Origin: Acidobacteriota bacterium
Lineage (GTDB): Bacteria > Acidobacteriota > Terriglobia > Bryobacterales > Bryobacteraceae
Assembly (NCBI GenBank): GCA_017307505.1
Contig: JAFKEE010000020.1
Coordinates: 62,001 to 126,000 of the forward strand
DNA: 64,000 nt
Direction: 5' to 3'
Both the position numbers and the translations under genes were made by a program. Below the pieces are notes generated by a model. That model made no database searches. It saw nothing but the letters and a program-made list of their open reading frames with translations, and was not told where the DNA came from. This document shows positions 1 to 64,000 of the stretch, piece after piece. Each line of letters starts with the position of its first letter. The stretch's first letter is position 1.

Positions 1-1355
1 GCCACATTCGGCAGAACCCGCGCACTGTCGGTGACCGCCACTCGCTTCACCCCCGGACGCTCCTCATCCTCGGTAAGCCCGACAGCCTTGTCGCCCGGAG
101 CGGTCGAACCGATGCGCACCGAGCCCGGCCTCACGAACTTCGAGGCGTGGGCAATCGTGTAATACGCCAGGTTGATCGACACAGCATCCTTGTCCAGCGT
201 CACCCCGCCCTGGCACATAGGACACCCTCCGTTGTCGGTATGCGGCTTGTTCTCCGGATCGGCGGCCAGGTTCCACAGGATCACATTCCGGCTCCAGTTC
301 CGCGCCGTGTCGATTACCATCCGCTTGACGGTCGCCGCGATGTCGATCGTCGGACTACCCGGCTTTTCAATGATCATCTGTTCCGTGAAATAGACGTTCT
401 TGTCGGGACGCGCCACATGCATCAGACCCATCGCCGCAATGTCGCCGCCGTAATGGTGGAAGCCCGAACCATCGGCAAAGCGGGAAATCACCGGATCGCT
501 CAACAGCGTCAACGGATAATCGGGCCGGTCGCAGTTGTGATCGAACAGGATCACCTTCGTCTTCAGCCCCGCCTTGGTGAACGCCGGATAGAGATGGTCC
601 CGCAGGAATACCAGTTGCTCGCCGACCTGCCACTGCATGCTGGGCGTATTCTTCGAATTCAGCGGTTCGTTCTGGATGGTGATCGCATCAATCGCGAGCC
701 CCTCCTTCCGCATCTCTTCCACATACCGCACCAGATACTGCGCATACACCGGGTAACACCGCTCCGCCAGCGCACCGCCACGAACATTCTGATTCGTCTT
801 CATCCACACCGGAGCCGACCAGGGAGACCCCAGGATCTTGATCCCCGGAGCAATGGCCAGAATCTCCTTCAGTACCGGAATCACATCTTTCCGGTCCTGC
901 CCGAGGTCGAACTTCTTCAAGTCAAAATCCGTCTCACCGGGCGCCAGGTCGTCGTAGGAGAAGACGAAGCTGTTCAGGTCAGAGGCGCCAATGGTCAGCC
1001 GCAGGTAGCTCACACCGATCTGGTCCCCATCCCTGCCGAATACCCGCCGCAGCACCCCGGCCCGAGCCTGGGGACTCATCTTCGACAGCAGTTCCGCGCT
1101 TCCGCCTGTCAAGGCAAAGCCGAAGCCGTCGATCGTCTGCATCTGCTGGCCCGGATCCACAACAATCGCCGGCCCATGAGCGCGCCCACTCGTCTGGAAC
1201 GCCACCGTTCCTGGCTGCCTCTGAAACAGAGCGGACCGGTCCCTGGTGGTAACCCAGCTCTCGATCTGTGCCTGTCCGCTGTTCTGGGCGCACCCAATGC
1301 CGGCGCCGGCGGTCAGACACTCCAGCGCCAGAACCACACAAAGATCCGTTCTCAT
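1..1355 (-). CDS. Secreted GH30-family glycosidase (glucosylceramidase-like), C-terminus beyond window
   Basis: The reading frame is open from an ATG at 1355 to the left window edge, so about 451 residues are visible and the C-terminus is missing. A signal peptide ends near residue 23. The sequence then has the GH30 pattern: DGFGFALTGGSAELL near residues 76-90, the acid/base motif AITIQNEP with Glu230, and the nucleophile motif VYFTEQ with Glu325. In this retaining clan-A family the usual substrates are glucosylceramide, beta-glucans or xylan, and the sequence does not settle which. It acts outside the cytoplasm. The start is preceded by a GAGAG sequence. It lies downstream of two serine-hydrolase genes on the same strand but is separated from them by 150 bases, so it may have its own promoter. 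The GH30 assignment is firm and the substrate is not known. Confidence 0.9.
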   Translation of the reverse strand, partial: MRTDLCVVLALECLTAGAGIGCAQNSGQAQIESWVTTRDRSALFQRQPGTVAFQTSGRAHGPAIVVDPGQQMQTIDGFGFALTGGSAELLSKMSPQARAGVLRRVFGRDGDQIGVSYLRLTIGASDLNSFVFSYDDLAPGETDFDLKKFDLGQDRKDVIPVLKEILAIAPGIKILGSPWSAPVWMKTNQNVRGGALAERCYPVYAQYLVRYVEEMRKEGLAIDAITIQNEPLNSKNTPSMQWQVGEQLVFLRDHLYPAFTKAGLKTKVILFDHNCDRPDYPLTLLSDPVISRFADGSGFHHYGGDIAAMGLMHVARPDKNVYFTEQMIIEKPGSPTIDIAATVKRMVIDTARNWSRNVILWNLAADPENKPHTDNGGCPMCQGGVTLDKDAVSINLAYYTIAHASKFVRPGSVRIGSTAPGDKAVGLTEDEERPGVKRVAVTDSARVLPNV

Positions 1356-1462
1356 GATTGCTCTCAGTGTTTCAGAGCTTATCATCGCCGCCAGCCGGAG
1401 ACTAAACCACTCGGCAGCGGCGAAAGCAAGATCCGGACCCGGGGACACCTAGACGCGGACGC

Positions 1463-1481
1463 CGGGTTGCAGCGCAACCCG
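1463..1481 (-). terminator. GC-rich hairpin after the serine hydrolase gene
   Basis: CGGGTTGC at 1463-1470 pairs perfectly with GCAACCCG at 1474-1481 across a three-base loop, 25 bases downstream of the stop at 1506. There is no clear U tract, so it may be a weak terminator or an mRNA 3'-end stabiliser. Confidence 0.35.
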
Positions 1482-1505
1482 CCGCAGGCGCCGGATTCAC
1501 GCCGG

Positions 1506-2828
1506 TCACTCCTTCTTCGTGAAAACCCGCTTCTGTCCGGCCCGGGTAATGGTGAGCTCTTTTTTCTCGACATCAAACTCGAACAGGACCGCCGGATCGA
1601 TCTTGAACTTGTCCTCTGCTGTCGCTTCAATCGGGACGGCACTCTGCCCTGCCGGCTGAAAGTACAACGTGCTTCCGGTTCTTGTGATCGCGACATTCGC
1701 GGGCGTACCCGGAATCACGTAATGCCCCACATACCGGTCCAGCACTTCCGGCTTGACCTCAAATGCCTCGAAGGTGGGAATCTGGAACGGCCGGTTCCAG
1801 TAGATATCCAAAATGCCGCTCACGATGTTCACGACCGGGTAGATCTTCGCGTTGGTCGTATAGGCGAGCGCAAGCCGCTCCTCGGGCAGGTAGGCCAGCC
1901 ACGCCCCGGAGCTATTGCTGCCGCCCGTGTGACCATACAACGTCTTGCCCGCAAAAGAGAACGACTCCAGCCCCATGCCCTCCCGATCCTGCATGCTCGT
2001 CATCTTCCTGAGACTCTCTTCTGAGACCAGCTTCCGGTCGAACAGGGCTTGAATGAACCTGGCCATGTCTCCGGGAGTCGAAACGATCGAACCGGCCCCG
2101 CCCGGAACGCTGAAGTCGAGTTCCGTGGCTTCCCTCCATCCGCCGAAGTACCGGTAGGACAGCGCCTCATTCCGCCCGGGATCCGTATTGCCCGTGCCAA
2201 GGTAGGTGTCTTTGAGTCCGAGCTTCGCCGTAATCCTTTCCCTCAGCGCCGCCTGATAGGGCTGCCCGCTCACTTTTTCGACGATGTACCCCAACAGAAC
2301 GTACGCCACGTTGCTGTACTTGTGCGCGGTGCCCGGTTCAAACTCAGGCTGCCCTTGCGAGATCCGCGCAATCACCTCCTCATGAGTCCTCGGCTGCCGC
2401 CCCCAGGAACCATCGGGCTCCAGGTCGTGGATGCCGCCGCGATGGGTGAGGATGTGCTCGATAGTGATCTTCTGGGCATCGGGGATCTGCGGGAAGAACT
2501 TGTCCAGGGTGTCGGTGAGTTTCAGTTGCCCTGCCTCAATGAGTTGGAAGACCATCACCGCCGTGTAGGTCTTTGTGATCGACGCGATCCGGTACCTCGT
2601 CTCCGCGGTCAGTGGTTTCTTCACGTCCCCCTGGATCTGGCCGAAGCCGAAAGCGTGGCTGTAGACAACCTCGCCGTCCCTGGCGAGTGTCAGGCTCCCC
2701 ATGCCTTTGTTCTTTTCCACCAGCCGGTCCAGAAACTGGTCGAGCTTCGCCTTGTCCAGCGTCTGCGCGCAGCCCGCTGAGCAGAAGGCCAGCGTCATCA
2801 ACAGGTGCGGTATTGCTTTGGATTTCAT
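1506..2828 (-). CDS. Exported serine hydrolase of the beta-lactamase/penicillin-binding (class C, S12) fold
   Basis: 440 residues from the ATG at 2828, preceded by AGAGGA at a suitable distance. An in-frame upstream start would add 14 residues without a signal sequence. The N-terminus is a signal peptide (about residues 1-22, with a Cys at 20 that only weakly resembles a lipobox). The three catalytic motifs of serine beta-lactamase-fold hydrolases are intact: SITK at Ser83-Lys86, YSN at 171-173 and HTG at 300-302. The last 90 residues form the small beta-domain often appended to these enzymes. Such proteins are usually periplasmic D-amino-acid peptidases or esterases, and only some degrade beta-lactams. 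Substrate unknown. The upstream neighbour is a degenerate paralogue that makes a useful comparison. Confidence 0.88.
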   Translation of the reverse strand: MKSKAIPHLLMTLAFCSAGCAQTLDKAKLDQFLDRLVEKNKGMGSLTLARDGEVVYSHAFGFGQIQGDVKKPLTAETRYRIASITKTYTAVMVFQLIEAGQLKLTDTLDKFFPQIPDAQKITIEHILTHRGGIHDLEPDGSWGRQPRTHEEVIARISQGQPEFEPGTAHKYSNVAYVLLGYIVEKVSGQPYQAALRERITAKLGLKDTYLGTGNTDPGRNEALSYRYFGGWREATELDFSVPGGAGSIVSTPGDMARFIQALFDRKLVSEESLRKMTSMQDREGMGLESFSFAGKTLYGHTGGSNSSGAWLAYLPEERLALAYTTNAKIYPVVNIVSGILDIYWNRPFQIPTFEAFEVKPEVLDRYVGHYVIPGTPANVAITRTGSTLYFQPAGQSAVPIEATAEDKFKIDPAVLFEFDVEKKELTITRAGQKRVFTKKE

Positions 2829-2929
2829 AATTGATTCGTTCCTCTGAGCAGTGTTGTCCCTGCCCGGCAAAACCGCCGTGCATGGCTATTGGGCGTAAGT
2901 TGTTTGGAGACCGGCTTGGTCCTGGCCTG

Positions 2930-4255
2930 TCACTCCCTGGAGGGCTGCGCGAACGCCTCCGCGATGTTCAACCCAAGGGTCGAGAGCCCCGCATAGGGAG
3001 TGTTCGACATCACGGCGACAACCAGTCCGGCCTCACGAAAAATCAGCAGGGATGCCACGGTTTGCCCCATCATCTCGCCGTCTCTCTTGACGACCTGCGT
3101 GCGGCGGCCGCTCAACGTCTGCAGATCGAGATCCCAGCCAAGCCCGTGTCCTGTCTCTTCGCCGGACTTCAGTCGCGTCGAAGTCTGCAGCAATTGTCTG
3201 GTCTCAGGCCGCAGCAGCTTCCCGCCTTCCATCGCAAGACCAAATCGCACCAGATCTCCTGGAGTGGAAAAGAATGCCATCGAGCCCGCATAGCAGGAAA
3301 GGTTATAGATACGCTGAAGGCGCACTCCATACCGGATCAGCGGCCCAGGCGCCATGCCGGGCGTGTAAATCGTCGCCGGTTCCGTAGGGCTCTTGGGCTT
3401 CACCGCAACGTGCCCCAGCGGCTCGACAATCACCTGACGGATAAACGTGGCAATCGGTGGATCCTCTGCCTCTTCCCCAATGCGTTCGGGATTCTCCTCC
3501 GACGCCGGCTCCGCGCCGGTGCTTGTCATGCCCAGTGGCTGGAAGATCTGCTGTCCCAGGAACGGCAGAAACTGCTGGCCGGCGGCGGCTTCGATCGCAG
3601 CGCTCACCAGAACCCAGCCATACTTCGAAGGCCGGTACCGTGTGCCCGGCTCATACAGCAGAGCATCCGCCGCGAAGAGTGGCAGAGCTTGCACGGGCCG
3701 CTCGCATCTCTGCCGGAACAGTGGCCCGTCGTCCCCACCGTCGGAGCCCAGCCCTCCCGAATCAGCCATCAACTGCCCCAGGGTGAGAGCCCACGGCTTC
3801 CTGGGGAACTGCGGGACCTGCTTCTGAATCTCGTCATCCACGGCCAGACGGCCCTTCTCCAGCAAAACCCCGGCCGCGGCCGAGGTGATGCCAGTGGAGG
3901 CCGTGCCGATCTTAAAGCGGGTATCCGGCGTGATGGGCGCGTGCGTCCGGAGCTCCCCCCACCCAAACCCCTCGGCCCACACCACACTGTCGCCGGCGCC
4001 TACCGCAACCGACAACCCTGGCAGATTCTGTCTGGAGATTTTCGACCGGACGATCCTCCGCGCTTTGTCTGCCGCCTCGGCCCACCGCCCGGACGGCTTC
4101 GCGTAACTGACCGAGGGCACCCGGTCCGGGTCCGGGTGCAGCGGCTCCCGCGTGAATCGGAACCAAAGGAGACTCGCCCCAATCCCCACAATCAGCCCAC
4201 CCAGCGGCACCAGAATCCACCTGAGGATGGAGTTGCTTCTCACTTGCCCGGTCAT
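2930..4255 (-). CDS. Membrane-anchored beta-lactamase-fold pseudoenzyme (LACTB-like)
   Basis: 441 residues. One N-terminal transmembrane helix (about 12-32) anchors a periplasmic domain that aligns with serine beta-lactamase/LACTB proteins, for example VVWAEGFGWGELRTHAPITP at 91-110. All three catalytic motifs are altered. The SxxK position reads T118-A-S-T121, the YxN position reads P209-S-K211, and no K/HTG is found where the downstream active paralogue has HTG (here KRDG). The fold looks kept: no frameshift, normal codon use, full length. Known family members need the Ser and Lys, so hydrolysis is unlikely and a binding or scaffolding role is the simplest inference. It is transcribed from a strong promoter just upstream and lies 101 bases before the active paralogue, possibly in the same operon. 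Confidence 0.8.
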   Translation of the reverse strand: MTGQVRSNSILRWILVPLGGLIVGIGASLLWFRFTREPLHPDPDRVPSVSYAKPSGRWAEAADKARRIVRSKISRQNLPGLSVAVGAGDSVVWAEGFGWGELRTHAPITPDTRFKIGTASTGITSAAAGVLLEKGRLAVDDEIQKQVPQFPRKPWALTLGQLMADSGGLGSDGGDDGPLFRQRCERPVQALPLFAADALLYEPGTRYRPSKYGWVLVSAAIEAAAGQQFLPFLGQQIFQPLGMTSTGAEPASEENPERIGEEAEDPPIATFIRQVIVEPLGHVAVKPKSPTEPATIYTPGMAPGPLIRYGVRLQRIYNLSCYAGSMAFFSTPGDLVRFGLAMEGGKLLRPETRQLLQTSTRLKSGEETGHGLGWDLDLQTLSGRRTQVVKRDGEMMGQTVASLLIFREAGLVVAVMSNTPYAGLSTLGLNIAEAFAQPSRE

Positions 4256-4265
4256 CGTCAGGAAT

Positions 4266-4295
4266 TACTTTATATTACAAAGTACACTGTGTCAA
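4266..4295 (-). promoter_or_regulatory. Sigma-70 promoter overlapped by an AAAGTA/TACTTT palindrome
   Basis: On the minus strand TTGACA (4290-4295) is followed after 17 bases by TAAAGT (4267-4272). The start point should fall near 4260, only about five bases before the ATG at 4255. The -10 region lies inside a palindrome, TACTTT (4266-4271) and AAAGTA (4279-4284). This resembles the spaced palindromes bound by PadR- or BlaI-type repressors common in acidobacteria, so repression by such a dimer is likely. The regulator is not in the window. Confidence 0.65.
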
Positions 4296-4329
4296 TAACC
4301 CATCGACTCTGCCGCGCCACACGCATCCT

Positions 4330-5871
4330 TTAATTCGATTGCCAGCTACTACGCACTCGTGGAGCAATCTTCTCCAGATCCGCGTAGATCGTCAAACCCA
4401 GATCGCCCGATTCCCGCATCAGTTCGGGAATCTCGGCACCGCCGGGGTGCGGCAGTCCCGGAATCCGGATATTCGGAATATTCTTTCTCGTCCGCTCCAG
4501 GTCGCGTCGGCCCTCTGCATCGAATCCCCGGGCCAACCTCATACCGGAATCGAGGGAAACCAGCCACTCCGCGGGATCCGCATTCCGGGCCGCCGCGTCG
4601 CTCATCCCCTTCACCCAGCCCCGCGCCGCCTTACGAAACCAATCCCCGGGCGGGCTCGCGTCCATCAACGCATTCCATAACATCGTCCTCTGCCGGAACG
4701 TGTCCCGCTCGTCCTCCGCCCGCCAGTCCTCCACCCGGCGAAACACTGGCCCCGCGCGGAACTCCCACTCGGTGGTCGCCTTCTCCTCCGCCGAAAGCCA
4801 CCGCTCGGAAGTCCCGTCTGTCCGCAGCCGCGCCACTTCACCCGCGATCTGCATCAGCGCCGCTTCGTTTCTGTAAGGCCGGGCCATCACGCGGCCCTCC
4901 ACCTTCTCCGGTTGCGCCTCCTTCGCCGCAATCGCCGGCACCTCTCCGCCACCCAGAGACAGCGCGAACCGGTTGAACACCTGCACCGTTTCGAACTCCC
5001 TGCGCCATGACTCGTTCTTGCCGGTACCGGACAACCACTCATAGGAATCCCGGCAGCGCGGACCGCTCAACTGCTCCACCAGCAACTGCCGCAAGACCTG
5101 CATCGTCCCGGACGCCGGAACGCCCCGCTCTGCCAATCGCGCTGCCGTTTGGATCGCTGCTGTCGCCAGGTGCTTCTTTTGCAGGGCGGTCGAGAAGACC
5201 CGGTCCCCCGACCGGAGATTGGCCAGACCCGATGTGAACGCGCTTCCCAGCGCCGTTGCATCGAAGCCGGCATCCAGCAGGGTCGGGACTGCCTCGCTCA
5301 CCGCTTCCACATCCACCGGCGTCCGTAGATTCCGCAAGGCGCGCGTGACGATCTCCGTCGGACGCTGCCTCGTCAGTTCCTCCCTGGTGAACGCTGTCTT
5401 GCGGCGAACCACCTGGGCCAGCGTGGAGTAATACTCGCCGCTCCACGGCACGAAATTGTCTTCGCATCTCGAACTGGAATACTCCGGCAAAGCGATCTCG
5501 TCGAAAAGCTCCAGCGCCCGGCGCTCGTTCACCTGGATCAGGCCCTGCACCACCCGGCTGCGAATGGACAACCCATCCAGGCGGAGCAACTGCGCCGCGG
5601 CTGTGGATTCCTGAGCGCCGGATGGATACGCAGGGGACACCATCACCCACGGGTGCGCCTCACGAGCCTCACCGGCGCGGCCATACACCTCTTCCAGGAC
5701 TTTCAAACGCTCGGTAGCGGGAACCTTCTGTGCCTGCAGCAGACGCAGGGCAACATCCGCGTGGATCTCCACCGGAGCGCTCCTCGCCCGCTCAAGCAAC
5801 TCCAGGGCGCTGTTGCGCTCCTCAGCGCACAATCCGGCGGCCGCACAGAACAGAATTACCCTGAGAACCAT
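4330..5871 (-). CDS. Exported protein of unknown function, 513 aa
   Basis: I do not recognise the family. The N-terminus (residues 1-16) is a short signal peptide ending at a CAEE-type site, and the mature protein is mostly alpha-helical by composition, with many Glu/Arg-rich amphipathic stretches that suggest tandem helical (TPR- or HEAT-like) packing rather than an enzyme. No catalytic motif is obvious. A few cysteines occur (SSRCEDNF, GPRCRDS) and could pair in the periplasm. The ATG at 5871 is the only start consistent with the signal peptide. The gene stands alone between the promoter of the pseudoenzyme downstream and a 474-base intergenic region upstream. Confidence 0.7.
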   Translation of the reverse strand: MVLRVILFCAAAGLCAEERNSALELLERARSAPVEIHADVALRLLQAQKVPATERLKVLEEVYGRAGEAREAHPWVMVSPAYPSGAQESTAAAQLLRLDGLSIRSRVVQGLIQVNERRALELFDEIALPEYSSSRCEDNFVPWSGEYYSTLAQVVRRKTAFTREELTRQRPTEIVTRALRNLRTPVDVEAVSEAVPTLLDAGFDATALGSAFTSGLANLRSGDRVFSTALQKKHLATAAIQTAARLAERGVPASGTMQVLRQLLVEQLSGPRCRDSYEWLSGTGKNESWRREFETVQVFNRFALSLGGGEVPAIAAKEAQPEKVEGRVMARPYRNEAALMQIAGEVARLRTDGTSERWLSAEEKATTEWEFRAGPVFRRVEDWRAEDERDTFRQRTMLWNALMDASPPGDWFRKAARGWVKGMSDAAARNADPAEWLVSLDSGMRLARGFDAEGRRDLERTRKNIPNIRIPGLPHPGGAEIPELMRESGDLGLTIYADLEKIAPRVRSSWQSN

Positions 5872-6345
5872 CGGAACGCCTCCGAATTCGAATCGACTTC
5901 CGACGATTATTCTGTCATTACCCGGATTCAGTCGCGCCAGGGTGTTGTCTCACCTCGACCGCATGCTCTCTGACTGTCCGGCCAACCGGAATACTAAAGC
6001 GCCCGCCGCAAAGTTCGATTTGGAATCGCTCGCCAGGGCGCCTCCAGAGCTCGCGCCCACCTTCGCAGCGGAATCTCCTGAGTCAGTATGCTATCGTACG
6101 ATTGAATCGAAAGATACAATCTACTGGTTCCCAATCTGGCGATTCGGGAATAAGGTTAAACCAGCTTCCAAGGGACTGAGGACTCCTCCATTGCGGCGTT
6201 CAACACGGGATGCGCTCGGAATTGTCGAGGCAAACAATGCAGGGTGCATATTGCCGGAAAAGTGCCTTGCGCCCGTTCGTCCCCGCCCTCCCTTTGCCTC
6301 AGTCCACCCGTCGATTCGGATCTTTAGCCTGAGAGGGGCCTTGCT
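5872..6345. other. Intergenic region with a 25-bp dyad upstream of the RND pump gene
   Basis: No credible gene. The clearest element is a dyad at 6092-6116 centred on a G at 6104: the left arm starts TATC and ends CGATT, the right arm starts AATCG and ends GATA, and 10 of 12 positions match. TACAAT at 6115-6120 could be a -10 box for the + strand, without a convincing -35. A repressor-binding site controlling the efflux gene at 6346 is the likeliest reading. Confidence 0.45.
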
Positions 6346-9300
6346 ATGTCCAAGTTCGCCATTCTGAATCCCCACTTTGTTCTCGTGCTTTGCCTGATCA
6401 TCGCCGTCGTCGGCGGGGTCTCGCTCACCCGAATGCCGGTGGACATGTTTCCAGTGATGAACATTCCTGTTGTCGTGGTCGCCACGTTCTACAACGGCAT
6501 GGCGCCCCAGCAGATTGAAGCGGATATCACCAGCCGGTTTGAGCGGTTCTTCACTCTCGGCAGTGGCGTGGAACACATCGAGTCGCGCTCGCTGCCCGGT
6601 GTCAGTGTGATCAAGGTCTACTTCCAACCGGGGTTCAATGCCGATTCCGCCGTCACCACGATCTCCAATCTCGCCATGGCCCAACTGCGCCGGTTGCCGC
6701 CCGGAACCCTTCCGCCCGTCGTCCTCAAGTTCGATGCGTCCAGCCTGCCGGTATGCCTGGTCACGCTCAAGGGTGAGGGCCTCACTGAAACCAAGCTCCG
6801 CGATCTCGCCCAGTTCACCGTTCGCAACCAACTGGCTCGCGTCGCCGGCGCGTCGGTGCCGGTTCCGTTCGGCGGCGCATACCGGCAGATCATGGTGTAC
6901 GTCGATCCCTCGAAACTGGAAGCCTATCAGCTCAGCCCCATGGACATCGTGAGGCGCGTCAACAATGCAAACCTCATCCTGCCCGGTGGCGACGTCCAGA
7001 TCGGCGATCGCGACTACAACGTCTACACCAACAGCCAGCTCGACCAGATCTCCGAGATCAACGACCTGCCCATCAAGGCTCGCGGCCAAGCCCTCGTCCG
7101 CATCGCCGATGTCGGCGTCGCCAAGGATGCCAATCAGATCCAGACCAACGTGGTCCGCATCGACGGGCAGCGCTCGGTTTACCTGCCGGTACTCAAGCAG
7201 GGCGGCGACACGAACACAATCGCGGTTGTCGACGGCGTCCGCGAGCAGGTGGCCGGGCTCCAGAACGTCCCCGCGGAACTGGTCAGCAAGGTCGTCTTCG
7301 ACCAGTCGGATTTTGTGAAAAAAGCGGTCGAGACCCTGCTCCATGAGGGCGCCCTGGGCCTCTTCCTCACCTCGGTGTTGATCCTCGCTTTTCTGGGCAA
7401 CATGCGCGCCACCGTGGCGGTGTTCTTCTCCGTCCCTCTCTCCGCGCTGGCCACCTTTGTCGCCCTTTACTTCGGCGGCGGCAGCATCAACACGATGGTC
7501 CTTGGCGGCCTCGCCCTGGCATTCTCACGCCTCATCGATAACTCGGTCGTGGTTCTCGAGAACATCTTCCGCCATCTCGAGCTCGGTGAAACGCCGGCGA
7601 TCGCCGCGGAAAAAGGAGGCCGGGAAGTGGCCATGCCCGTCCTGGCCGCCACCATCACCACTGCGGTCGTCTTCTTCCCCGTTACCTTCCTCTTCGGCGT
7701 CAGCAAGTTCCTCTTCTCCGCCTTGGCTCTCGCCGTCGTGCTGGCATTGGCGGCCTCCTACGTCGTGGCTCTCACCGTAGTGCCGTTGTTCGCCGCCATG
7801 TTTCTGAAGCATGTTCCGGAGCCCCATTCGGAATCCGGCGCACCTCACGTCGCGAAGGGCTTCAACGCCTGGTTCAATCGTGGCTTCGACCGTCTTCTCA
7901 CCGGCTATGAAAAGCGGGTCGCCGGCTTCCTCCGCCGCCCCGCATGGTCGCTGGGCATTTTCGGCATTCTGTTTGCCGCCAGTTTTATCAGCTTTCCCTT
8001 CATCGGAGTTTCCTTCTTCCCGCGCACCGACGCCGGCCAGTTCGTCATCCTGGTAAAGGCCGCCAGCGGGACGAGATTGGGCGTCACCGAGCAGCTCGTC
8101 GCTCGTCTCGAGGACACCATCCGGCAGGTCATCGGCAAGGACGAACTGGACATGATCGTGTCCAACATCGGCACCGTGCCCGGCTTCTCGTCCATCTACA
8201 CCAGCAACTCCGCCATGCACACGGCTTTTGTTCAGGTGAACCTCAAGGAAGGCCACCGCGTCAGCAGCTTCGAGTACATGTCCAGGCTGAAGGCCAAGGT
8301 GCAGAGCGATCTCCCGCGCCTGTCCGTGTTCTTTCAGCCGGGCGGCATGGTGGATGCCGTCCTGAATCTGGGACTACCTGCCCCAATCGATGTTAAAGTC
8401 TCCGGCTACAACCTCGAGGAGACCTTTCAGGTCGCCACGCAACTCGCCAATCGCATCCGCGCCGTACCGAACGTCGGCGAGGTCTTCATTCCACAGGACA
8501 TCGACTACCCGGCCCTCATGCTGAAGGTGAGCCGCGCCCGCTCCGCGCAGCTCGGCCTCGACCAGAAGGAAGTAGTCCAGAACATCATCACGGCGCTGAA
8601 CAGTAACCAGATGATCGCCCCCAGTTACTGGATTGACCCGAAGAACGGGAACGACTACATGTTGACTGTCCAGTATCCCGAGAGGCATGTGAAGTCCGTG
8701 GACGAGCTGAAGGCGATACCGCTGCGTGGCGATTCCAACGTGGAGGCAACCCGGCTCGATGCCATTACTTCCATCTCGAGCCTCTCCGCGCCCACTGAGG
8801 TGGATCACTATCAGCTGCAGCGCGTCATCGATGTCTATGTCCGGCCGGAGGGCGAAGATCTGGGCCGCATCACTTCCGCGATCGACGACATTACGCAATC
8901 GATCGAGAAGCCGGGCGCCGTCAACGTCTCCATCCAGGGCATGGTCAAAAACATGCGGTCTTCCTTCCGCAGCTTTGGTATCGGCCTCTCAATGTCCCTG
9001 GTGCTTCTCTACCTCGTATTGATCGCGCAGTTCCGGTCCTTCATCGATCCCGCCATCATCCTCATCGCCGTGCCCCCTGGGCTCATGGGCACAATGGCGG
9101 TTCTGTTGAGCACCGGTACAACGATCAACATCATGTCCCTGATGGGTGTCATCATGCTGGCCGGCATCGCCGTCTCCAACAGCATTTTGATTGTGGAATT
9201 CGCACGCCACCTTCGCTCTGAAGGCATGAGCGTGAAGGATGCCGTCGTGTTGTCCTGCCGCGTCCGTCTGCGCCCGGTGCTCATGACTTCTCTCGCCACC

Positions 9301-9501
9301 ATCATCGGGCTGCTGCCCATGGCCCTCAAGCTGGGCACCGGCAGCGAAGCCTACGCCCCTCTGGCCCGGACCATCATCGGCGGCCTCACGGTCTCAGTGG
9401 CACTCACGGTCTTCCTGGTGCCCGCCGCCTACTACCTGGTCCACCGCAAAGAGGACCTGGCCGGCCTCTCCTCCGCCGAGCCGGCCATCGCCCAGCCCTA
9501 A
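6346..9501 (+). CDS. RND-family efflux transporter (AcrB/CusA-like inner-membrane pump)
   Basis: 1051 residues, the normal size for a hydrophobe/amphiphile efflux (HAE) or heavy-metal RND pump. The first helix (about 10-30) leads into a periplasmic porter domain, followed by the TM2-6 block near 330-490, a second porter domain, and a C-terminal TM block near 870-1035. In TM4 the proton-relay pair, Asp-Asp in AcrB, reads Asp398-Asn399 (LIDNSVVVLENI), so only one Asp remains, as in some other RND subgroups. No membrane-fusion protein or TolC gene is adjacent, so it must borrow partners, possibly the TolC/HlyD encoded from 14.7 kb. GAGAGGGG precedes the ATG. Substrate cannot be predicted. Confidence 0.93.
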   Translation: MSKFAILNPHFVLVLCLIIAVVGGVSLTRMPVDMFPVMNIPVVVVATFYNGMAPQQIEADITSRFERFFTLGSGVEHIESRSLPGVSVIKVYFQPGFNADSAVTTISNLAMAQLRRLPPGTLPPVVLKFDASSLPVCLVTLKGEGLTETKLRDLAQFTVRNQLARVAGASVPVPFGGAYRQIMVYVDPSKLEAYQLSPMDIVRRVNNANLILPGGDVQIGDRDYNVYTNSQLDQISEINDLPIKARGQALVRIADVGVAKDANQIQTNVVRIDGQRSVYLPVLKQGGDTNTIAVVDGVREQVAGLQNVPAELVSKVVFDQSDFVKKAVETLLHEGALGLFLTSVLILAFLGNMRATVAVFFSVPLSALATFVALYFGGGSINTMVLGGLALAFSRLIDNSVVVLENIFRHLELGETPAIAAEKGGREVAMPVLAATITTAVVFFPVTFLFGVSKFLFSALALAVVLALAASYVVALTVVPLFAAMFLKHVPEPHSESGAPHVAKGFNAWFNRGFDRLLTGYEKRVAGFLRRPAWSLGIFGILFAASFISFPFIGVSFFPRTDAGQFVILVKAASGTRLGVTEQLVARLEDTIRQVIGKDELDMIVSNIGTVPGFSSIYTSNSAMHTAFVQVNLKEGHRVSSFEYMSRLKAKVQSDLPRLSVFFQPGGMVDAVLNLGLPAPIDVKVSGYNLEETFQVATQLANRIRAVPNVGEVFIPQDIDYPALMLKVSRARSAQLGLDQKEVVQNIITALNSNQMIAPSYWIDPKNGNDYMLTVQYPERHVKSVDELKAIPLRGDSNVEATRLDAITSISSLSAPTEVDHYQLQRVIDVYVRPEGEDLGRITSAIDDITQSIEKPGAVNVSIQGMVKNMRSSFRSFGIGLSMSLVLLYLVLIAQFRSFIDPAIILIAVPPGLMGTMAVLLSTGTTINIMSLMGVIMLAGIAVSNSILIVEFARHLRSEGMSVKDAVVLSCRVRLRPVLMTSLATIIGLLPMALKLGTGSEAYAPLARTIIGGLTVSVALTVFLVPAAYYLVHRKEDLAGLSSAEPAIAQP

Positions 9502-9528
9502 GACTGGCCGGGGGCAGTCCGTTTTGTT
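9502..9528 (+). terminator. Weak hairpin plus T-rich tail after the RND gene
   Basis: GACTG (9502-9506) pairs with CAGTC (9515-9519) and is followed by GTTTTGTT. The stem is short, so this is a modest candidate. Confidence 0.35.
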
Positions 9529-9647
9529 GGGCCGCAGCCGCATGGGCTGCATCCAGGAAATCGGCTGTCCCCAGCCGCATCTGAGGGGGAATCACACCGG
9601 GCGCGGTGACGCCGGAGAGGCCTCGCCCGGCTTTCTCCGCCGGCAGC

Positions 9648-10658
9648 TCAGTCTCGCTGCCGCCCGACGTCGAGCACCGCCTTCGCAAAGAACTCCGGAG
9701 CCTCCTGCGGCAGATTGTGCCCAATCCCCCCACTGGCCACCCGATGGCGGTACCAGCCCGTAAACCTCTTCGCGTAACTCGACGGATCCGGATGCGGCGC
9801 ACCATTCGCGTCGCCTTCCAGCGTGATGCTCGGCACCGCGATGCCCGGACCCTCGGCAAGCCGCTTCTCCAGCGCATCGAACTTCGGTTCTCCCTCCGCC
9901 AGGCCCAGCCGCCACCGGTAGTTGTGAATCACGATGGCCACATGGTCCGGGTTGTGGAAGGCCTCCGCGCTGCGGTCGTAGGTAGCATCGTCGAATCTCC
10001 ATTTCGGCGAGGCCGTCTGCCAGATGAGCCTTGAGAACTCCTTCCGGTATTTCTCATATCCGGCCTGCCCGCGCTCCGTAGCAAAGTAGAACTGATACCA
10101 CCACGAGAGCTCCGCCTGCGGAGGCAGCGGAGCCCGGTTGCCCTGCTGGCTGCCGATCAGATAGCCGCTCACCGACACAAGCCCCTTGGTGCGTTCGGGC
10201 CACAAAGCAGCGACGATGTCCGCCGTCCGGGCGCCCCAGTCAAAGCCCGCAAGAATTGCCGACTCGATGCCGAGCGCATCCATCAGGGCGATCGTGTCCG
10301 CGGCCAACGCCGCCTGTTGCCCGTTACGAGGGGTCTCCGACGACAGGAAGCGCGTCGCTCCATAGCCGCGCAGATAGGGCGTGATCACACGGTAACCAGC
10401 CGCTGCCAGCCGCGGAGACACCTCCGCGAAACTGTGGATGTCGTAAGGCCAGCCGTGGAGCAGGATCACCGCAGGTCCCTTCGCCGGACCGGCTTCCGCA
10501 TAGGCCACATTTAGAACCCCGGCATCGACACTCTGGATGCCCCCAGGCGAGGTAGCGGCCCGGACCGGCTGTCCAGCCAGCAGCGCCCCGCCAACCGACA
10601 ATCCTGTCCCGGCCAGAAACCGCCTGCGTGAAGGAATCGCGTATTCTTCATTCGTCAT
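9648..10658 (-). CDS. Tat-exported alpha/beta hydrolase (epoxide hydrolase/haloalkane dehalogenase-like)
   Basis: 336 residues from the ATG at 10658, chosen because AAGGGG sits seven bases upstream; the two other nearby ATGs are too close to it or too far. The N-terminus is a twin-arginine signal (SRRRFLAGTGLSVGG, about 10-24). The fold is alpha/beta hydrolase: HGWP oxyanion loop at 68-71, nucleophile elbow GFDWG with Asp140 (not Ser), and the catalytic His in GHNLP near 314. An Asp nucleophile points to epoxide hydrolase or haloalkane dehalogenase chemistry rather than an esterase. It acts in the periplasm. Neighbours are on the same strand but 213 bases away, so an operon is doubtful. Confidence 0.88.
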   Translation of the reverse strand: MTNEEYAIPSRRRFLAGTGLSVGGALLAGQPVRAATSPGGIQSVDAGVLNVAYAEAGPAKGPAVILLHGWPYDIHSFAEVSPRLAAAGYRVITPYLRGYGATRFLSSETPRNGQQAALAADTIALMDALGIESAILAGFDWGARTADIVAALWPERTKGLVSVSGYLIGSQQGNRAPLPPQAELSWWYQFYFATERGQAGYEKYRKEFSRLIWQTASPKWRFDDATYDRSAEAFHNPDHVAIVIHNYRWRLGLAEGEPKFDALEKRLAEGPGIAVPSITLEGDANGAPHPDPSSYAKRFTGWYRHRVASGGIGHNLPQEAPEFFAKAVLDVGRQRD

Positions 10659-10764
10659 AGACATTCCCCTTTGCTCGTACAAACGCCCCGCCCTCGCCGG
10701 CCCGTATTGATAGAAGATCGCCGGCGCAAATCAACGTCAAATCCCAACCACTGGAGCAATCTTC

Positions 10765-10804
10765 TTGTGGGGCAAGCCTCTTGTGGGGCAAGCCTCTTGT
10801 GGGG
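10765..10804. repeat. Short tandem repeat, two and a half 16-bp units
   Basis: TTGTGGGGCAAGCCTC occurs at 10765-10780 and 10781-10796 and starts again at 10797-10804. Each unit holds a small CTTG/CAAG inverted pair. It lies between two minus-strand genes, 80 bases from the stop at 10872. It looks like a dispersed intergenic repeat, but copies elsewhere cannot be checked here. Confidence 0.7.
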
Positions 10805-10871
10805 TGGGATTCATCCTGCGCGGAGCTTCAGTTCCGCCCCTTCGCCCCCGCACCCAATCACCCCCAGTCCC

Positions 10872-11909
10872 TTACCCAAACGTAAACGAGTAAGCCGCCA
10901 CCCCTCGATCCAGAAACTCAATCTCGAAAACCGCATCCTCGATCGGCCCCGTCTGCCGGATCAACTGGTACATTCGTGGCTCTCGAATCTCTCCAGAGCC
11001 ATCGGCATTGGCATCGGACCCGTGATGCTCGCCTGGCGGCGCGCCGTTCAACCTCACTTGGAAGCGAACCGGCTTGCCGTCCTTGGCCGGACCCAGGACC
11101 ATATGGAGATCCCGCCCGTGGAATCGAAACACAATCTTGCCGGGCGCCGCGTCGAGAATCGAACGCTCCGCACCCGCATTCCACGCCCCGCTGAAGCCCC
11201 ATTGATTCAGCCGCAGCTTCACAGGCAGGCTATAAACTCTGCGGTCATCACGAGCCATCTTCTCCCGGGATCGGAAGTTCTCCGCACGCGCATAGCCCAC
11301 ATAAGTCTCCGGCGACCCGATGGTCCGGCTCGGCGGAGCCTCCGGGCCCGTCGCCGAAATCTGCACCAGGTTGTCGTCCAATCCCGTCGCGCCATTCTCT
11401 TTCAGCAACGTTTGAATCACCCGCTCAGCCCGTTCATACTCGCCTTCGCCGAAGTGGTGATAGCGGATGCGCCCTTTTCCATCGATGAGGTAATCCGCCG
11501 GCCAGTATTCATTGCGGAAGCTGTTCCAGATGGCATGATCACTGTCGATCGGAATGGGATAGGGGATCTTCAGGGCAGACACAGCCGTCCGGACATTCGC
11601 CTGTTCCTTCTCGAAGCCGAATTCCGGCGTGTGCACACCCACCACCACCAGCCCCTTGTCTCCATACTTCGCGGCCCAGGCCTTCATGTATGGCAGCTCC
11701 CGCAGACTGTTGATGCAGGAGTAAGTCCAGAAGTTGACCAGCACCACCTTGCCGCGCAGCGCCTTGCTGTTCAGTGGCGCCAAGTTCAGCCAGGTCGGAA
11801 CCACATCCAGGTTCGGCATGCGTCCTTCATCCCGCGGATCGGAAGCGGCCACAAATAGTCCGGCCGCCGCAATCACGGTGGGAAAGCAGACAAGGCTTCG
11901 GCGTCTCAT
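10872..11909 (-). CDS. Thioredoxin-like (TlpA/DipZ C-terminal type) exported protein with a CxxS active site
   Basis: 345 residues from the ATG at 11909; longer in-frame readings overlap the preceding gene and lack a signal sequence. A signal or anchor (about 6-22) is followed by an AhpC/TSA-like thioredoxin domain with NFWTYSCINSLRELPY, where CxxC is Cys65-I-N-Ser68, so the resolving cysteine is absent. The second half (about 200-345) resembles the beta-rich C-terminal domain of DipZ-like redoxins. One-cysteine versions occur in this family and would work as peroxidases or thiol carriers rather than disulfide isomerases. It follows the Ohr gene by 20 bases on the same strand, which suggests co-transcription for peroxide or thiol stress. 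Confidence 0.85.
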   Translation of the reverse strand: MRRRSLVCFPTVIAAAGLFVAASDPRDEGRMPNLDVVPTWLNLAPLNSKALRGKVVLVNFWTYSCINSLRELPYMKAWAAKYGDKGLVVVGVHTPEFGFEKEQANVRTAVSALKIPYPIPIDSDHAIWNSFRNEYWPADYLIDGKGRIRYHHFGEGEYERAERVIQTLLKENGATGLDDNLVQISATGPEAPPSRTIGSPETYVGYARAENFRSREKMARDDRRVYSLPVKLRLNQWGFSGAWNAGAERSILDAAPGKIVFRFHGRDLHMVLGPAKDGKPVRFQVRLNGAPPGEHHGSDANADGSGEIREPRMYQLIRQTGPIEDAVFEIEFLDRGVAAYSFTFG

Positions 11910-11929
11910 GGCAGCAGCTCTGCTTCGAT

Positions 11930-12385
11930 CTACCGGCTCTCCGCCGTGGCCGCCATGGCGGAGTCGGTCACGACCGTGGTCACGACATCGATGTTGCCGT
12001 GAGTCGCCAGGGAATAGGGACAAATCTGGTGGCCGGCCTCCACCAGTTCCTCCGCCACCTTGCGATCGCCACCAGGCAGACTGACCTTCAGGCGCGCCGC
12101 CAGCCGGAAGCCGCCGTGGATCAGACCCAGGTCTACCTCCGCATCAACAGCCAGATCCTCCGGAAGCTCGATCTTCCGCTTGCCGGCCAGCAGCTTGAGC
12201 GCGGAGAGAAAACACGAAGACCAGCCGGCGGCAAACAACTGCTCCGGATTGGTGCCGTTGCCAGGACCGCCTGGCGTCGAGAACGCAATACTCAGCCGGC
12301 CGTCGTCGGTCTGCGAAGTACCGCCTTCGCGTCCGCCGACGGTGTGCGCCTTGGCGGTGTAGAGAACCTTGTCGAGCTTTGTCAT
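11930..12385 (-). CDS. ohr: Ohr organic hydroperoxide resistance protein (OsmC superfamily)
   Basis: 151 residues. Ohr enzymes reduce organic hydroperoxides in the cytoplasm with two cysteines and dihydrolipoamide as reductant. Both cysteines are in place: Cys58 in FAAGWSSCFL and Cys122 in HQICPYSLATHGN, and the length is typical. AAGGAG precedes the ATG at 12385. The gene is followed after 20 bases by the thioredoxin-like gene. No OhrR-type regulator gene is adjacent and I see no clear OhrR operator, so regulation is unknown. Confidence 0.93.
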   Translation of the reverse strand: MTKLDKVLYTAKAHTVGGREGGTSQTDDGRLSIAFSTPGGPGNGTNPEQLFAAGWSSCFLSALKLLAGKRKIELPEDLAVDAEVDLGLIHGGFRLAARLKVSLPGGDRKVAEELVEAGHQICPYSLATHGNIDVVTTVVTDSAMAATAESR

Positions 12386-13064
12386 GGGATGATCTCCTTC
12401 TTGTGAAATCTGCGGCCAATTAGTCGCGGCCGGGAATGACTGTCAAAGTCAGTTCTCCACTGCGGGTCTGGAGTCCGTTTTTCATCGCAGCCTGGAGGAT
12501 GCCCTGCGCCTCCCGGTTCCGGACCCTTCGCGGAATAGCGCCCCACCCCGGTGGAAGTCCTCGGCCGGCGCCACTTCGCGAAGGTTCGCTCGTTCTCGGG
12601 CCGCAAACCTCATCTCAAACGCCGGCAGGGATGGCGCCGCCTGAGGCGCGATTCAGCTTGATCCGAGCAGGACTCTTGGTTGCCGGGTCGCTCTTCAGAA
12701 TTGAGCTCTTCGCTCTCGCCCTCCTGGGGTCGCGGCTGGATCAACCGCTTCTGTCTTCGATTCTGGGCCTTTTTCCTCGGGAGGGCGTCCCCCGATTGAG
12801 GCCAGATCCCATCACTCAATGCATCCGTCCACGGCTACCACTATGGGGGGATGCTGCGCTCCGTCCCGCTCCTCGACCCGCCGCCACTTCTCCCCCATTT
12901 CCCCCATGAAGCCCTCTTCATTCACAAGAGTTTCAAATCTTTATTTCCTTTATTTGCAACGCACCCTTCCCGAAAACACGAGTTTCCCCTTGACCGCACC
13001 CCCTACCCTGGAATCGCGCCGGCTTTCACGCCGGCCTTTTTCATTGACTCAGGAGATTGACATC
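12386..13064. other. Intergenic region, no gene seen
   Basis: 679 bases between the divergent ohr gene and the next + strand gene. Reading frames here have no signal, motif or ribosome site and look accidental. The right end contains an intrinsic terminator-like hairpin (listed separately) just before the next gene. Confidence 0.6.
13018..13041 (+). terminator. Intrinsic terminator or attenuator just before the 13065 gene
   Basis: GCCGGC (13018-13023) pairs with GCCGGC (13030-13035) around a TTTCAC loop and is followed by CTTTTT. It sits 24 bases before the start codon and 2 bases before the ribosome-site region, so it could end a leader transcript or act as an attenuator rather than close an upstream gene, since no + strand gene precedes it for 3.5 kb. 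Confidence 0.6.
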
Positions 13065-13772
13065 ATGGCTTCCATCGCTCAGATCACCGCCAACCAGGCG
13101 AACGCGAAACGGTCCACCGGACCCATATCCCCCTTGGGCAAGGCCCGCGCTGCCCAGAACGCCCGCCGCCACGGCTTCACCGCGCGCCACCTCAACATCA
13201 CGGACGAGGACCGCGCCGAATTCTCCGAACTCGAAGCCGCCCTGCGGCTCAAAACCCGCCCCGCGGACTGCCTCGAGGAGGAAATCTTCCACCGCATCCT
13301 CACCCATACCTGGAATCTCCGCCGCATCGAAACGTTCGAAGCGCTCATCCTCGCCGAAACGGACCCACTCGCCGAAACCGATCCCCACGCCGCCAATCTC
13401 GAACGCTACGCCCGCTATCGCCGCGACCTCGAGCGCGGCCTCTATCGCGCGATCAAAGAGCTCAGTAAGCTCCAAACCGAACGCGCCGCACTCGGCCAGC
13501 AGCACCCCCATGTTGTCCAGGGCATTCGCGAGCACGTCCCCCTGGCCGAAGTCACCCGCCTGACTAAAAACACCCAGGAAGTCTTCTTCTACGAAGGCTA
13601 TGGCCGCCCGCGCCAGGCCCTCGAACACCTGACCAATGAAGTCGATTCCGTCCATCCGGACGATGACGATCCGGTGGCCGGCCGGCAGCCCGTCCCCGCT
13701 CCACAAAACGAAGCCGTTCCGTTTGGCCAGGACGGATTCCCTTATAGGACCTACTCCGCGCCCAACCTCTAA
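13065..13772 (+). CDS. Lineage-specific small protein with STGP/GKARAAQNARRHG N-terminus, unknown function
   Basis: 235 residues from the ATG at 13065 with AGGAG nine bases upstream. The first 50 residues carry a basic signature, ANAKRSTGPISPLGKARAAQ followed by NARRHGFTARHL, that I recognise from a multi-copy family in acidobacteria and planctomycetes with no established function. The remainder is helical and charged, with no signal peptide or membrane segment, so the protein is cytoplasmic. The Lys/Arg-rich start could contact nucleic acid, which is inference only. Codon use is strongly C-ending, like its + strand neighbours. It is preceded by a terminator-like hairpin and followed by 290 bases without a gene. 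Confidence 0.75.
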   Translation: MASIAQITANQANAKRSTGPISPLGKARAAQNARRHGFTARHLNITDEDRAEFSELEAALRLKTRPADCLEEEIFHRILTHTWNLRRIETFEALILAETDPLAETDPHAANLERYARYRRDLERGLYRAIKELSKLQTERAALGQQHPHVVQGIREHVPLAEVTRLTKNTQEVFFYEGYGRPRQALEHLTNEVDSVHPDDDDPVAGRQPVPAPQNEAVPFGQDGFPYRTYSAPNL

Positions 13773-14021
13773 AGCCCATCCACACTCAGTCTGGAAACAC
13801 TCGACGAAACGAAGCCACCGGCACACACTGCCCTGGATCAGCTCTTTGACAACCTCACCTCCTCCACAATTTCGCGGGGAGCGCCGGCCCTCTTCGCGGC
13901 CGGGCCGGCCACCCAGTCCCTCGCGCCCGAACTGCATGTCACTGAAACAAAATAGTTTCTCGCCTGACTCGCCAGCCCGGCGCCATCGCCCGGAATTTAC
14001 ATGCCCGTGCCCCATTCACTC

Positions 14022-14082
14022 TTGACAGTCGTTTCAAACACTCGTATGATTCAAACAGTCGTATGAATCAAACGATTGAAAC
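14022..14082 (+). promoter_or_regulatory. Consensus promoter with overlapping tandem 17-bp operator repeats (tetR-efflux operon)
   Basis: TTGACA (14022-14027), 17-base spacer and TATGAT (14045-14050) form a near-perfect sigma-70 promoter; transcription should begin near 14057, six bases before the ATG at 14063. Two tandem 17-mers beginning TCGTATGA and containing TCAAAC lie at 14042-14058 and 14059-14075, and TTCAAAC also occurs at 14033, so TTCAAAC/ATCAAAC recurs every 17 bases. GTTTCAA (14031-14037) and TTGAAAC (14076-14082) form an outer inverted pair. Repressor bound here would cover spacer, -10 and start codon, implying autoregulation by the TetR protein. Confidence 0.75.
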
Positions 14083-14752
14083 AGTCGACCAGGGCAACCG
14101 GATCCAGGACACCAAAGAACGCATCCTGGACGCCGCGGAACGGCTCTTTGCGGAGAACGGCTTCGCAACCACCTCCCTCCGGCAGATCACGGCCGAGGCT
14201 CAGGTGAACTTGGCCGCCGTGAACTATCACTTCCAGAACAAGGAATCCCTCATCCGGGCGGTTCTCAGCCGCCGCATCGGCCCCATCAACCAGCGCCGGT
14301 TCGACCTCATGGATGCCCTCGAATTCTCCGCTGGTGAAGATGGCCCCCTGGTCCTGGAAGATGTCCTCAGCGCCTTTCTTCTGCCTGTCCTCGAAGCGCG
14401 CACCTCCTGCCCGGAAATGCGGCACTGGCCGCGCCTCCTCGGGCGCCTGTATACCGAGTTGCACGGCTCGCTCATGGAACTCTTCCAGCGTGAAATGGCG
14501 CCCGCCGCCCAACGCTTCACCACGGCGATTCGCCGCGCCGAGCCCACCCTAAGCCCCGAATCGCTCGCCTGGGGTCTCCACTTCGGCATCGGCGCCATGG
14601 CTCACTTCCTGGCGGCGGGCGAACTCTTGAGATTTATCTCGCGCGGCACCGTCGACCCCGAAGACCACATGGAAGCTCTCAAGCACCTGGTGGCCTACAT
14701 GGCCGGGGGCCTGCGCGCATTGCGAACTGAGAAAAAGGAGGCTGCGCAATGA
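14063..14752 (+). CDS. TetR-family repressor of the downstream efflux operon
   Basis: 229 residues. The N-terminal TetR DNA-binding domain is clear: DTKERILDAAERLFAENGF, then the helix-turn-helix at about 37-56 and YHFQNKESL. The C-terminal ligand domain (about 70-225) resembles the PsrA/TetR_C_30 type, a weaker assignment. The ATG at 14063 has no ribosome site and lies inside an operator repeat about six bases from the predicted transcription start, so translation is probably leaderless-like. Its stop overlaps the next start (ATGA at 14749-14752), so the repressor is the first gene of the efflux operon and would control itself and the pump. Inducer unknown. Confidence 0.9.
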   Translation: MNQTIETVDQGNRIQDTKERILDAAERLFAENGFATTSLRQITAEAQVNLAAVNYHFQNKESLIRAVLSRRIGPINQRRFDLMDALEFSAGEDGPLVLEDVLSAFLLPVLEARTSCPEMRHWPRLLGRLYTELHGSLMELFQREMAPAAQRFTTAIRRAEPTLSPESLAWGLHFGIGAMAHFLAAGELLRFISRGTVDPEDHMEALKHLVAYMAGGLRALRTEKKEAAQ

Positions 14753-16077
14753 GCGCACCGCGTCTCGTCTTGTTAGTTGGGCTCGTGGCCTGGACATCCG
14801 CCGCACAGGAGAAAAAAGCCCTGTCGCTGAGCCTGGCCAAGGCCGTGGAAATCGCCACGTCGCCCGATGGAGCCACCCGTGTCCGTCTCGCCGCGGAACA
14901 AATCAAAGCCGCCGATGCCCGCAGGGCACGCGCTGTCGGTCTGCTCAAGCCCACAGTAGATGGCAGCTATACCTTCCGCAGCTTCACCAACAACCTCCAG
15001 GCGATGGGCATCAGCATCCCGGCTTTTGGCGGCTTCCAGCTCCCCACGCTGGTGGGCCCGATTGAAACCAGCGACTACCGCCTCACCGCCACACAGAGCA
15101 TCTTCGACCTGCCGACCATCAAGCGCTACCAGTCTTCGAAAGCGCAGGTGTCTGCCGCGCGGGCCGATAACGACGCGCAGGTGAATCAGACGAAAGGAGC
15201 CGTGGCCAAGGCCTACCTCAACGCGCTGCGCGCCGACGCAGCCTGGAACACGGCCCAGGCAAATGTGGCGCTGGCCGGGCGGCTGCTGAAACAGGCACAG
15301 TCCCAGAAAACCGCAGGCACCGGCACCGGCATTGACGTGACTCGCACGGAGGTCTCCCTGGCCAATGAACGCCAGCGCCTCATCGTCGCCCAGGAAGATC
15401 GCGAAACCGCACGCCTCAATCTGCTGCGTGCCATGGGAGTCGACCTCGACGTCGACCTGGATCTCACCGATCCCATCGCCTATGTCCCGGCCGAAGTGCC
15501 CGAACCCGCTAAGGCCGTGACCGCGGCCCGGGAACTGCGCCCCGAACTCAAGGCCCAGGCCGAACGCGAACGTTCCGCCAAACTCAACTACGACGCAATG
15601 AAGTACGAACAACTCCCCCGCATCGCCGCCTTCGGCGACTACGGGGTCCTGGGCCGCGCCACCGAGATGATGCTGCCCACCCGCTCCGTAGGGATTTCCA
15701 TGAAGCTGCCCATCTTCGGTGTCAACCGCAAGGATCCGGAACGGGCGGAAGCCGCTTCCCAGCTCCGCCAGGAAGGCATTCGAACCCATGACACGGCCCA
15801 GCAGGTGGAACTCGAGATCCGGGTAGCCGTCACTGCCCTGAAGTCGGCCGAAAGTCAGGTGGCCGTCGCCATGGAAGCCCTTTCCCAGTCCGAAAAGGAA
15901 CTGGCCCAGGCGGAGCGCCGTTACCAGGCAGGTGTCGCCATCGGCGTCGAGGTCACCGACGCCCAGGCTCGCGTCGCCAGGGCACGCGAGAACAACGTGG
16001 CCGCCGTATTCAAGCAGAAGTCCGCGCGCATCGACTTGGGCGTCGCGGTGGGCAACATCGACCTGATGCTGCAGTGA
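14749..16077 (+). CDS. TolC-family outer-membrane efflux channel
   Basis: 442 residues with a signal peptide ending near residue 19 (WTSAAQEKK). The body is the tandem repeat of coiled-coil hairpins and short beta-strands typical of TolC/OEP proteins, with long Ala/Gln/Glu/Arg helices such as AQSQKTAGTGTGIDVTRTEV near 180-200 and the repeat equivalent VAIGVEVTDAQARVARARE near 400. Trimers form the exit duct for the ABC pump encoded downstream. The start overlaps the tetR stop by four bases, indicating translational coupling. The next gene starts 22 bases after its stop. Confidence 0.93.
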   Translation: MSAPRLVLLVGLVAWTSAAQEKKALSLSLAKAVEIATSPDGATRVRLAAEQIKAADARRARAVGLLKPTVDGSYTFRSFTNNLQAMGISIPAFGGFQLPTLVGPIETSDYRLTATQSIFDLPTIKRYQSSKAQVSAARADNDAQVNQTKGAVAKAYLNALRADAAWNTAQANVALAGRLLKQAQSQKTAGTGTGIDVTRTEVSLANERQRLIVAQEDRETARLNLLRAMGVDLDVDLDLTDPIAYVPAEVPEPAKAVTAARELRPELKAQAERERSAKLNYDAMKYEQLPRIAAFGDYGVLGRATEMMLPTRSVGISMKLPIFGVNRKDPERAEAASQLRQEGIRTHDTAQQVELEIRVAVTALKSAESQVAVAMEALSQSEKELAQAERRYQAGVAIGVEVTDAQARVARARENNVAAVFKQKSARIDLGVAVGNIDLMLQ

Positions 16078-16098
16078 AATCTCCGGGAGAAGAAGAAC

Positions 16099-17277
16099 GT
16101 GGACAAAAGGAAAGTAATCATCCCAGTGATCCTGGTCGCGGCGGCCGGCGGCGCGTTGGCGTGGCGGGCGGCTCATCCGGGCGAGGATCCAAACGTCATC
16201 AGGATCAGCGGCAATATCGAGCTGACGCAGGTCGACCTGTCGTTCAAGATGCCCGGCCGCCTGGTCGAACTGAATGTCGACGAAGGCGACAACGTAGAGC
16301 TCAACCAGATCGTGGCCCGGACGGACACCAACGAACTGATGCAGCAACTGGACCGCGAGAAGGCAGGCGTCGAATCCGCCCAGAGCGCCCTGACGCAGCT
16401 TCACACCTCGATTCAGTTCCAGAAAGCCAGCATCGAGGGCGATGTGGCCCTGAAACGTGCCGATCTTGCTTCCGCCGAAGCCCGGCTGCAGGAAATGCTC
16501 AACGGCAGCCGGCCGCAGGAGCTCGAGTCCGCGCGCGCCGCCGTGGCCGAGGCGGCAACTCAGAATCAGCAGGCACAGGCGGACTGGACACGGGCCCAGA
16601 CCCTCTACAAGAACGACGACATCTCCACCGCGCAGCGCGATCAGTACAAAGCCAGGGCGGAAGCCGCGGCGGCGGCGCTGAAGCGTGCGCAGGAACAGTT
16701 GGGCCTGGTTCAGGAAGGCCCCAGAAAAGAACAGATCGAGCAGCAGAGGGCCATCGTCGCGCGGGCCCGGGCCGCGGTACAACTTTCCGAGGCCAATAGA
16801 ATCGACCTCAAGCGGCGCGAGGAAGAGGTCGGGATGCGGCAGGCCGAAATTCAGCGCGCCAAGGCGCAGACCGGCGTCCTGGGTGTCCAGTTGAACGACC
16901 GGATTCTGACCGCGCCGGTCTCCGGCGTGGTCCTTTCCAAGTCCGCTGAGTTGGGAGAGATCCTCGCCGCCGGCGCCACCGTCGTCACCCTGGGCGATCT
17001 CGACAAGCCCTGGGTGCGCGGCTACGTCAGCGAGGGCGATCTCGGCCGGGTCAAACTGGGCATGCCCGCCACTGTGAAGACGGACTCTTTCAAGGACAAA
17101 GAGTACAAGGGGAAAGTCACCTTCATCTCCTCCGAAGCCGAGTTCACGCCCAAGCAGATCCAGACCACCGAGGAGCGGCAGAAGCTCGTCTACCGCATCA
17201 AGATCGAGGTGGAGAACCCCAACCACGAGTTGAAGTCGAACATGCCCGTCGACGCGCAGATCGTCCTCGGCCGCTAG
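16099..17277 (+). CDS. HlyD/YbhG-type periplasmic adaptor (membrane-fusion protein)
   Basis: 392 residues starting at GTG 16099, preceded by GGGAGAAGAAG. An N-terminal membrane anchor (about 5-22) is followed by a biotinyl/lipoyl half (SFKMPGRLVELNVDEGDNV, about 50-68), a long coiled-coil hairpin (about 85-260, rich in Ala, Gln, Arg and Glu), the second lipoyl half and a beta-barrel domain (TAPVSGVVLSKSAELGEIL near 272-290). It links the ABC-2 transporter to TolC. The order adaptor, ATPases, two ABC-2 permeases is that of the E. coli ybhGFSR locus. Its stop TAG overlaps the GTG that can start the next gene. Confidence 0.93.
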   Translation: MDKRKVIIPVILVAAAGGALAWRAAHPGEDPNVIRISGNIELTQVDLSFKMPGRLVELNVDEGDNVELNQIVARTDTNELMQQLDREKAGVESAQSALTQLHTSIQFQKASIEGDVALKRADLASAEARLQEMLNGSRPQELESARAAVAEAATQNQQAQADWTRAQTLYKNDDISTAQRDQYKARAEAAAAALKRAQEQLGLVQEGPRKEQIEQQRAIVARARAAVQLSEANRIDLKRREEEVGMRQAEIQRAKAQTGVLGVQLNDRILTAPVSGVVLSKSAELGEILAAGATVVTLGDLDKPWVRGYVSEGDLGRVKLGMPATVKTDSFKDKEYKGKVTFISSEAEFTPKQIQTTEERQKLVYRIKIEVENPNHELKSNMPVDAQIVLGR

Positions 17278-18200
17278 TGCCCACTTCCATGATTCGCATC
17301 GACAAAGTGACGCGCCGGTTCGGCCCGCTCGAGGCCGTCAGGGACCTCAGCCTGGAGATCGCTGAAGGCGAAATCTTCGGGCTCGTGGGGCCCGACGGAG
17401 CCGGCAAAACCACCACCCTGCGCATGCTCGTCGGCCTCATGGATCCCACCGAAGGCACCCTCTCGGTGGCCGGCCTCGACGTGGGCAAAAACCTGGATGC
17501 CGTGAAAGACCAGATCGGCTATATGGCCCAGAAGTTCGGCCTCTACGGCGATCTCACCGTGGAAGAGAACATGTTCTTCTACAGCGACCTCTTCGGCATC
17601 GACCACACGGAACGTGACCGCATGATGGCTGAGTTCCTCGACATGACCCGCATGACGCCCTTTCGCCAGCGGCCCGCCGCCAAGCTCAGCGGCGGCATGA
17701 AACAGAAACTGGCCCTCATGTGCACCCTGCTGCACCGGCCTCGCGTGCTCTTCCTCGACGAACCCACCAACGGCGTCGACCCCCTCTCACGCCGCGACTT
17801 CTGGGAGATTCTCTATCGCCTCGCCTCCGAAGGCATGACGATCCTCGTCTCCACCGCCTACCTCGACGAAGCCGAGCGCTGCACGCGCGTCGGCCTCATG
17901 CACAAAGGCCGGCTCATCCGCTGCGACAAGCCCGCCACCCTGAAACAGCAGCTCGCGCCTCAGAGCTTCCGCGCCGAATCCTCTGATCTGCGCGCCGCTC
18001 GTGGCCGCCTGCAGGCGACGCCGGGCGTTCTCGGAGCAGAGCCCGCCGGCGCCGCCCTGCACGTCTATCTCGAAGAGGGCGTCGTCGCCTCCGACGTCGA
18101 ACGCGCCGCCGGTGATGTCCGCCTGAACCCGCTCGATCCGGCCCTCGAAGACGTCTTCATCGCCCTCATTCGGACGGAGGAACGCCATGCAGCCGCCTAA
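17277..18200 (+). CDS. ABC transporter ATPase, first half of a split YbhF/RbbA-type pair, H-loop degenerate
   Basis: 307 residues. Walker A GPDGAGKTT at 38-46, Q-loop AQKFGLY near 85, signature LSGGM at 137-141 and Walker B VLFLDEP with Asp161-Glu162 are present. The switch-loop His is replaced: VSTAYLDEAE has Ala194 where the next gene has STHYMDE. In E. coli YbhF and RbbA, two ATPase halves are fused and one carries this STAY-type loop, so this protein looks like the separate N-terminal half with a weakened catalytic site. GTG 17277 overlaps the adaptor stop; ATG 17289 is the alternative start. The last 80 residues form a small C-terminal regulatory domain. Confidence 0.92.
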   Translation: MPTSMIRIDKVTRRFGPLEAVRDLSLEIAEGEIFGLVGPDGAGKTTTLRMLVGLMDPTEGTLSVAGLDVGKNLDAVKDQIGYMAQKFGLYGDLTVEENMFFYSDLFGIDHTERDRMMAEFLDMTRMTPFRQRPAAKLSGGMKQKLALMCTLLHRPRVLFLDEPTNGVDPLSRRDFWEILYRLASEGMTILVSTAYLDEAERCTRVGLMHKGRLIRCDKPATLKQQLAPQSFRAESSDLRAARGRLQATPGVLGAEPAGAALHVYLEEGVVASDVERAAGDVRLNPLDPALEDVFIALIRTEERHAAA

Positions 18201-18942
18201 CGGCTCCACCGTTGTGGTCGAGAATCTCGTGAAGCGCTTCGGCGACTTCGTGGCCGTCGACAACGTGACTCTCAGCGTCTCGAAGGGCGAGATCTTCGGC
18301 TTCCTCGGTCCCAATGGAGCGGGCAAGTCCACGACCATCCGCATCCTCTGCGGCCTGCTCGGCCCCACCTCCGGCCGGGCCCAGGTCTACGGCTTCGACG
18401 TCGGCAAAGAGCCCGAACGCGTCAAACAATCCATCGGCTACATGTCGCAGAAGTTCTCCCTCTACGATGACCTCACCGTCGGCGAGAACATCGACTTCTT
18501 CAGTGGCGTCTACGGCGTCCCCAAGGACAAGCGTGCCGAGCGCAAGGCGTACGTTCTCAAAATGGCCGGCATCGAGGGCGAAGTCTCCCGCATGACGCGC
18601 CTCCTCGCCGGCGGCTGGAAACAGCGCCTGGCGCTAGGTTGCGCCATTCTCCACGAGCCGCCCGTCGTCTTCCTCGACGAGCCCACTTCCGGCGTCGACC
18701 CCATCGCCCGCCGCCAGTTCTGGGACCTCATCTACGAGATGGCCGCTGGCGGCACCACCGTCTTTGTCTCCACCCACTACATGGACGAAGCGGAGTATTG
18801 CCACCGCCTGGCCCTCATGTACCGCGGCCGCATGATCGAACTTGGCACACCGGCCGAGCTCAAGAAGAATCAGGGCGAAGGAGCCACCATGGACTCGGTC
18901 TTTATCGCCAGCATTGAACGCGAGGAGGCTCGGGAACGATGA
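18187..18942 (+). CDS. ABC transporter ATPase, second half of the YbhF/RbbA-type pair
   Basis: 251 residues. Walker A GPNGAGKST, Q-loop SQKFSLYDDL, an unusual signature LAGGWKQRLALG, Walker B VVFLDEPTSGVDP and an intact H-loop STHYMDEAEYC. The Gly-Trp-Lys-Gln-Arg form of the signature is shared, from memory, with the C-terminal half of YbhF. It should pair with the preceding ATPase so that one ATP site is canonical and one degenerate. The start overlaps the previous gene by 14 bases and its stop overlaps the next start (ATGA), so the ATPases and first permease are tightly coupled. Confidence 0.93.
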   Translation: MQPPNGSTVVVENLVKRFGDFVAVDNVTLSVSKGEIFGFLGPNGAGKSTTIRILCGLLGPTSGRAQVYGFDVGKEPERVKQSIGYMSQKFSLYDDLTVGENIDFFSGVYGVPKDKRAERKAYVLKMAGIEGEVSRMTRLLAGGWKQRLALGCAILHEPPVVFLDEPTSGVDPIARRQFWDLIYEMAAGGTTVFVSTHYMDEAEYCHRLALMYRGRMIELGTPAELKKNQGEGATMDSVFIASIEREEARER

Positions 18943-20072
18943 AATGGCGCCGCTTCTACGCGATCTTCCATAAGGAAGCGCTGCACATCCTGCGCGACTG
19001 GCGCAGTCTCATGATGGCTCTCGCCGTGCCCCTCATGCTGCTGCTCCTGTTTGGCTACGCGCTCACGCTCGATGTCGATCGCATCCCCACCGTCGTCTAC
19101 GACCAGGACCAGACACCGCAAAGCCGCGAAGTGGTGCAGCGCCTCCGCGGCTCGCGCTACTTCCAGATCGTCGAAGCCCAGGGCGACTACCGCAAGATTA
19201 TCGACCGCATCAACCACAGCACCGCTCTCATGGGCGTCGTGATCCCCAACCGCTTCGCGCACAAGATCGAAGCCAACGAGGAGGCCCAGATCCAGATCCT
19301 CGTGGACGGCAGCGACTCCAACACGGCCGGCATCGGCGCCGGTTACGCCGAGGCGTTGATCATGGCCTACGCCCAGGAACTCCGCGAGGCCCGCATGATC
19401 CGCCAGGGCATGAGCCGCCCTAAGTTCCCCCTCGATGCCCGCGTGCGCGTCCTCTACAACAACGAGATGAAGTCGCGGAACTTCATCGTGCCCGGCCTCA
19501 TCGCCGTCATCCTCATGATCATCGCCGCCCTGCTGACGTCGCTCACCGTGGCGCGCGAATGGGAAAGCGGCACCATGGAACAGTTGCTCTCCACGCCGGT
19601 GCGCCCCTCCGAACTCCTGCTGGGCAAGCTCTGCGCTTACTTTGTCCTCGGCATGTTCGATATGGCCATCGCCCTCTTCGTCGGCGTCGGCATCTTCGGC
19701 GTACCCCTGCGCGGCAGCACCCTTCTGCTGGTCTCCTCCGGAGCGTTGTTCCTCTTCGGTGCGCTCTGCTGGGGCATCTTCCTGTCCACCGTCACACGCT
19801 CGCAACTGCTGGCTTATCAGCTCTCGCTGCTCAGCAGCTTTCTGCCCGCATTCCTGCTCAGCGGCTTCATCTATGCGATTGAGAATATGCCGGTGGTCAT
19901 CCAGCAGTTCACGCGCATCGTGCCCGCCCGCTACTTCGTATCCATTCTGCAGGGCGTGTTCCTGAAAGGCATCGGCTTCTCGCTGCTCTGGACGGACATG
20001 CTGTTCCTGCTCATCTATGGCGGACTGATCTTTTCACTGGCTGCCCGCAAGATGCGGCAGAAGATGGCCTAG
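18939..20072 (+). CDS. ABC-2 type permease (YbhS/YbhR-like), first of two
   Basis: 377 residues. One N-terminal helix (about 26-46), a large periplasmic domain (about 47-180) and five C-terminal helices (about 180-365) with the ABC-2 signature EWESGTMEQLLSTPVRPSELLLGK before the last helices. It forms the membrane channel with the next gene product. Start ATG overlaps the ATPase stop, with GAGGCTCGG upstream. The helical pattern and order match YbhS/YbhR. Exported substrate unknown; related E. coli pumps handle drugs and cations. Confidence 0.93.
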   Translation: MKWRRFYAIFHKEALHILRDWRSLMMALAVPLMLLLLFGYALTLDVDRIPTVVYDQDQTPQSREVVQRLRGSRYFQIVEAQGDYRKIIDRINHSTALMGVVIPNRFAHKIEANEEAQIQILVDGSDSNTAGIGAGYAEALIMAYAQELREARMIRQGMSRPKFPLDARVRVLYNNEMKSRNFIVPGLIAVILMIIAALLTSLTVAREWESGTMEQLLSTPVRPSELLLGKLCAYFVLGMFDMAIALFVGVGIFGVPLRGSTLLLVSSGALFLFGALCWGIFLSTVTRSQLLAYQLSLLSSFLPAFLLSGFIYAIENMPVVIQQFTRIVPARYFVSILQGVFLKGIGFSLLWTDMLFLLIYGGLIFSLAARKMRQKMA

Positions 20073-20084
20073 GAGGACATGGCA

Positions 20085-21236
20085 ATGTGGGAACGCGTAA
20101 TGGAGATCATTCGCAAGGAGTTCCGCCAGACGCTGCGTGAGCCGCGCATGCGGGGCATCCTCCTCGGACCGCCCATTCTCCAGATGATCATCTTCGGCTT
20201 TGCCGTGAACCTCGATGTGGAGCACGTCCGCCTGGGCTGGATGGATCTCGACAAGACCGCCCAGAGCCTCGAACTCCGCAAACGCTTCGAAGGCAACCGC
20301 ACCTTCACCATCACCGCCGAGGCCGGAGACGAGCGCGCCGCGCAGGACCTGCTCGACCGCGGCAAGGTCCAGTGCCTGGTGCGCATCCCCGCCCGCTACA
20401 GCGCGGATGTGATGGCCGGACGGCAGACCGAAGTGCAGATCCTGCTCGACGGCGCCAACTCCAACACGGCCTCGATCATCTCCAACTACGCCAACAACAT
20501 CATCGCCACGCTCAACCAGCAGTTGCTGCGCGAGCAGCAGACCAGAAAGCTGGTGGGCCGCACACAGAACGGACCCGTCCTCCTGCGCATCCCCGGCATT
20601 CGCGTCGAACGGCGCGTCTGGTTCAACGAGGAGCTGCGCAGCCGCAACTACTTCGTACCCGGCGTGGTCGTGAACATCATCATGCTGGTGACGCTGATGC
20701 TCACCTCGCTATCCATCGTGCGCGAGAAGGAGATTGGCACCATGGAGCAGATCATGGTGACCCCCATCCGGCCCATTGAGCTGATGCTGGGCAAGACCAT
20801 CCCCTTCGCCATCATCGGTTTCTTCGACATGGCCCTGGTGGTGACCATCGCCCTCACCATCTTCCACGTCCCCTTCCGCGGCAGCTTCCTCACCCTGGCT
20901 GGCGCCGGCGCGCTCTTCCTGCTCTCCACCCTCGGAGCCGGGCTCTTCATGAGCACCATCTCCGATACTCAGCAGCAGGCCATGATGGCCTCGTTCTTCT
21001 TCTTCCAGCCCGCCTTCATGCTCAGCGGCTTCAGCTTCCCCATTCGCAATATGCCGGAACCGGTGCAGTGGGTCACATACCTCAATCCGCTGCGCTACTT
21101 CATGGATATCGTGCGCGGCGTCTTCCTGAAGGGCAGTGGCGTCTCCGTCCTCTGGCCGCAGATGTGTATGCTCGCCATCTTCGGGGTCACCATCCTCACC
21201 CTGAGCGCCCTGCGCTTCCACAAGCGCCTCGACTAG
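20085..21236 (+). CDS. ABC-2 type permease, second of two
   Basis: 383 residues from ATG 20085, which has AGGAGG eight bases upstream; the in-frame ATG at 20079 is only two bases from that site and so less likely. Topology is the same as its neighbour: one N-terminal helix, a periplasmic domain with LLDGANSNTASIISNYANN, then EKEIGTMEQIMVTPIRPIEL and a five-helix block ending at the C-terminus. It is clearly a paralogue of the preceding permease and would form a heterodimer with it. It is the last gene of the operon, closed by a strong bidirectional hairpin. Confidence 0.93.
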   Translation: MWERVMEIIRKEFRQTLREPRMRGILLGPPILQMIIFGFAVNLDVEHVRLGWMDLDKTAQSLELRKRFEGNRTFTITAEAGDERAAQDLLDRGKVQCLVRIPARYSADVMAGRQTEVQILLDGANSNTASIISNYANNIIATLNQQLLREQQTRKLVGRTQNGPVLLRIPGIRVERRVWFNEELRSRNYFVPGVVVNIIMLVTLMLTSLSIVREKEIGTMEQIMVTPIRPIELMLGKTIPFAIIGFFDMALVVTIALTIFHVPFRGSFLTLAGAGALFLLSTLGAGLFMSTISDTQQQAMMASFFFFQPAFMLSGFSFPIRNMPEPVQWVTYLNPLRYFMDIVRGVFLKGSGVSVLWPQMCMLAIFGVTILTLSALRFHKRLD

Positions 21237-21243
21237 ACGCGAA

Positions 21244-21278
21244 AAGGCCCGCGCACGCCTTTGGGCGCCGCGGGCCTT
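21244..21278. terminator. Bidirectional terminator between the efflux operon and the TonB receptor gene
   Basis: AAGGCCCGCG (21244-21253) pairs perfectly with CGCGGGCCTT (21269-21278) across a 15-base loop, with GTTGTCTGT following on the + strand and TTTTCGCG on the minus strand. It serves the convergent gene ends at 21236 (+) and 21301 (-). Confidence 0.75.
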
Positions 21279-21300
21279 GTTGTCTGTGCTCTCCCGTCCG

Positions 21301-24300
21301 TTAGAACTGGAAGCGCAGGTTGAACTGAATCACGCGGGACAGACCGCGCTGGCTGGTGACGCGGCCGAAGTTGCTGTTCGTCGGGTCCAGGTTCGGGCCG
21401 CTGAAGTTGCTGTGGTTGGTTGCATTCAGCAGGTCCACCGAAAGGCGGGCGCTCATGCCGCTATCCGGCTTGATCGGGAACACCCGCTCCACCTTCGCAT
21501 CGATGTTGAAGATGCCGTCCGCGCGAAGCGCGTCCAGGCGGATGGGGAAGACCCGCTCATGGTAGGAGCCGGGCTGGGCGGACGCCCGGCCTTCAAAGCC
21601 CACAAAACCGCTGGGCGGCGCACTGGTCGTCGTCGTCCAGGCAAGGGACTTGTCGAACCACTGCAGGTAGTCCTTGCTGCGCACTTCGTCGTGCTTGAAC
21701 AAGGACTCCAACTGGCCCTGGTCGCCGTAGAAGAAGCGGTTGCCCCAGTCGCCCGTGGCCGGACCACTTTGCATCTGCAGCACGCCGGAGATGTTCCAGT
21801 TGCCGATCACATAGGCCAGGGGACCACTCTTCACAAAGCTGCGGCCCTTGCCGAAAGGCATCTCATAGACGCCCGTCCACGCCAGACGGTGCGGCAGCAC
21901 GTTGTTGTTCGGCCGCTCGGTCGGCAGCAGGTCATACTCGTTGGCATACCAGTCGCGCACACGCGACGTGGCGTAGGTGTACATCACGCTGGTCTGGAAG
22001 CCTTTGGTGAAACGGCGTTCCACCATTACTTCCAGATCGTGATACTTCGTGTAGCCCGTCCGCAGGCTCTGGCCCGGCAGGTTCATCCCGCGCAGGTTGG
22101 CATATTGGCCGCCGTCGCGGAGCAACCGGTTGCGGCCGATTACGGAACTCGTGAAGAACGAATTGCCGCTCATCCAGCGGTACAGATCCGGGTTCGAAGA
22201 CTGCAGAGCACCGAGATTCTTAACCGCCCAGGGGTTGGCCACGTTCGCGTTCAGAGCATTGTCATTGGCTTGATCGCGAACCATGCCCTTGGTCCAATAC
22301 TCGCCCGGCAGGTAGTTCAGGCGGCGTTGGATCGGCTGCATGGCATAGCCGCCGTTATAGGACACATCCACCATCAGGTTGTGCAAAACCTCGCGCTGGA
22401 AGCCGAATCGCCACCGGTGCTGCAGCGCTGGTTTGTAGTCCCAGGGCAGCGAGTTGAAATCGGCGTTGAATCGCGCCAGGCCGGCCAGCTTCGACCGGAA
22501 TGGCTCGTCAAAGCGGGTGTTGCCGCTGGCCGGGCGGACCGGGAACGGATCGTTCATGGGAGTACGGCCGGTCGCGAGCCCGTCGATGGTGCCGACGCCG
22601 CAGCAGAAGGTAAGACCCGCATCGTTGCTGATCGGGGTGCTGGTGGCCTGGTTAAAGCCATCCGTGTACGGCCGGTCGTTGGAAACGTTCAATGTATCCG
22701 CGTAGACGCCCCATCCGGCGCGGATGACCGTCTTGTTGTTCAGGCTGTAGACTATGCCGGCCTTGGGCAGGAAGTTGTGTACGCCCTTGGTGGCCGTGTC
22801 ATATCCGCCGGTGCCCAGGTAGGGAGTGTAGCCATTCGCGGAGAACTGGCTCGCCGGCAGCCCGGCAATTGGCGCGGCCGCGTAAGCAGCTTCAACAGCC
22901 GACGTGATCGGGCTGGCGCCGTCCACATAGGCGGCGGAGATGCCGCGGTTGAAGCGCTCGCTCGTGCCGCCTTCCCGCTCGTAGCGCAGCCCGAGGGAGA
23001 TGCGCAGCTTGTTCGTCAGGCGCCAGTCGTCCTGGAAGAACAGGGCCCGCCGTGGCGTCCGCCAGTAAGCGGAGTCGTTCGTATCGATCGACATCCCCGT
23101 CGGGATGCCCATCATGAACGCCGCCCAGTCGCGGACATGGTTCACGCTGACGTTGTCGACGTTCGTCGCCTTCGTCCAGGAGTTGCTCCGGAAATCGAAG
23201 TAACCGGTGCTGCTGCCGGGGCCGCTGGCCGCGAACAGGTTCCGCCGCTCCTGCCACCCGTACTTGAACGAGTGGTTGCCGCGAATGCTTGTCATCGTCG
23301 CGCGGTACTCAAAGGTATTGCTCTTCGAATCGATCACCGGATAGCTGCCGCCGACGTCGGAAATGGTGTCAAAGTCCAGACGAGGCAGTTGAGTGAAGCT
23401 GCCGGCGCGCTGATCGATGTAGGCAGGCAAACCCGTCTGCGCAGCCGTGATCTTCGTGCGCGTCGTATTGCGGCTGCCTTCTTCGAACCGCGAAATGCCG
23501 AAATTCGTGTCCAGGATGTTGGTGGAACTGATGGTCCACAGATACCCGATGTTGCCGCCGCGGTTGATACGGGTGAGACCGTTGGAGTGCAGTCCGCGGG
23601 CCGTCTCATACGTCCAGTCGTACTCGTCGGCCAGGCGGTCATTCCACTGCCAGCGGACGTTCACGCGATGGTTCTGGCTCACTACCCAGTCGTAGCGGTT
23701 CACGATGGAGTTGAACTTCTCATCCTTCGGCATCGCCGTGGCGAGGTAGTTGTTCGTCAACTCGGCGGTCACAAGGCCCGGAATGTTGTTCGGGGTCGGA
23801 TACAGCTTCGAGAAGTACGCATAAGCCGGATTCAGGATCGGAACGCCCTTGTTGCCGGGGAACGGAGTACGCACCACCGTATTGCCCTGCAACGTGGCCG
23901 AGCGCGGATCGTAGATCGTGAAGCGGTTGGCGCCGTTCGGAATGTTGAGGAAGTAGGAGAAGTCGCCCTGCTTCATCGCCGCGTCGGGCACCGTGCGATT
24001 GACGTCGGAAGTGGTCTCCGCCTTGGACTGCCGGATGCCGTTCCATGTCATCGTCCAGAAGACCTTGTCCTTGCCGTTGAAGATCTTCGGGATATAGACA
24101 GGACCGGAAGCTGATACGCCGTAGTTGTTGGAACGGCCGGTCGCCTGCTTCTGCCGCTTCGAAGGATCGATGGTGCCGTTGCGCACGCCGGCGTCAAAAG
24201 GCTCGCGCGTGAAGAACGGCGTCGCATTCCAACGCTGTTGCCAGTGCTGGTCGAATACGGCGCCATGCAGCGCGTTGCCGCCCGACTTCGAGCTCACGTT

Positions 24301-25011
24301 GATCGCCGCGCCGGAAGTGAAGCCCTGGCTGGCGTCGAAGTTCGAGGTCTCGAGCTTGAACTCGCCCACCGCATCGGCCGGAGGCGTAAAGCCGACACGG
24401 CGCCCCGTCCCGGTGACGCTCATGCCGTCCATCGTGTATTCGTTCTGCCCGACTCCGCCCATCGTGTTGAACGACGACGTGCCGCCGTTGTCGAACGGAC
24501 GGCGGTATTCCGGTTGGCCCGTCCACTGCATGCCGGGCGCCAGCGCCGATAACGCAAACGGATTGAGGTCAGAAAAAGGCAGGTTGATCAACTGCTGCTG
24601 ATCGAGAACACGGCCGCCGCTCGCCGTCGTCGTCTCCAGCAGCGGAGCATCGGCGGAGACTTCCACCGTCTCGGCGACCGCCCCGACTTCCATGGTCAGG
24701 TTAATCTCGAGACGGGAACTCACGTTCACTGTTATGCCAGTACGGCTGAGCTTCTTGAACCCACCCGACTCCACCATGACGCTGTAGGTGGACGGTTCCA
24801 GGAAGTTCGCCTCATAGTAGCCTGTGTCATTTGTGGTGACACGGCGAGCTTCATTGGTTTGGGTATTGGTAACGGTTACCTTTGCGTTCGGAATGACCCC
24901 GCCTTGCGGATCACTGACTCGGCCAGTGATGGCGCCGCGGGCTTCCTGTGCATAGGCGGAGACTGTGGAGAGTGCAAGCACTGCAACTCCCGCGAGAAGC
25001 TTACGCCACAT
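21301..25011 (-). CDS. Oar-like TonB-dependent outer-membrane receptor, tandem copy 1
   Basis: 1236 residues from ATG 25011 (AGGGGG upstream; an extra 11 residues upstream would spoil the signal peptide). Signal peptide about 1-22, carboxypeptidase-regulatory-like Ig domain (ARGAITGRVSDPQGGVIPNA, about 23-105), plug region (RVLDQQQLINLPFSDLNPFALS near 140-160), then a large beta-barrel ending in the outer-membrane signature LRFQF. Such receptors take up or bind large oligosaccharides, peptides or siderophores; the ligand is unknown. The adjacent gene at 25246 encodes a protein of exactly the same length that is roughly nine-tenths identical by eye. It is shielded from that gene by its own promoter at 25064-25092. 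Confidence 0.93.
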   Translation of the reverse strand: MWRKLLAGVAVLALSTVSAYAQEARGAITGRVSDPQGGVIPNAKVTVTNTQTNEARRVTTNDTGYYEANFLEPSTYSVMVESGGFKKLSRTGITVNVSSRLEINLTMEVGAVAETVEVSADAPLLETTTASGGRVLDQQQLINLPFSDLNPFALSALAPGMQWTGQPEYRRPFDNGGTSSFNTMGGVGQNEYTMDGMSVTGTGRRVGFTPPADAVGEFKLETSNFDASQGFTSGAAINVSSKSGGNALHGAVFDQHWQQRWNATPFFTREPFDAGVRNGTIDPSKRQKQATGRSNNYGVSASGPVYIPKIFNGKDKVFWTMTWNGIRQSKAETTSDVNRTVPDAAMKQGDFSYFLNIPNGANRFTIYDPRSATLQGNTVVRTPFPGNKGVPILNPAYAYFSKLYPTPNNIPGLVTAELTNNYLATAMPKDEKFNSIVNRYDWVVSQNHRVNVRWQWNDRLADEYDWTYETARGLHSNGLTRINRGGNIGYLWTISSTNILDTNFGISRFEEGSRNTTRTKITAAQTGLPAYIDQRAGSFTQLPRLDFDTISDVGGSYPVIDSKSNTFEYRATMTSIRGNHSFKYGWQERRNLFAASGPGSSTGYFDFRSNSWTKATNVDNVSVNHVRDWAAFMMGIPTGMSIDTNDSAYWRTPRRALFFQDDWRLTNKLRISLGLRYEREGGTSERFNRGISAAYVDGASPITSAVEAAYAAAPIAGLPASQFSANGYTPYLGTGGYDTATKGVHNFLPKAGIVYSLNNKTVIRAGWGVYADTLNVSNDRPYTDGFNQATSTPISNDAGLTFCCGVGTIDGLATGRTPMNDPFPVRPASGNTRFDEPFRSKLAGLARFNADFNSLPWDYKPALQHRWRFGFQREVLHNLMVDVSYNGGYAMQPIQRRLNYLPGEYWTKGMVRDQANDNALNANVANPWAVKNLGALQSSNPDLYRWMSGNSFFTSSVIGRNRLLRDGGQYANLRGMNLPGQSLRTGYTKYHDLEVMVERRFTKGFQTSVMYTYATSRVRDWYANEYDLLPTERPNNNVLPHRLAWTGVYEMPFGKGRSFVKSGPLAYVIGNWNISGVLQMQSGPATGDWGNRFFYGDQGQLESLFKHDEVRSKDYLQWFDKSLAWTTTTSAPPSGFVGFEGRASAQPGSYHERVFPIRLDALRADGIFNIDAKVERVFPIKPDSGMSARLSVDLLNATNHSNFSGPNLDPTNSNFGRVTSQRGLSRVIQFNLRFQF

Positions 25012-25035
25012 CGTCTGATGGACCCCCTGTACTAC

Positions 25036-25053
25036 TAGGAACAAAGGTTCCTA
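25036..25053 (-). other. Perfect 7-bp hairpin in the 5' leader of receptor copy 1
   Basis: TAGGAAC (25036-25042) and GTTCCTA (25047-25053) flank AAAG, between the promoter and the start codon at 25011. It is absent from the leader of copy 2. It could be an operator or an mRNA structure. Confidence 0.4.
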
Positions 25054-25063
25054 AGCTTCGGAG

Positions 25064-25092
25064 ATTAAATCAGACTTTCGATAGCACGTCAA
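25064..25092 (-). promoter_or_regulatory. Promoter of receptor copy 1
   Basis: Minus-strand TTGACG (25087-25092), 17-base spacer, TTTAAT (25064-25069). The spacer GCTATC.AAAGTCTG is shared with the promoter of copy 2 at 29012-29040, so the promoter was duplicated with the gene and has been conserved since. Confidence 0.75.
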
Positions 25093-25201
25093 GACGGATG
25101 GTACTCCCCTTTGGCTGCGGGACAATCCCCTAGATACGGTATTTTTGTATACCACTCGGCACGAAAACCACGCTCCGCCTGCTCGATTTGGCCTGAGCGA
25201 A

Positions 25202-25230
25202 GGAGGATCCGGCACCCGGCCGGACCCTCC
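25202..25230 (-). terminator. Hairpin downstream of receptor copy 2
   Basis: A 12-bp stem with one A-C mismatch (left arm 25202-25213, right arm 25219-25230) lies 16 bases after the stop at 25246. No U tract follows, so it is either a weak terminator or a 3'-end stabiliser. Confidence 0.4.
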
Positions 25231-25245
25231 CTGCCGCCCCTCGGG

Positions 25246-28200
25246 CTAGAACACGAAGCGCAGGTTGAACTGGATCACGCGGGAGAGGCCGCGCTGGCTG
25301 GTGACCCGTCCGAAGTTGCTGTTCGTCGGGTCGATATTGGGCCCGCTGAAGTTCGTGTGATTGGTCGCATTCAACAGGTCCACCGAGAACCGGGCATTGA
25401 TGCCCTTCTCCGGTTTGATGGGAAAGACACGCTCGACTTTGGCGTCGATGTTGAAGATGCCGTCTGCTCGCAGGGAGTCGAGGCGGATGGGGAAAACCCG
25501 CTCGTGGTAGCTGCCTGGCTGGGCGGAGGACCGGCCTTCAAACCCGACAAAACCGGCCGGCGGCGCACTGCTGTTGTTCTTCCAGGCGATGGAACTGTCA
25601 AACCACTGCAGGATGTCCTTACTGTGGACGTCGTCGTGCTTGAACAGCTCGGCCAGCTGGCTTTGATCGCCGTAGAAGAACCGGTTGCCCCAGTCCCCTG
25701 TGGCGGGCCCGCTCTGGAGCTGGAGGACGCTGGAGATATTCCAGTTTCCGATGAGATAGGCCAGCGGACCGTCCTTCACGAACGTGCGCCCCTTGCCGAA
25801 CGGCATCTCGTAAACACCGGTCCAGGCGATGCGGTGCGGCAGGACGTTGTTGTTCGGCCGCTCTGTCGGGAACTGGTCATACTCGTTGGCGTACCAGTCG
25901 CTGACCCTTGAGGTGGCATAGGTGTACATGAAGCTGGTTTGGAAGCCTTTGCTGAACCGTCGCTCCACGAGCACTTCCAAATCGTGATAAGTGTTGTAGC
26001 CCAGGCGGAGATCCTGCCCCGGCAGGTTCATGCCGCGCAGGTTGGCATACTGTCCCCCCGGGCGCAGAAGGCGGTTGCGCCCCAATACCTTACTCGTAAA
26101 GAAGGAGTTACCGCTCATCCAACGATAGAGGGCCGGGTTCGTCTCCTGGACAGCGCCTAAGTTGGCAATGTTGTATGGATTCGGGACATTGGCGTTGAGC
26201 TGGTTGTCGTTCGCCTGATCCCGCACCATGCCTTTGGTCCAGTTGTCTGCCGGCAGGTAGTTCAATCTCCTCTGCACCGGCAAGTAGCTGTAGGCGCCGT
26301 TATAGGAAACGTCCACCATCAGGTTGTGGAAGATCTCGCGCTGAAAGCCGAAACGCCAGCGGTGCTGGAGAGCGGGTTTGAAGTCCCAGGGCAGCGAATT
26401 GAAGTCCTGATTGTAGCGGGCGAGGCCGGCCAGGGCGGTCCGGAAAGGCTCGTCGAAACGGGTGTTGCCACTGGCGGCCCGGACCGGGAACGGGTCGTTC
26501 ATGGCGGTGCGCCCGGTGGCAAGCCCATCGATCGTACCGACGCCGCAGCAGAAGGTGAGGCCGGCGTCGTTGCTGATCGGGGTGCTGGTCGGCTGGTTGA
26601 AACCGTCCGTGTAGGGGCGGTCGTTGGCCACGTTCAGGGTGTCGGCATACATGCCCCACCCCGCACGGATCACGGTCTTGTTGTTCAGGCTATAGACAAC
26701 GCCGACCTTCGGGAGGAAGTTGTGAACACCCTTGGTGGCGGTGTCGTACCCGTTGGTGCCGAGATACGGATTGAAGCCTTTTGCCGAAAACCGGCTCGCC
26801 GGCAGGCCGGCCATCGGAGCCGAGGCATAGGCCGCCTCGACCAGGGACGTAATCGGGCTGGCGCCGTCAACATACGCCGCCGAGATGCCGCGGTTGAACC
26901 GCTCACTGGTGCCGCCCTCCCGTTCATACCGCAAGCCAAGGGAGATACGCAGTTTGCTGCTCAGGCGCCAGTCGTCCTGGAAGAACAGGGCGCGGCGGGG
27001 TGTGCGCCAGTAGGCCGAGTCGTTTGTGTCGATGGACATTCCCGTCGGAATGCCCATCATGAAGGCCGCCCAGTCGCGGGCATGGTTCGAACTGACGTTG
27101 TCGACGTTCGTCGCCTTCGTCCAGGGATTGCTCCGGAAGTCAAAGTAGCCGGTGCTGTTGCCCGGGCCGCTGGCGGCGAAGAGGTTCCTGCGCTCCTGCC
27201 AGCCGTATTTGAACGAATGGTTGCCACGGATGGTGGTCATCGTCGCGCGGTATTCGTATGTGCTGCTCTTCGCTCCGACGATGGGATAGCTGTCGCCCAC
27301 ATCGGAGATGGTGTCGAAATCCAGGCGCGGCAGCTGGGTGTTGGCGCCGGCCCTCTGGTCGATATACGCGGGCAGGCCCACCTGGGCGGCGGTGTACTTC
27401 GTCCGTGTGGTGTTCCGGCTGCCTTCTTCAAAACGGGAGATGCCGAAGTTGGCATCCAGGATGTTGGTGGAGTTGATAGTCCAGAGGTAGCCGATGTTGC
27501 CCCCGCGGTTGATGCGGGTGAGTCCGTTGGAATGCAGACCACGCACGGTCTCATAGGTCCAGTCATACTCGTCCGCCAGACGATCGTTCCATTGCCAGCG
27601 GAAGTTCAGGCGGTGGTTCTGGCTGACGACCCAATCGTAGCGGTTGACGATGGAGTTGAACTTCTCGTCCTTCGGCATTGCCGTAGCAAGGTAGTTATTG
27701 GTGAGTTCCGCGGTCACAAGGCCTGGTACGTTGTTTGGATTCGGATACAGCTTCGAATAGAACGCATAGGTCGGGTTCAGGACGGGAATCCCTTTGTTGC
27801 CAGGGAACGGCGTCCTCACGACCGTGCTGCCCTCCAGGCGTGCCGAGCGCGGATCGTAGATCGTAAAGCGGTTCGCGCCGTTGGGAATGTTGAGAAAGTA
27901 GGAGAAGTCGCCCTGCCTCATCGCCTCGCTGGGGACCGTCCGGTTCACGCTGGAAGTGGTCTCGGCCTTCGACTGGCGGATTCCATTCCAGGTGAAGGTC
28001 CAGAAGAGTTTGTCCTTGGCGTTCAGGATCTTGGGCAGATAGACAGGACCGGAGGCCGAGAATCCATAGTTGTTGGACCGCCCGGACGCCTGCTTCTGAC
28101 GTTGTGACGGGTCGATGGTGCCGTTGCGGACTCCGGCATCGAACGGTTCCCGGGTGAAGAACGGGGTGGCGTTCCAGCGCTGCTGCCAGTGCTGATCGAA

Positions 28201-28956
28201 CACCGAGCCATGGAGGGCGTTCGTGCCGGACCTCGAACTGACGTTAATCGAGGCGCCTGAGGTGAAGCCCTGGCTCGCATCGAAGTTGGAGGTTTCCAGT
28301 TTGAACTCACCAATCGCGTCAGCGGGCGGGGTGAAGCCCACTCGGCGTCCTGTGCCGGTGACACTCATTCCGTCGATGGAGTACTCGTTCTGGCCCACAC
28401 CACCCATGGTGTTGAACGAAGAGGTGCCGGCATTGTCGAACGGCCGGCGGTATTCGGGCTGGCCCGTCCACTGCATGCCGGGGGCGAGTGCCGACAGCGC
28501 GAACGGATTCAGATCTGAGAACGGAAGATTGATGAGTTGCTGCTGGTCGAGCACGCGGCCGCCGCTGGCGGTGGTTGTCTCCAGCAGGGGGGCGTCGGCC
28601 GAGACCTCCACCGTCTCCGCCACGGCGCCGACCTCCAGCGTCAGGTTGATCTCGAGCCGGGCGCTGACGTTTACTGTTATGCCAGTACGGTTGAGCCGTT
28701 TGAAGCCGGCGGACTCAGCGCGAACTGAGTACGTCGACGGTTCCAGGAAGTTCGCCTCGTAGTAACCCGTTTCGTTCGTCACGATACGGCGGGATTCGTT
28801 GGTCTGGGTGTTGGTCACCGTGACGACTGCATTCGGAATGATGCCGCCTTGGGGATCGCTGATTCTACCTGTGATGGCACCTCGCGCCTCCTGAGCATGT
28901 AGGGCGGAGGAAGCAAGTCCGAAGGTGACGGCTAGAGCAAGGAGCTTGAGCGACAT
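25246..28956 (-). CDS. Oar-like TonB-dependent outer-membrane receptor, tandem copy 2
   Basis: 1236 residues, same domain order as copy 1: signal peptide (1-21), carboxypeptidase-regulatory-like domain, plug, barrel, C-terminal LRFVF. Signal peptides of the two copies are unrelated (MSLKLLALAVTFG against MWRKLLAGVAVLA), while the mature parts differ at about one residue in ten, mostly conservatively, without gaps. The ATG at 28956 has GAGAGG upstream. The DNA differs more than the protein, mainly at third positions, where copy 2 shows G on the + strand where copy 1 shows C. No TonB/ExbB/ExbD genes are nearby. Ligand unknown. Confidence 0.93.
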   Translation of the reverse strand: MSLKLLALAVTFGLASSALHAQEARGAITGRISDPQGGIIPNAVVTVTNTQTNESRRIVTNETGYYEANFLEPSTYSVRAESAGFKRLNRTGITVNVSARLEINLTLEVGAVAETVEVSADAPLLETTTASGGRVLDQQQLINLPFSDLNPFALSALAPGMQWTGQPEYRRPFDNAGTSSFNTMGGVGQNEYSIDGMSVTGTGRRVGFTPPADAIGEFKLETSNFDASQGFTSGASINVSSRSGTNALHGSVFDQHWQQRWNATPFFTREPFDAGVRNGTIDPSQRQKQASGRSNNYGFSASGPVYLPKILNAKDKLFWTFTWNGIRQSKAETTSSVNRTVPSEAMRQGDFSYFLNIPNGANRFTIYDPRSARLEGSTVVRTPFPGNKGIPVLNPTYAFYSKLYPNPNNVPGLVTAELTNNYLATAMPKDEKFNSIVNRYDWVVSQNHRLNFRWQWNDRLADEYDWTYETVRGLHSNGLTRINRGGNIGYLWTINSTNILDANFGISRFEEGSRNTTRTKYTAAQVGLPAYIDQRAGANTQLPRLDFDTISDVGDSYPIVGAKSSTYEYRATMTTIRGNHSFKYGWQERRNLFAASGPGNSTGYFDFRSNPWTKATNVDNVSSNHARDWAAFMMGIPTGMSIDTNDSAYWRTPRRALFFQDDWRLSSKLRISLGLRYEREGGTSERFNRGISAAYVDGASPITSLVEAAYASAPMAGLPASRFSAKGFNPYLGTNGYDTATKGVHNFLPKVGVVYSLNNKTVIRAGWGMYADTLNVANDRPYTDGFNQPTSTPISNDAGLTFCCGVGTIDGLATGRTAMNDPFPVRAASGNTRFDEPFRTALAGLARYNQDFNSLPWDFKPALQHRWRFGFQREIFHNLMVDVSYNGAYSYLPVQRRLNYLPADNWTKGMVRDQANDNQLNANVPNPYNIANLGAVQETNPALYRWMSGNSFFTSKVLGRNRLLRPGGQYANLRGMNLPGQDLRLGYNTYHDLEVLVERRFSKGFQTSFMYTYATSRVSDWYANEYDQFPTERPNNNVLPHRIAWTGVYEMPFGKGRTFVKDGPLAYLIGNWNISSVLQLQSGPATGDWGNRFFYGDQSQLAELFKHDDVHSKDILQWFDSSIAWKNNSSAPPAGFVGFEGRSSAQPGSYHERVFPIRLDSLRADGIFNIDAKVERVFPIKPEKGINARFSVDLLNATNHTNFSGPNIDPTNSNFGRVTSQRGLSRVIQFNLRFVF

Positions 28957-29011
28957 AGTCAGTTGGCCTCTCTTGGCGTTTGGGAACGTCCGGGTTCAAA
29001 AAACTTGACTG

Positions 29012-29040
29012 ATTAGAGCAGACTTTGGATAGCCAGTCAA
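29012..29040 (-). promoter_or_regulatory. Promoter of receptor copy 2
   Basis: Minus-strand TTGACT (29035-29040), 17-base spacer, TCTAAT (29012-29017), with the same GCTATC.AAAGTCTG spacer as the copy 1 promoter. The leader to the ATG at 28956 is about 50 bases. Confidence 0.75.
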
Positions 29041-29376
29041 GATAGTTGACACTTCGCTCATCTCGTGCGGCTTGAACAAATAATTAGCCCGCAAGGGCTA
29101 CGACTACACCAAAATTGGGCAGTCTTCCTGCGGTTACGATCTTTGTGGTTGAGAGGTGTTAATCAAACATGGACGGTGCCCGAAGGGAGCCCGCAGCGGC
29201 ACCCAGAGCCTGTCGATCGCCGGATTCGTGTCGAAAGAAACGGCCCCCGCCGCCGAGTGTCGCGCGCTGTTGAGGGTAGCCAGGCTAGGGCGACGCCAGG
29301 CTCCAAACCTCATGAAATAGCCCTCTGACGGAGCTGGTGGGGAACAACATACAATGACTGAATCCAGGAGTCTCGC
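29041..29376. other. Intergenic region, no gene seen
   Basis: 336 bases between divergent genes. It contains a small hairpin with a GCAA loop (TAGCCC 29085-29090, GGGCTA 29095-29100) and, at the right end, TACAAT (29350-29355), a plausible -10 for the peptidase gene with only a poor -35. Nothing else stands out. Confidence 0.5.
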
Positions 29377-30717
29377 ATGACGAAACTGATGCTCTCTACT
29401 TCCCTGCTGGCAGCCGCGGTCTTTGCCCAGCAACCGCCGAATGCCCTGCACCCGGCTATGAAGAAGATCGCCGCGGAGGTCTCCGAAGACCGGATTACCA
29501 GCACGCTCAGGAAGCTGGAGAGCTTCGGCACACGCGACACGAATGGAGTCATTGAGACGCCCGGCCATGGCATCAAAGCGGCTCGCGAGTGGATTGCGGC
29601 GCAGTTCCGGAGCTACAGTCCGCGGCTCGAGGTCCGGTTTGATGCCCATGCGGTGAAGAAGAGCGCGCGTATTGTGAAGGACATCGATGTCGTCAACGTG
29701 GTGGCCGTGCTCAAAGGCAAGACGCAGCCGGATGTCGAGGTGCTGGTTGGCGCGCACTACGACTCAATGAACATGATCTTCAAATCCGGTACGCCGCGTG
29801 TGTTTGACGCCGATGCCACCGCGTCAGCGTCCATTGCGCCGGGCGTGTCGGACAACGGCAGCGGGATGGCGCTGGTCCTGGAACTGGCCCGCGTGATGAG
29901 CCAGTACGAGTTCGACAAGACGATCGTCTTCGTGGCCTTTGCGGGCGAGGAGCAGGGCCTGCTGGGCGCCGGAGGCTACGCTGAGGCGGCCGAGAAGTCG
30001 AAAGAGAAACTGGAAGCCGTTATCAACGTTGATGTGATCGGCAATGATGTGACTGGCAATGGCATCCAGGCCGGCGGCCGGGTGAATGTCTACTCCGGCG
30101 ACCCGATGGACTCCAACTCCCGCTCGCTGGCGCGTTATATGCGTGAAGTGGCGGAACGGTATCAGCCGGACCTGCGGATCAACACGGTCTTCCGCCAGGA
30201 CCGCTTCGGCCGCGGTGGCGACCACACGCCCTTCCTCAATCATGGATTTGCGGCGGTGCGCGTCACCACACCAACGGAACAGCTCGAATACCAGCACAAC
30301 GAGAAGGACACATTCGACCGCGTCTCCGTCCCCTACGTCGCCTCGGTCACCCGCAGCGTTGGCGTCTCGCTGGGCTCGCTGGCCATGGCGCCGAAGCCGC
30401 CGGCCGTCTCGCCGCTGGGCCGCGGCGATAGCCGCTATGACGCGGTGATGAAGTGGAAGAACGACGACCTGGAGCCCGACCTGGCCGGCTACTCCGTGGT
30501 GATGCGGTCGACCACCGCTCCGTTCTGGGAGCGCGAGTTCTATGTGGGCAAGACGGAGCAGTTCACACTCCGGAACGTGTCGATCGACGAGGTGGTTCTG
30601 GGCGTGCGCGCCATCGACACGGAAGGCTTCGCGAGCCTGGTGACGGCCTGGACGCTGCCCGTCCGCCGGAACTTCACCGGGGCGCCGGCGGCTCCTGCCG
30701 CGACTCCTGCTCCCTGA
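29377..30717 (+). CDS. Exported M28-family zinc aminopeptidase
   Basis: 446 residues. Signal peptide 1-17 (AAAVFAQ), then an M28 catalytic domain (about 35-355) with the two-zinc ligand set: His127 in GAHYDS, Asp159 in GVSDNGSG, Glu191-Glu192 in FAGEEQGLLG (catalytic base and ligand), an Asp near 219 and His283 in GGDHTPF. A fibronectin-like domain (about 365-435) and a Pro/Ala tail follow. It removes N-terminal amino acids from peptides outside the cytoplasm. AGGAG precedes the ATG. Its 3' end overlaps the convergent gene at 30674 by 44 bases, so the Pro/Ala-rich tail is read on both strands. Confidence 0.93.
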   Translation: MTKLMLSTSLLAAAVFAQQPPNALHPAMKKIAAEVSEDRITSTLRKLESFGTRDTNGVIETPGHGIKAAREWIAAQFRSYSPRLEVRFDAHAVKKSARIVKDIDVVNVVAVLKGKTQPDVEVLVGAHYDSMNMIFKSGTPRVFDADATASASIAPGVSDNGSGMALVLELARVMSQYEFDKTIVFVAFAGEEQGLLGAGGYAEAAEKSKEKLEAVINVDVIGNDVTGNGIQAGGRVNVYSGDPMDSNSRSLARYMREVAERYQPDLRINTVFRQDRFGRGGDHTPFLNHGFAAVRVTTPTEQLEYQHNEKDTFDRVSVPYVASVTRSVGVSLGSLAMAPKPPAVSPLGRGDSRYDAVMKWKNDDLEPDLAGYSVVMRSTTAPFWEREFYVGKTEQFTLRNVSIDEVVLGVRAIDTEGFASLVTAWTLPVRRNFTGAPAAPAATPAP

Positions 30718-31849
30718 TGCGGGCGATCTCCTGCGATCCGAACAGCAGCATGCGGGGGATGTGGAAACAGCCCTTGTAGTGGTTGCCCTTCAACTGGTGC
30801 GACACGCTGCCGTCTCGATGCAGGTAGCCGAACCATTCGCCGTGATTGGGGTCGGGGAAGTGGGCCCAGGTCCACTCCTGGACGCGTTCCAGCCAGCGCA
30901 GCCACTTCCCGTCGCGAGTGCGTGAGTAGGCGTGGATGAGGGCCAGCAGAGCCTCGACGTGGACCCACCAAAGCTTCATGTCCGACTCCAGCTGGAGCAT
31001 GGGGCGGCCGTCGATGTCCTGGAAGTAGTAAAGACCGCCGTGCTCGCGGTCCCAACCGAACTCCAGAGCGCCTTCGATGCAGTCGAGCAGCATCTTCTCG
31101 ACCGCCGGATCCGGGCACTGATCGAGCGCCCTGAACAGGATCCACGCGATCTCGAAGATGCTGCCGGTGCAGATGAGACGGCCATCGGGGTAAGTGAAGC
31201 GCTGAGCCGGATCCAGGGCGGCGGTCTCGAGCAGCAGGCGGCGCTCCGGCACGTAGTGGGTGGGGATCTTCGCGATGCACGCGCGTAGGGCGTCCGGGCG
31301 ATCCAGTTGCTGCGCCATGGAGCAGATGGCGTAGATGTCGGCCAGGTTGCTGTAGGCCACCCCACCGGCGAGAGCGGGCCGGTCCAGCAGGCGGGCGTCG
31401 GCGATCCACTCCTGGACCTTGACGAAGAGTTCTTCCGCCTTGGCCTGATACCACTCCTCCCCCGTTGCCTTGGCGTATTCACTGAAGCCGAGCATCACGA
31501 ACAGGCCGGCATAGGGCTTGCGCTGGTAGAACGACGGCAGGCCCTCGCGCGTGAGGGAGAAATAGCAGCGGCCCTTCTCATCGAAGGCATGCCTGCGGAG
31601 GAATTCGGCGCCGAGGCGCGCGGCTTCCAGCCACTCCGGGCGGCGCTCCACCTGGTTGTAGAGACGGGAGAAAGTCCAGACCTGGCGGCCGTTCAGCCAG
31701 ATGTACTTCCGGGTGTCGTACACGGCGCCCTGGGTATCCAGGCAGGTGAAGTAGCCGCCGTGTTCCCGGTCGAGCGAGTGCCGCAGCCAGAAGGGCAGCA
31801 CCGACCCATAGAGATTCTCCTCGTATTGCTCCTGCAGTCGCTTCCACAT
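30674..31849 (-). CDS. N-acylglucosamine 2-epimerase (AGE) family enzyme
   Basis: 391 residues from ATG 31849. The (alpha/alpha)6-barrel AGE family is recognisable from RKYIWLNGRQVWTFSRLYN (48-66), HAFDEKGRCYFSLTREG, LADIYAICSMAQ, WWVHVEALLAL, DPNHGEWFGYLHRDG and KGNHYKGCFHIPR. Members epimerise or isomerise free or linked sugars (GlcNAc/ManNAc, cellobiose, mannose). No signal peptide, so it is cytoplasmic. Many soil relatives act on glucose or cello-oligosaccharides, but specificity cannot be read here. There is no ribosome site, and TAGACT ten bases before the ATG could be the -10 of a near-leaderless transcript. It is divergent from the antiporter gene and convergent, with overlap, with the peptidase gene. 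Confidence 0.9.
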   Translation of the reverse strand: MWKRLQEQYEENLYGSVLPFWLRHSLDREHGGYFTCLDTQGAVYDTRKYIWLNGRQVWTFSRLYNQVERRPEWLEAARLGAEFLRRHAFDEKGRCYFSLTREGLPSFYQRKPYAGLFVMLGFSEYAKATGEEWYQAKAEELFVKVQEWIADARLLDRPALAGGVAYSNLADIYAICSMAQQLDRPDALRACIAKIPTHYVPERRLLLETAALDPAQRFTYPDGRLICTGSIFEIAWILFRALDQCPDPAVEKMLLDCIEGALEFGWDREHGGLYYFQDIDGRPMLQLESDMKLWWVHVEALLALIHAYSRTRDGKWLRWLERVQEWTWAHFPDPNHGEWFGYLHRDGSVSHQLKGNHYKGCFHIPRMLLFGSQEIARIREQESRQEPPAPR

Positions 31850-31923
31850 TTCGTGAATCAGTCTAGCAACCCGCGGTGGACGGCCGGATGGAGTCCTTCG
31901 TCCGGACGTGCCTGGCATTCGAC

Positions 31924-31952
31924 TTGAGTCCGGCGGCATCCTGCGGCACAAT
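31924..31952 (+). promoter_or_regulatory. Promoter of the antiporter gene
   Basis: TTGAGT (31924-31929), 17-base spacer, CACAAT (31947-31952). Transcription would begin near 31959, two bases before the ATG at 31961, and the in-frame TTG at 31952 would not be transcribed. This supports 31961 as the start. Confidence 0.5.
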
Positions 31953-31960
31953 TGCCAGAC

Positions 31961-33217
31961 ATGGCGGAAATCCTCTTAGGTATCGGTCTACTGGTATTTC
32001 TGTCTCTGTCGTTCACGGCGATTTTCAAACGCACGTTAGTGCCGGACGTGCTGATGCTCATCCTGCTGGGGATCCTGCTGGGCCCCGCGGTGCTGGGCTG
32101 GGTGAAGCCTTCGGACTTCGGCAAAATCGGCGGGGTGATGAGCACGATCGCACTGGTGGTGATCCTGTTCGAAAGCGGCACCACTCTGGATATTGACCTG
32201 CTCGCCAAGATGCTGAAAACGACCCTCAGCTTAGCCGTCTCCACCTTTTCGGGCACGGTGCTGATCATTGCCGCCGTTGCCTACTGGGGCCTGCATCTGG
32301 ACGTGCGGATGAGCTTCCTGCTTGGGTTAATCCTCTCCAGCATTTCGCCCGCGGTGGTGATTCCCATCGCCAAATCTTTGAAGATGCGGGAGCCGGCGAT
32401 GACCGTGCTGATTCTCGAGAGCGGCCTGACGGATGTGCTGTCGATTGTGATGGTCTTCAGCGTCATGGAGAGTCCCGAGGGGGTGTTTCATGCGCCCAAG
32501 ATGCTGGGCACGGTTCTATCCAGCCTGGTGTTTGCGGGGGTGATCGGCATGGCGGGCGGCCTGGCGTGGGCGGCGGTACTCAATACGGTGCGGCAGTTCC
32601 CGAACACGTCCTTTGCGGTGTTTGCCTGGGTCTTCATCCTGTATGGGATCGCGGACATGATGGGCTTCAGCGGTGCGATTGCAGCGCTGGCCTTTGGAGC
32701 CTCGATGGTCAACTACGACCGGCTGCCGCTGCACAATGTGAAGATCTTCCAGCAGCACGAGTTCGGCTCGCTGAATTCGGCGGATATGGAGTTCTATCAC
32801 GAGGTGATCTTCCTGCTGAAGACCTTCTTCTTCGTGTACCTGGGGCTTTCCATCCGGTTTGACAATCCGGTGTATCTGCTGATTGTGCTGGGTGTGGTGG
32901 TGCTGGTTTATCTGGTGAGGCTGGCCATCGTGACGAAGGTCATGCGAGGTGTGAGCCCGGGGTGGGAGGAGAGCTACGAACTCTCGGTGATGGCGCCCAA
33001 GGGCCTGGCGGCGGCGGTGCTGGCGAGTGTTCCGCTGGAGCGCGGCATGGCGGGAGGAGAAGTGATCCAGAGCTTCTCTTATTTCGTGGTGCTGGTGAGC
33101 ATTGTCCTGACTGCCGGCCTGATCCCGCTGATGCAGCGGCCGGCGGTGGGCCGGGCGGCCCGGCGGCTCTACGGCTTTGAAGAACCGGAACCGTTGCCTG
33201 CGCCGCAGCCGGAGTAG
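31961..33217 (+). CDS. Cation:proton antiporter (CPA superfamily)
   Basis: 418 residues from ATG 31961. About 12 hydrophobic segments cover residues 3-400. Features of CPA antiporters include LILLGILLGPAVLGW near 31-45, SSISPAVVIPIAKSLKM near 128-144 and ESGLTDVLSIV near 153-163, the latter with the acidic ion-binding position, and a closing ELSVMAPKGLAAAVLASVP motif near 340-358. It would exchange Na+ or K+ for H+ across the inner membrane for pH and ion homeostasis. There is no regulatory (TrkA/RCK) domain, and the C-terminus is short and acidic. It stands alone. Confidence 0.9.
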   Translation: MAEILLGIGLLVFLSLSFTAIFKRTLVPDVLMLILLGILLGPAVLGWVKPSDFGKIGGVMSTIALVVILFESGTTLDIDLLAKMLKTTLSLAVSTFSGTVLIIAAVAYWGLHLDVRMSFLLGLILSSISPAVVIPIAKSLKMREPAMTVLILESGLTDVLSIVMVFSVMESPEGVFHAPKMLGTVLSSLVFAGVIGMAGGLAWAAVLNTVRQFPNTSFAVFAWVFILYGIADMMGFSGAIAALAFGASMVNYDRLPLHNVKIFQQHEFGSLNSADMEFYHEVIFLLKTFFFVYLGLSIRFDNPVYLLIVLGVVVLVYLVRLAIVTKVMRGVSPGWEESYELSVMAPKGLAAAVLASVPLERGMAGGEVIQSFSYFVVLVSIVLTAGLIPLMQRPAVGRAARRLYGFEEPEPLPAPQPE

Positions 33218-33223
33218 AGGGGC

Positions 33224-33299
<76 letters not shown>

Positions 33300-33375
33300 A
33301 CGGAAGGGCGCGGGGGTTGCGCCCAGTCCTCAGTTTAGCCGAAAGGGTGGAGTGCGCGGCAGGCACAGGACTCCA

Positions 33376-33404
33376 TTGACCCATACATTTTCCGCCTGTA
33401 TGAT
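33376..33404 (+). promoter_or_regulatory. Promoter of the cysteine-peptidase candidate
   Basis: TTGACC (33376-33381), 17-base spacer, TATGAT (33399-33404). The two ATG codons at 33400-33405 fall inside or beside the -10 box, so they cannot be the start; the TTG at 33430 with AGAGGAGGGG (33413-33422) seven bases upstream fits. Confidence 0.75.
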
Positions 33405-33429
33405 GGCAGCCCAGAGGAGGGGCTGTCAT

Positions 33430-34443
33430 TTGCCGGAAATTCCTGTCCCAGTTGGCGACTTTATTACATCAAAAGCAGCACAGACAATTTCGCCCATTCC
33501 GGCGGCGGGACCGAACCAACGCGGGCCGAACTGCGGGTTCTATGCACTGGCCTATGTGATGCTCTATTGGTATGAGCGCCAGCAGGCTTATGGAGGCGAT
33601 TTTGGGGTCTCGAAGCCGCTGGAGGCGCGAACCCACAATGCGCAGGCAACACCGTCGCCTTCCGGGTTCTGGGCAGGTGCAGCAAAGAAGGTCTCGGCCG
33701 GCGTGGGCAGCTACTACTCACTACGGCACTATGGCAAACACAACCTGCTGACGGCCTACGGTTCGGTCTTCAACGCGGAGAACCTGGTGAGGGTGGCCCG
33801 GGGTAACGGATCACAATATGACGGGCAATTCGACGGCCACGTCATTTCCACCAGGGACGCCGGGGCTTTCGTCCGAGTGGTCAAGGCGCTCCTCGCAATT
33901 GAGTGTCCGGTGATCGTCCCTTTTGACGTAAGCAACACCGGCGACCCGATGGCCAAGACCGGGGAGAGAGCCCACTGGGCGACGATCATCGGAACTTACG
34001 ACGACGGCGCGGACGGAGCGATTCATTACCATTGGGGGAAGTTCCGTTACTGCCCCCTGTTGGACTTCGGCCAGTCGAATGCACAGCTCACTGGCAATAT
34101 GTTCCTGGCCTTCCGGAAGTGCGAGGCAACCAGGGGCACGCAGGTGGTCCGCGATTACATGACCGCCGCGACCGTCAAGATGTACCAGGATGCTGGTTTC
34201 GTCGTGAAAGCGCGGCCGGGCACGGTGACGAATTACGAGTTCTGTCAACCCAGGAGCGTAGCCGACCTGAAGTTGCTGGCTCAGTTGAAGTCCTATGCTC
34301 CCAAGCTCTCAGAGGCCCTGGAAGCCGATAAGCTCAAGGCGCACGGTTTCGACGCCATGAATCTGACGAACGCAGGCCTGAAGGACAAGATCGTCGTCAT
34401 CTACCCCAGGACGGCCCGCGACTTCGTGCGAGCGATTACCTAG
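33430..34443 (+). CDS. Papain-like cysteine peptidase candidate, unknown family, TTG start
   Basis: 337 residues from TTG 33430, fixed by the promoter and ribosome site upstream. I do not recognise a named family. The architecture is that of papain-fold peptidases (C39/C70-like): Cys35 at the start of a hydrophobic helix in QRGPNCGFYALAYVML with a preceding Gln30, His182 in AHWATIIGTYDD, and an aromatic strand HYHWGKF (199-205) that often carries the third residue. No signal peptide, so it is cytoplasmic or exported by a non-Sec route. Composition is somewhat less GC-rich than its neighbours. It sits directly upstream of a tRNA gene on the opposite strand. The role could be protein maturation, an effector or an enzyme such as a transglutaminase; all are inference. 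Confidence 0.7.
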   Translation: MPEIPVPVGDFITSKAAQTISPIPAAGPNQRGPNCGFYALAYVMLYWYERQQAYGGDFGVSKPLEARTHNAQATPSPSGFWAGAAKKVSAGVGSYYSLRHYGKHNLLTAYGSVFNAENLVRVARGNGSQYDGQFDGHVISTRDAGAFVRVVKALLAIECPVIVPFDVSNTGDPMAKTGERAHWATIIGTYDDGADGAIHYHWGKFRYCPLLDFGQSNAQLTGNMFLAFRKCEATRGTQVVRDYMTAATVKMYQDAGFVVKARPGTVTNYEFCQPRSVADLKLLAQLKSYAPKLSEALEADKLKAHGFDAMNLTNAGLKDKIVVIYPRTARDFVRAIT

Positions 34444-34500
34444 CGACCAGCAAAGCCCTGTTAGACGCTCGCCGAGGTGGTCCGCGGATACAATAGAAGC

Positions 34501-35277
34501 ATGAGCGACCAGTTTTCCATCGCGGGACGCACGTTCCGTTCCCGCCTGATGATCGGCACCGGGAAGTACCGCAGCTTCCAGGAGATGGTCCGGTGCCACG
34601 AAGCTTCCGGCGCTGAGGTCGTGACGGTTGCTGTCCGCCGCGTGAACCTGACGGACAAGACCAAAGAGTCGATGCTGGACTATATCGACCGGTCGAAGTA
34701 TTTCATTCTGCCGAATACGGCCGCCTGCTACAACGTGGACGATGCCGTGCGGACCGCCCGGCTGGGGCGGGAAGTGGGTCTCTCCAACTGGGTGAAGCTG
34801 GAAGTGATTGGCGACGAGAAGACGCTGTACCCCGATGTTTTTGGACTGGTGGAGGCGACGCGGATCCTGGCGAAGGAAGGCTTTGTCGTGTTGCCGTATA
34901 CGAACGATGACCTGATCACCGCGCGGCGATTGATTGATGCCGGCGCCGCCGCCGTCATGCCGCTGGCCGCGCCGATCGGCAGCGGGCTGGGGATCCAGAA
35001 CCACGCCGCGCTGCGGATTATGCGCGAACAGATCACGGAAGTGCCGCTGATTGTGGACGCGGGCGTGGGTACGGCTTCGGATGCGTGTGTCGCGCTGGAG
35101 ATGGGGTTTGACGGAATCCTGATGAACACGGCCGTGGCCGCGGCGCAGGAAGCGGAGAAGATGGCCCTGGCGATGAACCGGGCGGTGGAAGCGGGCCGGT
35201 TGGCGTTCCTCGCCGGACGCATGGAACGGAAGTTGTACGCTTCCGCCAGTTCGCCGCTCACGGGCGTCATCCGCTAG
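34501..35277 (+). CDS. thiG: Thiazole synthase ThiG
   Basis: 258 residues from ATG 34501. ThiG condenses 1-deoxy-D-xylulose 5-phosphate, dehydroglycine and ThiS-thiocarboxylate to make the thiazole of thiamine. The TIM-barrel signatures are complete: LMIGTGKY (16-23), Schiff-base Lys99 in NWVKLEVIGD, MPLAAPIGSGLGI, VDAGVGTASDACVALEMGFDGILMNTAVA, and the phosphate-binding Gly residues. The cofactor partners thiS, thiF, thiO or thiH are not adjacent, unlike most thiG loci. TACAAT at 34489-34494 would place the transcription start at or next to the ATG, and no ribosome site is present, so a leaderless transcript is plausible. Confidence 0.96.
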   Translation: MSDQFSIAGRTFRSRLMIGTGKYRSFQEMVRCHEASGAEVVTVAVRRVNLTDKTKESMLDYIDRSKYFILPNTAACYNVDDAVRTARLGREVGLSNWVKLEVIGDEKTLYPDVFGLVEATRILAKEGFVVLPYTNDDLITARRLIDAGAAAVMPLAAPIGSGLGIQNHAALRIMREQITEVPLIVDAGVGTASDACVALEMGFDGILMNTAVAAAQEAEKMALAMNRAVEAGRLAFLAGRMERKLYASASSPLTGVIR

Positions 35278-35284
35278 AGGGATT

Positions 35285-35302
35285 GGGGCGCCGCAGCGCC
35301 CC
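35285..35302. terminator. Hairpin between convergent thiG and the barrel gene
   Basis: GGGGCGC (35285-35291) pairs with GCGCCCC (35296-35302) over a CGCA loop. A near-identical stem follows the paralogous barrel gene (35938-35955). Confidence 0.55.
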
Positions 35303-35309
35303 GCCAACC

Positions 35310-35861
35310 CTAAAAGGTCACACCGATCAGAAGCTCCATTTGGTCTTTTCTCGTGTGCAGGATCCCCCCATTGAAAGAGGTGTGGAAGAGGTCATTGTTC
35401 CACCGGGTATAGCGAAGCTCTGGGCTGATCCACAGGAATTTCGCTTTATGACGCGTTCCAGCGCCTGCGACGACGCCCACCGAGGTGGATGGGATCGGCA
35501 ATCTTTGTAGGAATCGTACAGCGAGGCCGGCATCCAGATATAGGGGCTTCAGCCTGGCGGGCAGCCTGTACTTAGCCAGCACAGGAATCGTCCAGGTGTT
35601 GTAGCTTCTGAGCCCTCCGTGGCGGGACTCCGTGGAGTAGTCAATGATCCGGTACAGTCCGTCCACTTCAATCCCCAAACCCGCAGGGAGATTGAGTTCC
35701 GCCATTGGGCCTACAGTCCAGTGCGGAGGGTCGGAGGAAAAGATGCCGCTAGCGCGGATCGGGTTGTGTAAGGACACTCCGCCCTTCACGCCCCAATTCA
35801 GGAGTTGGGCGGAGAGCGGCGTCATGGCGATGAGGATGAGAGCGGACAGAAGTTTTAGCAT
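35310..35861 (-). CDS. Small outer-membrane beta-barrel protein, tandem copy A
   Basis: 183 residues from ATG 35861. Signal peptide about 1-18 (MTPLSAQ), then alternating amphipathic strands of an eight-stranded porin-like barrel, starting LLNWGVKGGVSL and ending with ELLIGVTF, a terminal aromatic signature for outer-membrane insertion. It is a paralogue of the next gene upstream (35963-36526), sharing NWGVKGGV, the WTVGPMAELNLPAGLGIE segment and ISPELRYTRWNNDLF, and more distantly of the protein at 42690-43301. Function unknown: such barrels are often structural or adhesion proteins. The two copies are 101 bases apart and probably arose by tandem duplication together with their 3' hairpins. 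Confidence 0.85.
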   Translation of the reverse strand: MLKLLSALILIAMTPLSAQLLNWGVKGGVSLHNPIRASGIFSSDPPHWTVGPMAELNLPAGLGIEVDGLYRIIDYSTESRHGGLRSYNTWTIPVLAKYRLPARLKPLYLDAGLAVRFLQRLPIPSTSVGVVAGAGTRHKAKFLWISPELRYTRWNNDLFHTSFNGGILHTRKDQMELLIGVTF

Positions 35862-35937
35862 GCGGTAGCAGAGCGCATCCACATCGAAGACTCCTGAACG
35901 AAAGGATCTGCTACGAAGGGTAGGGAAAGATTTAATT

Positions 35938-35955
35938 GGGGCGCCGAAGCGCCCC
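35938..35955 (-). terminator. Hairpin between the two barrel genes
   Basis: GGGGCGC (35938-35944) pairs with GCGCCCC (35949-35955); on the minus strand the loop is TTCG and the stem is followed by AATTAAATCTTT. It lies within 25 bases of the stop of copy B at 35963. Confidence 0.55.
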
Positions 35956-35962
35956 GATTCCA

Positions 35963-36526
35963 TCAGAAGGTCACACCGATCAGAAACTCGATCTGATTCT
36001 TCTTTGAGTTCAACGTGTTCCCGTTGGCCGCGTTGACTGCGAAGACGTCGTTGTTCCAGCGAGTATAGCGGAGTTCCGGGCTGATCTTAATCAGCTTGAG
36101 ATCGTAACGGATGCCGCCGCCCATGACGAAGCCCTGTGAGCTGTTCTTGTCCAGCCGCAGGACGTCGGTGAGCGCGCGGAAGGAGTACCCCGCATCGACA
36201 TAGACCCGAGCCAGGTTGCCGGGGAACTTGTACTTCACCAGCAGCGGGAATGACCACGCGCTGGAGTCGAAGACGCCGCCATTGGTAAGACTCGTGTCGG
36301 AGTACCCGATTCTGCGGTAGAGCATGTCGGCCTCGATTCCGAAGCCGGCGGGCAGATTAAGTTCCACCATGGGCCCGAGGGTCCAGCGATGGAACTCGGG
36401 GTTGAAGGTGCCAGCGGCCTTCACCGCATCATTCAGGGGCACGCCGCCCTTCACACCCCAATTCAGGAGTTGAGCGGAGAGCGGCGTCCCCGCGATTAAA
36501 AGGAGAAATGTACAGAGTTTTAGCAT
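35963..36526 (-). CDS. Small outer-membrane beta-barrel protein, tandem copy B
   Basis: 187 residues. Signal peptide ending LSAQ (near 17), then LLNWGVKGGVPLNDAVKAAG, the shared segment WTLGPMVELNLPAGFGIEAD, strand pairs and the C-terminal FLIGVTF. Copy A is a clear paralogue with an identical arrangement. The barrel size (about eight strands) fits the outer-membrane beta-barrel family PF13568-like. It is expressed on its own or with copy A. There is no obvious ribosome site at the ATG (36526), and the upstream 73 bases also hold the promoter region shared with no other gene. Confidence 0.85.
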   Translation of the reverse strand: MLKLCTFLLLIAGTPLSAQLLNWGVKGGVPLNDAVKAAGTFNPEFHRWTLGPMVELNLPAGFGIEADMLYRRIGYSDTSLTNGGVFDSSAWSFPLLVKYKFPGNLARVYVDAGYSFRALTDVLRLDKNSSQGFVMGGGIRYDLKLIKISPELRYTRWNNDVFAVNAANGNTLNSKKNQIEFLIGVTF

Positions 36527-36599
36527 GAGTTTCCGCAGCCCGTCTGCACCTAAGACCCTGTGATTCCCTAAACTGCTACACCCTGACAGGATCCCGGTA

Positions 36600-37769
36600 T
36601 CAGGAGACGGTCACCAAGTCATCGGCCAGCTTCGCGAGCCGGCCTTCCGACATGGCTATATTTCCGAGATGCGGCCCGGCGACGGCGCGTTGCGCGATCT
36701 CGACGGGGCAGTTCGGTTGTTTACGGCTGACGATGCAATCCAGGAAGTTCTGGATGTGGGTTTCGATGGGCACGGGCGCCTGTTCCTGGATGATGGGCTC
36801 GCGGTTGTCCTTCCACTGTTCCTTCCAGACGACGAAGCCGGCATCGTTGAGGCGCATGGTGGCCTGGTCGCCCATGAAGAGAATGGACCAGCTGTCTTCG
36901 AAGTCGTTGCAGTAGTTGAGCGTCCAGGTGGTCATGAACTTGCCGTGATCGAAGATGGTCGAGAAGATTTCCGGGTGCTCGGCGCCCTCGTTCTTGGCGA
37001 CATAGCCCATCGCCAGGGCGGACTTGGGTGGCGGGGCGTTGGTGAACCACTGCACCACATCCATGAGGTGGGTGCCCTGGTCGGTCATATTGCCGCCGGC
37101 ATAATCGCGGAAGAGGCGCCAGGAGCGCAGGCGCATGGGTTCGATGGGGCGTTTGGGGGCGTTGCCGAGAAACCGGTCCCAGTCGACCTTGCCGGTGAGA
37201 GGTGAATTATTGAGGGGTTTGGCGACGTTCCAGTGCCACTGGGCCTTGACCATGGTGATGCGGCCGAGCATGCCATCATCGACCAACTGCTTTGCTTTCA
37301 TGATCATGGGTGCACTGCGGCGCTGCATACCGACCTGCACGACCTTGCCGCTCTTTTTGACGGCATCCACCATGAGGGCGCTCTCTTTGAGGGACTTGGA
37401 GAGAGGCTTCTCGGTGTAGACGTCTTTTCCGGCTTTTAAACCGTCTAAGAGGTGTTGACAGTGCCAGTGATCGGGTCCGGCGCAGACGACGAAATCGATG
37501 CCCTTCTGGGCGAGGAGATCCTCGTGGTGGAAGTAGGATTTCGCCCCTGGATTCAGTTGCAGGGCCTGGTCGATGTTGGGCTGGTAGATGTCGCAAACGG
37601 CGACGCACTGGGCACCCAACTTGTTGAAATTGTTGCTCAGGTACCGGCCGCGTCCGCCGGAGGCAATCAGCCCGTAAGTAGGCCGGTCATTGGCGCTCAA
37701 CCGGCTGGTGATCAGGGGTGCAGCCATGGCCGCGGCCCCGCGTAGAAAGGATCTTCGGTCAGAACTCAT
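36600..37769 (-). CDS. Tat-exported Gfo/Idh/MocA-family oxidoreductase
   Basis: 389 residues from ATG 37769, with AGAGG seven bases upstream. Twin-arginine signal SSDRRSFLRGAAAMA (2-16). The Rossmann NAD(P) domain follows (about 30-150: TYGLIASGGRGRYLSNN, VAVCDIYQPNID, the family EKP motif at 120-122), then the Gfo/Idh/MocA alpha/beta domain with GGNMTDQGTHLMDVVQWF near 226-243. Members oxidise or reduce sugars and cyclitols or act on glycosides. The Tat signal places it in the periplasm with prefolded NAD(P) bound. A sugar dehydrogenase or glycosidase-type role is plausible given the GH30, GH78 and AGE genes in this window. Substrate unknown. Confidence 0.92.
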   Translation of the reverse strand: MSSDRRSFLRGAAAMAAPLITSRLSANDRPTYGLIASGGRGRYLSNNFNKLGAQCVAVCDIYQPNIDQALQLNPGAKSYFHHEDLLAQKGIDFVVCAGPDHWHCQHLLDGLKAGKDVYTEKPLSKSLKESALMVDAVKKSGKVVQVGMQRRSAPMIMKAKQLVDDGMLGRITMVKAQWHWNVAKPLNNSPLTGKVDWDRFLGNAPKRPIEPMRLRSWRLFRDYAGGNMTDQGTHLMDVVQWFTNAPPPKSALAMGYVAKNEGAEHPEIFSTIFDHGKFMTTWTLNYCNDFEDSWSILFMGDQATMRLNDAGFVVWKEQWKDNREPIIQEQAPVPIETHIQNFLDCIVSRKQPNCPVEIAQRAVAGPHLGNIAMSEGRLAKLADDLVTVS

Positions 37770-37835
37770 GCACAAACCTCTGGGACTACTCTATCCGAAA
37801 TCAAATCTGATTGCGCCCGACCACGGGGGGCATGG

Positions 37836-37841
37836 TATATT
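37836..37841 (+). promoter_or_regulatory. Probable -10 box of the tRNA-Gln transcript
   Basis: TATATT lies 16 bases before the tRNA 5' end. The -35 is only TTGCGC at 37811-37816 with a 19-base spacer. Confidence 0.4.
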
Positions 37842-37856
37842 GAGATTTCGCCTCAC

Positions 37857-37930
37857 TGGGAGGTCGTCTAATGGTAAGACTGCAGTCTCTGGATCTGCGT
37901 ATCGGGGTTCGAGTCCCTGCCTCCCAGCCA
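37857..37930 (+). tRNA. tRNA-Gln (CTG anticodon)
   Basis: TGGGAGG/CCTCCCA acceptor, D-arm TCTAATGGTAAGA, anticodon loop CTCTGGA giving CTG, T-arm GGTTCGAGTCC, discriminator G and encoded CCA (37928-37930). The next protein gene begins 36 bases after its 3' end with no terminator between. Confidence 0.95.
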
Positions 37931-37965
37931 CTCTAATCCCCCTTTCCCGTCTGAGATTTCCCCTG

Positions 37966-38817
37966 ATGATCGCTCCCCGTTTGGTATTGTCGCTGGCCCT
38001 CATGCCGTTCGGCCTGTCGGCCCTTTTTGGGCAGGATGCCGGCGCGGCATTCAACCGGGCGCCTGCCGGTGTCGAGGAGGGGCTGCGCGACCGGGTCAAG
38101 GAGTTTTACGCCCTGCATATGGAAGGCAAGTTCCGGCAGGCCGAGGCGTTCGTCTGCGCGGACAGCAAAGACACCTTCTACGACAGCGACAAGCGGCGCT
38201 GGCAGAGCGCGGATATTCTCAAGATCAACTTTGAGAAGGACTTCAAGTCGGCCACGGTGGTGGTGACGCTGGGTTCGGAGATGCGGACGCGCGTCGGGAC
38301 GATCCCGGCTGCTTTCCCGCTGGCCACGTCCTGGAAGCTGGAGGGCGATTCGTGGTGCTATCACGTATTGCCGCCGAACAAGGCCGTGGTGGCGAGTCCG
38401 TGGGGCGCCATGCAGCAAAAAGGTGATCTGAAGGGCCCGTCGGCGGCCGAGGCACCGGTGCGGCCGGACCCCAGCAACCTGATCAACGCCTTCAAGTTGT
38501 CGAAGCGCGAGTTCCTGTTGAAGGGGTATGAGAACTCCACGGATTCCGTGGATATCTACAACGGAATGCCGGGCGAGGTGCGACTGGAAGTTCAGGCCGC
38601 GGCGATGGGCGGGTTGAAATGGGAACTATCCAAGAAGGTGCTGGAGAGTGGCGAGCACGGAACGCTGAAGCTCACCTATACGCCGCCGGACAAGTCCCCG
38701 AAGTCGTTTTACAACATCAACCTGCTGGTGGAACCGCTGGGTGCGGTGATCGGCATGCGGGTGGTCTTCGACATTCCGGAAGACGTGAAGAAGCAGCTAC
38801 CGTTCGTCCAGAAATAG
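37966..38817 (+). CDS. Exported protein of unknown function, 283 aa
   Basis: 283 residues from ATG 37966. Signal peptide about 1-23 (ALMPFGLSALFGQ), then a helical segment, LRDRVKEFYALHMEGKFRQ, with FVCADSKDTFYDSDKRRW, typical of acidobacterial exported proteins I cannot name. The C-terminal third (about 190-280) has the beta-sandwich pattern of DUF1573-like Ig domains: KGYENSTDSVDIYN and SGEHGTLKLTYTPPDKSP. No enzymatic motif. It starts 36 bases after the tRNA-Gln gene and has no ribosome site, so it may be co-transcribed with the tRNA. The start ATGATC follows the tRNA closely. Confidence 0.75.
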   Translation: MIAPRLVLSLALMPFGLSALFGQDAGAAFNRAPAGVEEGLRDRVKEFYALHMEGKFRQAEAFVCADSKDTFYDSDKRRWQSADILKINFEKDFKSATVVVTLGSEMRTRVGTIPAAFPLATSWKLEGDSWCYHVLPPNKAVVASPWGAMQQKGDLKGPSAAEAPVRPDPSNLINAFKLSKREFLLKGYENSTDSVDIYNGMPGEVRLEVQAAAMGGLKWELSKKVLESGEHGTLKLTYTPPDKSPKSFYNINLLVEPLGAVIGMRVVFDIPEDVKKQLPFVQK

Positions 38818-38877
38818 CGCGGCGCCGCCGCTGCGGAAGATTGGCAGCGGAAGTGCTTTACCTCGTGTGGTTGCGCC

Positions 38878-39546
38878 ATGCGAGTAGACAATTCCAGCCA
38901 TTCCCTGACACGCTTCCTGGAGACGGGGGCGTCCCAGACCGCTGGCCGTGCCAGCACCTACCGATCGCAAAGCACTGATTTCGGGGCAGAACTGGCGGTG
39001 TCCCGGCAGGCGGCGAGCCGCGCCGGCGCTCCGCCCCGGGACCCGTCGACCGTGACCAGGCACGCGGAGACAGTCCGTCCTCCAGAGGAGTGTTCCGTTC
39101 CGGAACCGGGTGTACCGGAGCCTGGAACATCGGAACCGGCGGCTTCGAGCAAAGAGACGGCTGCTGCCTCCGCGCCGAAGGCCGGCGAGACGCCGGCGGC
39201 AGAGCAGTCGAAGTCCATGGCGGCGATGACCACGGCGCAGGGGGAACTCGATCCGAGCCCGGCGGCGCCCTGGCCGATGACACTGGTCACACCCACGAAT
39301 CCGCCGGCCCTGGCCGCGGATACGAAGTCGGCCCTGGCTGTGGCGCTGACGAAGGCGGGGATCGATCCGGCTACGGTGAAAGTGTCTTACTGGGAAGAGC
39401 TTGTCTGGTTCCCGGGAGGGAATTGGATCAACCGCAGTATTACGGTCCAGACTCCGAACGGGCAGAAGATGGATTTCGACGCCGCCGCGACGCTCAGAAG
39501 TCCTTATGTCACTGCAAATTCCGTGCAGGAAATGTTGAACGTCTGA
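38878..39546 (+). CDS. Protein of unknown function with Pro/Ser/Ala-rich middle and conserved C-terminal domain
   Basis: 222 residues. Three parts are visible. A short N-terminal segment is rich in Ser and Thr. A low-complexity middle (about 55-130) repeats PEPG/PEP/PAAE-type units and is probably disordered. The C-terminal 85 residues (LAADTKSALAVALTKAGIDP through WINRSITVQTPNG) look folded. I do not recognise the family. There is no signal peptide, so it is cytoplasmic or exported by a specialised route. No ribosome site precedes ATG 38878. Its end is 17 bases from the convergent gene at 39564, another unknown. Confidence 0.6.
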   Translation: MRVDNSSHSLTRFLETGASQTAGRASTYRSQSTDFGAELAVSRQAASRAGAPPRDPSTVTRHAETVRPPEECSVPEPGVPEPGTSEPAASSKETAAASAPKAGETPAAEQSKSMAAMTTAQGELDPSPAAPWPMTLVTPTNPPALAADTKSALAVALTKAGIDPATVKVSYWEELVWFPGGNWINRSITVQTPNGQKMDFDAAATLRSPYVTANSVQEMLNV

Positions 39547-39563
39547 GCGGCGGCGACGGCGAA

Positions 39564-40076
39564 CTAGACGGTCACGTTCAGCTTACGCGCGACGGCCTTC
39601 AACAGCTCCCGGTCCTGGGATGTGAAGCCCACCGGTGCGTTGCTGTCGATGAGCGTCCTGTTACGAACCAGGACGATCCCCCCGAAATCGAAGATGAGCT
39701 CTTCGTCCGGATCCAGATCCCTGAGGGGCATCTGGGCCGCGGGTTTCTCGGTGCCGGGTTCGTTGGCAGCCATCTGCAGGGGAATGTTGACCGTCCCGGC
39801 TTCCTGCTTCAGCATGACGGCAGGCTCAAAGTAGGGCCGGCCGTTCTCATCCTGGAGCGGAACCCCCTTTTCGTTGACGGCCAGGACGTTTTCGTAGATC
39901 ACTGAGCGCTTGGTCGATTTCAGCGCCTCAGGATCACACCAATATTGCGGAGGCCGCTGTTCGTCGAACGGCGGCGGCTCGACACCCGTAGCCTGGGTGT
40001 ACTGAGCCCGCGTCTGGTAGTAGGGGAACAAGTACAACTTGTCCAACCCGTATTTCGGCAATGGCAATGCAGCCAT
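39564..40076 (-). CDS. Protein of unknown function, 170 aa
   Basis: 170 residues from ATG 40076, chosen because GGAGG lies seven bases upstream; longer readings have no ribosome site and are Pro/Arg-rich noise. The protein starts MAALPLPKYGLDKLYLFPYY, has an aromatic, Pro-rich N-terminal half (EPPPFDEQRPPQYWCDP) and an acidic second half with LRDLDPDEELIFDFGGIVLV and a C-terminal helix. Not recognised. No signal peptide or membrane helix. Convergent with the unknown gene at 38878. Confidence 0.65.
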   Translation of the reverse strand: MAALPLPKYGLDKLYLFPYYQTRAQYTQATGVEPPPFDEQRPPQYWCDPEALKSTKRSVIYENVLAVNEKGVPLQDENGRPYFEPAVMLKQEAGTVNIPLQMAANEPGTEKPAAQMPLRDLDPDEELIFDFGGIVLVRNRTLIDSNAPVGFTSQDRELLKAVARKLNVTV

Positions 40077-40243
40077 AGGAATACCTCCTGCGCGAAATCG
40101 TCTGAGGCGCTGGTAGGCATTTCGGAGCAGTGTCCGCCAAGTCATTGCAAACAGGTGAGAAATTTTTCTCGATCCGAGCGGACCGCTTTTCAGAACCGGG
40201 CCAAAACGAGGAGAAACGGCAGGCGGGCGGGCAGGCGGACGCG

Positions 40244-40288
40244 AAAAATGCGGCGGGCGGCCCGGAGGGAATGGGGGCGGCCCGCCGC
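40244..40288 (-). terminator. Intrinsic terminator after the DUF1579 gene
   Basis: GCGGCGGGC (40250-40258) pairs perfectly with GCCCGCCGC (40280-40288); on the minus strand it is followed by ATTTTT (40244-40249). It lies 9 bases from the stop at 40297. Confidence 0.75.
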
Positions 40289-40296
40289 CGGCTCGA

Positions 40297-40779
40297 CTAT
40301 TTCGTCCGCCGATAGTTAGCCAGCATGAAAGCGTGCCACCCACCGTTCTCGTCCTGGTGGTGCGACGTCAGGGTGCGGTGGCCGTCATTCACAAACTCGA
40401 TGACATCGCGGTAGCGGGCCAACTTGGTCTGGTCCTTCATACCCGGCCCCTGCGAGTCGAGGGTCAGGGTATCGCCAGCTTCGTTGAGCTCACCGTCATA
40501 TAGCCAGAGATGGGTCATCATCGACCCGATCCAGGTGCCGGTGAACCGTTTGGTCCGTGTATCAAAGCCAAGCGTCATGAGCGAGGTGGCCGGACCGCAG
40601 CCGGGCATATCGCCCTCGCCTTCGGCCAGCACCCAAAGGCCGCCCAGGGAGCGGACTACTTCGGTGCCCTTGGATTGATCTGGCGGCTCACCGGGCTTCA
40701 TGGACGCCTCGGCGGTGAATGTCCATTCTCCGATCAGTTTATGCAGCCATTCGTGTTCTTTCTGTCTTTGCTTCTCCAT
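40297..40779 (-). CDS. DUF1579-family protein
   Basis: 160 residues. The beta-barrel lipocalin-like DUF1579 pattern is clear: HKLIGEWTFTAEAS, GTEVVRSLGGLWVLAEGEG, SLMTLGFDTRTKRFTGTWIGSM and HLWLYDGELN, ending GWHAFMLANYRRTK. The family is widespread and its role unknown; it is thought to bind small ligands. No signal peptide, so it is cytoplasmic. It is the fourth gene of a minus-strand string (DoxX-like, DinB-like, DUF1579) in which all are separated by only 46-48 bases, suggesting one operon that ends at the terminator at 40244. Confidence 0.88.
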   Translation of the reverse strand: MEKQRQKEHEWLHKLIGEWTFTAEASMKPGEPPDQSKGTEVVRSLGGLWVLAEGEGDMPGCGPATSLMTLGFDTRTKRFTGTWIGSMMTHLWLYDGELNEAGDTLTLDSQGPGMKDQTKLARYRDVIEFVNDGHRTLTSHHQDENGGWHAFMLANYRRTK

Positions 40780-40827
40780 GATTCCTCCTCAATCGACTCC
40801 AATCGTACTCGCCGCACAACGGCGAGG

Positions 40828-41463
40828 CTACCTTGCGGGGAAGTTCTCGCTGGCCTTCACTTCGAGCATCTGCGCAGTGTGCCGTTCGCTGTGGGCGGAC
40901 GAGAAGAGCAGCCACTGATAGGCATCCAGGGGCTGACCTATGGGTGAATCGACGACGTGATCGCGCAGACCTTCCGTGGACTGCAGGAAGGCGACGGTTT
41001 GAGCGCGGGCCTTCAGGAAATGCTCCAAGGCCTCCTGAGGCGACCAACGCCCGGTGGGACTGAGGGGTCCAGGCGCCTGTGCTTTGTGCGAGCGGTCGAC
41101 GATCTGTTGCAGCACCTGCTTGTCGGAGGCCTTGAAGTCGCGATCTGGCTTTCCGGCCGGCGCCTGCATGATCTTCTTCGAGACCATGTCGAGGAAGAAA
41201 TCCTCCGAGAGCGCGATGTGCTCGAGGGTTTCGGCGATGGACCAGCGGTCGGGGCCCGGCTTGAATTTCCACTGCGCTTCGGAGAGGCCTTTGGCCGCGT
41301 CGACGACGCCTTGCCGGGTTCGTTCCAGTTGCGCGAGGCCTGCCTGCCGGTCGGAAGCGCTCAGGCTGTCGGCGGCAGGTAGGGTGGTCAGGGTCAGCAG
41401 GATCAGAGCCGCGCCACGCAGAGTCCGGCGGGCCGTTGAGGTCGTAAAAAGAGAGGAATTCAT
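40828..41463 (-). CDS. Exported DinB-like (DUF664) four-helix protein
   Basis: 211 residues from ATG 41463 with GAGAGGAAT upstream; a longer in-frame reading has no ribosome site. Signal peptide about 1-26, then a DinB-like four-helix bundle with the conserved histidines that bind a metal: His in WSIAETLEHIALSEDFF, a second in LEHFLKARAQ and a third in AHSERHTAQML. DinB/YfiT relatives act as metal-dependent thiol transferases or nucleophile carriers; an exported version is less common and its substrate unknown. It follows the DoxX-like gene and precedes DUF1579. Confidence 0.85.
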   Translation of the reverse strand: MNSSLFTTSTARRTLRGAALILLTLTTLPAADSLSASDRQAGLAQLERTRQGVVDAAKGLSEAQWKFKPGPDRWSIAETLEHIALSEDFFLDMVSKKIMQAPAGKPDRDFKASDKQVLQQIVDRSHKAQAPGPLSPTGRWSPQEALEHFLKARAQTVAFLQSTEGLRDHVVDSPIGQPLDAYQWLLFSSAHSERHTAQMLEVKASENFPAR

Positions 41464-41509
41464 GTGCTTTTCTCCTATGCTTCTGCTGGGAAATGGGGTT
41501 TGCCGGAGT

Positions 41510-41986
41510 TCATTCCGACGCAGCGGCCATAGCAATTTCGCCCTGGCGGCTGGTGAGGATCGGGCCAGCACCTGTTTCGGGGCGTGTGAACTCAGCGGCG
41601 GATTGCCTTGAGGAGCGAAGGGGGAGCAGGTTGCGCAGTTCCGCAACCCTCAACAGCGCCGCTGCCCAGACGAGCAGGCCGATAACGAGGGCGTGAATGA
41701 AGTCGGAGTGATTGATGATGTTGGCCATGACCGCTCCGCCCAGGTAGCCGGTGAGCAGAAAGGTTCCAAGCACTACGGTGCGCGGGATCAGGAATAGGAC
41801 AAGGCAAGCCATTTCAAGGAGACCGATGGGGACAATGGCAGCCTGGGGGATGCCGATATGGGCGATGCCCTGCACTACCATCGGGTGCTGGGTGATCTTC
41901 ATGAACGCCCCAGGCAGAAAAGTGAGGGCCAGCAGGACAGTGAGGCTGTAGGTGACCCATTTCACGAATTTCGATTCCATTTTCAT
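41510..41986 (-). CDS. DoxX-like membrane protein
   Basis: 158 residues from ATG 41986 with GGAG six bases upstream. Four transmembrane helices occupy about 8-120: YSLTVLLALTFLPGAF, GIAHIGIPQAAIVPIGLLEM, LVLFLIPRTVVLGTFLLTGY and ALVIGLLVWAAALL, the DoxX-like (PF13564) pattern. Members sit in the inner membrane and often accompany redox or stress genes. The C-terminal 30 residues (SSRQSAAEFTRPETGAGP) are a variable tail. A BlaI-like palindrome lies about 90 bases upstream. First gene of a likely three-gene operon. Confidence 0.85.
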   Translation of the reverse strand: MKMESKFVKWVTYSLTVLLALTFLPGAFMKITQHPMVVQGIAHIGIPQAAIVPIGLLEMACLVLFLIPRTVVLGTFLLTGYLGGAVMANIINHSDFIHALVIGLLVWAAALLRVAELRNLLPLRSSRQSAAEFTRPETGAGPILTSRQGEIAMAAASE

Positions 41987-42076
41987 TTCTCGCTCCGTTC
42001 TCTGTTTCGTTATTCCGTACTCAACTGTGCGTCGATCCTTGCGGGAGAGAATCGACAGGCCACCGTCGATGGGATT

Positions 42077-42096
42077 GTTGTTTACATCTGCAACAG
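42077..42096 (-). promoter_or_regulatory. BlaI/MecI-like palindrome upstream of the DoxX-like gene
   Basis: TGTTG (42077-42081) and CAACA (42092-42096) flank TTTACATCTG, and the centre TTACATCTGCAA matches the BlaI dyad TACANNTGTA with one mismatch. It could be an operator, but it lies 90 bases before the start. Confidence 0.3.
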
Positions 42097-42140
42097 GAAC
42101 GGAGCGAGAGAGGGAGCCGGGCCGGAGCCCGGCCCGATTC

Positions 42141-42632
42141 CTACTCGTAATTGCCGAAATAGGTGACGGTGAGTTGAGCGAGGTTGGTGGGGAGACCGGC
42201 CATGCGCTCGTACCACTGTCCGGAGGCGCTATCTCCGAAGCGGAAGCCAGGGAATTCGCGCTGGAAGACGACGTTGCCGTCGAGGTCGCGGCCGACGACT
42301 TCGACACGGAAGACGAGCAGCGCGAAGACGATCTCGCCTTCTTCGACCTTGCGGTCGACGTTGAGAGAGAGCGTCATGGGCCGGTTGGTCCGGTCTGAGG
42401 AACTGCTCTCCTCGAGCAGGGCAAGGCGGCTGGTGGCGGTACCGTTGCCGAAGAAGCGGTCGCGGAAGCGGACTTCGCCGCCGGAGGATTGATCCTTCAT
42501 GCCGGATTGGGCGAGGGAGAAGGTATAGCGCTCCAGCACCGTATTCTCAGCGGCGGCGGCGCGCTGCGGGCCAACGGTCATCACCACGGCCAGCGCGGTG
42601 AGGGCAAGCGGTAGTCTTCTGAGTGTTTTCAT
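42141..42632 (-). CDS. Exported protein of unknown function, 163 aa
   Basis: 163 residues with AAGGAG nine bases before ATG 42632. Signal peptide about 1-28 (PQRAAAAEN). The mature part is beta-rich with several acidic and aromatic strands (SGGEVRFRDRFFGNGTATSR, VFALLVFRVEVVGRDLDGNVV, QFREFPGF-type segment), perhaps an Ig-like or jelly-roll domain. No motif I recognise. It lies between the outer-membrane barrel gene and the DoxX-like gene on the same strand, 57 bases from the first. Confidence 0.65.
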   Translation of the reverse strand: MKTLRRLPLALTALAVVMTVGPQRAAAAENTVLERYTFSLAQSGMKDQSSGGEVRFRDRFFGNGTATSRLALLEESSSSDRTNRPMTLSLNVDRKVEEGEIVFALLVFRVEVVGRDLDGNVVFQREFPGFRFGDSASGQWYERMAGLPTNLAQLTVTYFGNYE

Positions 42633-42689
42633 GGATTTGATCTCCTTGATCGTTGTTGTGTAGGGGTGCGATGCGAATCGTACAACCGG

Positions 42690-43301
42690 TCAGAACGAGA
42701 GCCCGAAGAGGAGGCTGTACTGATTGGCTCCGCTGCGGTTCAGGTGGGTATAGCGGAACTCGGGTGCGGCCCGAAGCCGGCCGAAGCGCCATTCGAGACC
42801 TCCGCCGAAGGTGGGCCCGATGCGATCCTGGCTGGTGCTGTAGCCGGCCAGGTAGGTGATGTTCGCGCCGCAACTTCCTCCATCGCCGGTGACGCAGGTG
42901 ACGCGCACGTCAGTGCTTTCCCGGCGGTAGTTGACGCCTGCCAGCACGAAGGGCGTGAATCCTTCCGGGCGGAACCTGTATTTGATGGCGGCCGGGAAAT
43001 CCCAGGCTCTGGTGTCGCCGTGGCCGACGAGTCGAAAATCCGGCAAAATGACCGGCGACAAAATCGAGATATCTGTCTCGTAACTGGTGTTGTAACCGCT
43101 GTAAAGTGCGCCCAGTTCCAGGCTAAACCGGGCCGGCAGGTGAAACTCGACGGTGGGTCCGACCGTCCAGTGTTCGGAGCCGATCTTGAGATGGCCGAAG
43201 TCGTCCGCGGGCTGTCCGAAGGGAACGCCGCCTTTGACACCGAAGGTTGCGACCTGGCACCAGGCCGCCGGTAACAGAAGGAACAGGAATAGAAATCGCA
43301 T
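42690..43301 (-). CDS. Small outer-membrane beta-barrel protein, distant paralogue
   Basis: 203 residues. Signal peptide about 1-16 (LLPAAWCQ), then VATFGVKGGVPFGQPADDFG, WTVGPTVEFHLPARFSLELG and other strand pairs that match the tandem barrel proteins at 35310 and 35963, ending SLLFGLSF. Two Cys residues (VTCVTGDGGSCG) could form an extracellular disulfide. It is transcribed divergently from the ECF sigma gene at 43392, and the two start regions share a 10-bp inverted repeat. Confidence 0.82.
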   Translation of the reverse strand: MRFLFLFLLLPAAWCQVATFGVKGGVPFGQPADDFGHLKIGSEHWTVGPTVEFHLPARFSLELGALYSGYNTSYETDISILSPVILPDFRLVGHGDTRAWDFPAAIKYRFRPEGFTPFVLAGVNYRRESTDVRVTCVTGDGGSCGANITYLAGYSTSQDRIGPTFGGGLEWRFGRLRAAPEFRYTHLNRSGANQYSLLFGLSF

Positions 43302-43330
43302 GTCGTCTACTTGGTCAGCGGTGCCCGAGG

Positions 43331-43372
43331 TTTTCCTACACCGCGAAAATATTCTCCAGTGCTGTAGGAAAA
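43331..43372. repeat. Ten-bp inverted repeat between divergent sigma and barrel genes
   Basis: TTTTCCTACA (43331-43340) and TGTAGGAAAA (43363-43372) are perfect inverted copies 22 bases apart. Each arm reads toward one of the two divergent genes and lies 52-62 bases from its start codon. Either a large operator or two ECF-type promoter elements, one per gene. Confidence 0.6.
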
Positions 43373-43391
43373 TGCGCGGTTTCCGGACCGT

Positions 43392-43973
43392 ATGAGCGTG
43401 CCGTTCCGATTGCAGACTGTACCGGAAGAGCCGGGCGCAGCTGAAGCGCGCGCAGAGAGCGGCCCGCTGGTGGCAGGCGTGAATCTACGCAGCCAGGTGG
43501 AGCGGATCTATGAAGAGACGCGCGGCGACCTGCACCTTTACCTGTTGTGTTTCCGGCTGCCGGCGAGCCAGGCGGAGGATCTGACGCAGGAAGCCTTTGT
43601 CTCGCTCTATCGTGCTTTGTCGAACGGCCAGGAGATCCTGGCGGTGCGGCCGTGGTTGTTCCGGGTGGCACGCAACCTGGCACTGAAGGCACGGGCGAAG
43701 GAAGCCGCTTTCCTGGCCATCGATCCCGATTTGGACCGCACGGTCGAGTCCAACGGCAAGAGCCCGGAAGCAGCCCTGATCGAGCGCCAGCGAATGTCGC
43801 GCTTGAATGATGCGGTGGCGCTGCTGTCGCCTCAACAAAAGGAATGCCTGCATCTGCGGGCGGCGGGGCTTCGATACCGCGAGATTGCCGAGGCCATCGG
43901 GATCAGCAGTTCCACCGTCAGCGAGTTTCTGCGGCGAGGACTGGGCAAGCTGCGGAGGGCTCTCAATGAGTAG
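43392..43973 (+). CDS. ECF-type RNA polymerase sigma factor
   Basis: 193 residues. Sigma region 2 covers about 40-110 (EDLTQEAFVSLYRALS and VRPWLFRVARNLALKAR) and region 4 covers about 130-190 (LNDAVALLSPQQKECLHLRAAGLRY, then the HTH EIAEAIGISSSTVSEFL and RRGLGKLRRAL). It has no sigma region 3 and an N-terminal extension of 30 residues. It would direct RNA polymerase to a small regulon in response to a signal sensed by the anti-sigma factor, whose gene overlaps its stop by eight bases. The inverted repeat at 43331-43372 is a candidate target. Confidence 0.95.
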   Translation: MSVPFRLQTVPEEPGAAEARAESGPLVAGVNLRSQVERIYEETRGDLHLYLLCFRLPASQAEDLTQEAFVSLYRALSNGQEILAVRPWLFRVARNLALKARAKEAAFLAIDPDLDRTVESNGKSPEAALIERQRMSRLNDAVALLSPQQKECLHLRAAGLRYREIAEAIGISSSTVSEFLRRGLGKLRRALNE

Positions 43974-45534
43974 CTGGATGACGGTCCATGTGGACGAAGA
44001 TCAACTGTTGGAGTTCCTGGATGGCGAACTGGCCGGGCAGGAGGCTCGCAGCGTGCAGGCGCATTTGCGGGAATGCACGGCATGCGGGCAGCGGCTCGTG
44101 GCGCTGCGAGCGGCATCCGTGGCCTTTGAGGAGTATGAGCAGCGGGCCGTCCGGCGCACTGCGGTGGCTTGGCCCAGTCTGACGCCGCGGTTGGATGCGG
44201 TAGACCAGGAGGCCCGCAAGCGGTTCCGATGGCAGAGCGCGGCGGGCGTGCTGGCGCTGGCGGCGAGTGTGGTTGTGGGTGTGATTGTATTCCGACAGGC
44301 CGTCGCGCCGGAGACAACTGTGGAAGCAGTGCTGGCGCGCGCAGTGCGCTCTCCCCAGGCGGTGCGGCGGAATGTGCGCGTGAGCGCCTTTGGCGGAACC
44401 CTGATCCGCCCGGCGGTGCTCTCGGATGCGGGTGGTGCGGAAGGTGACGACGGGCGGGTGCGGACCATGTTCGCCAGCGCCCGTTATGACTGGAACGAAC
44501 CGTTGAGCGCGAAGGCGTACCTTTCGTGGCGCGGGCAACTGGCGCGAAGGCACGATGCTGTGCTGGTACGGGGCGGACCGGAGGCTCAGGATCGCACCTA
44601 CATCGTTCGCACCGACACGGATGCGAGTCCGTTGAAAGCGGCCTCCCTCACGCTGAGGGGCCGGGACCTGCGGCCCGTGGAAGGCTCCTTCGAGTTTGGC
44701 AACCTGGGGCAAGTCCAGATCAGTGAGACGACTGAGCCGGCCATACCGCCGCTGCGGCAGGCGGCCGCGCCGCAAGCCGTGGCCCGGCCCGTCCAGACAG
44801 AGGAACCGCAGGAACTGCGGCCGGAGGATGCGCTGCATGTCCTGGCCGCTTTGAACCGGGCCGGCGCCGATATCGGGGAACCACTGGAATTGGGTAAGGA
44901 TGCTCCGGGCAGGAAGCTGATCATCAGCTCCAGCGGTCTGAGTGAGTCGGCGCAGAGGCGCCTGGAGAGCGAACTGGCGGGGCTGCCGAAGGTGGAACTC
45001 CGGATCCAGGGACAGAGCAGCGCGCAGGCGCCCGCGAGTGGTTCGGAACTCTCCACCCAGGTGTCGGATCAGCGACCCCGTCCGATTGTCGCCCTGCTTG
45101 AAGAGCGACTGGGCGGCCCGCTGAGACTGCAGACGGTGACGGAAGAGGTGCTGGAAGCGAGCGGCGAGAGCCTGGCGCGCGCTCATGCCTTGGAGGTGCT
45201 GGCCCAGTGGGTTCCGGCTTCGGCGGAGGCGAGCCTGGCCGAACCGGACCGGCGCCTGGTGCGAGCGCTGCGCGAACAGCACTACTCGGCATTGCGGAAG
45301 TCGGCGGACCGTATCGAAGCGCTGTTGGGGCCGCTTATCGGGGAAGGGATTGAGCTGCGGGACGCACGGCAGATCCGGCTGATGGCGGCTACGCGGCGGC
45401 TCAACCGGAATCTGAGTCTGCTGTTCACGGGGTCGTACAGCCAGGGCGAAGGGGAGCGGGCGATCCGTGCGCTACGTCCGGATCTGCAGGATCTGCGAAG
45501 GGCGATCGAGTTGGACGCGCATGCGCGGCGCTAG
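43966..45534 (+). CDS. Large membrane-bound anti-sigma factor with zinc-finger (zf-HC2)
   Basis: 522 residues from ATG 43966, overlapping the sigma stop (43971-43973). An N-terminal cytoplasmic anti-sigma domain has the zinc motif His33-x3-Cys37-x2-Cys40, followed by a linker, one transmembrane helix (about 91-109) and a periplasmic region of 400 residues, far longer than usual for this class. The periplasmic part is Ala/Arg/Glu-rich and appears helical and extended. Signal reaches it from the receptor encoded downstream, as in FecR-like systems, but there is no recognisable FecR domain. Its stop overlaps the next start. Confidence 0.88.
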   Translation: MSSWMTVHVDEDQLLEFLDGELAGQEARSVQAHLRECTACGQRLVALRAASVAFEEYEQRAVRRTAVAWPSLTPRLDAVDQEARKRFRWQSAAGVLALAASVVVGVIVFRQAVAPETTVEAVLARAVRSPQAVRRNVRVSAFGGTLIRPAVLSDAGGAEGDDGRVRTMFASARYDWNEPLSAKAYLSWRGQLARRHDAVLVRGGPEAQDRTYIVRTDTDASPLKAASLTLRGRDLRPVEGSFEFGNLGQVQISETTEPAIPPLRQAAAPQAVARPVQTEEPQELRPEDALHVLAALNRAGADIGEPLELGKDAPGRKLIISSSGLSESAQRRLESELAGLPKVELRIQGQSSAQAPASGSELSTQVSDQRPRPIVALLEERLGGPLRLQTVTEEVLEASGESLARAHALEVLAQWVPASAEASLAEPDRRLVRALREQHYSALRKSADRIEALLGPLIGEGIELRDARQIRLMAATRRLNRNLSLLFTGSYSQGEGERAIRALRPDLQDLRRAIELDAHARR

Positions 45535-48500
45535 CGTGCTGCTGGGGGTTCTGCTGCCAATGGTGCTGGCGGCGCAGTGGCCGGGGCAGATCCGCGGGTC
45601 GGTGATGGACGCTTCGGGGTCCATCCTACAGCGGGCGCGAATCCGAGTTCAGCATGATGAGACCGGGGCGATGCGATTCACCGAGACGGCGCCCGACGGC
45701 ACTTTCCAGGTTGCTGGCCTGGCGGATGGGCGCTACCGGGTGACGGCCTCAAAGCCGGGGTTCCGCACCGTGGCGCGCATGGATGTGGCGATCCGGCAAG
45801 GCCACCTGGAGCGGATCGATTTCGTCCTGGAGGTTGTGGGCCAGCATGAGGAGATCCGGGTGGAGAGCAATGCTGGTGAATTGAGCGCCTCACCGGGAGC
45901 GGGCCTGATGATGCACCGCGGCGGGCCGGGGGCCGACCTGCCGGTGAACGGCCGCGACCTGCGGGCGGCATTCGACCTGCTGCCGGGCATCGTGCAGACG
46001 GCCGCCGCCAGCAGCGATGGCGGGCAGTTCAGCGCCAACGGGCAGCGGCCGAACACCAACGCCGTGAGGGTGGATGGTGTCAGCGTGAACAACGGCATCG
46101 GCGGCAGCAGCCTGCCCGGCGCCGTGCCCGGCGCATCGCTGCCGGCGATGACGGCGATCGGCAGCATCCAGAGCCTGGGCCAGGCGGAGGAACTGGATGC
46201 GGTGGAATTGCGGTCGCCCGACTTCCTGGCCGCTTCAGGCGAACGGCCCGGGGCGGAGGTGGCGGTGAGGACCCGTCCCGGCACTAACGAGCTTCACGGA
46301 GAAGCGTACTCACACATCCGCGATAACGGATGGAGTGCCCGCGACTGGTTTGCCAACGCGCTGGGCGTTCCCTTCGCGCGCCCTTCCTACTACGATTTCG
46401 GCGCCGCGGCGGGCGGGCCTATCCAGCGGGATCGCACCTTCTTCTTCGCATCCGCCAGCCGGTTAACGATGACGGATACAGCGCTGCAGACGACGGTGGT
46501 GCCGTCGTGGGAGGCACGGGTTGCCGCGCCGGAACCGCTGCGGGCGGCGCTCTGGGAATTTCCGTTGCCGATGCAACCGGAGTTCGGCGGCGGCCTGGCG
46601 CTGAGCACTCTTGAACTGGAGCGGCGAGCCACGGTGACCGCGCAAAGCGTGCGAATCGACCACGCATTAGGGTCCGGGGCGATGTTGTTTGCCCGCTTCA
46701 GCAACACGCCTTCCTCTTCGGAGTCCAGGCAGCTGACTACCAGTTCCGGCCGGTATGGATGGCGCAGCGTCACGCTCGGCGCCACCGTCGCGGGACGCAA
46801 CGGCTGGATCCACGATGCGCGGTTTAACTTCTCGCGTTCCATGTTCAGCTCGAACTGGAGCCCCGATGTTTCGCAGGGCGGAGCGTTCGACCTCGGCGTG
46901 CTGCTGCCGGATGAAATCAGGAGGCTACTGGGGCTGCCGGCCGATGGGAGTTCTTCGATTCTGGGCTTCGCTCTCGGCGGCGTGGGGCAGTTGGTGTCGG
47001 GCCGCGGCGCGACGGCTTCGCAGACGCAGTGGGAGGTGGCGGACTCGGTTTCGAAAACGATCCGTGGACACCAGTTTTCCGCCGGGGCCGACTACGTGCG
47101 GCTGTCGCCATCGCGGGACCAGGAGATCGATGCCATCGCGCTTTCCACCGCCAGCGTGGAGTCGCTGCTGAGCGGGCAGCCGATGGCAGTCACCGTGACG
47201 AAACTGCCGCGTGGCAGCAGGGCGATGCACACGCTCTCGTTATTCGCGCAGGACACCGCAAGACTGGGGGAGCACGTAAGCCTGGTGTATGGAGTGCGCT
47301 GGCTGGGGACGCCGCCGCTCAATTCGGCCACGAACAATGTGATTTCGGGGTTGTGGAATGGCGATCCCAGCGGCGGGCTCACCAACTTCCGCAGCGGGTG
47401 GCTGGATCAGTGGATCTGGAAGCCGAGCTACACCCAATTTGCGCCGCGCCTCGGTGTGGCCTGGCGGGCGCCTGGCGCGGTGGTGGTGCGGGCCGGCGCG
47501 GGCGTTTATTATGATTCCGGGCTTGGGTCGGCGATCAATCCGTTCAACGGGGCTCCGTTCAACAGCTGGCAGTTTGGCAGCGTGGGCGCGCAGACGAAGT
47601 CCGGGGCAAAAACCCGAGTGTCGTCGCTGGAAGTGGGACCGCTCCAGGTAGAGCCGCTGCAGCCCCTGCAGTTGCCGCGGACCACACAGTGGAAAGCTTC
47701 ACTGGAGAGGCAGGTGGGCGGCGGGACCGCGTCGATGGCCTATGTCGGATCGTCTGGAGCCAACCTGCTGCACCGGGAGGCAGGAATCGCTCCGGATTCC
47801 GGTTTGTTCTGGTACATCCTGGCCAAGACCGAAGGGCGGTCGAGTTACCACTCCCTGCAGACGCGGTACAGCGGCCGGATCCGGCCCAACCTGTTCTGTC
47901 TGGCCGCTTACACATGGTCGCATTCCATCGACGATGGCTCGCAGGACTCGGCCGTGCTGCTGGCGCGGCCCGAGGGGCCCAAATCGCAGGAGCGCGGATC
48001 TTCCAGCTTCGATGTGCGCCACGCCCTGACGCTCGGGTTGACCTATGAGCTATCGGCGGGCGCTATGCCGGCGGCGCTGCAGCGGCCGTTTGGAGGCTGG
48101 CGCCTGAACACGGTGGTGCGCGCTCACAGCGGGTTTCCGATCGATGTTGCGACCTTCGATGGTGGGGTTGGGGTATCGCCCGGCAACCTGGGGCGGCCGG
48201 ACCTCGTATCCGGAGTCCCTCTCTGGCTGGAGGACGGCTCCGCTCCGGGCGGCCGCAGGTTGAATCCGGGTGCGTTCCAACTGCCGTCACCGGGACAGCA
48301 GGGCTCGCTGGGACGCAACGCAATCCCCGGGCGGGGGGTGTTGCAGCTCGATGCCTCCGCCCGGCGCGCATTCCGGTTCTCCGGGCGCTGGTCGATGGAC
48401 TTGTCGGTTTCGATCTTCAATGTGGCCAACAGGCCCGCCTTCGCGGACCCGGTGCGGTATCTGGCCAGCCCGTTGTTTGGGCGATCGACGTCGATGCAGA

Positions 48501-48601
48501 ACCTGATGTTTGGCGGCGGCACTCCGAACTCGGGGCTGACGCCGCTATTCCAGGCGGGCGGCCCGCGGTCGGCGGAACTGGAGCTGCGCCTGAAATTCTG
48601 A
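45521..48601 (+). CDS. TonB-dependent outer-membrane receptor with carboxypeptidase-regulatory domain
   Basis: 1026 residues from ATG 45521, overlapping the anti-sigma stop. Signal peptide about 1-20 (LLPMVLAAQ), then an Ig-like carboxypeptidase-regulatory domain (IRGSVMDASGSILQRARI, about 25-105), plug domain with LPVNGRDLRAAFDLLPGIVQ near 145-165 and a beta-barrel ending in ELELRLKF. It lacks the N-terminal STN domain typical of FecA-type signalling receptors, so communication with the anti-sigma factor would use another route. Same overall plan as the Oar-like receptors at 21.3-29.0 kb, though sequence divergence is large. Ligand unknown; the neighbouring rhamnosidase suggests a rhamnose-containing glycan. 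Confidence 0.92.
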   Translation: MRGASVLLGVLLPMVLAAQWPGQIRGSVMDASGSILQRARIRVQHDETGAMRFTETAPDGTFQVAGLADGRYRVTASKPGFRTVARMDVAIRQGHLERIDFVLEVVGQHEEIRVESNAGELSASPGAGLMMHRGGPGADLPVNGRDLRAAFDLLPGIVQTAAASSDGGQFSANGQRPNTNAVRVDGVSVNNGIGGSSLPGAVPGASLPAMTAIGSIQSLGQAEELDAVELRSPDFLAASGERPGAEVAVRTRPGTNELHGEAYSHIRDNGWSARDWFANALGVPFARPSYYDFGAAAGGPIQRDRTFFFASASRLTMTDTALQTTVVPSWEARVAAPEPLRAALWEFPLPMQPEFGGGLALSTLELERRATVTAQSVRIDHALGSGAMLFARFSNTPSSSESRQLTTSSGRYGWRSVTLGATVAGRNGWIHDARFNFSRSMFSSNWSPDVSQGGAFDLGVLLPDEIRRLLGLPADGSSSILGFALGGVGQLVSGRGATASQTQWEVADSVSKTIRGHQFSAGADYVRLSPSRDQEIDAIALSTASVESLLSGQPMAVTVTKLPRGSRAMHTLSLFAQDTARLGEHVSLVYGVRWLGTPPLNSATNNVISGLWNGDPSGGLTNFRSGWLDQWIWKPSYTQFAPRLGVAWRAPGAVVVRAGAGVYYDSGLGSAINPFNGAPFNSWQFGSVGAQTKSGAKTRVSSLEVGPLQVEPLQPLQLPRTTQWKASLERQVGGGTASMAYVGSSGANLLHREAGIAPDSGLFWYILAKTEGRSSYHSLQTRYSGRIRPNLFCLAAYTWSHSIDDGSQDSAVLLARPEGPKSQERGSSSFDVRHALTLGLTYELSAGAMPAALQRPFGGWRLNTVVRAHSGFPIDVATFDGGVGVSPGNLGRPDLVSGVPLWLEDGSAPGGRRLNPGAFQLPSPGQQGSLGRNAIPGRGVLQLDASARRAFRFSGRWSMDLSVSIFNVANRPAFADPVRYLASPLFGRSTSMQNLMFGGGTPNSGLTPLFQAGGPRSAELELRLKF

Positions 48602-48664
48602 AGGTGCACGGTGTGGAATATACTACGGCTTGGCAGCCGCCGGCAGGGCCGCGGCTGAGCGGTC

Positions 48665-51244
48665 ATGCTGTCTCGACGTAGTTTTCTGGCGGCCGGCGCC
48701 ATGTTGCCCGCCGCTCCCGCAATTGATGCCAAGGGACCCGGCGCCGTGGCGCTGCGTTGTGAGTATCTGAAGGATCCGCTGGGCCTCGACGTGCCGGCGC
48801 CGCGCTTCTCGTGGCAGTTGTCGGCCGGACTTCAGGGCGCCTACCAGATTGAGGTGGAGAGCGGCTCGGTTGTTTGGGACTCCGGGAAGGTGGCTTCGGC
48901 ACAATCAGTGCACGTGCCCTATGGCGGTCCGGCACTACGCTCGCGGCAGCGCTGTTCCTGGAAAGTACGGGTATGGAACGAAGCAGGCGCAGGCTCCGCT
49001 TGGAGCGATGCTGCCCATTTCGAGATGGCCTTGCTGCAGGCGTCAGACTGGCGCGCGAAGTGGGTGGGGGCCGCGGACCTGGAGAACGAGTCCGGCGTGA
49101 GCCAGGACCCCTGCCCGTGGTTCCGGCGCGAGTTCCAACTGGCGGCCATCCCCAGGAATGCGCGCGCCTATGTCTGCGGCCTGGGCTTCTTCGAGCTGTA
49201 CCTCAACGGCCGCAAGGTGGGCGAGGATGTGCTCGCGCCCGCGCAGACGGACTATGACCGGCGGCGCATCCGGCGTGTGCTCTACCCCTTCGATGACCAG
49301 ACGGCCAAACGGGTGAACTACCTGACCTACGACGTCACCCCCTATCTGCGGGCGGGCATGAACGCAGCAGGTGTCGTTCTGGGTGACGGATGGTACAACC
49401 AGCGCGACCGCGTGGAAGAGGGCTGGCTTTGGTATGGCGCTCCGCGCATGATCCTGCAGATCGAGGGGGACGGCGGCGCACCGATTGTAGCGAGTGATGA
49501 GCAGTGGCGCATGACCACAGCGGGTCCGATCCTGCACAGCGGCATTTTCACGGGGGAACAATACGACGCGAGGCTGGAGATGCCGGGCTGGAACACCGCG
49601 GGCTTCGACGATTCGTCATGGACGCGGGCAGGGGTTGTGCGGGCGCCCTCGGGTCCACTCTGCGCGCAGGTGGCGCCGCCGGATCGTGTGATGGAGGTAA
49701 TCCAGGGCGACGCGATCCAGGCGTCGCCGGGCGTCTTCACGCTGGATGCCGGACGGAACCTGGCGGGCTGGGTGAAGCTCCACACGAGAGGTCCGCGCGG
49801 CCGCAAGGTGACACTGCGCTTCCGTGAGGATAGCGGACGCGACTACGGACAGCGGGACACCTACGTGTTGAAAGGCGGCGAGGCAGAGGCATGGGAGCCG
49901 CGCTTCACGTGGCATGGATTCCGCTATGTGGATGTGACGGGCGTGGAGGAGGCTCCGCGGCTGGAGGTTCGCTCTGTCCATTCGGCCGTGGAACCGGCGG
50001 GCCGCTTCGAATGTTCGAACCCTCTGTTCAATCAGATCCACGAGACCTTTGTGCGGACGCAACTGGCCAACATGCACGGCGGCGTAACCAGCGACTGTCC
50101 GCATCGCGAGCGGCTGGGCTATACAGGCGACGGCCAGGTGGCGGCGCAGGCGGCAATCTACGCGCTGGACATGGCCCGGTTCTATTCAAAATGGACCGAT
50201 GACGTCGCCGACGCGCGCAATCACAAGACTGGCTTTGTGCCGCATACGGCTCCGTTTGAGGGTGGCGGCGGCGGCCCACCCTGGGGCTCGGCCATGGTGC
50301 TGATGCCGTGGTATCTGTATCTCTACTATGGCGACCGGGTGGTGCTGGCTCGTCATTACGAGGCCATGAGGGCCTGGGTGCGATACCTGGAGAGCCGCAT
50401 GGACGCGCAGGGCATCGTGGTGAAGGAGGAGCCGGGCGGATGGTTCCTGGGCGACTGGTGTCCTCCGCAGAAGATCGCGATTCCCCCTGAATTCGTCTCG
50501 ACGTGTTACTACGGGCATTGCGCGGATCTGCTGGGCCAGGCGGCCCGCGTCCTGGGCCGGACGGAGGAGGCCGCGGCACTGGCCGGGCTCGTACAACGCA
50601 CCCGCACTGCCTTGCACGCGCGCTATTACGATGCCGCCAGGCGGCAGTATGTCGATGGACGGCAGGGGGCGAACTTCTTCCCACTGGCATTTGGCCTGGT
50701 GCCAGGGGAGCTGGAGGCCGAGGTCTTCGCGCGGGCCGTGGAGATTGTGGAGCGCGACAACCGGGCGCATTTCGACACAGGGTTCGTGGGCACTCCGCTT
50801 GTGCTGGATGTCCTCACAAACAGGGGCCGCGCGGACCTGGCGTACCGCCTGATGAATCAGCGCGACCACCCGGGGTTCGGCCACATGCTGGCTTCCGGTG
50901 CCACCACTTTGTGGGAGAACTGGAACGGTGGCGGCTCGCGTATGCACCCGATGTTCGGCGGGGCGTGCCGGTGGTTGTGGCAGGCGCTGGCAGGGATTGC
51001 GCCGGATGCGCAGAAGCCCGGGTTTGAGCGGATCCTGATCCAGCCGCGCCCCGTGGAGGATCTTCAATGGGTGAAGGCGGAGTACCGCACGCCGCGGGGT
51101 ACGGTCTCCGTTCACTGGACGCGGGCAGAGGGCCGGTTCCGGATGACGCTGACCGTGCCGCCCAATACGGAGGCGCTGGTCACCCTGCCTGGAGCTAAGG
51201 AGCAGAGGCGGGTTGGGCCGGGTGTGCATCCGATGAGCGCGTGA
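48665..51244 (+). CDS. Exported GH78 alpha-L-rhamnosidase
   Basis: 859 residues. N-terminus MLSRRSFLAAGAMLPAAP is Tat-like. Family GH78 is shown by the N-terminal beta-domains, the substrate-binding domain and the catalytic (alpha/alpha)6-barrel with the diagnostic DCPHRERLGYTGDGQ block beginning at Asp477 (general acid/base neighbourhood), then PPWGSAMVLMPW, GDWCPPQ, SGATTLWENWNGGGSRMHPMF and a C-terminal beta-domain. It removes alpha-L-rhamnose from pectins or glycosides outside the cytoplasm. The gene begins 63 bases after the receptor gene in the same direction, so the sigma, anti-sigma, receptor and rhamnosidase genes can be one operon. Confidence 0.93.
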   Translation: MLSRRSFLAAGAMLPAAPAIDAKGPGAVALRCEYLKDPLGLDVPAPRFSWQLSAGLQGAYQIEVESGSVVWDSGKVASAQSVHVPYGGPALRSRQRCSWKVRVWNEAGAGSAWSDAAHFEMALLQASDWRAKWVGAADLENESGVSQDPCPWFRREFQLAAIPRNARAYVCGLGFFELYLNGRKVGEDVLAPAQTDYDRRRIRRVLYPFDDQTAKRVNYLTYDVTPYLRAGMNAAGVVLGDGWYNQRDRVEEGWLWYGAPRMILQIEGDGGAPIVASDEQWRMTTAGPILHSGIFTGEQYDARLEMPGWNTAGFDDSSWTRAGVVRAPSGPLCAQVAPPDRVMEVIQGDAIQASPGVFTLDAGRNLAGWVKLHTRGPRGRKVTLRFREDSGRDYGQRDTYVLKGGEAEAWEPRFTWHGFRYVDVTGVEEAPRLEVRSVHSAVEPAGRFECSNPLFNQIHETFVRTQLANMHGGVTSDCPHRERLGYTGDGQVAAQAAIYALDMARFYSKWTDDVADARNHKTGFVPHTAPFEGGGGGPPWGSAMVLMPWYLYLYYGDRVVLARHYEAMRAWVRYLESRMDAQGIVVKEEPGGWFLGDWCPPQKIAIPPEFVSTCYYGHCADLLGQAARVLGRTEEAAALAGLVQRTRTALHARYYDAARRQYVDGRQGANFFPLAFGLVPGELEAEVFARAVEIVERDNRAHFDTGFVGTPLVLDVLTNRGRADLAYRLMNQRDHPGFGHMLASGATTLWENWNGGGSRMHPMFGGACRWLWQALAGIAPDAQKPGFERILIQPRPVEDLQWVKAEYRTPRGTVSVHWTRAEGRFRMTLTVPPNTEALVTLPGAKEQRRVGPGVHPMSA

Positions 51245-51320
51245 AGCCGGGTCGAGTCCAAACCACTCCGAGAGTGCGGAGGGTCTGTTCGCCGGATCCT
51301 GCTGGTAGAGGGCGAAAAAT

Positions 51321-51352
51321 GCGGTGGATCGGATGTCGATCCGGAGTACCGC
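51321..51352 (+). terminator. Hairpin between the rhamnosidase and YCII-like genes
   Basis: GGATCG (51326-51331) pairs with CGATCC (51337-51342), extended by GCGGT (51321-51325) with ACCGC (51348-51352) across a small bulge. No U tract, so termination is uncertain. Confidence 0.35.
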
Positions 51353-51435
51353 TTGTTCGACGCAATAGTAGAGACACAACAAACGCGGCCGGAGAAGCAG
51401 AGGCCGGCTTCGGACTTCAGAAAGGGAACAGGACG

Positions 51436-51792
51436 ATGCGATTTCTGTGTTTATACCGATCGAGCAAACCGGAGGGCACCCCGCCCACGCAGGACGAAAT
51501 GGCGCGCATGGGGCAGTTCATTGAGGAGTCGTTCAGGAGCGGCGTGCTGCTGGCTACCGAAGGCTGCCTGCCGAGCATCGCGGGAGCGCGCCTGCGGATG
51601 ACCGGCGGCCGGTTCGCGGTAACCGACGGGCCGTTTGCCGAGGCGAAGGAAGTGGTGGGCGGCTTTGCGTTGATCCGGGCCGACTCCAAGGAACAGGCGA
51701 TCGAGTACACGAAGCGGTTCATGGAGATCGCCGGGGATGGAGAGACGGAGATCCGGCAGGTGTACGAAGCTTCGGATGCGCCATGCGGGTGA
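51436..51792 (+). CDS. YCII/DGPF-domain small protein
   Basis: 118 residues from ATG 51436. The alpha/beta ferredoxin-like YCII-related (PF03795) fold is indicated by MRFLCLYRSS, TDGPFAEAKEVVGGFALIRAD and KEQAIEYTKRFMEI. Members are small, cytoplasmic and often encoded beside ECF sigma genes, for example in SigG/ECF41-type loci. Function unknown. Here it lies 191 bases after the rhamnosidase gene and ends at a strong bidirectional terminator. GGGAACAGGACG lies upstream of the ATG. A longer in-frame start has no support. Confidence 0.92.
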   Translation: MRFLCLYRSSKPEGTPPTQDEMARMGQFIEESFRSGVLLATEGCLPSIAGARLRMTGGRFAVTDGPFAEAKEVVGGFALIRADSKEQAIEYTKRFMEIAGDGETEIRQVYEASDAPCG

Positions 51793-51815
51793 TTCGCAGC
51801 GGGTAATGAAAAGAG

Positions 51816-51855
51816 AAAGGGGCCTGCCGCGATTGGCGGCAGGCCCCTTTTGTTT
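51816..51855. terminator. Strong bidirectional terminator between the YCII-like and giant surface protein genes
   Basis: A perfect 15-bp stem (51816-51830 with 51836-51850) over a GATTG loop, followed by TTGTTT on the + strand and by TCTTTTC on the minus strand. It closes the convergent genes ending at 51792 (+) and 51871 (-). Confidence 0.88.
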
Positions 51856-51870
51856 CTGCTGGCTGAGGGC

Positions 51871-54800
51871 TTATTGAGCGCCGACAGCCAGGATGGATCC
51901 GTTCGCGTAGGCGGGCTGGCCCGGTACGGCTTCCATGACGAAGCCGAGCGGGTGGTCGCCCACCGTCGTCGTGGTGGGGACCACGAACGTGATTTCGTAG
52001 ACACCGATCAGGTTTTCAGCCATTTGCGCCGAGATGACCTGGATGCCGGCGTTGTCGAGACCGACCGCGATATTCGCCAGGACCTTCTGGTCCGGGGTGC
52101 CGACCTGGTTGGTGATGGCCGCCGGAGAGGTCTGACCCAATCCGATGGCATACATGCGGAGGGTTTCCCCAGGCCGCGCGGGTGTCGCCGGAGTGACCGT
52201 CTGCCCATCGGAGCGGATGACCACGGCTGCCCGGCGTGAACCGTTGATGTCTTCCAGCACGCCCGGCGAGACCAGGCTGACCGGGATGGCCAGCACGTTG
52301 GTGCTGCCGCCGGAAACATTGACCACGGCATTCACCGTGGTGCCGGTGATCTCAAACGGCGCCTGCACGAGCACCGATTCCAGACCGTTCTGGTTGGACA
52401 CGCGGTAGATGGGCGCGAAGGCGGAGCCGCCGGCCCACTGGAATTCCACCGTGACTCCGGAAAGCGTCAGGGGCAGTTTCCCGGCAAGGATGTTTGCATT
52501 CACCTGGCCGGTAATGCCCGGAGCCAGTCCGGCGCCGGCGATCTGAACCAGCAATCCGGGCGAGACTCCGGCTGCGCCGCTCGCGAAGTTGCTGAAGCTC
52601 GTGGCCGTCACGCTGGGCCCCGGCAGGCGGGATTGCAGCGAGAAGGTCAGCGAGGGGAGGTTGGCGACAGCGGCCGTAACGGTGATGGCGCCGGGCACTG
52701 ATCCGGCGGTGGCTGTCACGGAGGCGCGGCCGTCCGCGCCGGTCACGGAGGTAGTGGCGCTGAGTGTGACGGAACCGGTGGTGGTCCAGTTGACTGTGGC
52801 CCCCAGAACGCCGTTGCCCTGCGCGTCGGTCACTTTGACGACCAGCGGCTGCGCGAAGGCGGTGTTGATGGGGGCAACGGGCTGGCCGTCACCGGAGACC
52901 TTGGAGAATCCGGTCGCCGACGTTTCAACCGTCACGTCGAAGAGGGTTTCCTTGGTACCGGCTTTGACCCGAACCTTGTACTTGCCCGGTGTCGGCCCGA
53001 GGATGACGCGGGTGGAAACCAGGCCGTTGGTATCGGCGGTGCTGACCTGATTGATGAGCGTCAGGCTGTTGGGGGTAACCACTTCCCAGGTCACAGGTGT
53101 GCCCACGAGCAGATTGCCGGAGGGATCGACGACGCGAGCCGTCAAGGCCAGAGGCAGGGTGACACCCTGTTTGCCAGACTGGTTATTGCCCTGAACAATC
53201 ACGGGAGCCACCGGGTCACCAGGTGTGACGGTGAGATTGTATCCGGTGAAGTCACGCAGCTCACCAACGTTGATGATGAGACTCGTACTGCCGGGCTTGC
53301 CCTCCACGATCAGGTTGCAGTCCACTTCGCCGTTGGCGCCGGTCAACACGGTGCCATTCAGACCGGTTTGTCCATCGCAGTGAGCGACCGGGCCCTGAGC
53401 CGGATCCGTAAATGGTGTGGAAACCCGGAGTCCAACATTTGGAATGGGCTGCCCACCGTAGGTAGCAACAATCACGTGGACCGCACCATCCAGCCGCTGC
53501 CCCAGCTTACCCTCGATCAACCGGCTGTCCTGGGAAGGCTTCGTCACAAAGATGACGGGTTGGAATTGCGGGGTCTGGAAAGCCGTGATGGCGAATTCGG
53601 CACTGGTATAGCCGACAGCCGAAGCGGTCGCGATGTAGGGCAGGGACTGAGAAGTGCCCTGGAAGTTGGCCACTGTGTAGAAGGTTGCCTTCGTAATGCC
53701 GTCTGGTCCTGTCTTCGAGGTGCCAGAGGAAAAGAGCTGCAGACCGGGTGTCGAAGTCCAGGTCACGTCCACGCCCGCTACCGGTTTCCCCTGCGCATCG
53801 ACTACTTTCGCGACCAGGACTTGTGATTCATTGGCGTTCAGATTTAGAACGAGCCAACCATCACCAGAGACCTTCACGATCTTGGCAACGTTTCCAGTGC
53901 CGCCATCTCCACCGCCGGGGTTGCCGGTGCCGCCCCCGGTACCACCCGTCACGGTGCTGGTCATGGTTGCCGTCTGGCCTCCGATGAGACCCTTGACGAC
54001 AAAATCGCCGTTCACGGTGGGACTGGTCACCATGACCCAGGCATAACCGTCGATATTCGTAGTGGTGGCCGGAGCCGTGAGGGTAACGCCGGTAGTGTCG
54101 GAGCTGAAGACCACACTGGCGCCATACACCGGGTGGCCGTTCGAATCCACGGCACGAACGGTGTAGGGGATCGTCACCCCGGGTCCGACAGTGAGGCCGC
54201 TGCCGTAGCTGGTGAGGTTCTGCGGCACCGCGCCGTTGTTCGGTGCGGGTACGAAGACCGCAGTGCCCCCGCCCACATCTGAGGTCCCCAGCGCGGCATT
54301 CTGCACGAGGTCGTAGCGAGAGAGTTTGCCACCCGAGGTGTAGTAGAGGTTCCGGGTGGTCGGAAATTCATCGGAGTGCGTGATGCTGGTTACGCCGGGC
54401 ACGACACCGACACCGGGCAATGCCAGCTCACTCGCAGTAAGCGTTGGGAAACCCACGGCAAAGAGTTTTTGATCGGTATTGGAGTATGCAACCGCGGCTG
54501 TCGGACTGACGATGAAGATGTCGTCGATTTTGACGGACGCATTTCCAGTGGTGCTAATGAGCAGTTTATTCGTCTCTTTGCCGGCCGGCGCATCGCTGGG
54601 CTTTAGCTGGAGATCGATGACGACAATCGAGGAGCCGTTTTGCATTTCATTCGCAGCGATGGCATACCGGCCATCGGGAGAGAAGTGCAGCCGACCAGGA
54701 TTACTGACAACACCGGACCTCGCGCGTTCCGTAAAAGGAGGCCGGCCATCAAACTCGACCAACAAGTACTGTCCGGTGATATACACCTGACCGACAGGAC

Positions 54801-55389
54801 TGATGGAAGCGTGGACAGCGCCAATCATTAGTGCAATGGGCGTCTGATAGGCAATCTTGTTTGTAGAAAGATCCACCACGGTAAGAATCGCGGGGGAGGA
54901 CGCCGAAACAATATAGGCGTAGCGGGAGTCGGGTGTGATCACGACTTCTTTGGGCGTACCGCTGATCGAAATCTTCCCATCCGTCAGAAGATTGCCGGAG
55001 ATGGCATCAACGATATAGAGAGCCCCCGGAGAGCTGCCGGTGAGCACCAGCAGGCGCTGACCGTCCGGAGTGACTGCCCCAAAGGTGGCGGCTTGTCCTT
55101 CCAGGGCGAGATTCGTGACGGGCCCATTGGGCAGGGATACGAAGCTGACGGGGGCGACGTTATTGTTAGCGAGGACAATCGCTTTGTCACCAACGGCATT
55201 CGTAAGGACCTGGAATGCCCCGCCCGGAACGGTGACAGTTCCGGCAGGTTGGTTTTGCTCCGTGTAAATGGGCATCTGGGCACTGGAAGTGCCTGGGGGC
55301 GGAAGTACGTATACGTATCTGGCATCAGCGGCAGCAGACAGCATGAACATGCCTAGGGCTACCGGACTCAGAATCCTGCGAAGATTCAT
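51871..55389 (-). CDS. Giant exported surface protein: beta-propeller, Ig-like repeats and Solibacter-type C-terminal domain
   Basis: 1172 residues from ATG 55389 (GAGG five bases upstream). Signal peptide about 1-23. The first 390 residues look like a YVTN-type beta-propeller (VSLPNGPVTNLALEG, ITPDSRYAYIVSASSPAIL and similar blades). About 400-900 holds four or five Big/invasin-type Ig repeats, each with a VDAQGKPVAGVDVTWT-like motif (near 405, 520, 740 and 850) and a GYAWVMVTSP-type end. The last 250 residues (from about 925) match the uncharacterised C-terminal domain of Solibacter secreted proteins (TSFSNFASGAAGVSPGLLVQ, SLVSPGVLEDINGSRRAAVV, GLGQTSPAAITNQVG). It would be a large adhesin or wall protein. 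It shares its orientation with 55557. Confidence 0.85.
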   Translation of the reverse strand: MNLRRILSPVALGMFMLSAAADARYVYVLPPPGTSSAQMPIYTEQNQPAGTVTVPGGAFQVLTNAVGDKAIVLANNNVAPVSFVSLPNGPVTNLALEGQAATFGAVTPDGQRLLVLTGSSPGALYIVDAISGNLLTDGKISISGTPKEVVITPDSRYAYIVSASSPAILTVVDLSTNKIAYQTPIALMIGAVHASISPVGQVYITGQYLLVEFDGRPPFTERARSGVVSNPGRLHFSPDGRYAIAANEMQNGSSIVVIDLQLKPSDAPAGKETNKLLISTTGNASVKIDDIFIVSPTAAVAYSNTDQKLFAVGFPTLTASELALPGVGVVPGVTSITHSDEFPTTRNLYYTSGGKLSRYDLVQNAALGTSDVGGGTAVFVPAPNNGAVPQNLTSYGSGLTVGPGVTIPYTVRAVDSNGHPVYGASVVFSSDTTGVTLTAPATTTNIDGYAWVMVTSPTVNGDFVVKGLIGGQTATMTSTVTGGTGGGTGNPGGGDGGTGNVAKIVKVSGDGWLVLNLNANESQVLVAKVVDAQGKPVAGVDVTWTSTPGLQLFSSGTSKTGPDGITKATFYTVANFQGTSQSLPYIATASAVGYTSAEFAITAFQTPQFQPVIFVTKPSQDSRLIEGKLGQRLDGAVHVIVATYGGQPIPNVGLRVSTPFTDPAQGPVAHCDGQTGLNGTVLTGANGEVDCNLIVEGKPGSTSLIINVGELRDFTGYNLTVTPGDPVAPVIVQGNNQSGKQGVTLPLALTARVVDPSGNLLVGTPVTWEVVTPNSLTLINQVSTADTNGLVSTRVILGPTPGKYKVRVKAGTKETLFDVTVETSATGFSKVSGDGQPVAPINTAFAQPLVVKVTDAQGNGVLGATVNWTTTGSVTLSATTSVTGADGRASVTATAGSVPGAITVTAAVANLPSLTFSLQSRLPGPSVTATSFSNFASGAAGVSPGLLVQIAGAGLAPGITGQVNANILAGKLPLTLSGVTVEFQWAGGSAFAPIYRVSNQNGLESVLVQAPFEITGTTVNAVVNVSGGSTNVLAIPVSLVSPGVLEDINGSRRAAVVIRSDGQTVTPATPARPGETLRMYAIGLGQTSPAAITNQVGTPDQKVLANIAVGLDNAGIQVISAQMAENLIGVYEITFVVPTTTTVGDHPLGFVMEAVPGQPAYANGSILAVGAQ

Positions 55390-55502
55390 GATCACCTCGA
55401 AGAAGGAATGTGGGCGCAAGGAGGGTAGGAACGCGGCGGGAAACTACATAGATGATAACACCAGACCGGAAAACAGGTCGCGGAGAAATCGGCTGGAAAC
55501 AA

Positions 55503-55534
55503 AAAAAGGGAAGGGCCGAAGCCCCTCCCTTTTT
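55503..55534 (-). terminator. Intrinsic terminator between the two surface-protein genes
   Basis: A stem of GGGA/TCCC and GGGC/GCCC with one A-C mismatch, a CGAA loop (TTCG on the minus strand) and a run of seven T on the minus strand (55501-55507). It sits 22 bases after the stop at 55557. Confidence 0.85.
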
Positions 55535-55556
55535 CCAATCGGTCGGTGGACCGAAT

Positions 55557-57275
55557 TTAGTTGTCCAACTTCTCGCTGGAAGCAGCCGTACGGGTGGTTC
55601 CCTGCGACGGATTGAACATATCCTTGTCCATCACGAGCGCGAGGTAGCCTTCCGCAACGCGGCTGGCACCCAGATCGCTCACGAACGCATAGCCGTGGGC
55701 GAACTGGAAGTTGCACTGAGCAATGATGTAGCCCATGAAGCCGGGGGTCGCCGCGACTCCGAGGTTACCGCCATTGGACAGCGTCCAGATGAGCTGGGTT
55801 CCTTCGTTGACCGTACCGGAGGTCTGGGCGCCAGGAGCAGCGCCGCCGCCAGCGGTGGAACCGTAGTAGTTCAGGGTGCAGGGGCCACGCTGAGGAACGG
55901 TGCCGAACGGATCAGACGAGGTGTTCGAGATCACGAGGCCCGTGTCGAAGCCAGCCGTGTTGGTCACGAAGGGGAACAACAGGTTGGTGCGGCAGGAGTT
56001 GATCGTGAAGGTGGTTGCAGACTGCGGATTGTCAACAAAGCGCGGAGCCGGAGCCGTCGCGGAAGCCGTGAACACAGTGGTCGTCGGGGCATAGTTGCCG
56101 TTGACGGTCGCCGTGCCGAGGCCGGGCAGCGGGTTGGCCTTGTAGGACACAGTCACCGGGATGGTGAAGGTGCTGATCGCGCCGGGGTTGGAAGTCTGGA
56201 CTTCCCAAACCGCCGCGCCAGCGCCACCGCTGAGAGCAACGGTGCCGTCGGTCGAAGAGGCCGTGGAACCGTCGGTCGGAGCAGCCACGAGGATGGCCGT
56301 GTCGTTCGCGATGTTGCCAACGCCGAGTTCAGTGGCGATGGAGACCGGAACCTTCAGGGTCACGTTAGCAGGAACGTTGGAGAAGCGCGCGATCAGGCGG
56401 GTGGCCTGAGTGGCGAGACCAGCGTTGCCAGCCATCGTGGTCGCGAAAGCCGGGTTGTAGAACATCGACTCAGTGTTGTAGATGGTGCCGATGGTGGCCT
56501 GGGTATCCGTGGAAGCGATGTTCCGGCGGAACGCGGTACCAAACTGCTCAGCAAACTTGATGTTGAAGGTCTTGTCGCCGGGTTCGCACTGGTTGTACGT
56601 CGCCGGAGTCGCGCTGAACTTCATGCCAAGCTGAACGTAAGCAACCGTCAGCTGGCTGTTCGCCAGAGACAGGGAGCCCGTGCCCGAGATCGAGATGAAC
56701 ATGTTGATCGAGGTCGGGATCAGGGTGCTGCTCACACCAAGCTGGTTGGCGTTCGCACGAACGTTCGCGAGACGGATGACGCGATTGGCAGTGGTTCCCG
56801 GAGGATCGAACGGAACGTTCAGCCACGCAATCGAGTTGGTGCCGACAACCTGACCCACGAACACGTTCGGACGGCCAGGGAAGCCGCCGAAGTACTGGCC
56901 GCTGCCGCTGGCGGTAACGACGGTCGTGTTCGGGACGCTGGTCGCAACCAGCTGGTTGGCCGGAGCCGGTTCGTCAATGAGAAGCAACGCTTCCGAATCG
57001 ATGCCGTTGGAGTGACCCAACAGCCGGCTGGTGACGTTGGTGCTCAGGAAGATCTGAACGTTAAACGTGGGAATGGGCTGGTTTGACAGCGTGGAGGTAC
57101 CACCAGTGCAGGTGATGATCACCTGACCAACTTCTTCGGCAACGCCTTCGGCACGAACCGGAGGAGTGGTGCCCGAGTTGGCCACGCACTGGAGGGGGGT
57201 GCTCTGCGCACTGGCGATACCGGTCACGAGGACCAGTACGGCCATGAGCAGAAATGCTTTACGAAAACCTGACAT
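55557..57275 (-). CDS. Exported surface protein of unknown function, 572 aa
   Basis: 572 residues from ATG 57275, with AAGGAG upstream; a 17-residue longer in-frame reading starts within the ribosome-site region and lacks a signal peptide. Signal peptide about 1-25 (VTGIASAQ). The mature part is Thr/Ser/Ala/Gly-rich with beta-strand patterning and few charged residues. A C-terminal segment (CTLNYYGSTAGGGAAPGAQT, NGGNLGVAATPGFMGYIIAQ) resembles a recurrent tail of secreted acidobacterial proteins. No enzyme motif. Likely surface layer or adhesin. It stands alone in its own unit with a promoter near 57536 and a terminator near 55503. Confidence 0.75.
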   Translation of the reverse strand: MSGFRKAFLLMAVLVLVTGIASAQSTPLQCVANSGTTPPVRAEGVAEEVGQVIITCTGGTSTLSNQPIPTFNVQIFLSTNVTSRLLGHSNGIDSEALLLIDEPAPANQLVATSVPNTTVVTASGSGQYFGGFPGRPNVFVGQVVGTNSIAWLNVPFDPPGTTANRVIRLANVRANANQLGVSSTLIPTSINMFISISGTGSLSLANSQLTVAYVQLGMKFSATPATYNQCEPGDKTFNIKFAEQFGTAFRRNIASTDTQATIGTIYNTESMFYNPAFATTMAGNAGLATQATRLIARFSNVPANVTLKVPVSIATELGVGNIANDTAILVAAPTDGSTASSTDGTVALSGGAGAAVWEVQTSNPGAISTFTIPVTVSYKANPLPGLGTATVNGNYAPTTTVFTASATAPAPRFVDNPQSATTFTINSCRTNLLFPFVTNTAGFDTGLVISNTSSDPFGTVPQRGPCTLNYYGSTAGGGAAPGAQTSGTVNEGTQLIWTLSNGGNLGVAATPGFMGYIIAQCNFQFAHGYAFVSDLGASRVAEGYLALVMDKDMFNPSQGTTRTAASSEKLDN

Positions 57276-57535
57276 TTCCTTCTCCTTGTGAAGATGCGGA
57301 TTTGAATTGATGAAGGAACTCTTCAACCTGAGCCTCAGTGGAAGTATTAGTCGGGATCCATGCCGCCGACGCCGCCAGAACGGTGCGAGGTGCAGATTCG
57401 AAAATCGCCACTCTGCCCTTTCCAGTCAACTTCGGTCTTCCTAGGTGGATCCCCATTTTAGATCGTTATATCTTTCTGTGCCCGCGGGATTCTTACCAGC
57501 ATGAGTGCCGTTTCCAGCCGGACGCAGTCAGCACA

Positions 57536-57565
57536 TTCATACCATCCCCGGCCAGCAGCCGTCAA
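57536..57565 (-). promoter_or_regulatory. Candidate promoter for the 572-aa surface protein gene
   Basis: TTGACG (57560-57565) and TATGAA (57536-57541) with an 18-base spacer lie about 260 bases before the start codon at 57275. The long leader has no recognised riboswitch. Confidence 0.4.
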
Positions 57566-57880
57566 GCATAACAGCTTTCAGACCCCTTGCCGGGTACCGG
57601 CAGTAATCCCTACTCCTGGCATTTAATCATGGCATGTGATAGGCCGTCAAGGATTTCCGCGCAGCATATGTCATTCGATAGCCCGCAAAGCGCCCTTTGC
57701 ACGCGGTTGCAGAGGCCTCTCGCGCCGCTCCTGCTCCGCAAGCGATTCAGTTTCAAGGGACTGCACCCGGAACTCCTTTATTTCAGACATTCTACGGCGA
57801 ATTTCGGGCCCGCGGAACCGGTTGAGTCACCTCGACGCAGGAGGTGGGGCAAGCAGACTCACTTTGCTGCTCCAGACACG
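57566..57880. other. Intergenic region, no gene seen
   Basis: About 315 bases between the surface-protein promoter and the secretin terminator. It holds a perfect short palindrome near TGCCGGTACCCGGCA (minus strand) and no supported reading frame. Confidence 0.5.
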
Positions 57881-57910
57881 AAAAAGCGCGGCCGCACAGG
57901 ACGGCCGCGC
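57881..57910 (-). terminator. Intrinsic terminator after the secretin gene
   Basis: GCGCGGCCG (57886-57894) pairs perfectly with CGGCCGCGC (57902-57910) over a seven-base loop and is followed on the minus strand by TTTTT (57881-57885). Confidence 0.9.
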
Positions 57911-57934
57911 CTGGAAATTAACTCCCGTTCAGTG

Positions 57935-60262
57935 CTACTTAATCAGCTTTTGGATCCTGCGCATCTTGGTCATCATCTCGTCGCTGGCTTCGTTCAGCTC
58001 ATTTGTGTCGTAGATCACGTGCGGCGTGATGAACACCAGCAATTCGGTCCGCTCGCGGTTCGACGACTTGTTTGCGAAGGCGTAGCCGAGAATCGGGATA
58101 CGGCCCAGGATCGGAATCCCGGTCGTGGTCATACCGTTCGTTTCGTTGATGATTCCGCCGATCGCGATCATGTCACCATCCTGGACGGTCACCTGAGTCT
58201 GGACCGTTCGGGTGCTGAAACTGGGCGACTGGATCGCCGCGCTCGAGGTGGGCGCGGAGGGCGTGCTCACTTCCTGGTTGATGACCAGCGTAACGATGCC
58301 ACTGGGATTGACCCGGGCAGTGATGCCCAGGGTCACACCGGATTTGCGATTCGAGATCGTATTCGCGAAAAGCGAACTCCCCCCGGATTGGGCTCCGGTT
58401 ACCGCCTGGGCTGTCAGGGTCGGAACCTCGACACCCACATTGATCGAGGCGGCAATGCTGTCGGTTGCGACTACGCTCGGCGCCGAGATCACTTTGGTTT
58501 TTGAAGACAACTCCTGCGCGCTGATGGCAGAGTACAGTTCGCGGCTGTGCCCGACCATCGTGCCTGCCGAGAGTCCAAGCGACCCGTCGACCAGAGACCC
58601 CACAAACTTCCGCCCGGCGCCGTCCGGCGTCCCGACCGAGCCGGAGCCGTCCTTGTTGTAAAGATAGTGGGAAACACCCCAACTGAGAGCGCCAGACAGT
58701 CTGACTTCATAGATCTTGGCTTCGATCAGCACCTGACGAGGCGGGATATCCAACTGCGTCAGCATGCGGCTGATGCTTTCGTACTGTTCCGGCGTCGCAA
58801 GAATCAACAGCGAGTTGTCTGAGTAGTTGGGCACTACCCGGGGGCTTTGGGGTCCGAACATGCCCATGCCGCCGAACATCCCGCCCATGCCCAGCATGCC
58901 GCCGGTGAGATCCATGCCGCCCATGCCGTAGGGATTCTGCCCCATCGCCGCATTGGGGTTCGACCCCTGAATGGGATTGAAGTTCGCCGCCTGGCCCGTG
59001 AGACCGGGATTGCCGACGCCGCCTGCGCCAGCGGCGCCGGTGGGCGCTCCGCCGTAGGCACCAGCACCGTACATCCCGCCGCCATACATGCCACCCATGC
59101 CGCCACCATACATGCCGCCGCCGTACATGCCCCCCATGCCGCCATACATGCCGCCGTACCCGCCATACATTCCACCCATGCCGCCGTACATCCCGCCGTA
59201 CCCGCCGTATCCGCCATAGCCAGGCATCATCTGCATGTAGAGCATCATGATGGAAAAGGCCAACTGCTGGGCCTGGCTGTACTTCACCCGGTAGACATAG
59301 GTGTCTACTTTGCCCGCAGCGTTCTTCACCTTCACGTCGAGTTTATCGATCCATTCGCTGACCTGATCGAAGACGCCCGGATTCGGCGCCACGGCGATCA
59401 GCGTATTGATCCGGTCGACCGGCACAAACTTGACGGAACTGAGATCTTTGCTCAGCGACATCGATTTCAGCAGGCCTTCCAACTCCTTCGCCATGTCGGA
59501 GGGCTTGCTGTTCCTGAGATCGAACAGCTTCACTCTCTGCTTGGCCAGGACATCGCTGTCGAACAGGGAGATCATCTCCATGGTCCGGTGCATATTGCGG
59601 CGGCTGTCCAGCACCAGCAACAGATTGGCGGGAGGATACGGCCAGGCTTTCCCGTCCGGGCCCAGGAATTCGCCCACGAGTTTGGACAACTCCTCCACAT
59701 TGGCGTACTTCAGGAAGACGAGGTTCAGCATCGGCCGGTCGTCTTCCGGGATATTCTGGGCGTCCACTTCGGGCTTCAGCGGCATCCGGGCGACGTCGGT
59801 GAGAGGCACGATCCGGTAGACATCGCCGGCCTGGACCATCGCCGCTCCGTTGATGCGCAGAATCGTGTCCAACAGCGCCCGCTTGTCCATGGTGCGGATT
59901 TCGCCGTAGGTGTTGAGCGTGACGCCGCCGTTCACCCGCTTGTCCATGATGTAGTTGATCTTCAGCTCACGGGCCAGAGAATCAACAACTTCCAGCAGGT
60001 TCACGTTCTGCAGGCTCATGCCGCCCACTAGCGCGTTCGGCGGAGCCGAGGGCGCTGCGTTCTGGGCTGGCTGCGCCGGCGCCGCCGCCGGCTGGGCCGC
60101 GGCCGGAGTGGGGTTTTCGTTTACACGCGGCCCGAAGCCGGGCGGAACAACGACCGGCGGCAATTGCGGTGGCTGTTGCTGAGCATAGACCAGCGGCAGT
60201 TCCAGAATCAGAACCGCCAACGCCAGGCTAAGCTTCGGGCTGCGGAATCGGGACACACGCAT
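57935..60262 (-). CDS. gspD: Type II secretion / type IV pilus secretin (GspD/PilQ-like) with a Gly-Met-Tyr insert
   Basis: 775 residues from ATG 60262, which has AAGGA nine bases upstream (GTG 60271 is in frame but poorly placed). A signal peptide (about 5-28) is followed by a Pro/Ala-rich linker, the N0 domain (MSLQNVNLLEVVDSLARELK) and N1-N2 domains (about 85-300). A low-complexity insert at about 343-470 consists of MYGG/GGMYGG repeats. The conserved secretin C-terminus (about 477-760) has VPNYSDNSLLILATPEQYESI, NRKSGVTLGITARVNPSGIV, VTVQDGDMIAIGGIINE and RTELLVFITPHVI. It forms the outer-membrane gate of the operon's secretion or pilus machine. GspD is the nearer assignment. Confidence 0.93.
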   Translation of the reverse strand: MRVSRFRSPKLSLALAVLILELPLVYAQQQPPQLPPVVVPPGFGPRVNENPTPAAAQPAAAPAQPAQNAAPSAPPNALVGGMSLQNVNLLEVVDSLARELKINYIMDKRVNGGVTLNTYGEIRTMDKRALLDTILRINGAAMVQAGDVYRIVPLTDVARMPLKPEVDAQNIPEDDRPMLNLVFLKYANVEELSKLVGEFLGPDGKAWPYPPANLLLVLDSRRNMHRTMEMISLFDSDVLAKQRVKLFDLRNSKPSDMAKELEGLLKSMSLSKDLSSVKFVPVDRINTLIAVAPNPGVFDQVSEWIDKLDVKVKNAAGKVDTYVYRVKYSQAQQLAFSIMMLYMQMMPGYGGYGGYGGMYGGMGGMYGGYGGMYGGMGGMYGGGMYGGGMGGMYGGGMYGAGAYGGAPTGAAGAGGVGNPGLTGQAANFNPIQGSNPNAAMGQNPYGMGGMDLTGGMLGMGGMFGGMGMFGPQSPRVVPNYSDNSLLILATPEQYESISRMLTQLDIPPRQVLIEAKIYEVRLSGALSWGVSHYLYNKDGSGSVGTPDGAGRKFVGSLVDGSLGLSAGTMVGHSRELYSAISAQELSSKTKVISAPSVVATDSIAASINVGVEVPTLTAQAVTGAQSGGSSLFANTISNRKSGVTLGITARVNPSGIVTLVINQEVSTPSAPTSSAAIQSPSFSTRTVQTQVTVQDGDMIAIGGIINETNGMTTTGIPILGRIPILGYAFANKSSNRERTELLVFITPHVIYDTNELNEASDEMMTKMRRIQKLIK

Positions 60263-60278
60263 CAGGAGCACTCCTTGA

Positions 60279-60731
60279 CTACTTTTCGTTCTTGGCGTTG
60301 AGCTTCAGTTCGTAAGCGGCCTTCTCATCGGGGGCCAGATCGCTGATCGCCTTGGTCCACACGGATTTGCCGAAGGGACTGTCGCGCTCGAACTTCACCT
60401 TGTCGCCTTCGACGCCGATGGCCCGGATGGAGGGAACTTCCGAGGCATGGGCGGCTTCCTTGAAATTCGACTCGTCCGTCTTGGTCCAGCCGAAAGGAGT
60501 CCGGGAGTAAATCCAGGTCTTCCCCTTCGCGTCCTTGGCCTTGTACACGCCTTCCTGCATCTTCACCGCATCCGCCGGCAACTCCGTGCCAGCCGCAGCG
60601 GGCACGCGCTTGGCTGCCATCTTGGCCTGCGCCGCCTTGGCCGTCCTGTCCGCCGTGCTGCCACCCTGTTGTCCAAATGCCGCCGCGGCATACATTGCCA
60701 AAGCCAACGCCGTCGCTGTTAGTTTCTTCAT
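60279..60731 (-). CDS. Small exported protein with two PFG motifs, unknown function
   Basis: 150 residues. Signal peptide about 1-20 (AAAAFGQQ). The mature part carries the motif PFG twice, RTPFGWTKT (78-85) and DSPFGKSVWTK (117-127), followed by a charged C-terminus (DEKAAYELKLNAKNEK). The second motif matches the C-terminal end of the preceding gene product (TPFGKSCRWE). AGGAGAACTC precedes ATG 60731. It lies inside the secretion operon, 16 bases before the secretin start, so a periplasmic accessory or pilotin-like role is plausible. Confidence 0.78.
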   Translation of the reverse strand: MKKLTATALALAMYAAAAFGQQGGSTADRTAKAAQAKMAAKRVPAAAGTELPADAVKMQEGVYKAKDAKGKTWIYSRTPFGWTKTDESNFKEAAHASEVPSIRAIGVEGDKVKFERDSPFGKSVWTKAISDLAPDEKAAYELKLNAKNEK

Positions 60732-60761
60732 CTGAGTTCTCCTGTCCTCTTCCAGTTGCCG

Positions 60762-61544
60762 TTATTGCGCCCGTTCCCAACGGCAGCTTTTGCCGAAGGG
60801 GGTCTCGGTCACCAGTTTTCGATACCCGTCAACAATGGCGCCGGCGGGCGTGGGATCTCCGGGCTGGCAGCTGCGAATGCCACCGCCCACGTCTGTACCA
60901 GGACGGCGTACATCACCACCAACCACCGAAACCACTGAACTCGTCACCTGCTTGACGGGTGACTCGCCACTCGAACTGCCGGGCGATGTCACATTGACCA
61001 CCGAAGCCGTGCTGGCGGTGGCATTTCCTCCCCCGGAAGTCGTTCCCTGCTGGCCGCCGCCGGAGGTATCCCGCATCTCCTCATACTTCGCGGGCAATTG
61101 CTTGCCTTCCCATTCGAAAACCAACCCGGACTGGGCAATACTCACCAGCTTGAAATCGCCCACCTTGTCGCCAGGCACGTAACTCTTCTGCGCCCCGCCC
61201 GCATTGGGGGCGAGGATCACCTTTGGGCCGCCGCCCCAGTTCATCATTCCGTAGTAGCGGGGGAAGGCCGGCGCCTGCTTGGGTGCCACTACATCGACGA
61301 TGACGGTCGGGTTGCGGTCTTTGCTAAACGGCAACACCGAAGCCACTTCGTAATAATTCGACGCCGACACCTGGCCGGGCGCCGGTGGAATCGAGATCAA
61401 TGGCGGAGGGGCCTGCGGGGCCGGAGCCTTCAGAAACGCCTGCTGCTTCACCACGCGGTCTTTGTACCCGTTCCACAGCTGCCACGAAACCGCCGCAATC
61501 AGCGCCACCAGCAGCAAGTCCAGAAGGATGAGATTCCGCCTCAA
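60762..61544 (-). CDS. Inner-membrane PilP/GspC-like secretion protein, TTG start
   Basis: 260 residues beginning at TTG 61544, whose TTGA overlaps the stop of the previous gene. One N-terminal transmembrane helix (about 6-22) is followed by a Pro-rich linker (about 40-60) and a periplasmic domain with YYEVASVLPFSKDRNPTVIV and AGGAQKSYVPGDKVGDFKLVSIAQSGLVFEW, a PilP/GspC homology-region pattern. The domain contacts the secretin. A Gly/Ser/Thr-rich stretch (about 165-215) and a C-terminal TPFGKSCRWERAQ tail complete it. Which of PilP or GspC is the true orthologue cannot be told. Confidence 0.8.
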   Translation of the reverse strand: MRRNLILLDLLLVALIAAVSWQLWNGYKDRVVKQQAFLKAPAPQAPPPLISIPPAPGQVSASNYYEVASVLPFSKDRNPTVIVDVVAPKQAPAFPRYYGMMNWGGGPKVILAPNAGGAQKSYVPGDKVGDFKLVSIAQSGLVFEWEGKQLPAKYEEMRDTSGGGQQGTTSGGGNATASTASVVNVTSPGSSSGESPVKQVTSSVVSVVGGDVRRPGTDVGGGIRSCQPGDPTPAGAIVDGYRKLVTETPFGKSCRWERAQ

Positions 61545-62131
61545 AACCCGGACCCTCCCTTCTTCTCCGGCACCAGCTTGCGCGGCACGATCCCGGTGAA
61601 GGTCACGCGCACCGGAACAACCTTCTGCTTATTCAGCACCTGGCCAAACTGCAGGTCGCCGACTGAAACCAGCTCCGGCTGATTGCTGATATCCGCCAGC
61701 AGGTTCACAATCTGGTCAATGCCGCACTCGATGTTGACCGTCATGGCCACTTCGCCATAGGCGGAGCCGAACGGCCGAGGCGCCGCAAACTCGGTACTCT
61801 TGAACGTCACCGGCGGCTGTTGTGCCTGGGCCACGCGGCGGGCAATCTGCAGCAGTTGCGCCTGGGCCTGCGGCGCGGTTTCCGCCTGAATCAGCCCCTT
61901 CTCGCGGCGGCTCAATTCGGCCGATACCTTCTTCAGAATCTCCTGCCGTCCCGGCTCAGCGGCGGTCAGGCGGCGCAACTTGGTCACGCGCTTCTCGTCG
62001 GCCTGCACCGAGCTCACCGCCCCGATAACGCCGGTGTCGCCGGCAGGCCAGTAGTAGATGGCGAGGATCACAGCCACGCCAATCACCCAAAGGACGAGCG
62101 CCTGCTTTTCGCGGGAGGAAAGCTGCTTCAT
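61541..62131 (-). CDS. PilO/GspM-like inner-membrane protein
   Basis: 196 residues. One transmembrane helix (about 10-28: QALVLWVIGVAVILAIYYW), a coiled-coil segment (about 45-100) and a PilO-like ferredoxin domain (about 110-195: VAMTVNIECGIDQIVNLLADISNQPELVSVGDLQFG). PilO pairs with PilN and PilP to form the alignment complex between the inner-membrane assembly platform and the secretin. Its ATG overlaps the upstream stop (ATGA at 62128-62131), and its stop overlaps the TTG start of the next gene. Confidence 0.85.
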   Translation of the reverse strand: MKQLSSREKQALVLWVIGVAVILAIYYWPAGDTGVIGAVSSVQADEKRVTKLRRLTAAEPGRQEILKKVSAELSRREKGLIQAETAPQAQAQLLQIARRVAQAQQPPVTFKSTEFAAPRPFGSAYGEVAMTVNIECGIDQIVNLLADISNQPELVSVGDLQFGQVLNKQKVVPVRVTFTGIVPRKLVPEKKGGSGF

Positions 62132-63471
62132 TTCGCCCCCCTGCGATTCGCCTTGATCCGGAACAGCTCTCCGCCCGGGGTGCGCGAAAGCGGCGCGGAG
62201 AACTCAGAGCCTGTGAATCGCGGCGAGGCGTCCAGCTTCTTCAACAGACCGTCGGCCTGCTCCGTTTCGCCCTGAATCACCACGGTCTTGGGATCGATCT
62301 GGAGCGCCAGGATCCAGGACGGCGGCGGCAGCATCTTGGTGAGCTCCAGCACGATGTCCAGGGATTCTTTCGTACGCAACCGGTAGGCGTCGAGATCGCG
62401 AATCCGCTCGCTCTCGTCGGCGATCTTGCGGTCGAGCGCCGCGACCTTAAGGGCAGTGGGCTCCATCCGTTTGATCTCGGCATCCAGCTGGGCCTGGTAT
62501 TTGCGGTCCATGACCCGGTTCTGCGCCAGCAAGCCGCCGGTCAGGCCGGCCAGGATTACCAGCAGCAGGATGGTCGGGATGTAGGCAGCCCGCGAAGAAA
62601 TGGTTCGCTGTTCCAGCGGCAGCAGGTTAATCGGCGGGCCGAGCCGCGGACAGGCCGCCGCCAGGCTGGCCGCCCAGGGTAGCGCGGCGCGCGAGCGGCC
62701 GGCGTCGGAGAAGTCCATGGTCTCGGGCGCCGACTGCCACACCGGCAGCAGGTCCATCAGATCACGCGTTTCGGTCTCCGCCGGCAACCGGAGTTCTGCC
62801 GCGGCCAAAGCACCGGCACGGCCCAGCGGAGCATCCAACTCGGCCGAAAAGAGAGGATAGGCGGAGCTTTCACCATAAAGCTCGAAGGGCGCCTCAGCCC
62901 CGGCCAGCAGACCCTCAACGGCCAGGAAGCCCTCGGCCGGGGGCGCTCCAAACAAACGCAGGGAAGGAAATACGGCGCCGCCGGAGAAGGTGAAGCCGGC
63001 GGTTTTCAAACCGGCTTCGGCGAACAACGCCGTGTAGAAATCGATATGCCGCCGTTCGGCGATCGCCACCACGAATCCGTCCCCTGCCCCTACGCGCTGG
63101 TAGTCATAAACGACTTCGTCCTCAGGGAACGGGTGCAGTGTGTCGAGTTGGAAGCGAATGGCCGCGGCCGCATCCTGGTCGGCCACGCCGGGCAAATGGA
63201 TGAGCCGGACGATGACCTCGTGCCGGGGCAGGACAACCAGCGCGGAGAGGTGCTGCTGCGAGTGTTTGGCCAGGAAGTTGTTGTACGCGGTACCCCACTC
63301 CGCAGCCGGCTGTTCGCGAAAGTTTTCGATCCGCAGGCAGTCGACCAGGCGGGCGCCGCCGGGGCGGACGCGGGTCAGATAGACGGTCAGACTGTCCGCG
63401 CCGATGACGACACCGGCGCCGGTGCCGAATCGAAACAGGCTGCGCAACAGGGGTGATTTCAGTTGGGCCAT
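62128..63471 (-). CDS. GspL-like fusion of a PilM actin-like domain and a PilN domain
   Basis: 447 residues. The N-terminal 290 residues form an actin-like cytoplasmic domain of PilM/GspL type (GVVIGADSLTVYLTRV, LSALVVLPRHEVIVRLIHLPG, AAIRFQLDTLHPFPEDEVVYDYQRV), then the INLLP motif typical of PilN near 282, one transmembrane helix (about 297-316) and a periplasmic coiled coil plus small ferredoxin-like domain. In type IV pili, PilM and PilN are separate; in type II secretion, GspL is a single chain, so this protein has GspL architecture with PilN sequence features. Overlaps its neighbours at both ends. Confidence 0.88.
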   Translation of the reverse strand: MAQLKSPLLRSLFRFGTGAGVVIGADSLTVYLTRVRPGGARLVDCLRIENFREQPAAEWGTAYNNFLAKHSQQHLSALVVLPRHEVIVRLIHLPGVADQDAAAAIRFQLDTLHPFPEDEVVYDYQRVGAGDGFVVAIAERRHIDFYTALFAEAGLKTAGFTFSGGAVFPSLRLFGAPPAEGFLAVEGLLAGAEAPFELYGESSAYPLFSAELDAPLGRAGALAAAELRLPAETETRDLMDLLPVWQSAPETMDFSDAGRSRAALPWAASLAAACPRLGPPINLLPLEQRTISSRAAYIPTILLLVILAGLTGGLLAQNRVMDRKYQAQLDAEIKRMEPTALKVAALDRKIADESERIRDLDAYRLRTKESLDIVLELTKMLPPPSWILALQIDPKTVVIQGETEQADGLLKKLDASPRFTGSEFSAPLSRTPGGELFRIKANRRGAK

Positions 63472-64000
63472 ACGTCAAACAACTGCCTTCCGGCCGCATT
63501 ATCCTGCCAGGCAAGGACGCGGAAAGTATCCGGGGAATTCTTGGAATAGATCTGCACGGTCATCGCGACACTGCGGCGCAGATCCGACAACGTACCGTCC
63601 TGGCGGCGCAGGCGGCCGGTGGCCCGTACGGTATAAATCTTTTCGCCCCCAATGCGAAAGCGGCCGGCGGCCGGTCCCATCATCGCCTGCACGGCGCCCA
63701 ACTGCTGGCGCAGAATCGGAGCGCGGCGGCGCATGGCCACCACAGTCTCCACCGCCGGAGGCGGCACTCCGACCGCCAGCATCACGGCCGGGTCGACGGT
63801 ATTGATGTCGAATCCGGTGGACGGACTGAAGATTGACAGGCAGTCGCGCAGCCCGGAACGAGGCACCAGCGCACCCTGCGGGGTACGTATGTAGCCGCCA
63901 TAAAACAGTTCCGGAGTGATGCCTGCCACCGCCATAAGCTCTTCTATCTGTTGGAATGACGCATGCGGCGCCCGAAAAGACGGAGTGCGTGCCAAATACA
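63459..64000 (-). CDS. gspK: Type II secretion minor pseudopilin GspK, N-terminus beyond window
   Basis: 181 residues are visible. The reading frame stays open through the right window edge, so the N-terminus lies beyond it; an in-frame TTG at 63995 is too close to the edge to be trusted. GspK signatures are present: ASFQQIEELMAVAGITPELFYG, then LRDCLSIFSPSTGFDINTVDPAVMLAVGV, the helix-hairpin/SAM-like K-specific region, followed by the C-terminal pilin-like strand region (SVAMTVQIYSKNSPDTFRVLAW). GspK caps the pseudopilus tip with GspI and GspJ. The stop overlaps the next gene (63471) by 13 bases, making it part of the secretion operon. Confidence 0.9.
   Translation of the reverse strand, partial: YLARTPSFRAPHASFQQIEELMAVAGITPELFYGGYIRTPQGALVPRSGLRDCLSIFSPSTGFDINTVDPAVMLAVGVPPPAVETVVAMRRRAPILRQQLGAVQAMMGPAAGRFRIGGEKIYTVRATGRLRRQDGTLSDLRRSVAMTVQIYSKNSPDTFRVLAWQDNAAGRQLFDVWPN

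Follow-up and report, generated by a model that had tools for sequence, protein, structure and literature searches.

GC skew is a standard tool for recognising replication origins and inversions in bacteria, and in most bacteria genes are biased to the leading strand. In human N-domains, skew reportedly jumps upward and then declines gradually, a pattern that is said to be interpreted as initiation zones combined with dispersed termination. These N-domains, and the gradients of replication-fork polarity in the human genome, are the subject of PMC3320577. Among bacteria, irregular GC skew together with multiple-origin replication is described in parts of PMC7198777 for Synechocystis PCC 6803, Nostoc PCC 7120 and Cyanobacterium aponinum. 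Skew has also been read as a record of inversions in PMC5850607, and skew anomalies are covered in parts of the SkewDB report (PMC8941118).

In the genus considered here, GC skew fails as a global guide, yet it is strong locally and conserved. We analysed a window of 64,000 nucleotides from a bacterium of the same order as Candidatus Solibacter usitatus Ellin6076. The 9.97-Mb chromosome of that acidobacterium contains many paralogues and has had its cumulative GC skew plotted, and the skew passages of PMC3174227 use these plots to argue for an even G+C content and describe no local switches there.

As in the cyanobacteria covered by those parts of PMC7198777, several of which possess dnaA, there is no V-shaped, replichore-wide skew; for those bacteria, dnaA is described as something they can do without or lack altogether, and polyploidy comes under discussion. 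In contrast to the cyanobacterial chromosomes, the local skew reported here is strong, and different species have its switches, sharp on the kilobase scale, in common. Upward jumps and gradual declines recall the human N-domains, although the asymmetry between up and down is only moderately supported here, and our domains belong to a bacterium and extend over tens of kilobases, not about a megabase. In-place inversions occur here too, as they do in systems where skew marks inversions, but the switch in our window lies inside a gene neighbourhood of four congeners, and the pressures on its two sides are seemingly opposite.

Results

A polarity switch linked to the DNA strand

From G and C counts in seven 60-base lines, the initial annotation had reported a change from C-rich to G-rich along the + strand. 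All seven counts were reproduced exactly, and the change is real. In 2-kb windows, the + strand GC skew is -0.03 to -0.20 as far as 22 kb; its sign turns positive at 21-23 kb and remains so until about 57 kb, and between about 57 and 63 kb the skew is slightly negative. At fourfold sites, the + strand skew is negative in 14 of the 15 genes called from 1.5 to 21.3 kb (the sole exception, at 11930-12385, has +0.05) and positive in 19 of the 21 genes between 31.9 and 57.3 kb, in both gene directions. From the start of the contig that contains the window (C57) to the switch, all 17 of 17 five-kb bins are negative. G+C content is even over the switch (0.60-0.63), and the changepoint, at 21.05-21.68 kb, corresponds to the junction of the ABC-efflux operon and receptor copy 1 (Table 1).

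The switch is independent of gene direction and linked to the DNA strand. In the left domain, fourfold sites are G-rich in five of the six genes on the - strand, and in the right domain they are likewise G-rich in most genes on the + strand. A coding-direction artefact was considered as the cause and rejected, because the sign of the skew does not depend on gene direction either here or in Paludibaculum fermentans.

Table 1. Features of the window in relation to the strand-polarity switch (positions are those of the window)
Feature	Position	Strand	Remarks
Left domain, C-rich on +	1506..21236	.	
Efflux operon: TetR, outer-membrane efflux protein, HlyD-type adaptor, two ABC ATPases, two ABC-2 permeases	14063..21236	+	
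Block B, contains upward switch	14063..40076	.	Gene order same in G005 and G003; inverted in place in P. fermentans (G006)
Strand-polarity switch, C-rich to G-rich on + (changepoint support interval)	21047..21682	.	C57 83047-83682
64-base gap between two convergent genes, inside changepoint interval	21237-21300		
Receptor copy 1, CarboxypepD_reg domain and OMP_b-brl_4 barrel	21301..24981	-	Fourfold skew on + = +0.05
Receptor copy 2	25246..28956	-	87% identity to copy 1; fourfold skew on + = +0.20
Peptidase M28, conserved right-hand neighbour	29377..30717	+	
Right domain, G-rich on +	31961..57275	.	19/21 genes positive, both directions
Gradual fall of skew to about 0, negative beyond window	57275..64000	.	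Spans type II secretion cluster

Local skew along the chromosome of a relative

From the closed 9.48-Mb chromosome of P. fermentans (G006), 82 samples of 20 kb each were taken. No V-shaped skew appears in these 82 samples, and with parS taken as the origin there is no replichore-wide skew, since 20 of 41 samples on the right arm are positive and 23 of 41 on the left arm are negative. Local skew is strong and independent of direction, as represented by the correlation between + and - strand genes (r = 0.81, 81 of the 82 samples); the control replicon pSymB gives r = -0.14 over 26 windows, with no jump of at least 0.35 in 550 kb. The same local bias is found in intergenic DNA (r = 0.71, 211 of 263 bins), at twofold sites (|r| 0.65-0.69), at codon positions 1+2 (r 0.46-0.47) and in eight of eight fourfold codon families (slopes 0.69-1.17), the intergenic and site-class correlations being taken over bins with sufficient sequence. 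Because fourfold, twofold, intergenic and codon 1+2 sites share it, the local bias looks like mutational strand asymmetry. In 29 other Bryobacteraceae loci of at least 13 kb (of 41 fetched), + and - genes also agree (r = 0.72), and one upward and one downward jump exceed 0.4.

A Pfam scan of flanking genes gave no convincing gene family common to the switch points, with MacB/FtsX genes at 3 of 8 points, and the best shared 7-mer, present at 9 of 18 sites, does not reach significance once all 7-mers are allowed for. The sites scored in this motif scan lie in genes, so counting the changepoints that fall outside genes gives no information. There is no co-orientation of genes with the local polarity outward from the jumps (600 of 1253, 47.9%), and for tRNA genes it is only weak (21 of 31, with orthologues counted twice).

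Position of the chromosomal origin

A replication origin had been put forward as one cause of the switch. Its direction does match that of an origin, but dnaA lies at 461 kb of a different contig (C17), together with three parS sites at 440.65-440.76 kb, and in P. fermentans, where the positions of parS and dnaA are 6.031 and 6.052 Mb, respectively, the orthologue of the window locus is 1 Mb away from both. A minimum in cumulative skew, which the initial annotation advised looking for near 25 kb, does exist as a local minimum at the switch, but it is not that of the replicon: deeper minima occur on the same contig near 175 and 275 kb, and this contig switches polarity several times. The absence of a DnaA-box cluster, noted in the initial annotation, agrees with our scan of the window, which gave two unclustered DnaA-box-like matches (7314 and 22380) where 0.93 are expected. 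Around 18 switch points of P. fermentans, the orthologue included, no such motif occurs out to a distance of 700 bases, although with 0.15 expected this is a weak test, and the 18 points pooled show no A+T enrichment (G+C of 0.637 compared with a background of 0.630). With dnaA and parS on another contig, and with further switches of the same kind on this one, we regard a chromosomal origin at the switch as extremely improbable.

Conservation of the switch and substitution models

The upward switch is present also in P. fermentans and, in weaker form, in the congener G005, as judged from genes with at least 50 informative sites. In G003, G005 and G006 the genes flanking it are still neighbours, 4-7.3 kb apart at most, and gene order at the switch is unbroken; in the distant congener G003 an additional gene separates the operon from the receptor. 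The other cause that had been proposed was an old inversion boundary. The switch does not resemble a recent one, given that its flanking genes have remained close together in three congeners, two of which carry the switch as well. Block B and a further block, E (80.2-117.7 kb), are inverted in place in P. fermentans, and the skew has moved along with them. The left side has a skew of +0.41 in G003 versus -0.39 in the present genome (G000), and the right side adjoining the switch is positive in both (+0.27 and +0.34, respectively). A second switch, in block E, is located within or beside tyrosyl-tRNA synthetase and is common to three species, in each of which the sign changes in the middle of a run of 12 same-strand genes.

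We fitted three-taxon models of C/G substitution in which the left side consisted of seven genes, all on one strand. With one rate class, local equilibria of -0.43 on the left and +0.30 on the right outperform one shared equilibrium (LRT 20.7, P = 5e-6), and the statistic stays at 16.4-22.9 when each of the 17 genes is left out in turn. Local equilibria also outperform a branch-specific single-fork model by 16-22 AIC units, a range that includes the fit to + genes only, and parametric bootstraps against the single-fork model gave 0 of 80, or 0 of 60 with three regions. The first three-region likelihood (P = 9e-6) is sensitive to slow sites: when unvarying or slow sites are left free, the block B test drops to P = 0.025-0.05. 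Block E taken by itself gives no significant result, its best P being 0.067, or 0.26-0.65 when rate classes are used. The model of relic skew fits an unvarying share of 0.35 that is skewed, whereas a fourth taxon suggests that unvarying sites amount to only about 11-15% and are not skewed. In refits with the unvarying share and composition set by hand, a share fixed at 0.15 leads to rejection of the shared equilibrium (P = 1.7e-5). These results indicate, with moderate strength, that opposite pressures act on the two sides of the switch, though the genes stayed neighbours.

Sharpness of upward and downward switches

Of 80 chromosome samples, 4 overlapping the contiguous stretch of G006 were set aside. 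In the 76 separate samples that remain, upward switches exceed downward ones in sharpness, with sign-flip P values of 0.008, 0.017 and 0.004 for arms of 5, 8 and 10 kb, and of 0.0035, 0.012 and 0.006 when corrected for orientation. At 5 kb, the corrected test places 15 samples beyond 0.35 upward and 2 downward; at the strictest cut-off, the counts are 12 and 1. With one-strand genes only, the 76-sample test is weaker (P 0.007-0.099). In contiguous sequence the asymmetry in jump counts is weak, with 6 up versus 4 down in G006 and 2 versus 1 in C57 at a threshold of 0.42, and 7 versus 7 and 3 versus 2, respectively, at 0.35. The skewness statistic reaches 1.1-1.25 in C57 at arms of 8-12 kb (phase-null 0 of 2000) and 0.4-0.5 in G006 at arms of 8-20 kb (P 0.015-0.04), though not at 3-5 kb, and it is negative with long arms in C17 and G003 (-1.1 and -1.45 at 20 kb). 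Simulated inversions (200 runs) produced even numbers, 4.5 up versus 4.6 down per 560 kb.

Discussion

We propose, tentatively and at a little under even confidence, that the window contains one of many local switch points of a Paludibaculum-type chromosome, at which the prevailing direction of replication, or a like process, reverses. Under this proposal the prevailing replication direction would change sign at the switch, with forks tending to leave it both ways in some of the rounds; the driver may alternatively be another process, for instance recombination-dependent replication, by which the outward 5'-to-3' strand becomes exposed. That forks change direction locally at the switch is plausible but unproven: genes show no co-orientation with it, and there is no conspicuous origin motif. 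Flips that are scattered along the chromosome, inside shared gene neighbourhoods, are unpredicted by ordinary single-origin replication. With a switch about every 50-90 kb, the sites would number around a hundred, which is many for real origins. An unlikely, more far-reaching version is that in Paludibaculum a sizeable fraction of rounds starts from many dispersed, evolutionarily stable initiation sites at this spacing, the position in the window being one, and that the sawtooth skew is a fossil trace left by fork polarity, comparable to mammalian N-domains but in a bacterium; such dispersed starts would possibly be recombination-dependent or DnaA-independent. If the local polarity does reflect forks, single-origin replication is an incomplete account for a group of large-genome soil bacteria; otherwise, a different strand-asymmetric process has to be sought.

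A chromosome with one origin could also become a mosaic of inversions, in which flipped segments keep the skew of their former orientation and the switch is an old junction of two of them. We consider this a serious possibility, if a somewhat doubtful one. The scale fits, given that blocks B and E were inverted in place with their skew, and the closed relative retains no replichore-wide skew; moreover, the signal for opposite present pressures shrinks in block B when unvarying sites are free and is absent in block E, and jump counts are near even in contiguous sequence. However, the genes on both sides are close neighbours in all four genomes (G000, G006, G005 and G003, the last with its extra gene), so that one shared orientation is expected, yet the left sign differs from that in G003 and the right sign does not. 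The share of unvarying sites fitted under relic skew is unlike the fourth-taxon estimate, and the equal sharpness of up and down switches that inversions predict is not what the 76 samples display. There is also no long inverted repeat by the switch, since 19-24 kb contains only short, imperfect pairs, the longest of 25 bases at 72%, and Pfam detects no transposase among the flanking genes scanned.

If the efflux operon favoured C-ending codons and the genes to its right did not, codon preference of genes or operons would suffice, and this would suit both the single strand of the seven modelled left-side genes and the coding-strand skew of P. fermentans, which is slightly negative on average (-0.049). 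It is made quite improbable by the G-rich fourfold sites shared by - strand genes on the left and + strand genes on the right, by the extension of the bias to intergenic DNA, by the agreement of + and - genes over 81 samples, by the sign change within 12 same-strand genes in three species and by a model result that is unchanged on + genes only. Acquisition of part of the right domain, or of the operon, from a donor with another strand composition appears very unlikely as well: the genes at 40.3-57.3 kb of the window were not found in the 120 kb around the locus in G005, and the rhamnosidase/receptor/sigma cluster at 43.4-51.2 kb resembles a cargo module, but the genes adjoining the switch on both sides are common to four congeners, the alternation of domains continues all along the sampled chromosome of the relative, and G+C is level over the switch.

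The receptor copies

The switch had been placed inside the two receptor copies; in fact the changepoint sits to the left of both, and they lie to its right with the same sign. The further suggestion that the copies evolve under different strand bias holds in part, because their third-position composition is distinguishable (fourfold skew of +0.05 in copy 1 versus +0.20 in copy 2, paired test P = 3e-4, with a rise by quarters), but the switch does not separate them. Receptor copy 1 is the orthologue of the single receptor at the locus in G005 and G006, and copy 2 branches outside the clade that copy 1 forms with its orthologues. A comparison of copy 1 with plasmids returned 21 records, every one below 60% identity. 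Both receptors simply occupy the switch's right shoulder, along which the bias climbs from about 0.

The switch in strand composition

The change from C-rich to G-rich along the + strand described in the initial annotation is real, and all seven of its base counts in 60-base lines were exact on recount. GC skew along the window is negative until ~21 kb, positive until ~57 kb and slightly negative beyond. We called the genes of C57, the 392,543-base contig that holds the window at bases 62001-126000 (the genome comprises 9.39 Mb in 75 contigs), with a codon-based script (n = 302) and took the skew at fourfold-degenerate sites; on the + strand it is negative in 14/15 genes left of 21.3 kb, in either gene direction, and positive in 19 of the 21 genes between 31.9 and 57.3 kb. 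The changepoint of fourfold skew, at 21.05-21.68 kb, coincides with the convergent junction between the last efflux-operon gene and receptor copy 1, so that both receptor copies lie to its right, rather than enclosing the switch as had been proposed.

Receptors with this domain pair are large outer-membrane proteins common in Acidobacteriota. The two copies are 87% identical and, as anticipated, differ in strand bias, copy 1 having a + strand fourfold skew of +0.05 against +0.20 for copy 2 (paired P = 3 × 10-4); by quarters, the skew runs from -0.01 (leftmost, copy 1) to +0.23 (rightmost, copy 2). The congeners G005 and G006 (Paludibaculum fermentans P105T) have one receptor each at the locus, an orthologue of copy 1, and copy 2 branches outside copy 1 and these orthologues (support 97/97).

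Features at and around the switch
Feature	Position	Strand	Description
Efflux operon	left of changepoint		TetR-OEP-HlyD-ABC-ABC-permease-permease
Receptor copy 1	21301-24981	-	CarboxypepD_reg domain, OMP_b-brl_4 barrel
Receptor copy 2	25246-28956	-	CarboxypepD_reg domain, OMP_b-brl_4 barrel
M28 peptidase	29377-30717	+	
Gene run	43392-51244	+	Sigma-70-type factor, zf-HC2 protein, third OMP_b-brl_4 receptor, alpha-L-rhamnosidase
Big_1 protein	51871-55275	-	1134 aa; bacterial Ig-like (Big_1) repeats, weaker invasin-type matches
Block B	14.06-40.08 kb		inverted in place in G006 (gene-order comparison)
Block E	80.2-117.7 kb		inverted in place in G006 (gene-order comparison)

Origin of replication

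A chromosomal origin at the switch, one of the two causes first put forward, is ruled out: dnaA (C17:461 kb) and parS (two exact sites and one near-exact, C17:440.65-440.76 kb) lie on a different contig, and the window has no DnaA-box cluster, in agreement with the first inspection (2 unclustered box-like motifs, 0.93 expected). On the closed G006 chromosome, parS and dnaA are at 6.031 and 6.052 Mb, against 7.01 Mb for the window's locus. Nor does a cumulative-skew minimum near 25 kb stand out, since C57 has deeper minima near 175 and 275 kb than at the switch.

The DnaA domain is unbroken in the window's genome and in G005, unlike in G006, where it is matched as two overlapping pieces in different frames (C1:6052043-6052529), a frameshift or sequencing error. 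G005 has eight more DnaA-domain matches (e.g. C3:806483-806782), presumably IstB-type transposition ATPases; three have identical scores, one of them in the part of G005 that is homologous to the window. Adjoining dnaA is a stretch of ~75 kb (C17:465001-540000) in which strand skew is nearly zero and G+C is mostly lower (0.55-0.63).

Local skew along the chromosome

The switch is a local instance of a property found along the whole sampled G006 chromosome. Fourfold skew alternates along C57, in genes of either direction. The P. fermentans P105T genome has 9,476,802 bases (PMC8407742). We sampled it in 82 stretches of 20 kb each and took parS as the origin; 20/41 right-arm samples are positive and 23/41 left-arm samples negative, and thus there is no replichore-wide skew. 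Local fourfold skew reaches ~0.5, and + and - genes agree (r = 0.81, 81 samples). For pSymB, a single-origin replicon (G+C 0.621) used as control, the same script over 550 kb gave no agreement between strands (r = -0.14) and zero jumps of at least 0.35. Because the domain signal is present in intergenic DNA, twofold sites, codon positions 1 and 2, and every fourfold codon family, it looks mutational. Among the open-licence papers listed in text searches, there was no report of such a pattern in Acidobacteriota.

Local skew is independent of gene direction (r = 0.72) in the 29 receptor loci of at least 13 kb among 41 fetched (L130-L170), most titled as Acidobacteriota, and may therefore be a family-wide property.

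The efflux operon and the M28 peptidase remain near each other in the congeners, ~4 kb apart in G006 and G005 and 7.3 kb apart in a third, G003 (UBA690), where one extra gene separates operon from receptor. G006 shows the same switch as the window. The G005 switch is weaker, with negative skew at the operon and values around zero to the right (+0.02 to +0.06 over the three 5-kb bins that follow); in G003, skew at the operon is positive. Apart from blocks B and E, the compared stretches of C57 and G006 are collinear; the inversions of these blocks arose towards G006, because G003 has the C57 order. Each block contains an upward switch, and hence the local polarity pattern was kept despite inversion. 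In block E, skew crosses zero amid 12 consecutive genes of one strand, within the tyrosyl-tRNA synthetase gene or at its edges, in three species.

Interpretation of the switch

The feature is best read as a local strand-polarity switch point, for which the simplest, though unproven, cause would be a change in prevailing fork direction. Gene orientation, motif scan and number of sites count against replication as the cause: gene direction does not follow local polarity (600/1253 genes co-oriented, domain skew >0.15; tRNAs weakly co-oriented, 21/31 with orthologues counted twice), 18 switch points have zero DnaA-box-like motifs (0.15 expected) and no A+T enrichment at distances of up to 700 bases, and about a hundred such sites per chromosome are hard to square with regulated origins.

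The main rival is a mosaic of inversions. A two-state (C/G) non-stationary model of fourfold sites in the window's genome, G006 and G005 favours separate equilibria, left -0.43 and right +0.30, over a shared one (LRT 20.7, P = 5 × 10-6), also when each of 17 genes is left out in turn (LRT 16.4-22.9) or + genes alone are used (parametric bootstrap 0/80; three regions 0/60), and over a branch-specific shared model, which a single fork with inversion would fit, by 16-22 AIC units. The mosaic gains from the fits in which unvarying or slow sites are left free, where block B gives only P = 0.025-0.05 and block E alone is not significant (P = 0.26-0.65; 0.067 with one rate class), the two combined giving P = 3 × 10-5 to 0.003. 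Adding G003 (7 left and 6 right genes), in which skew is +0.41 on the left against -0.39 in the window's genome (right, +0.27 and +0.34), puts unvarying sites at ~11-15%, unskewed, whereas the relic model fits 35%, which speaks against the mosaic; with their share fixed at 0.05-0.20, block B gives P = 8 × 10-6 to 3 × 10-5. Setting the model fits, the G003 estimate and the fixed-share refits against the free-class results, we hold with moderate confidence that pressure differs between the two sides of the switch.

Inversions should also yield equal numbers of up and down jumps (4.5 and 4.6 when simulated, n = 200). Counts at cut-offs of 0.25, 0.30, 0.35 and 0.42 are 27/20, 18/8, 16/5 and, against this expectation, 12/1 in 76 other G006 samples (4/80 removed for overlap); 11/12, 10/9, 7/7 and 6/4 in contiguous G006; 4/6, 4/4, 3/2 and 2/1 in C57; and 1/1, 1/1, 0/1 and 0/0 in C17. 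Up switches appear sharper than down switches in C57 (skewness 1.1-1.25, arms of 8-12 kb, phase-null 0/2000) and in G006 6.54-7.10 Mb (0.4-0.5, arms of 8-20 kb, P = 0.015-0.04); with 3-kb arms skewness is not significant in either, and in shorter C17 and G003 stretches it is negative at long arms (-1.1 and -1.45 at 20 kb). The 76 samples again have sharper up switches with 5-, 8- and 10-kb arms [sign-flip P = 0.008, 0.017 and 0.004; corrected for gene direction, P = 0.0035, 0.012 and 0.006; one strand's genes only, P = 0.007-0.099], the corrected 5-kb values lying above 0.35 in 15 samples versus below -0.35 in 2. The asymmetry is suggestive, not settled.

Other genes near the switch

The gene run at 43392-51244 looks like a regulated sugar-uptake module; in P. 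fermentans it is on the far side of the efflux operon and encoded by the other strand. The Big_1 protein adjoins a type II secretion cluster that begins at 57.9 kb.
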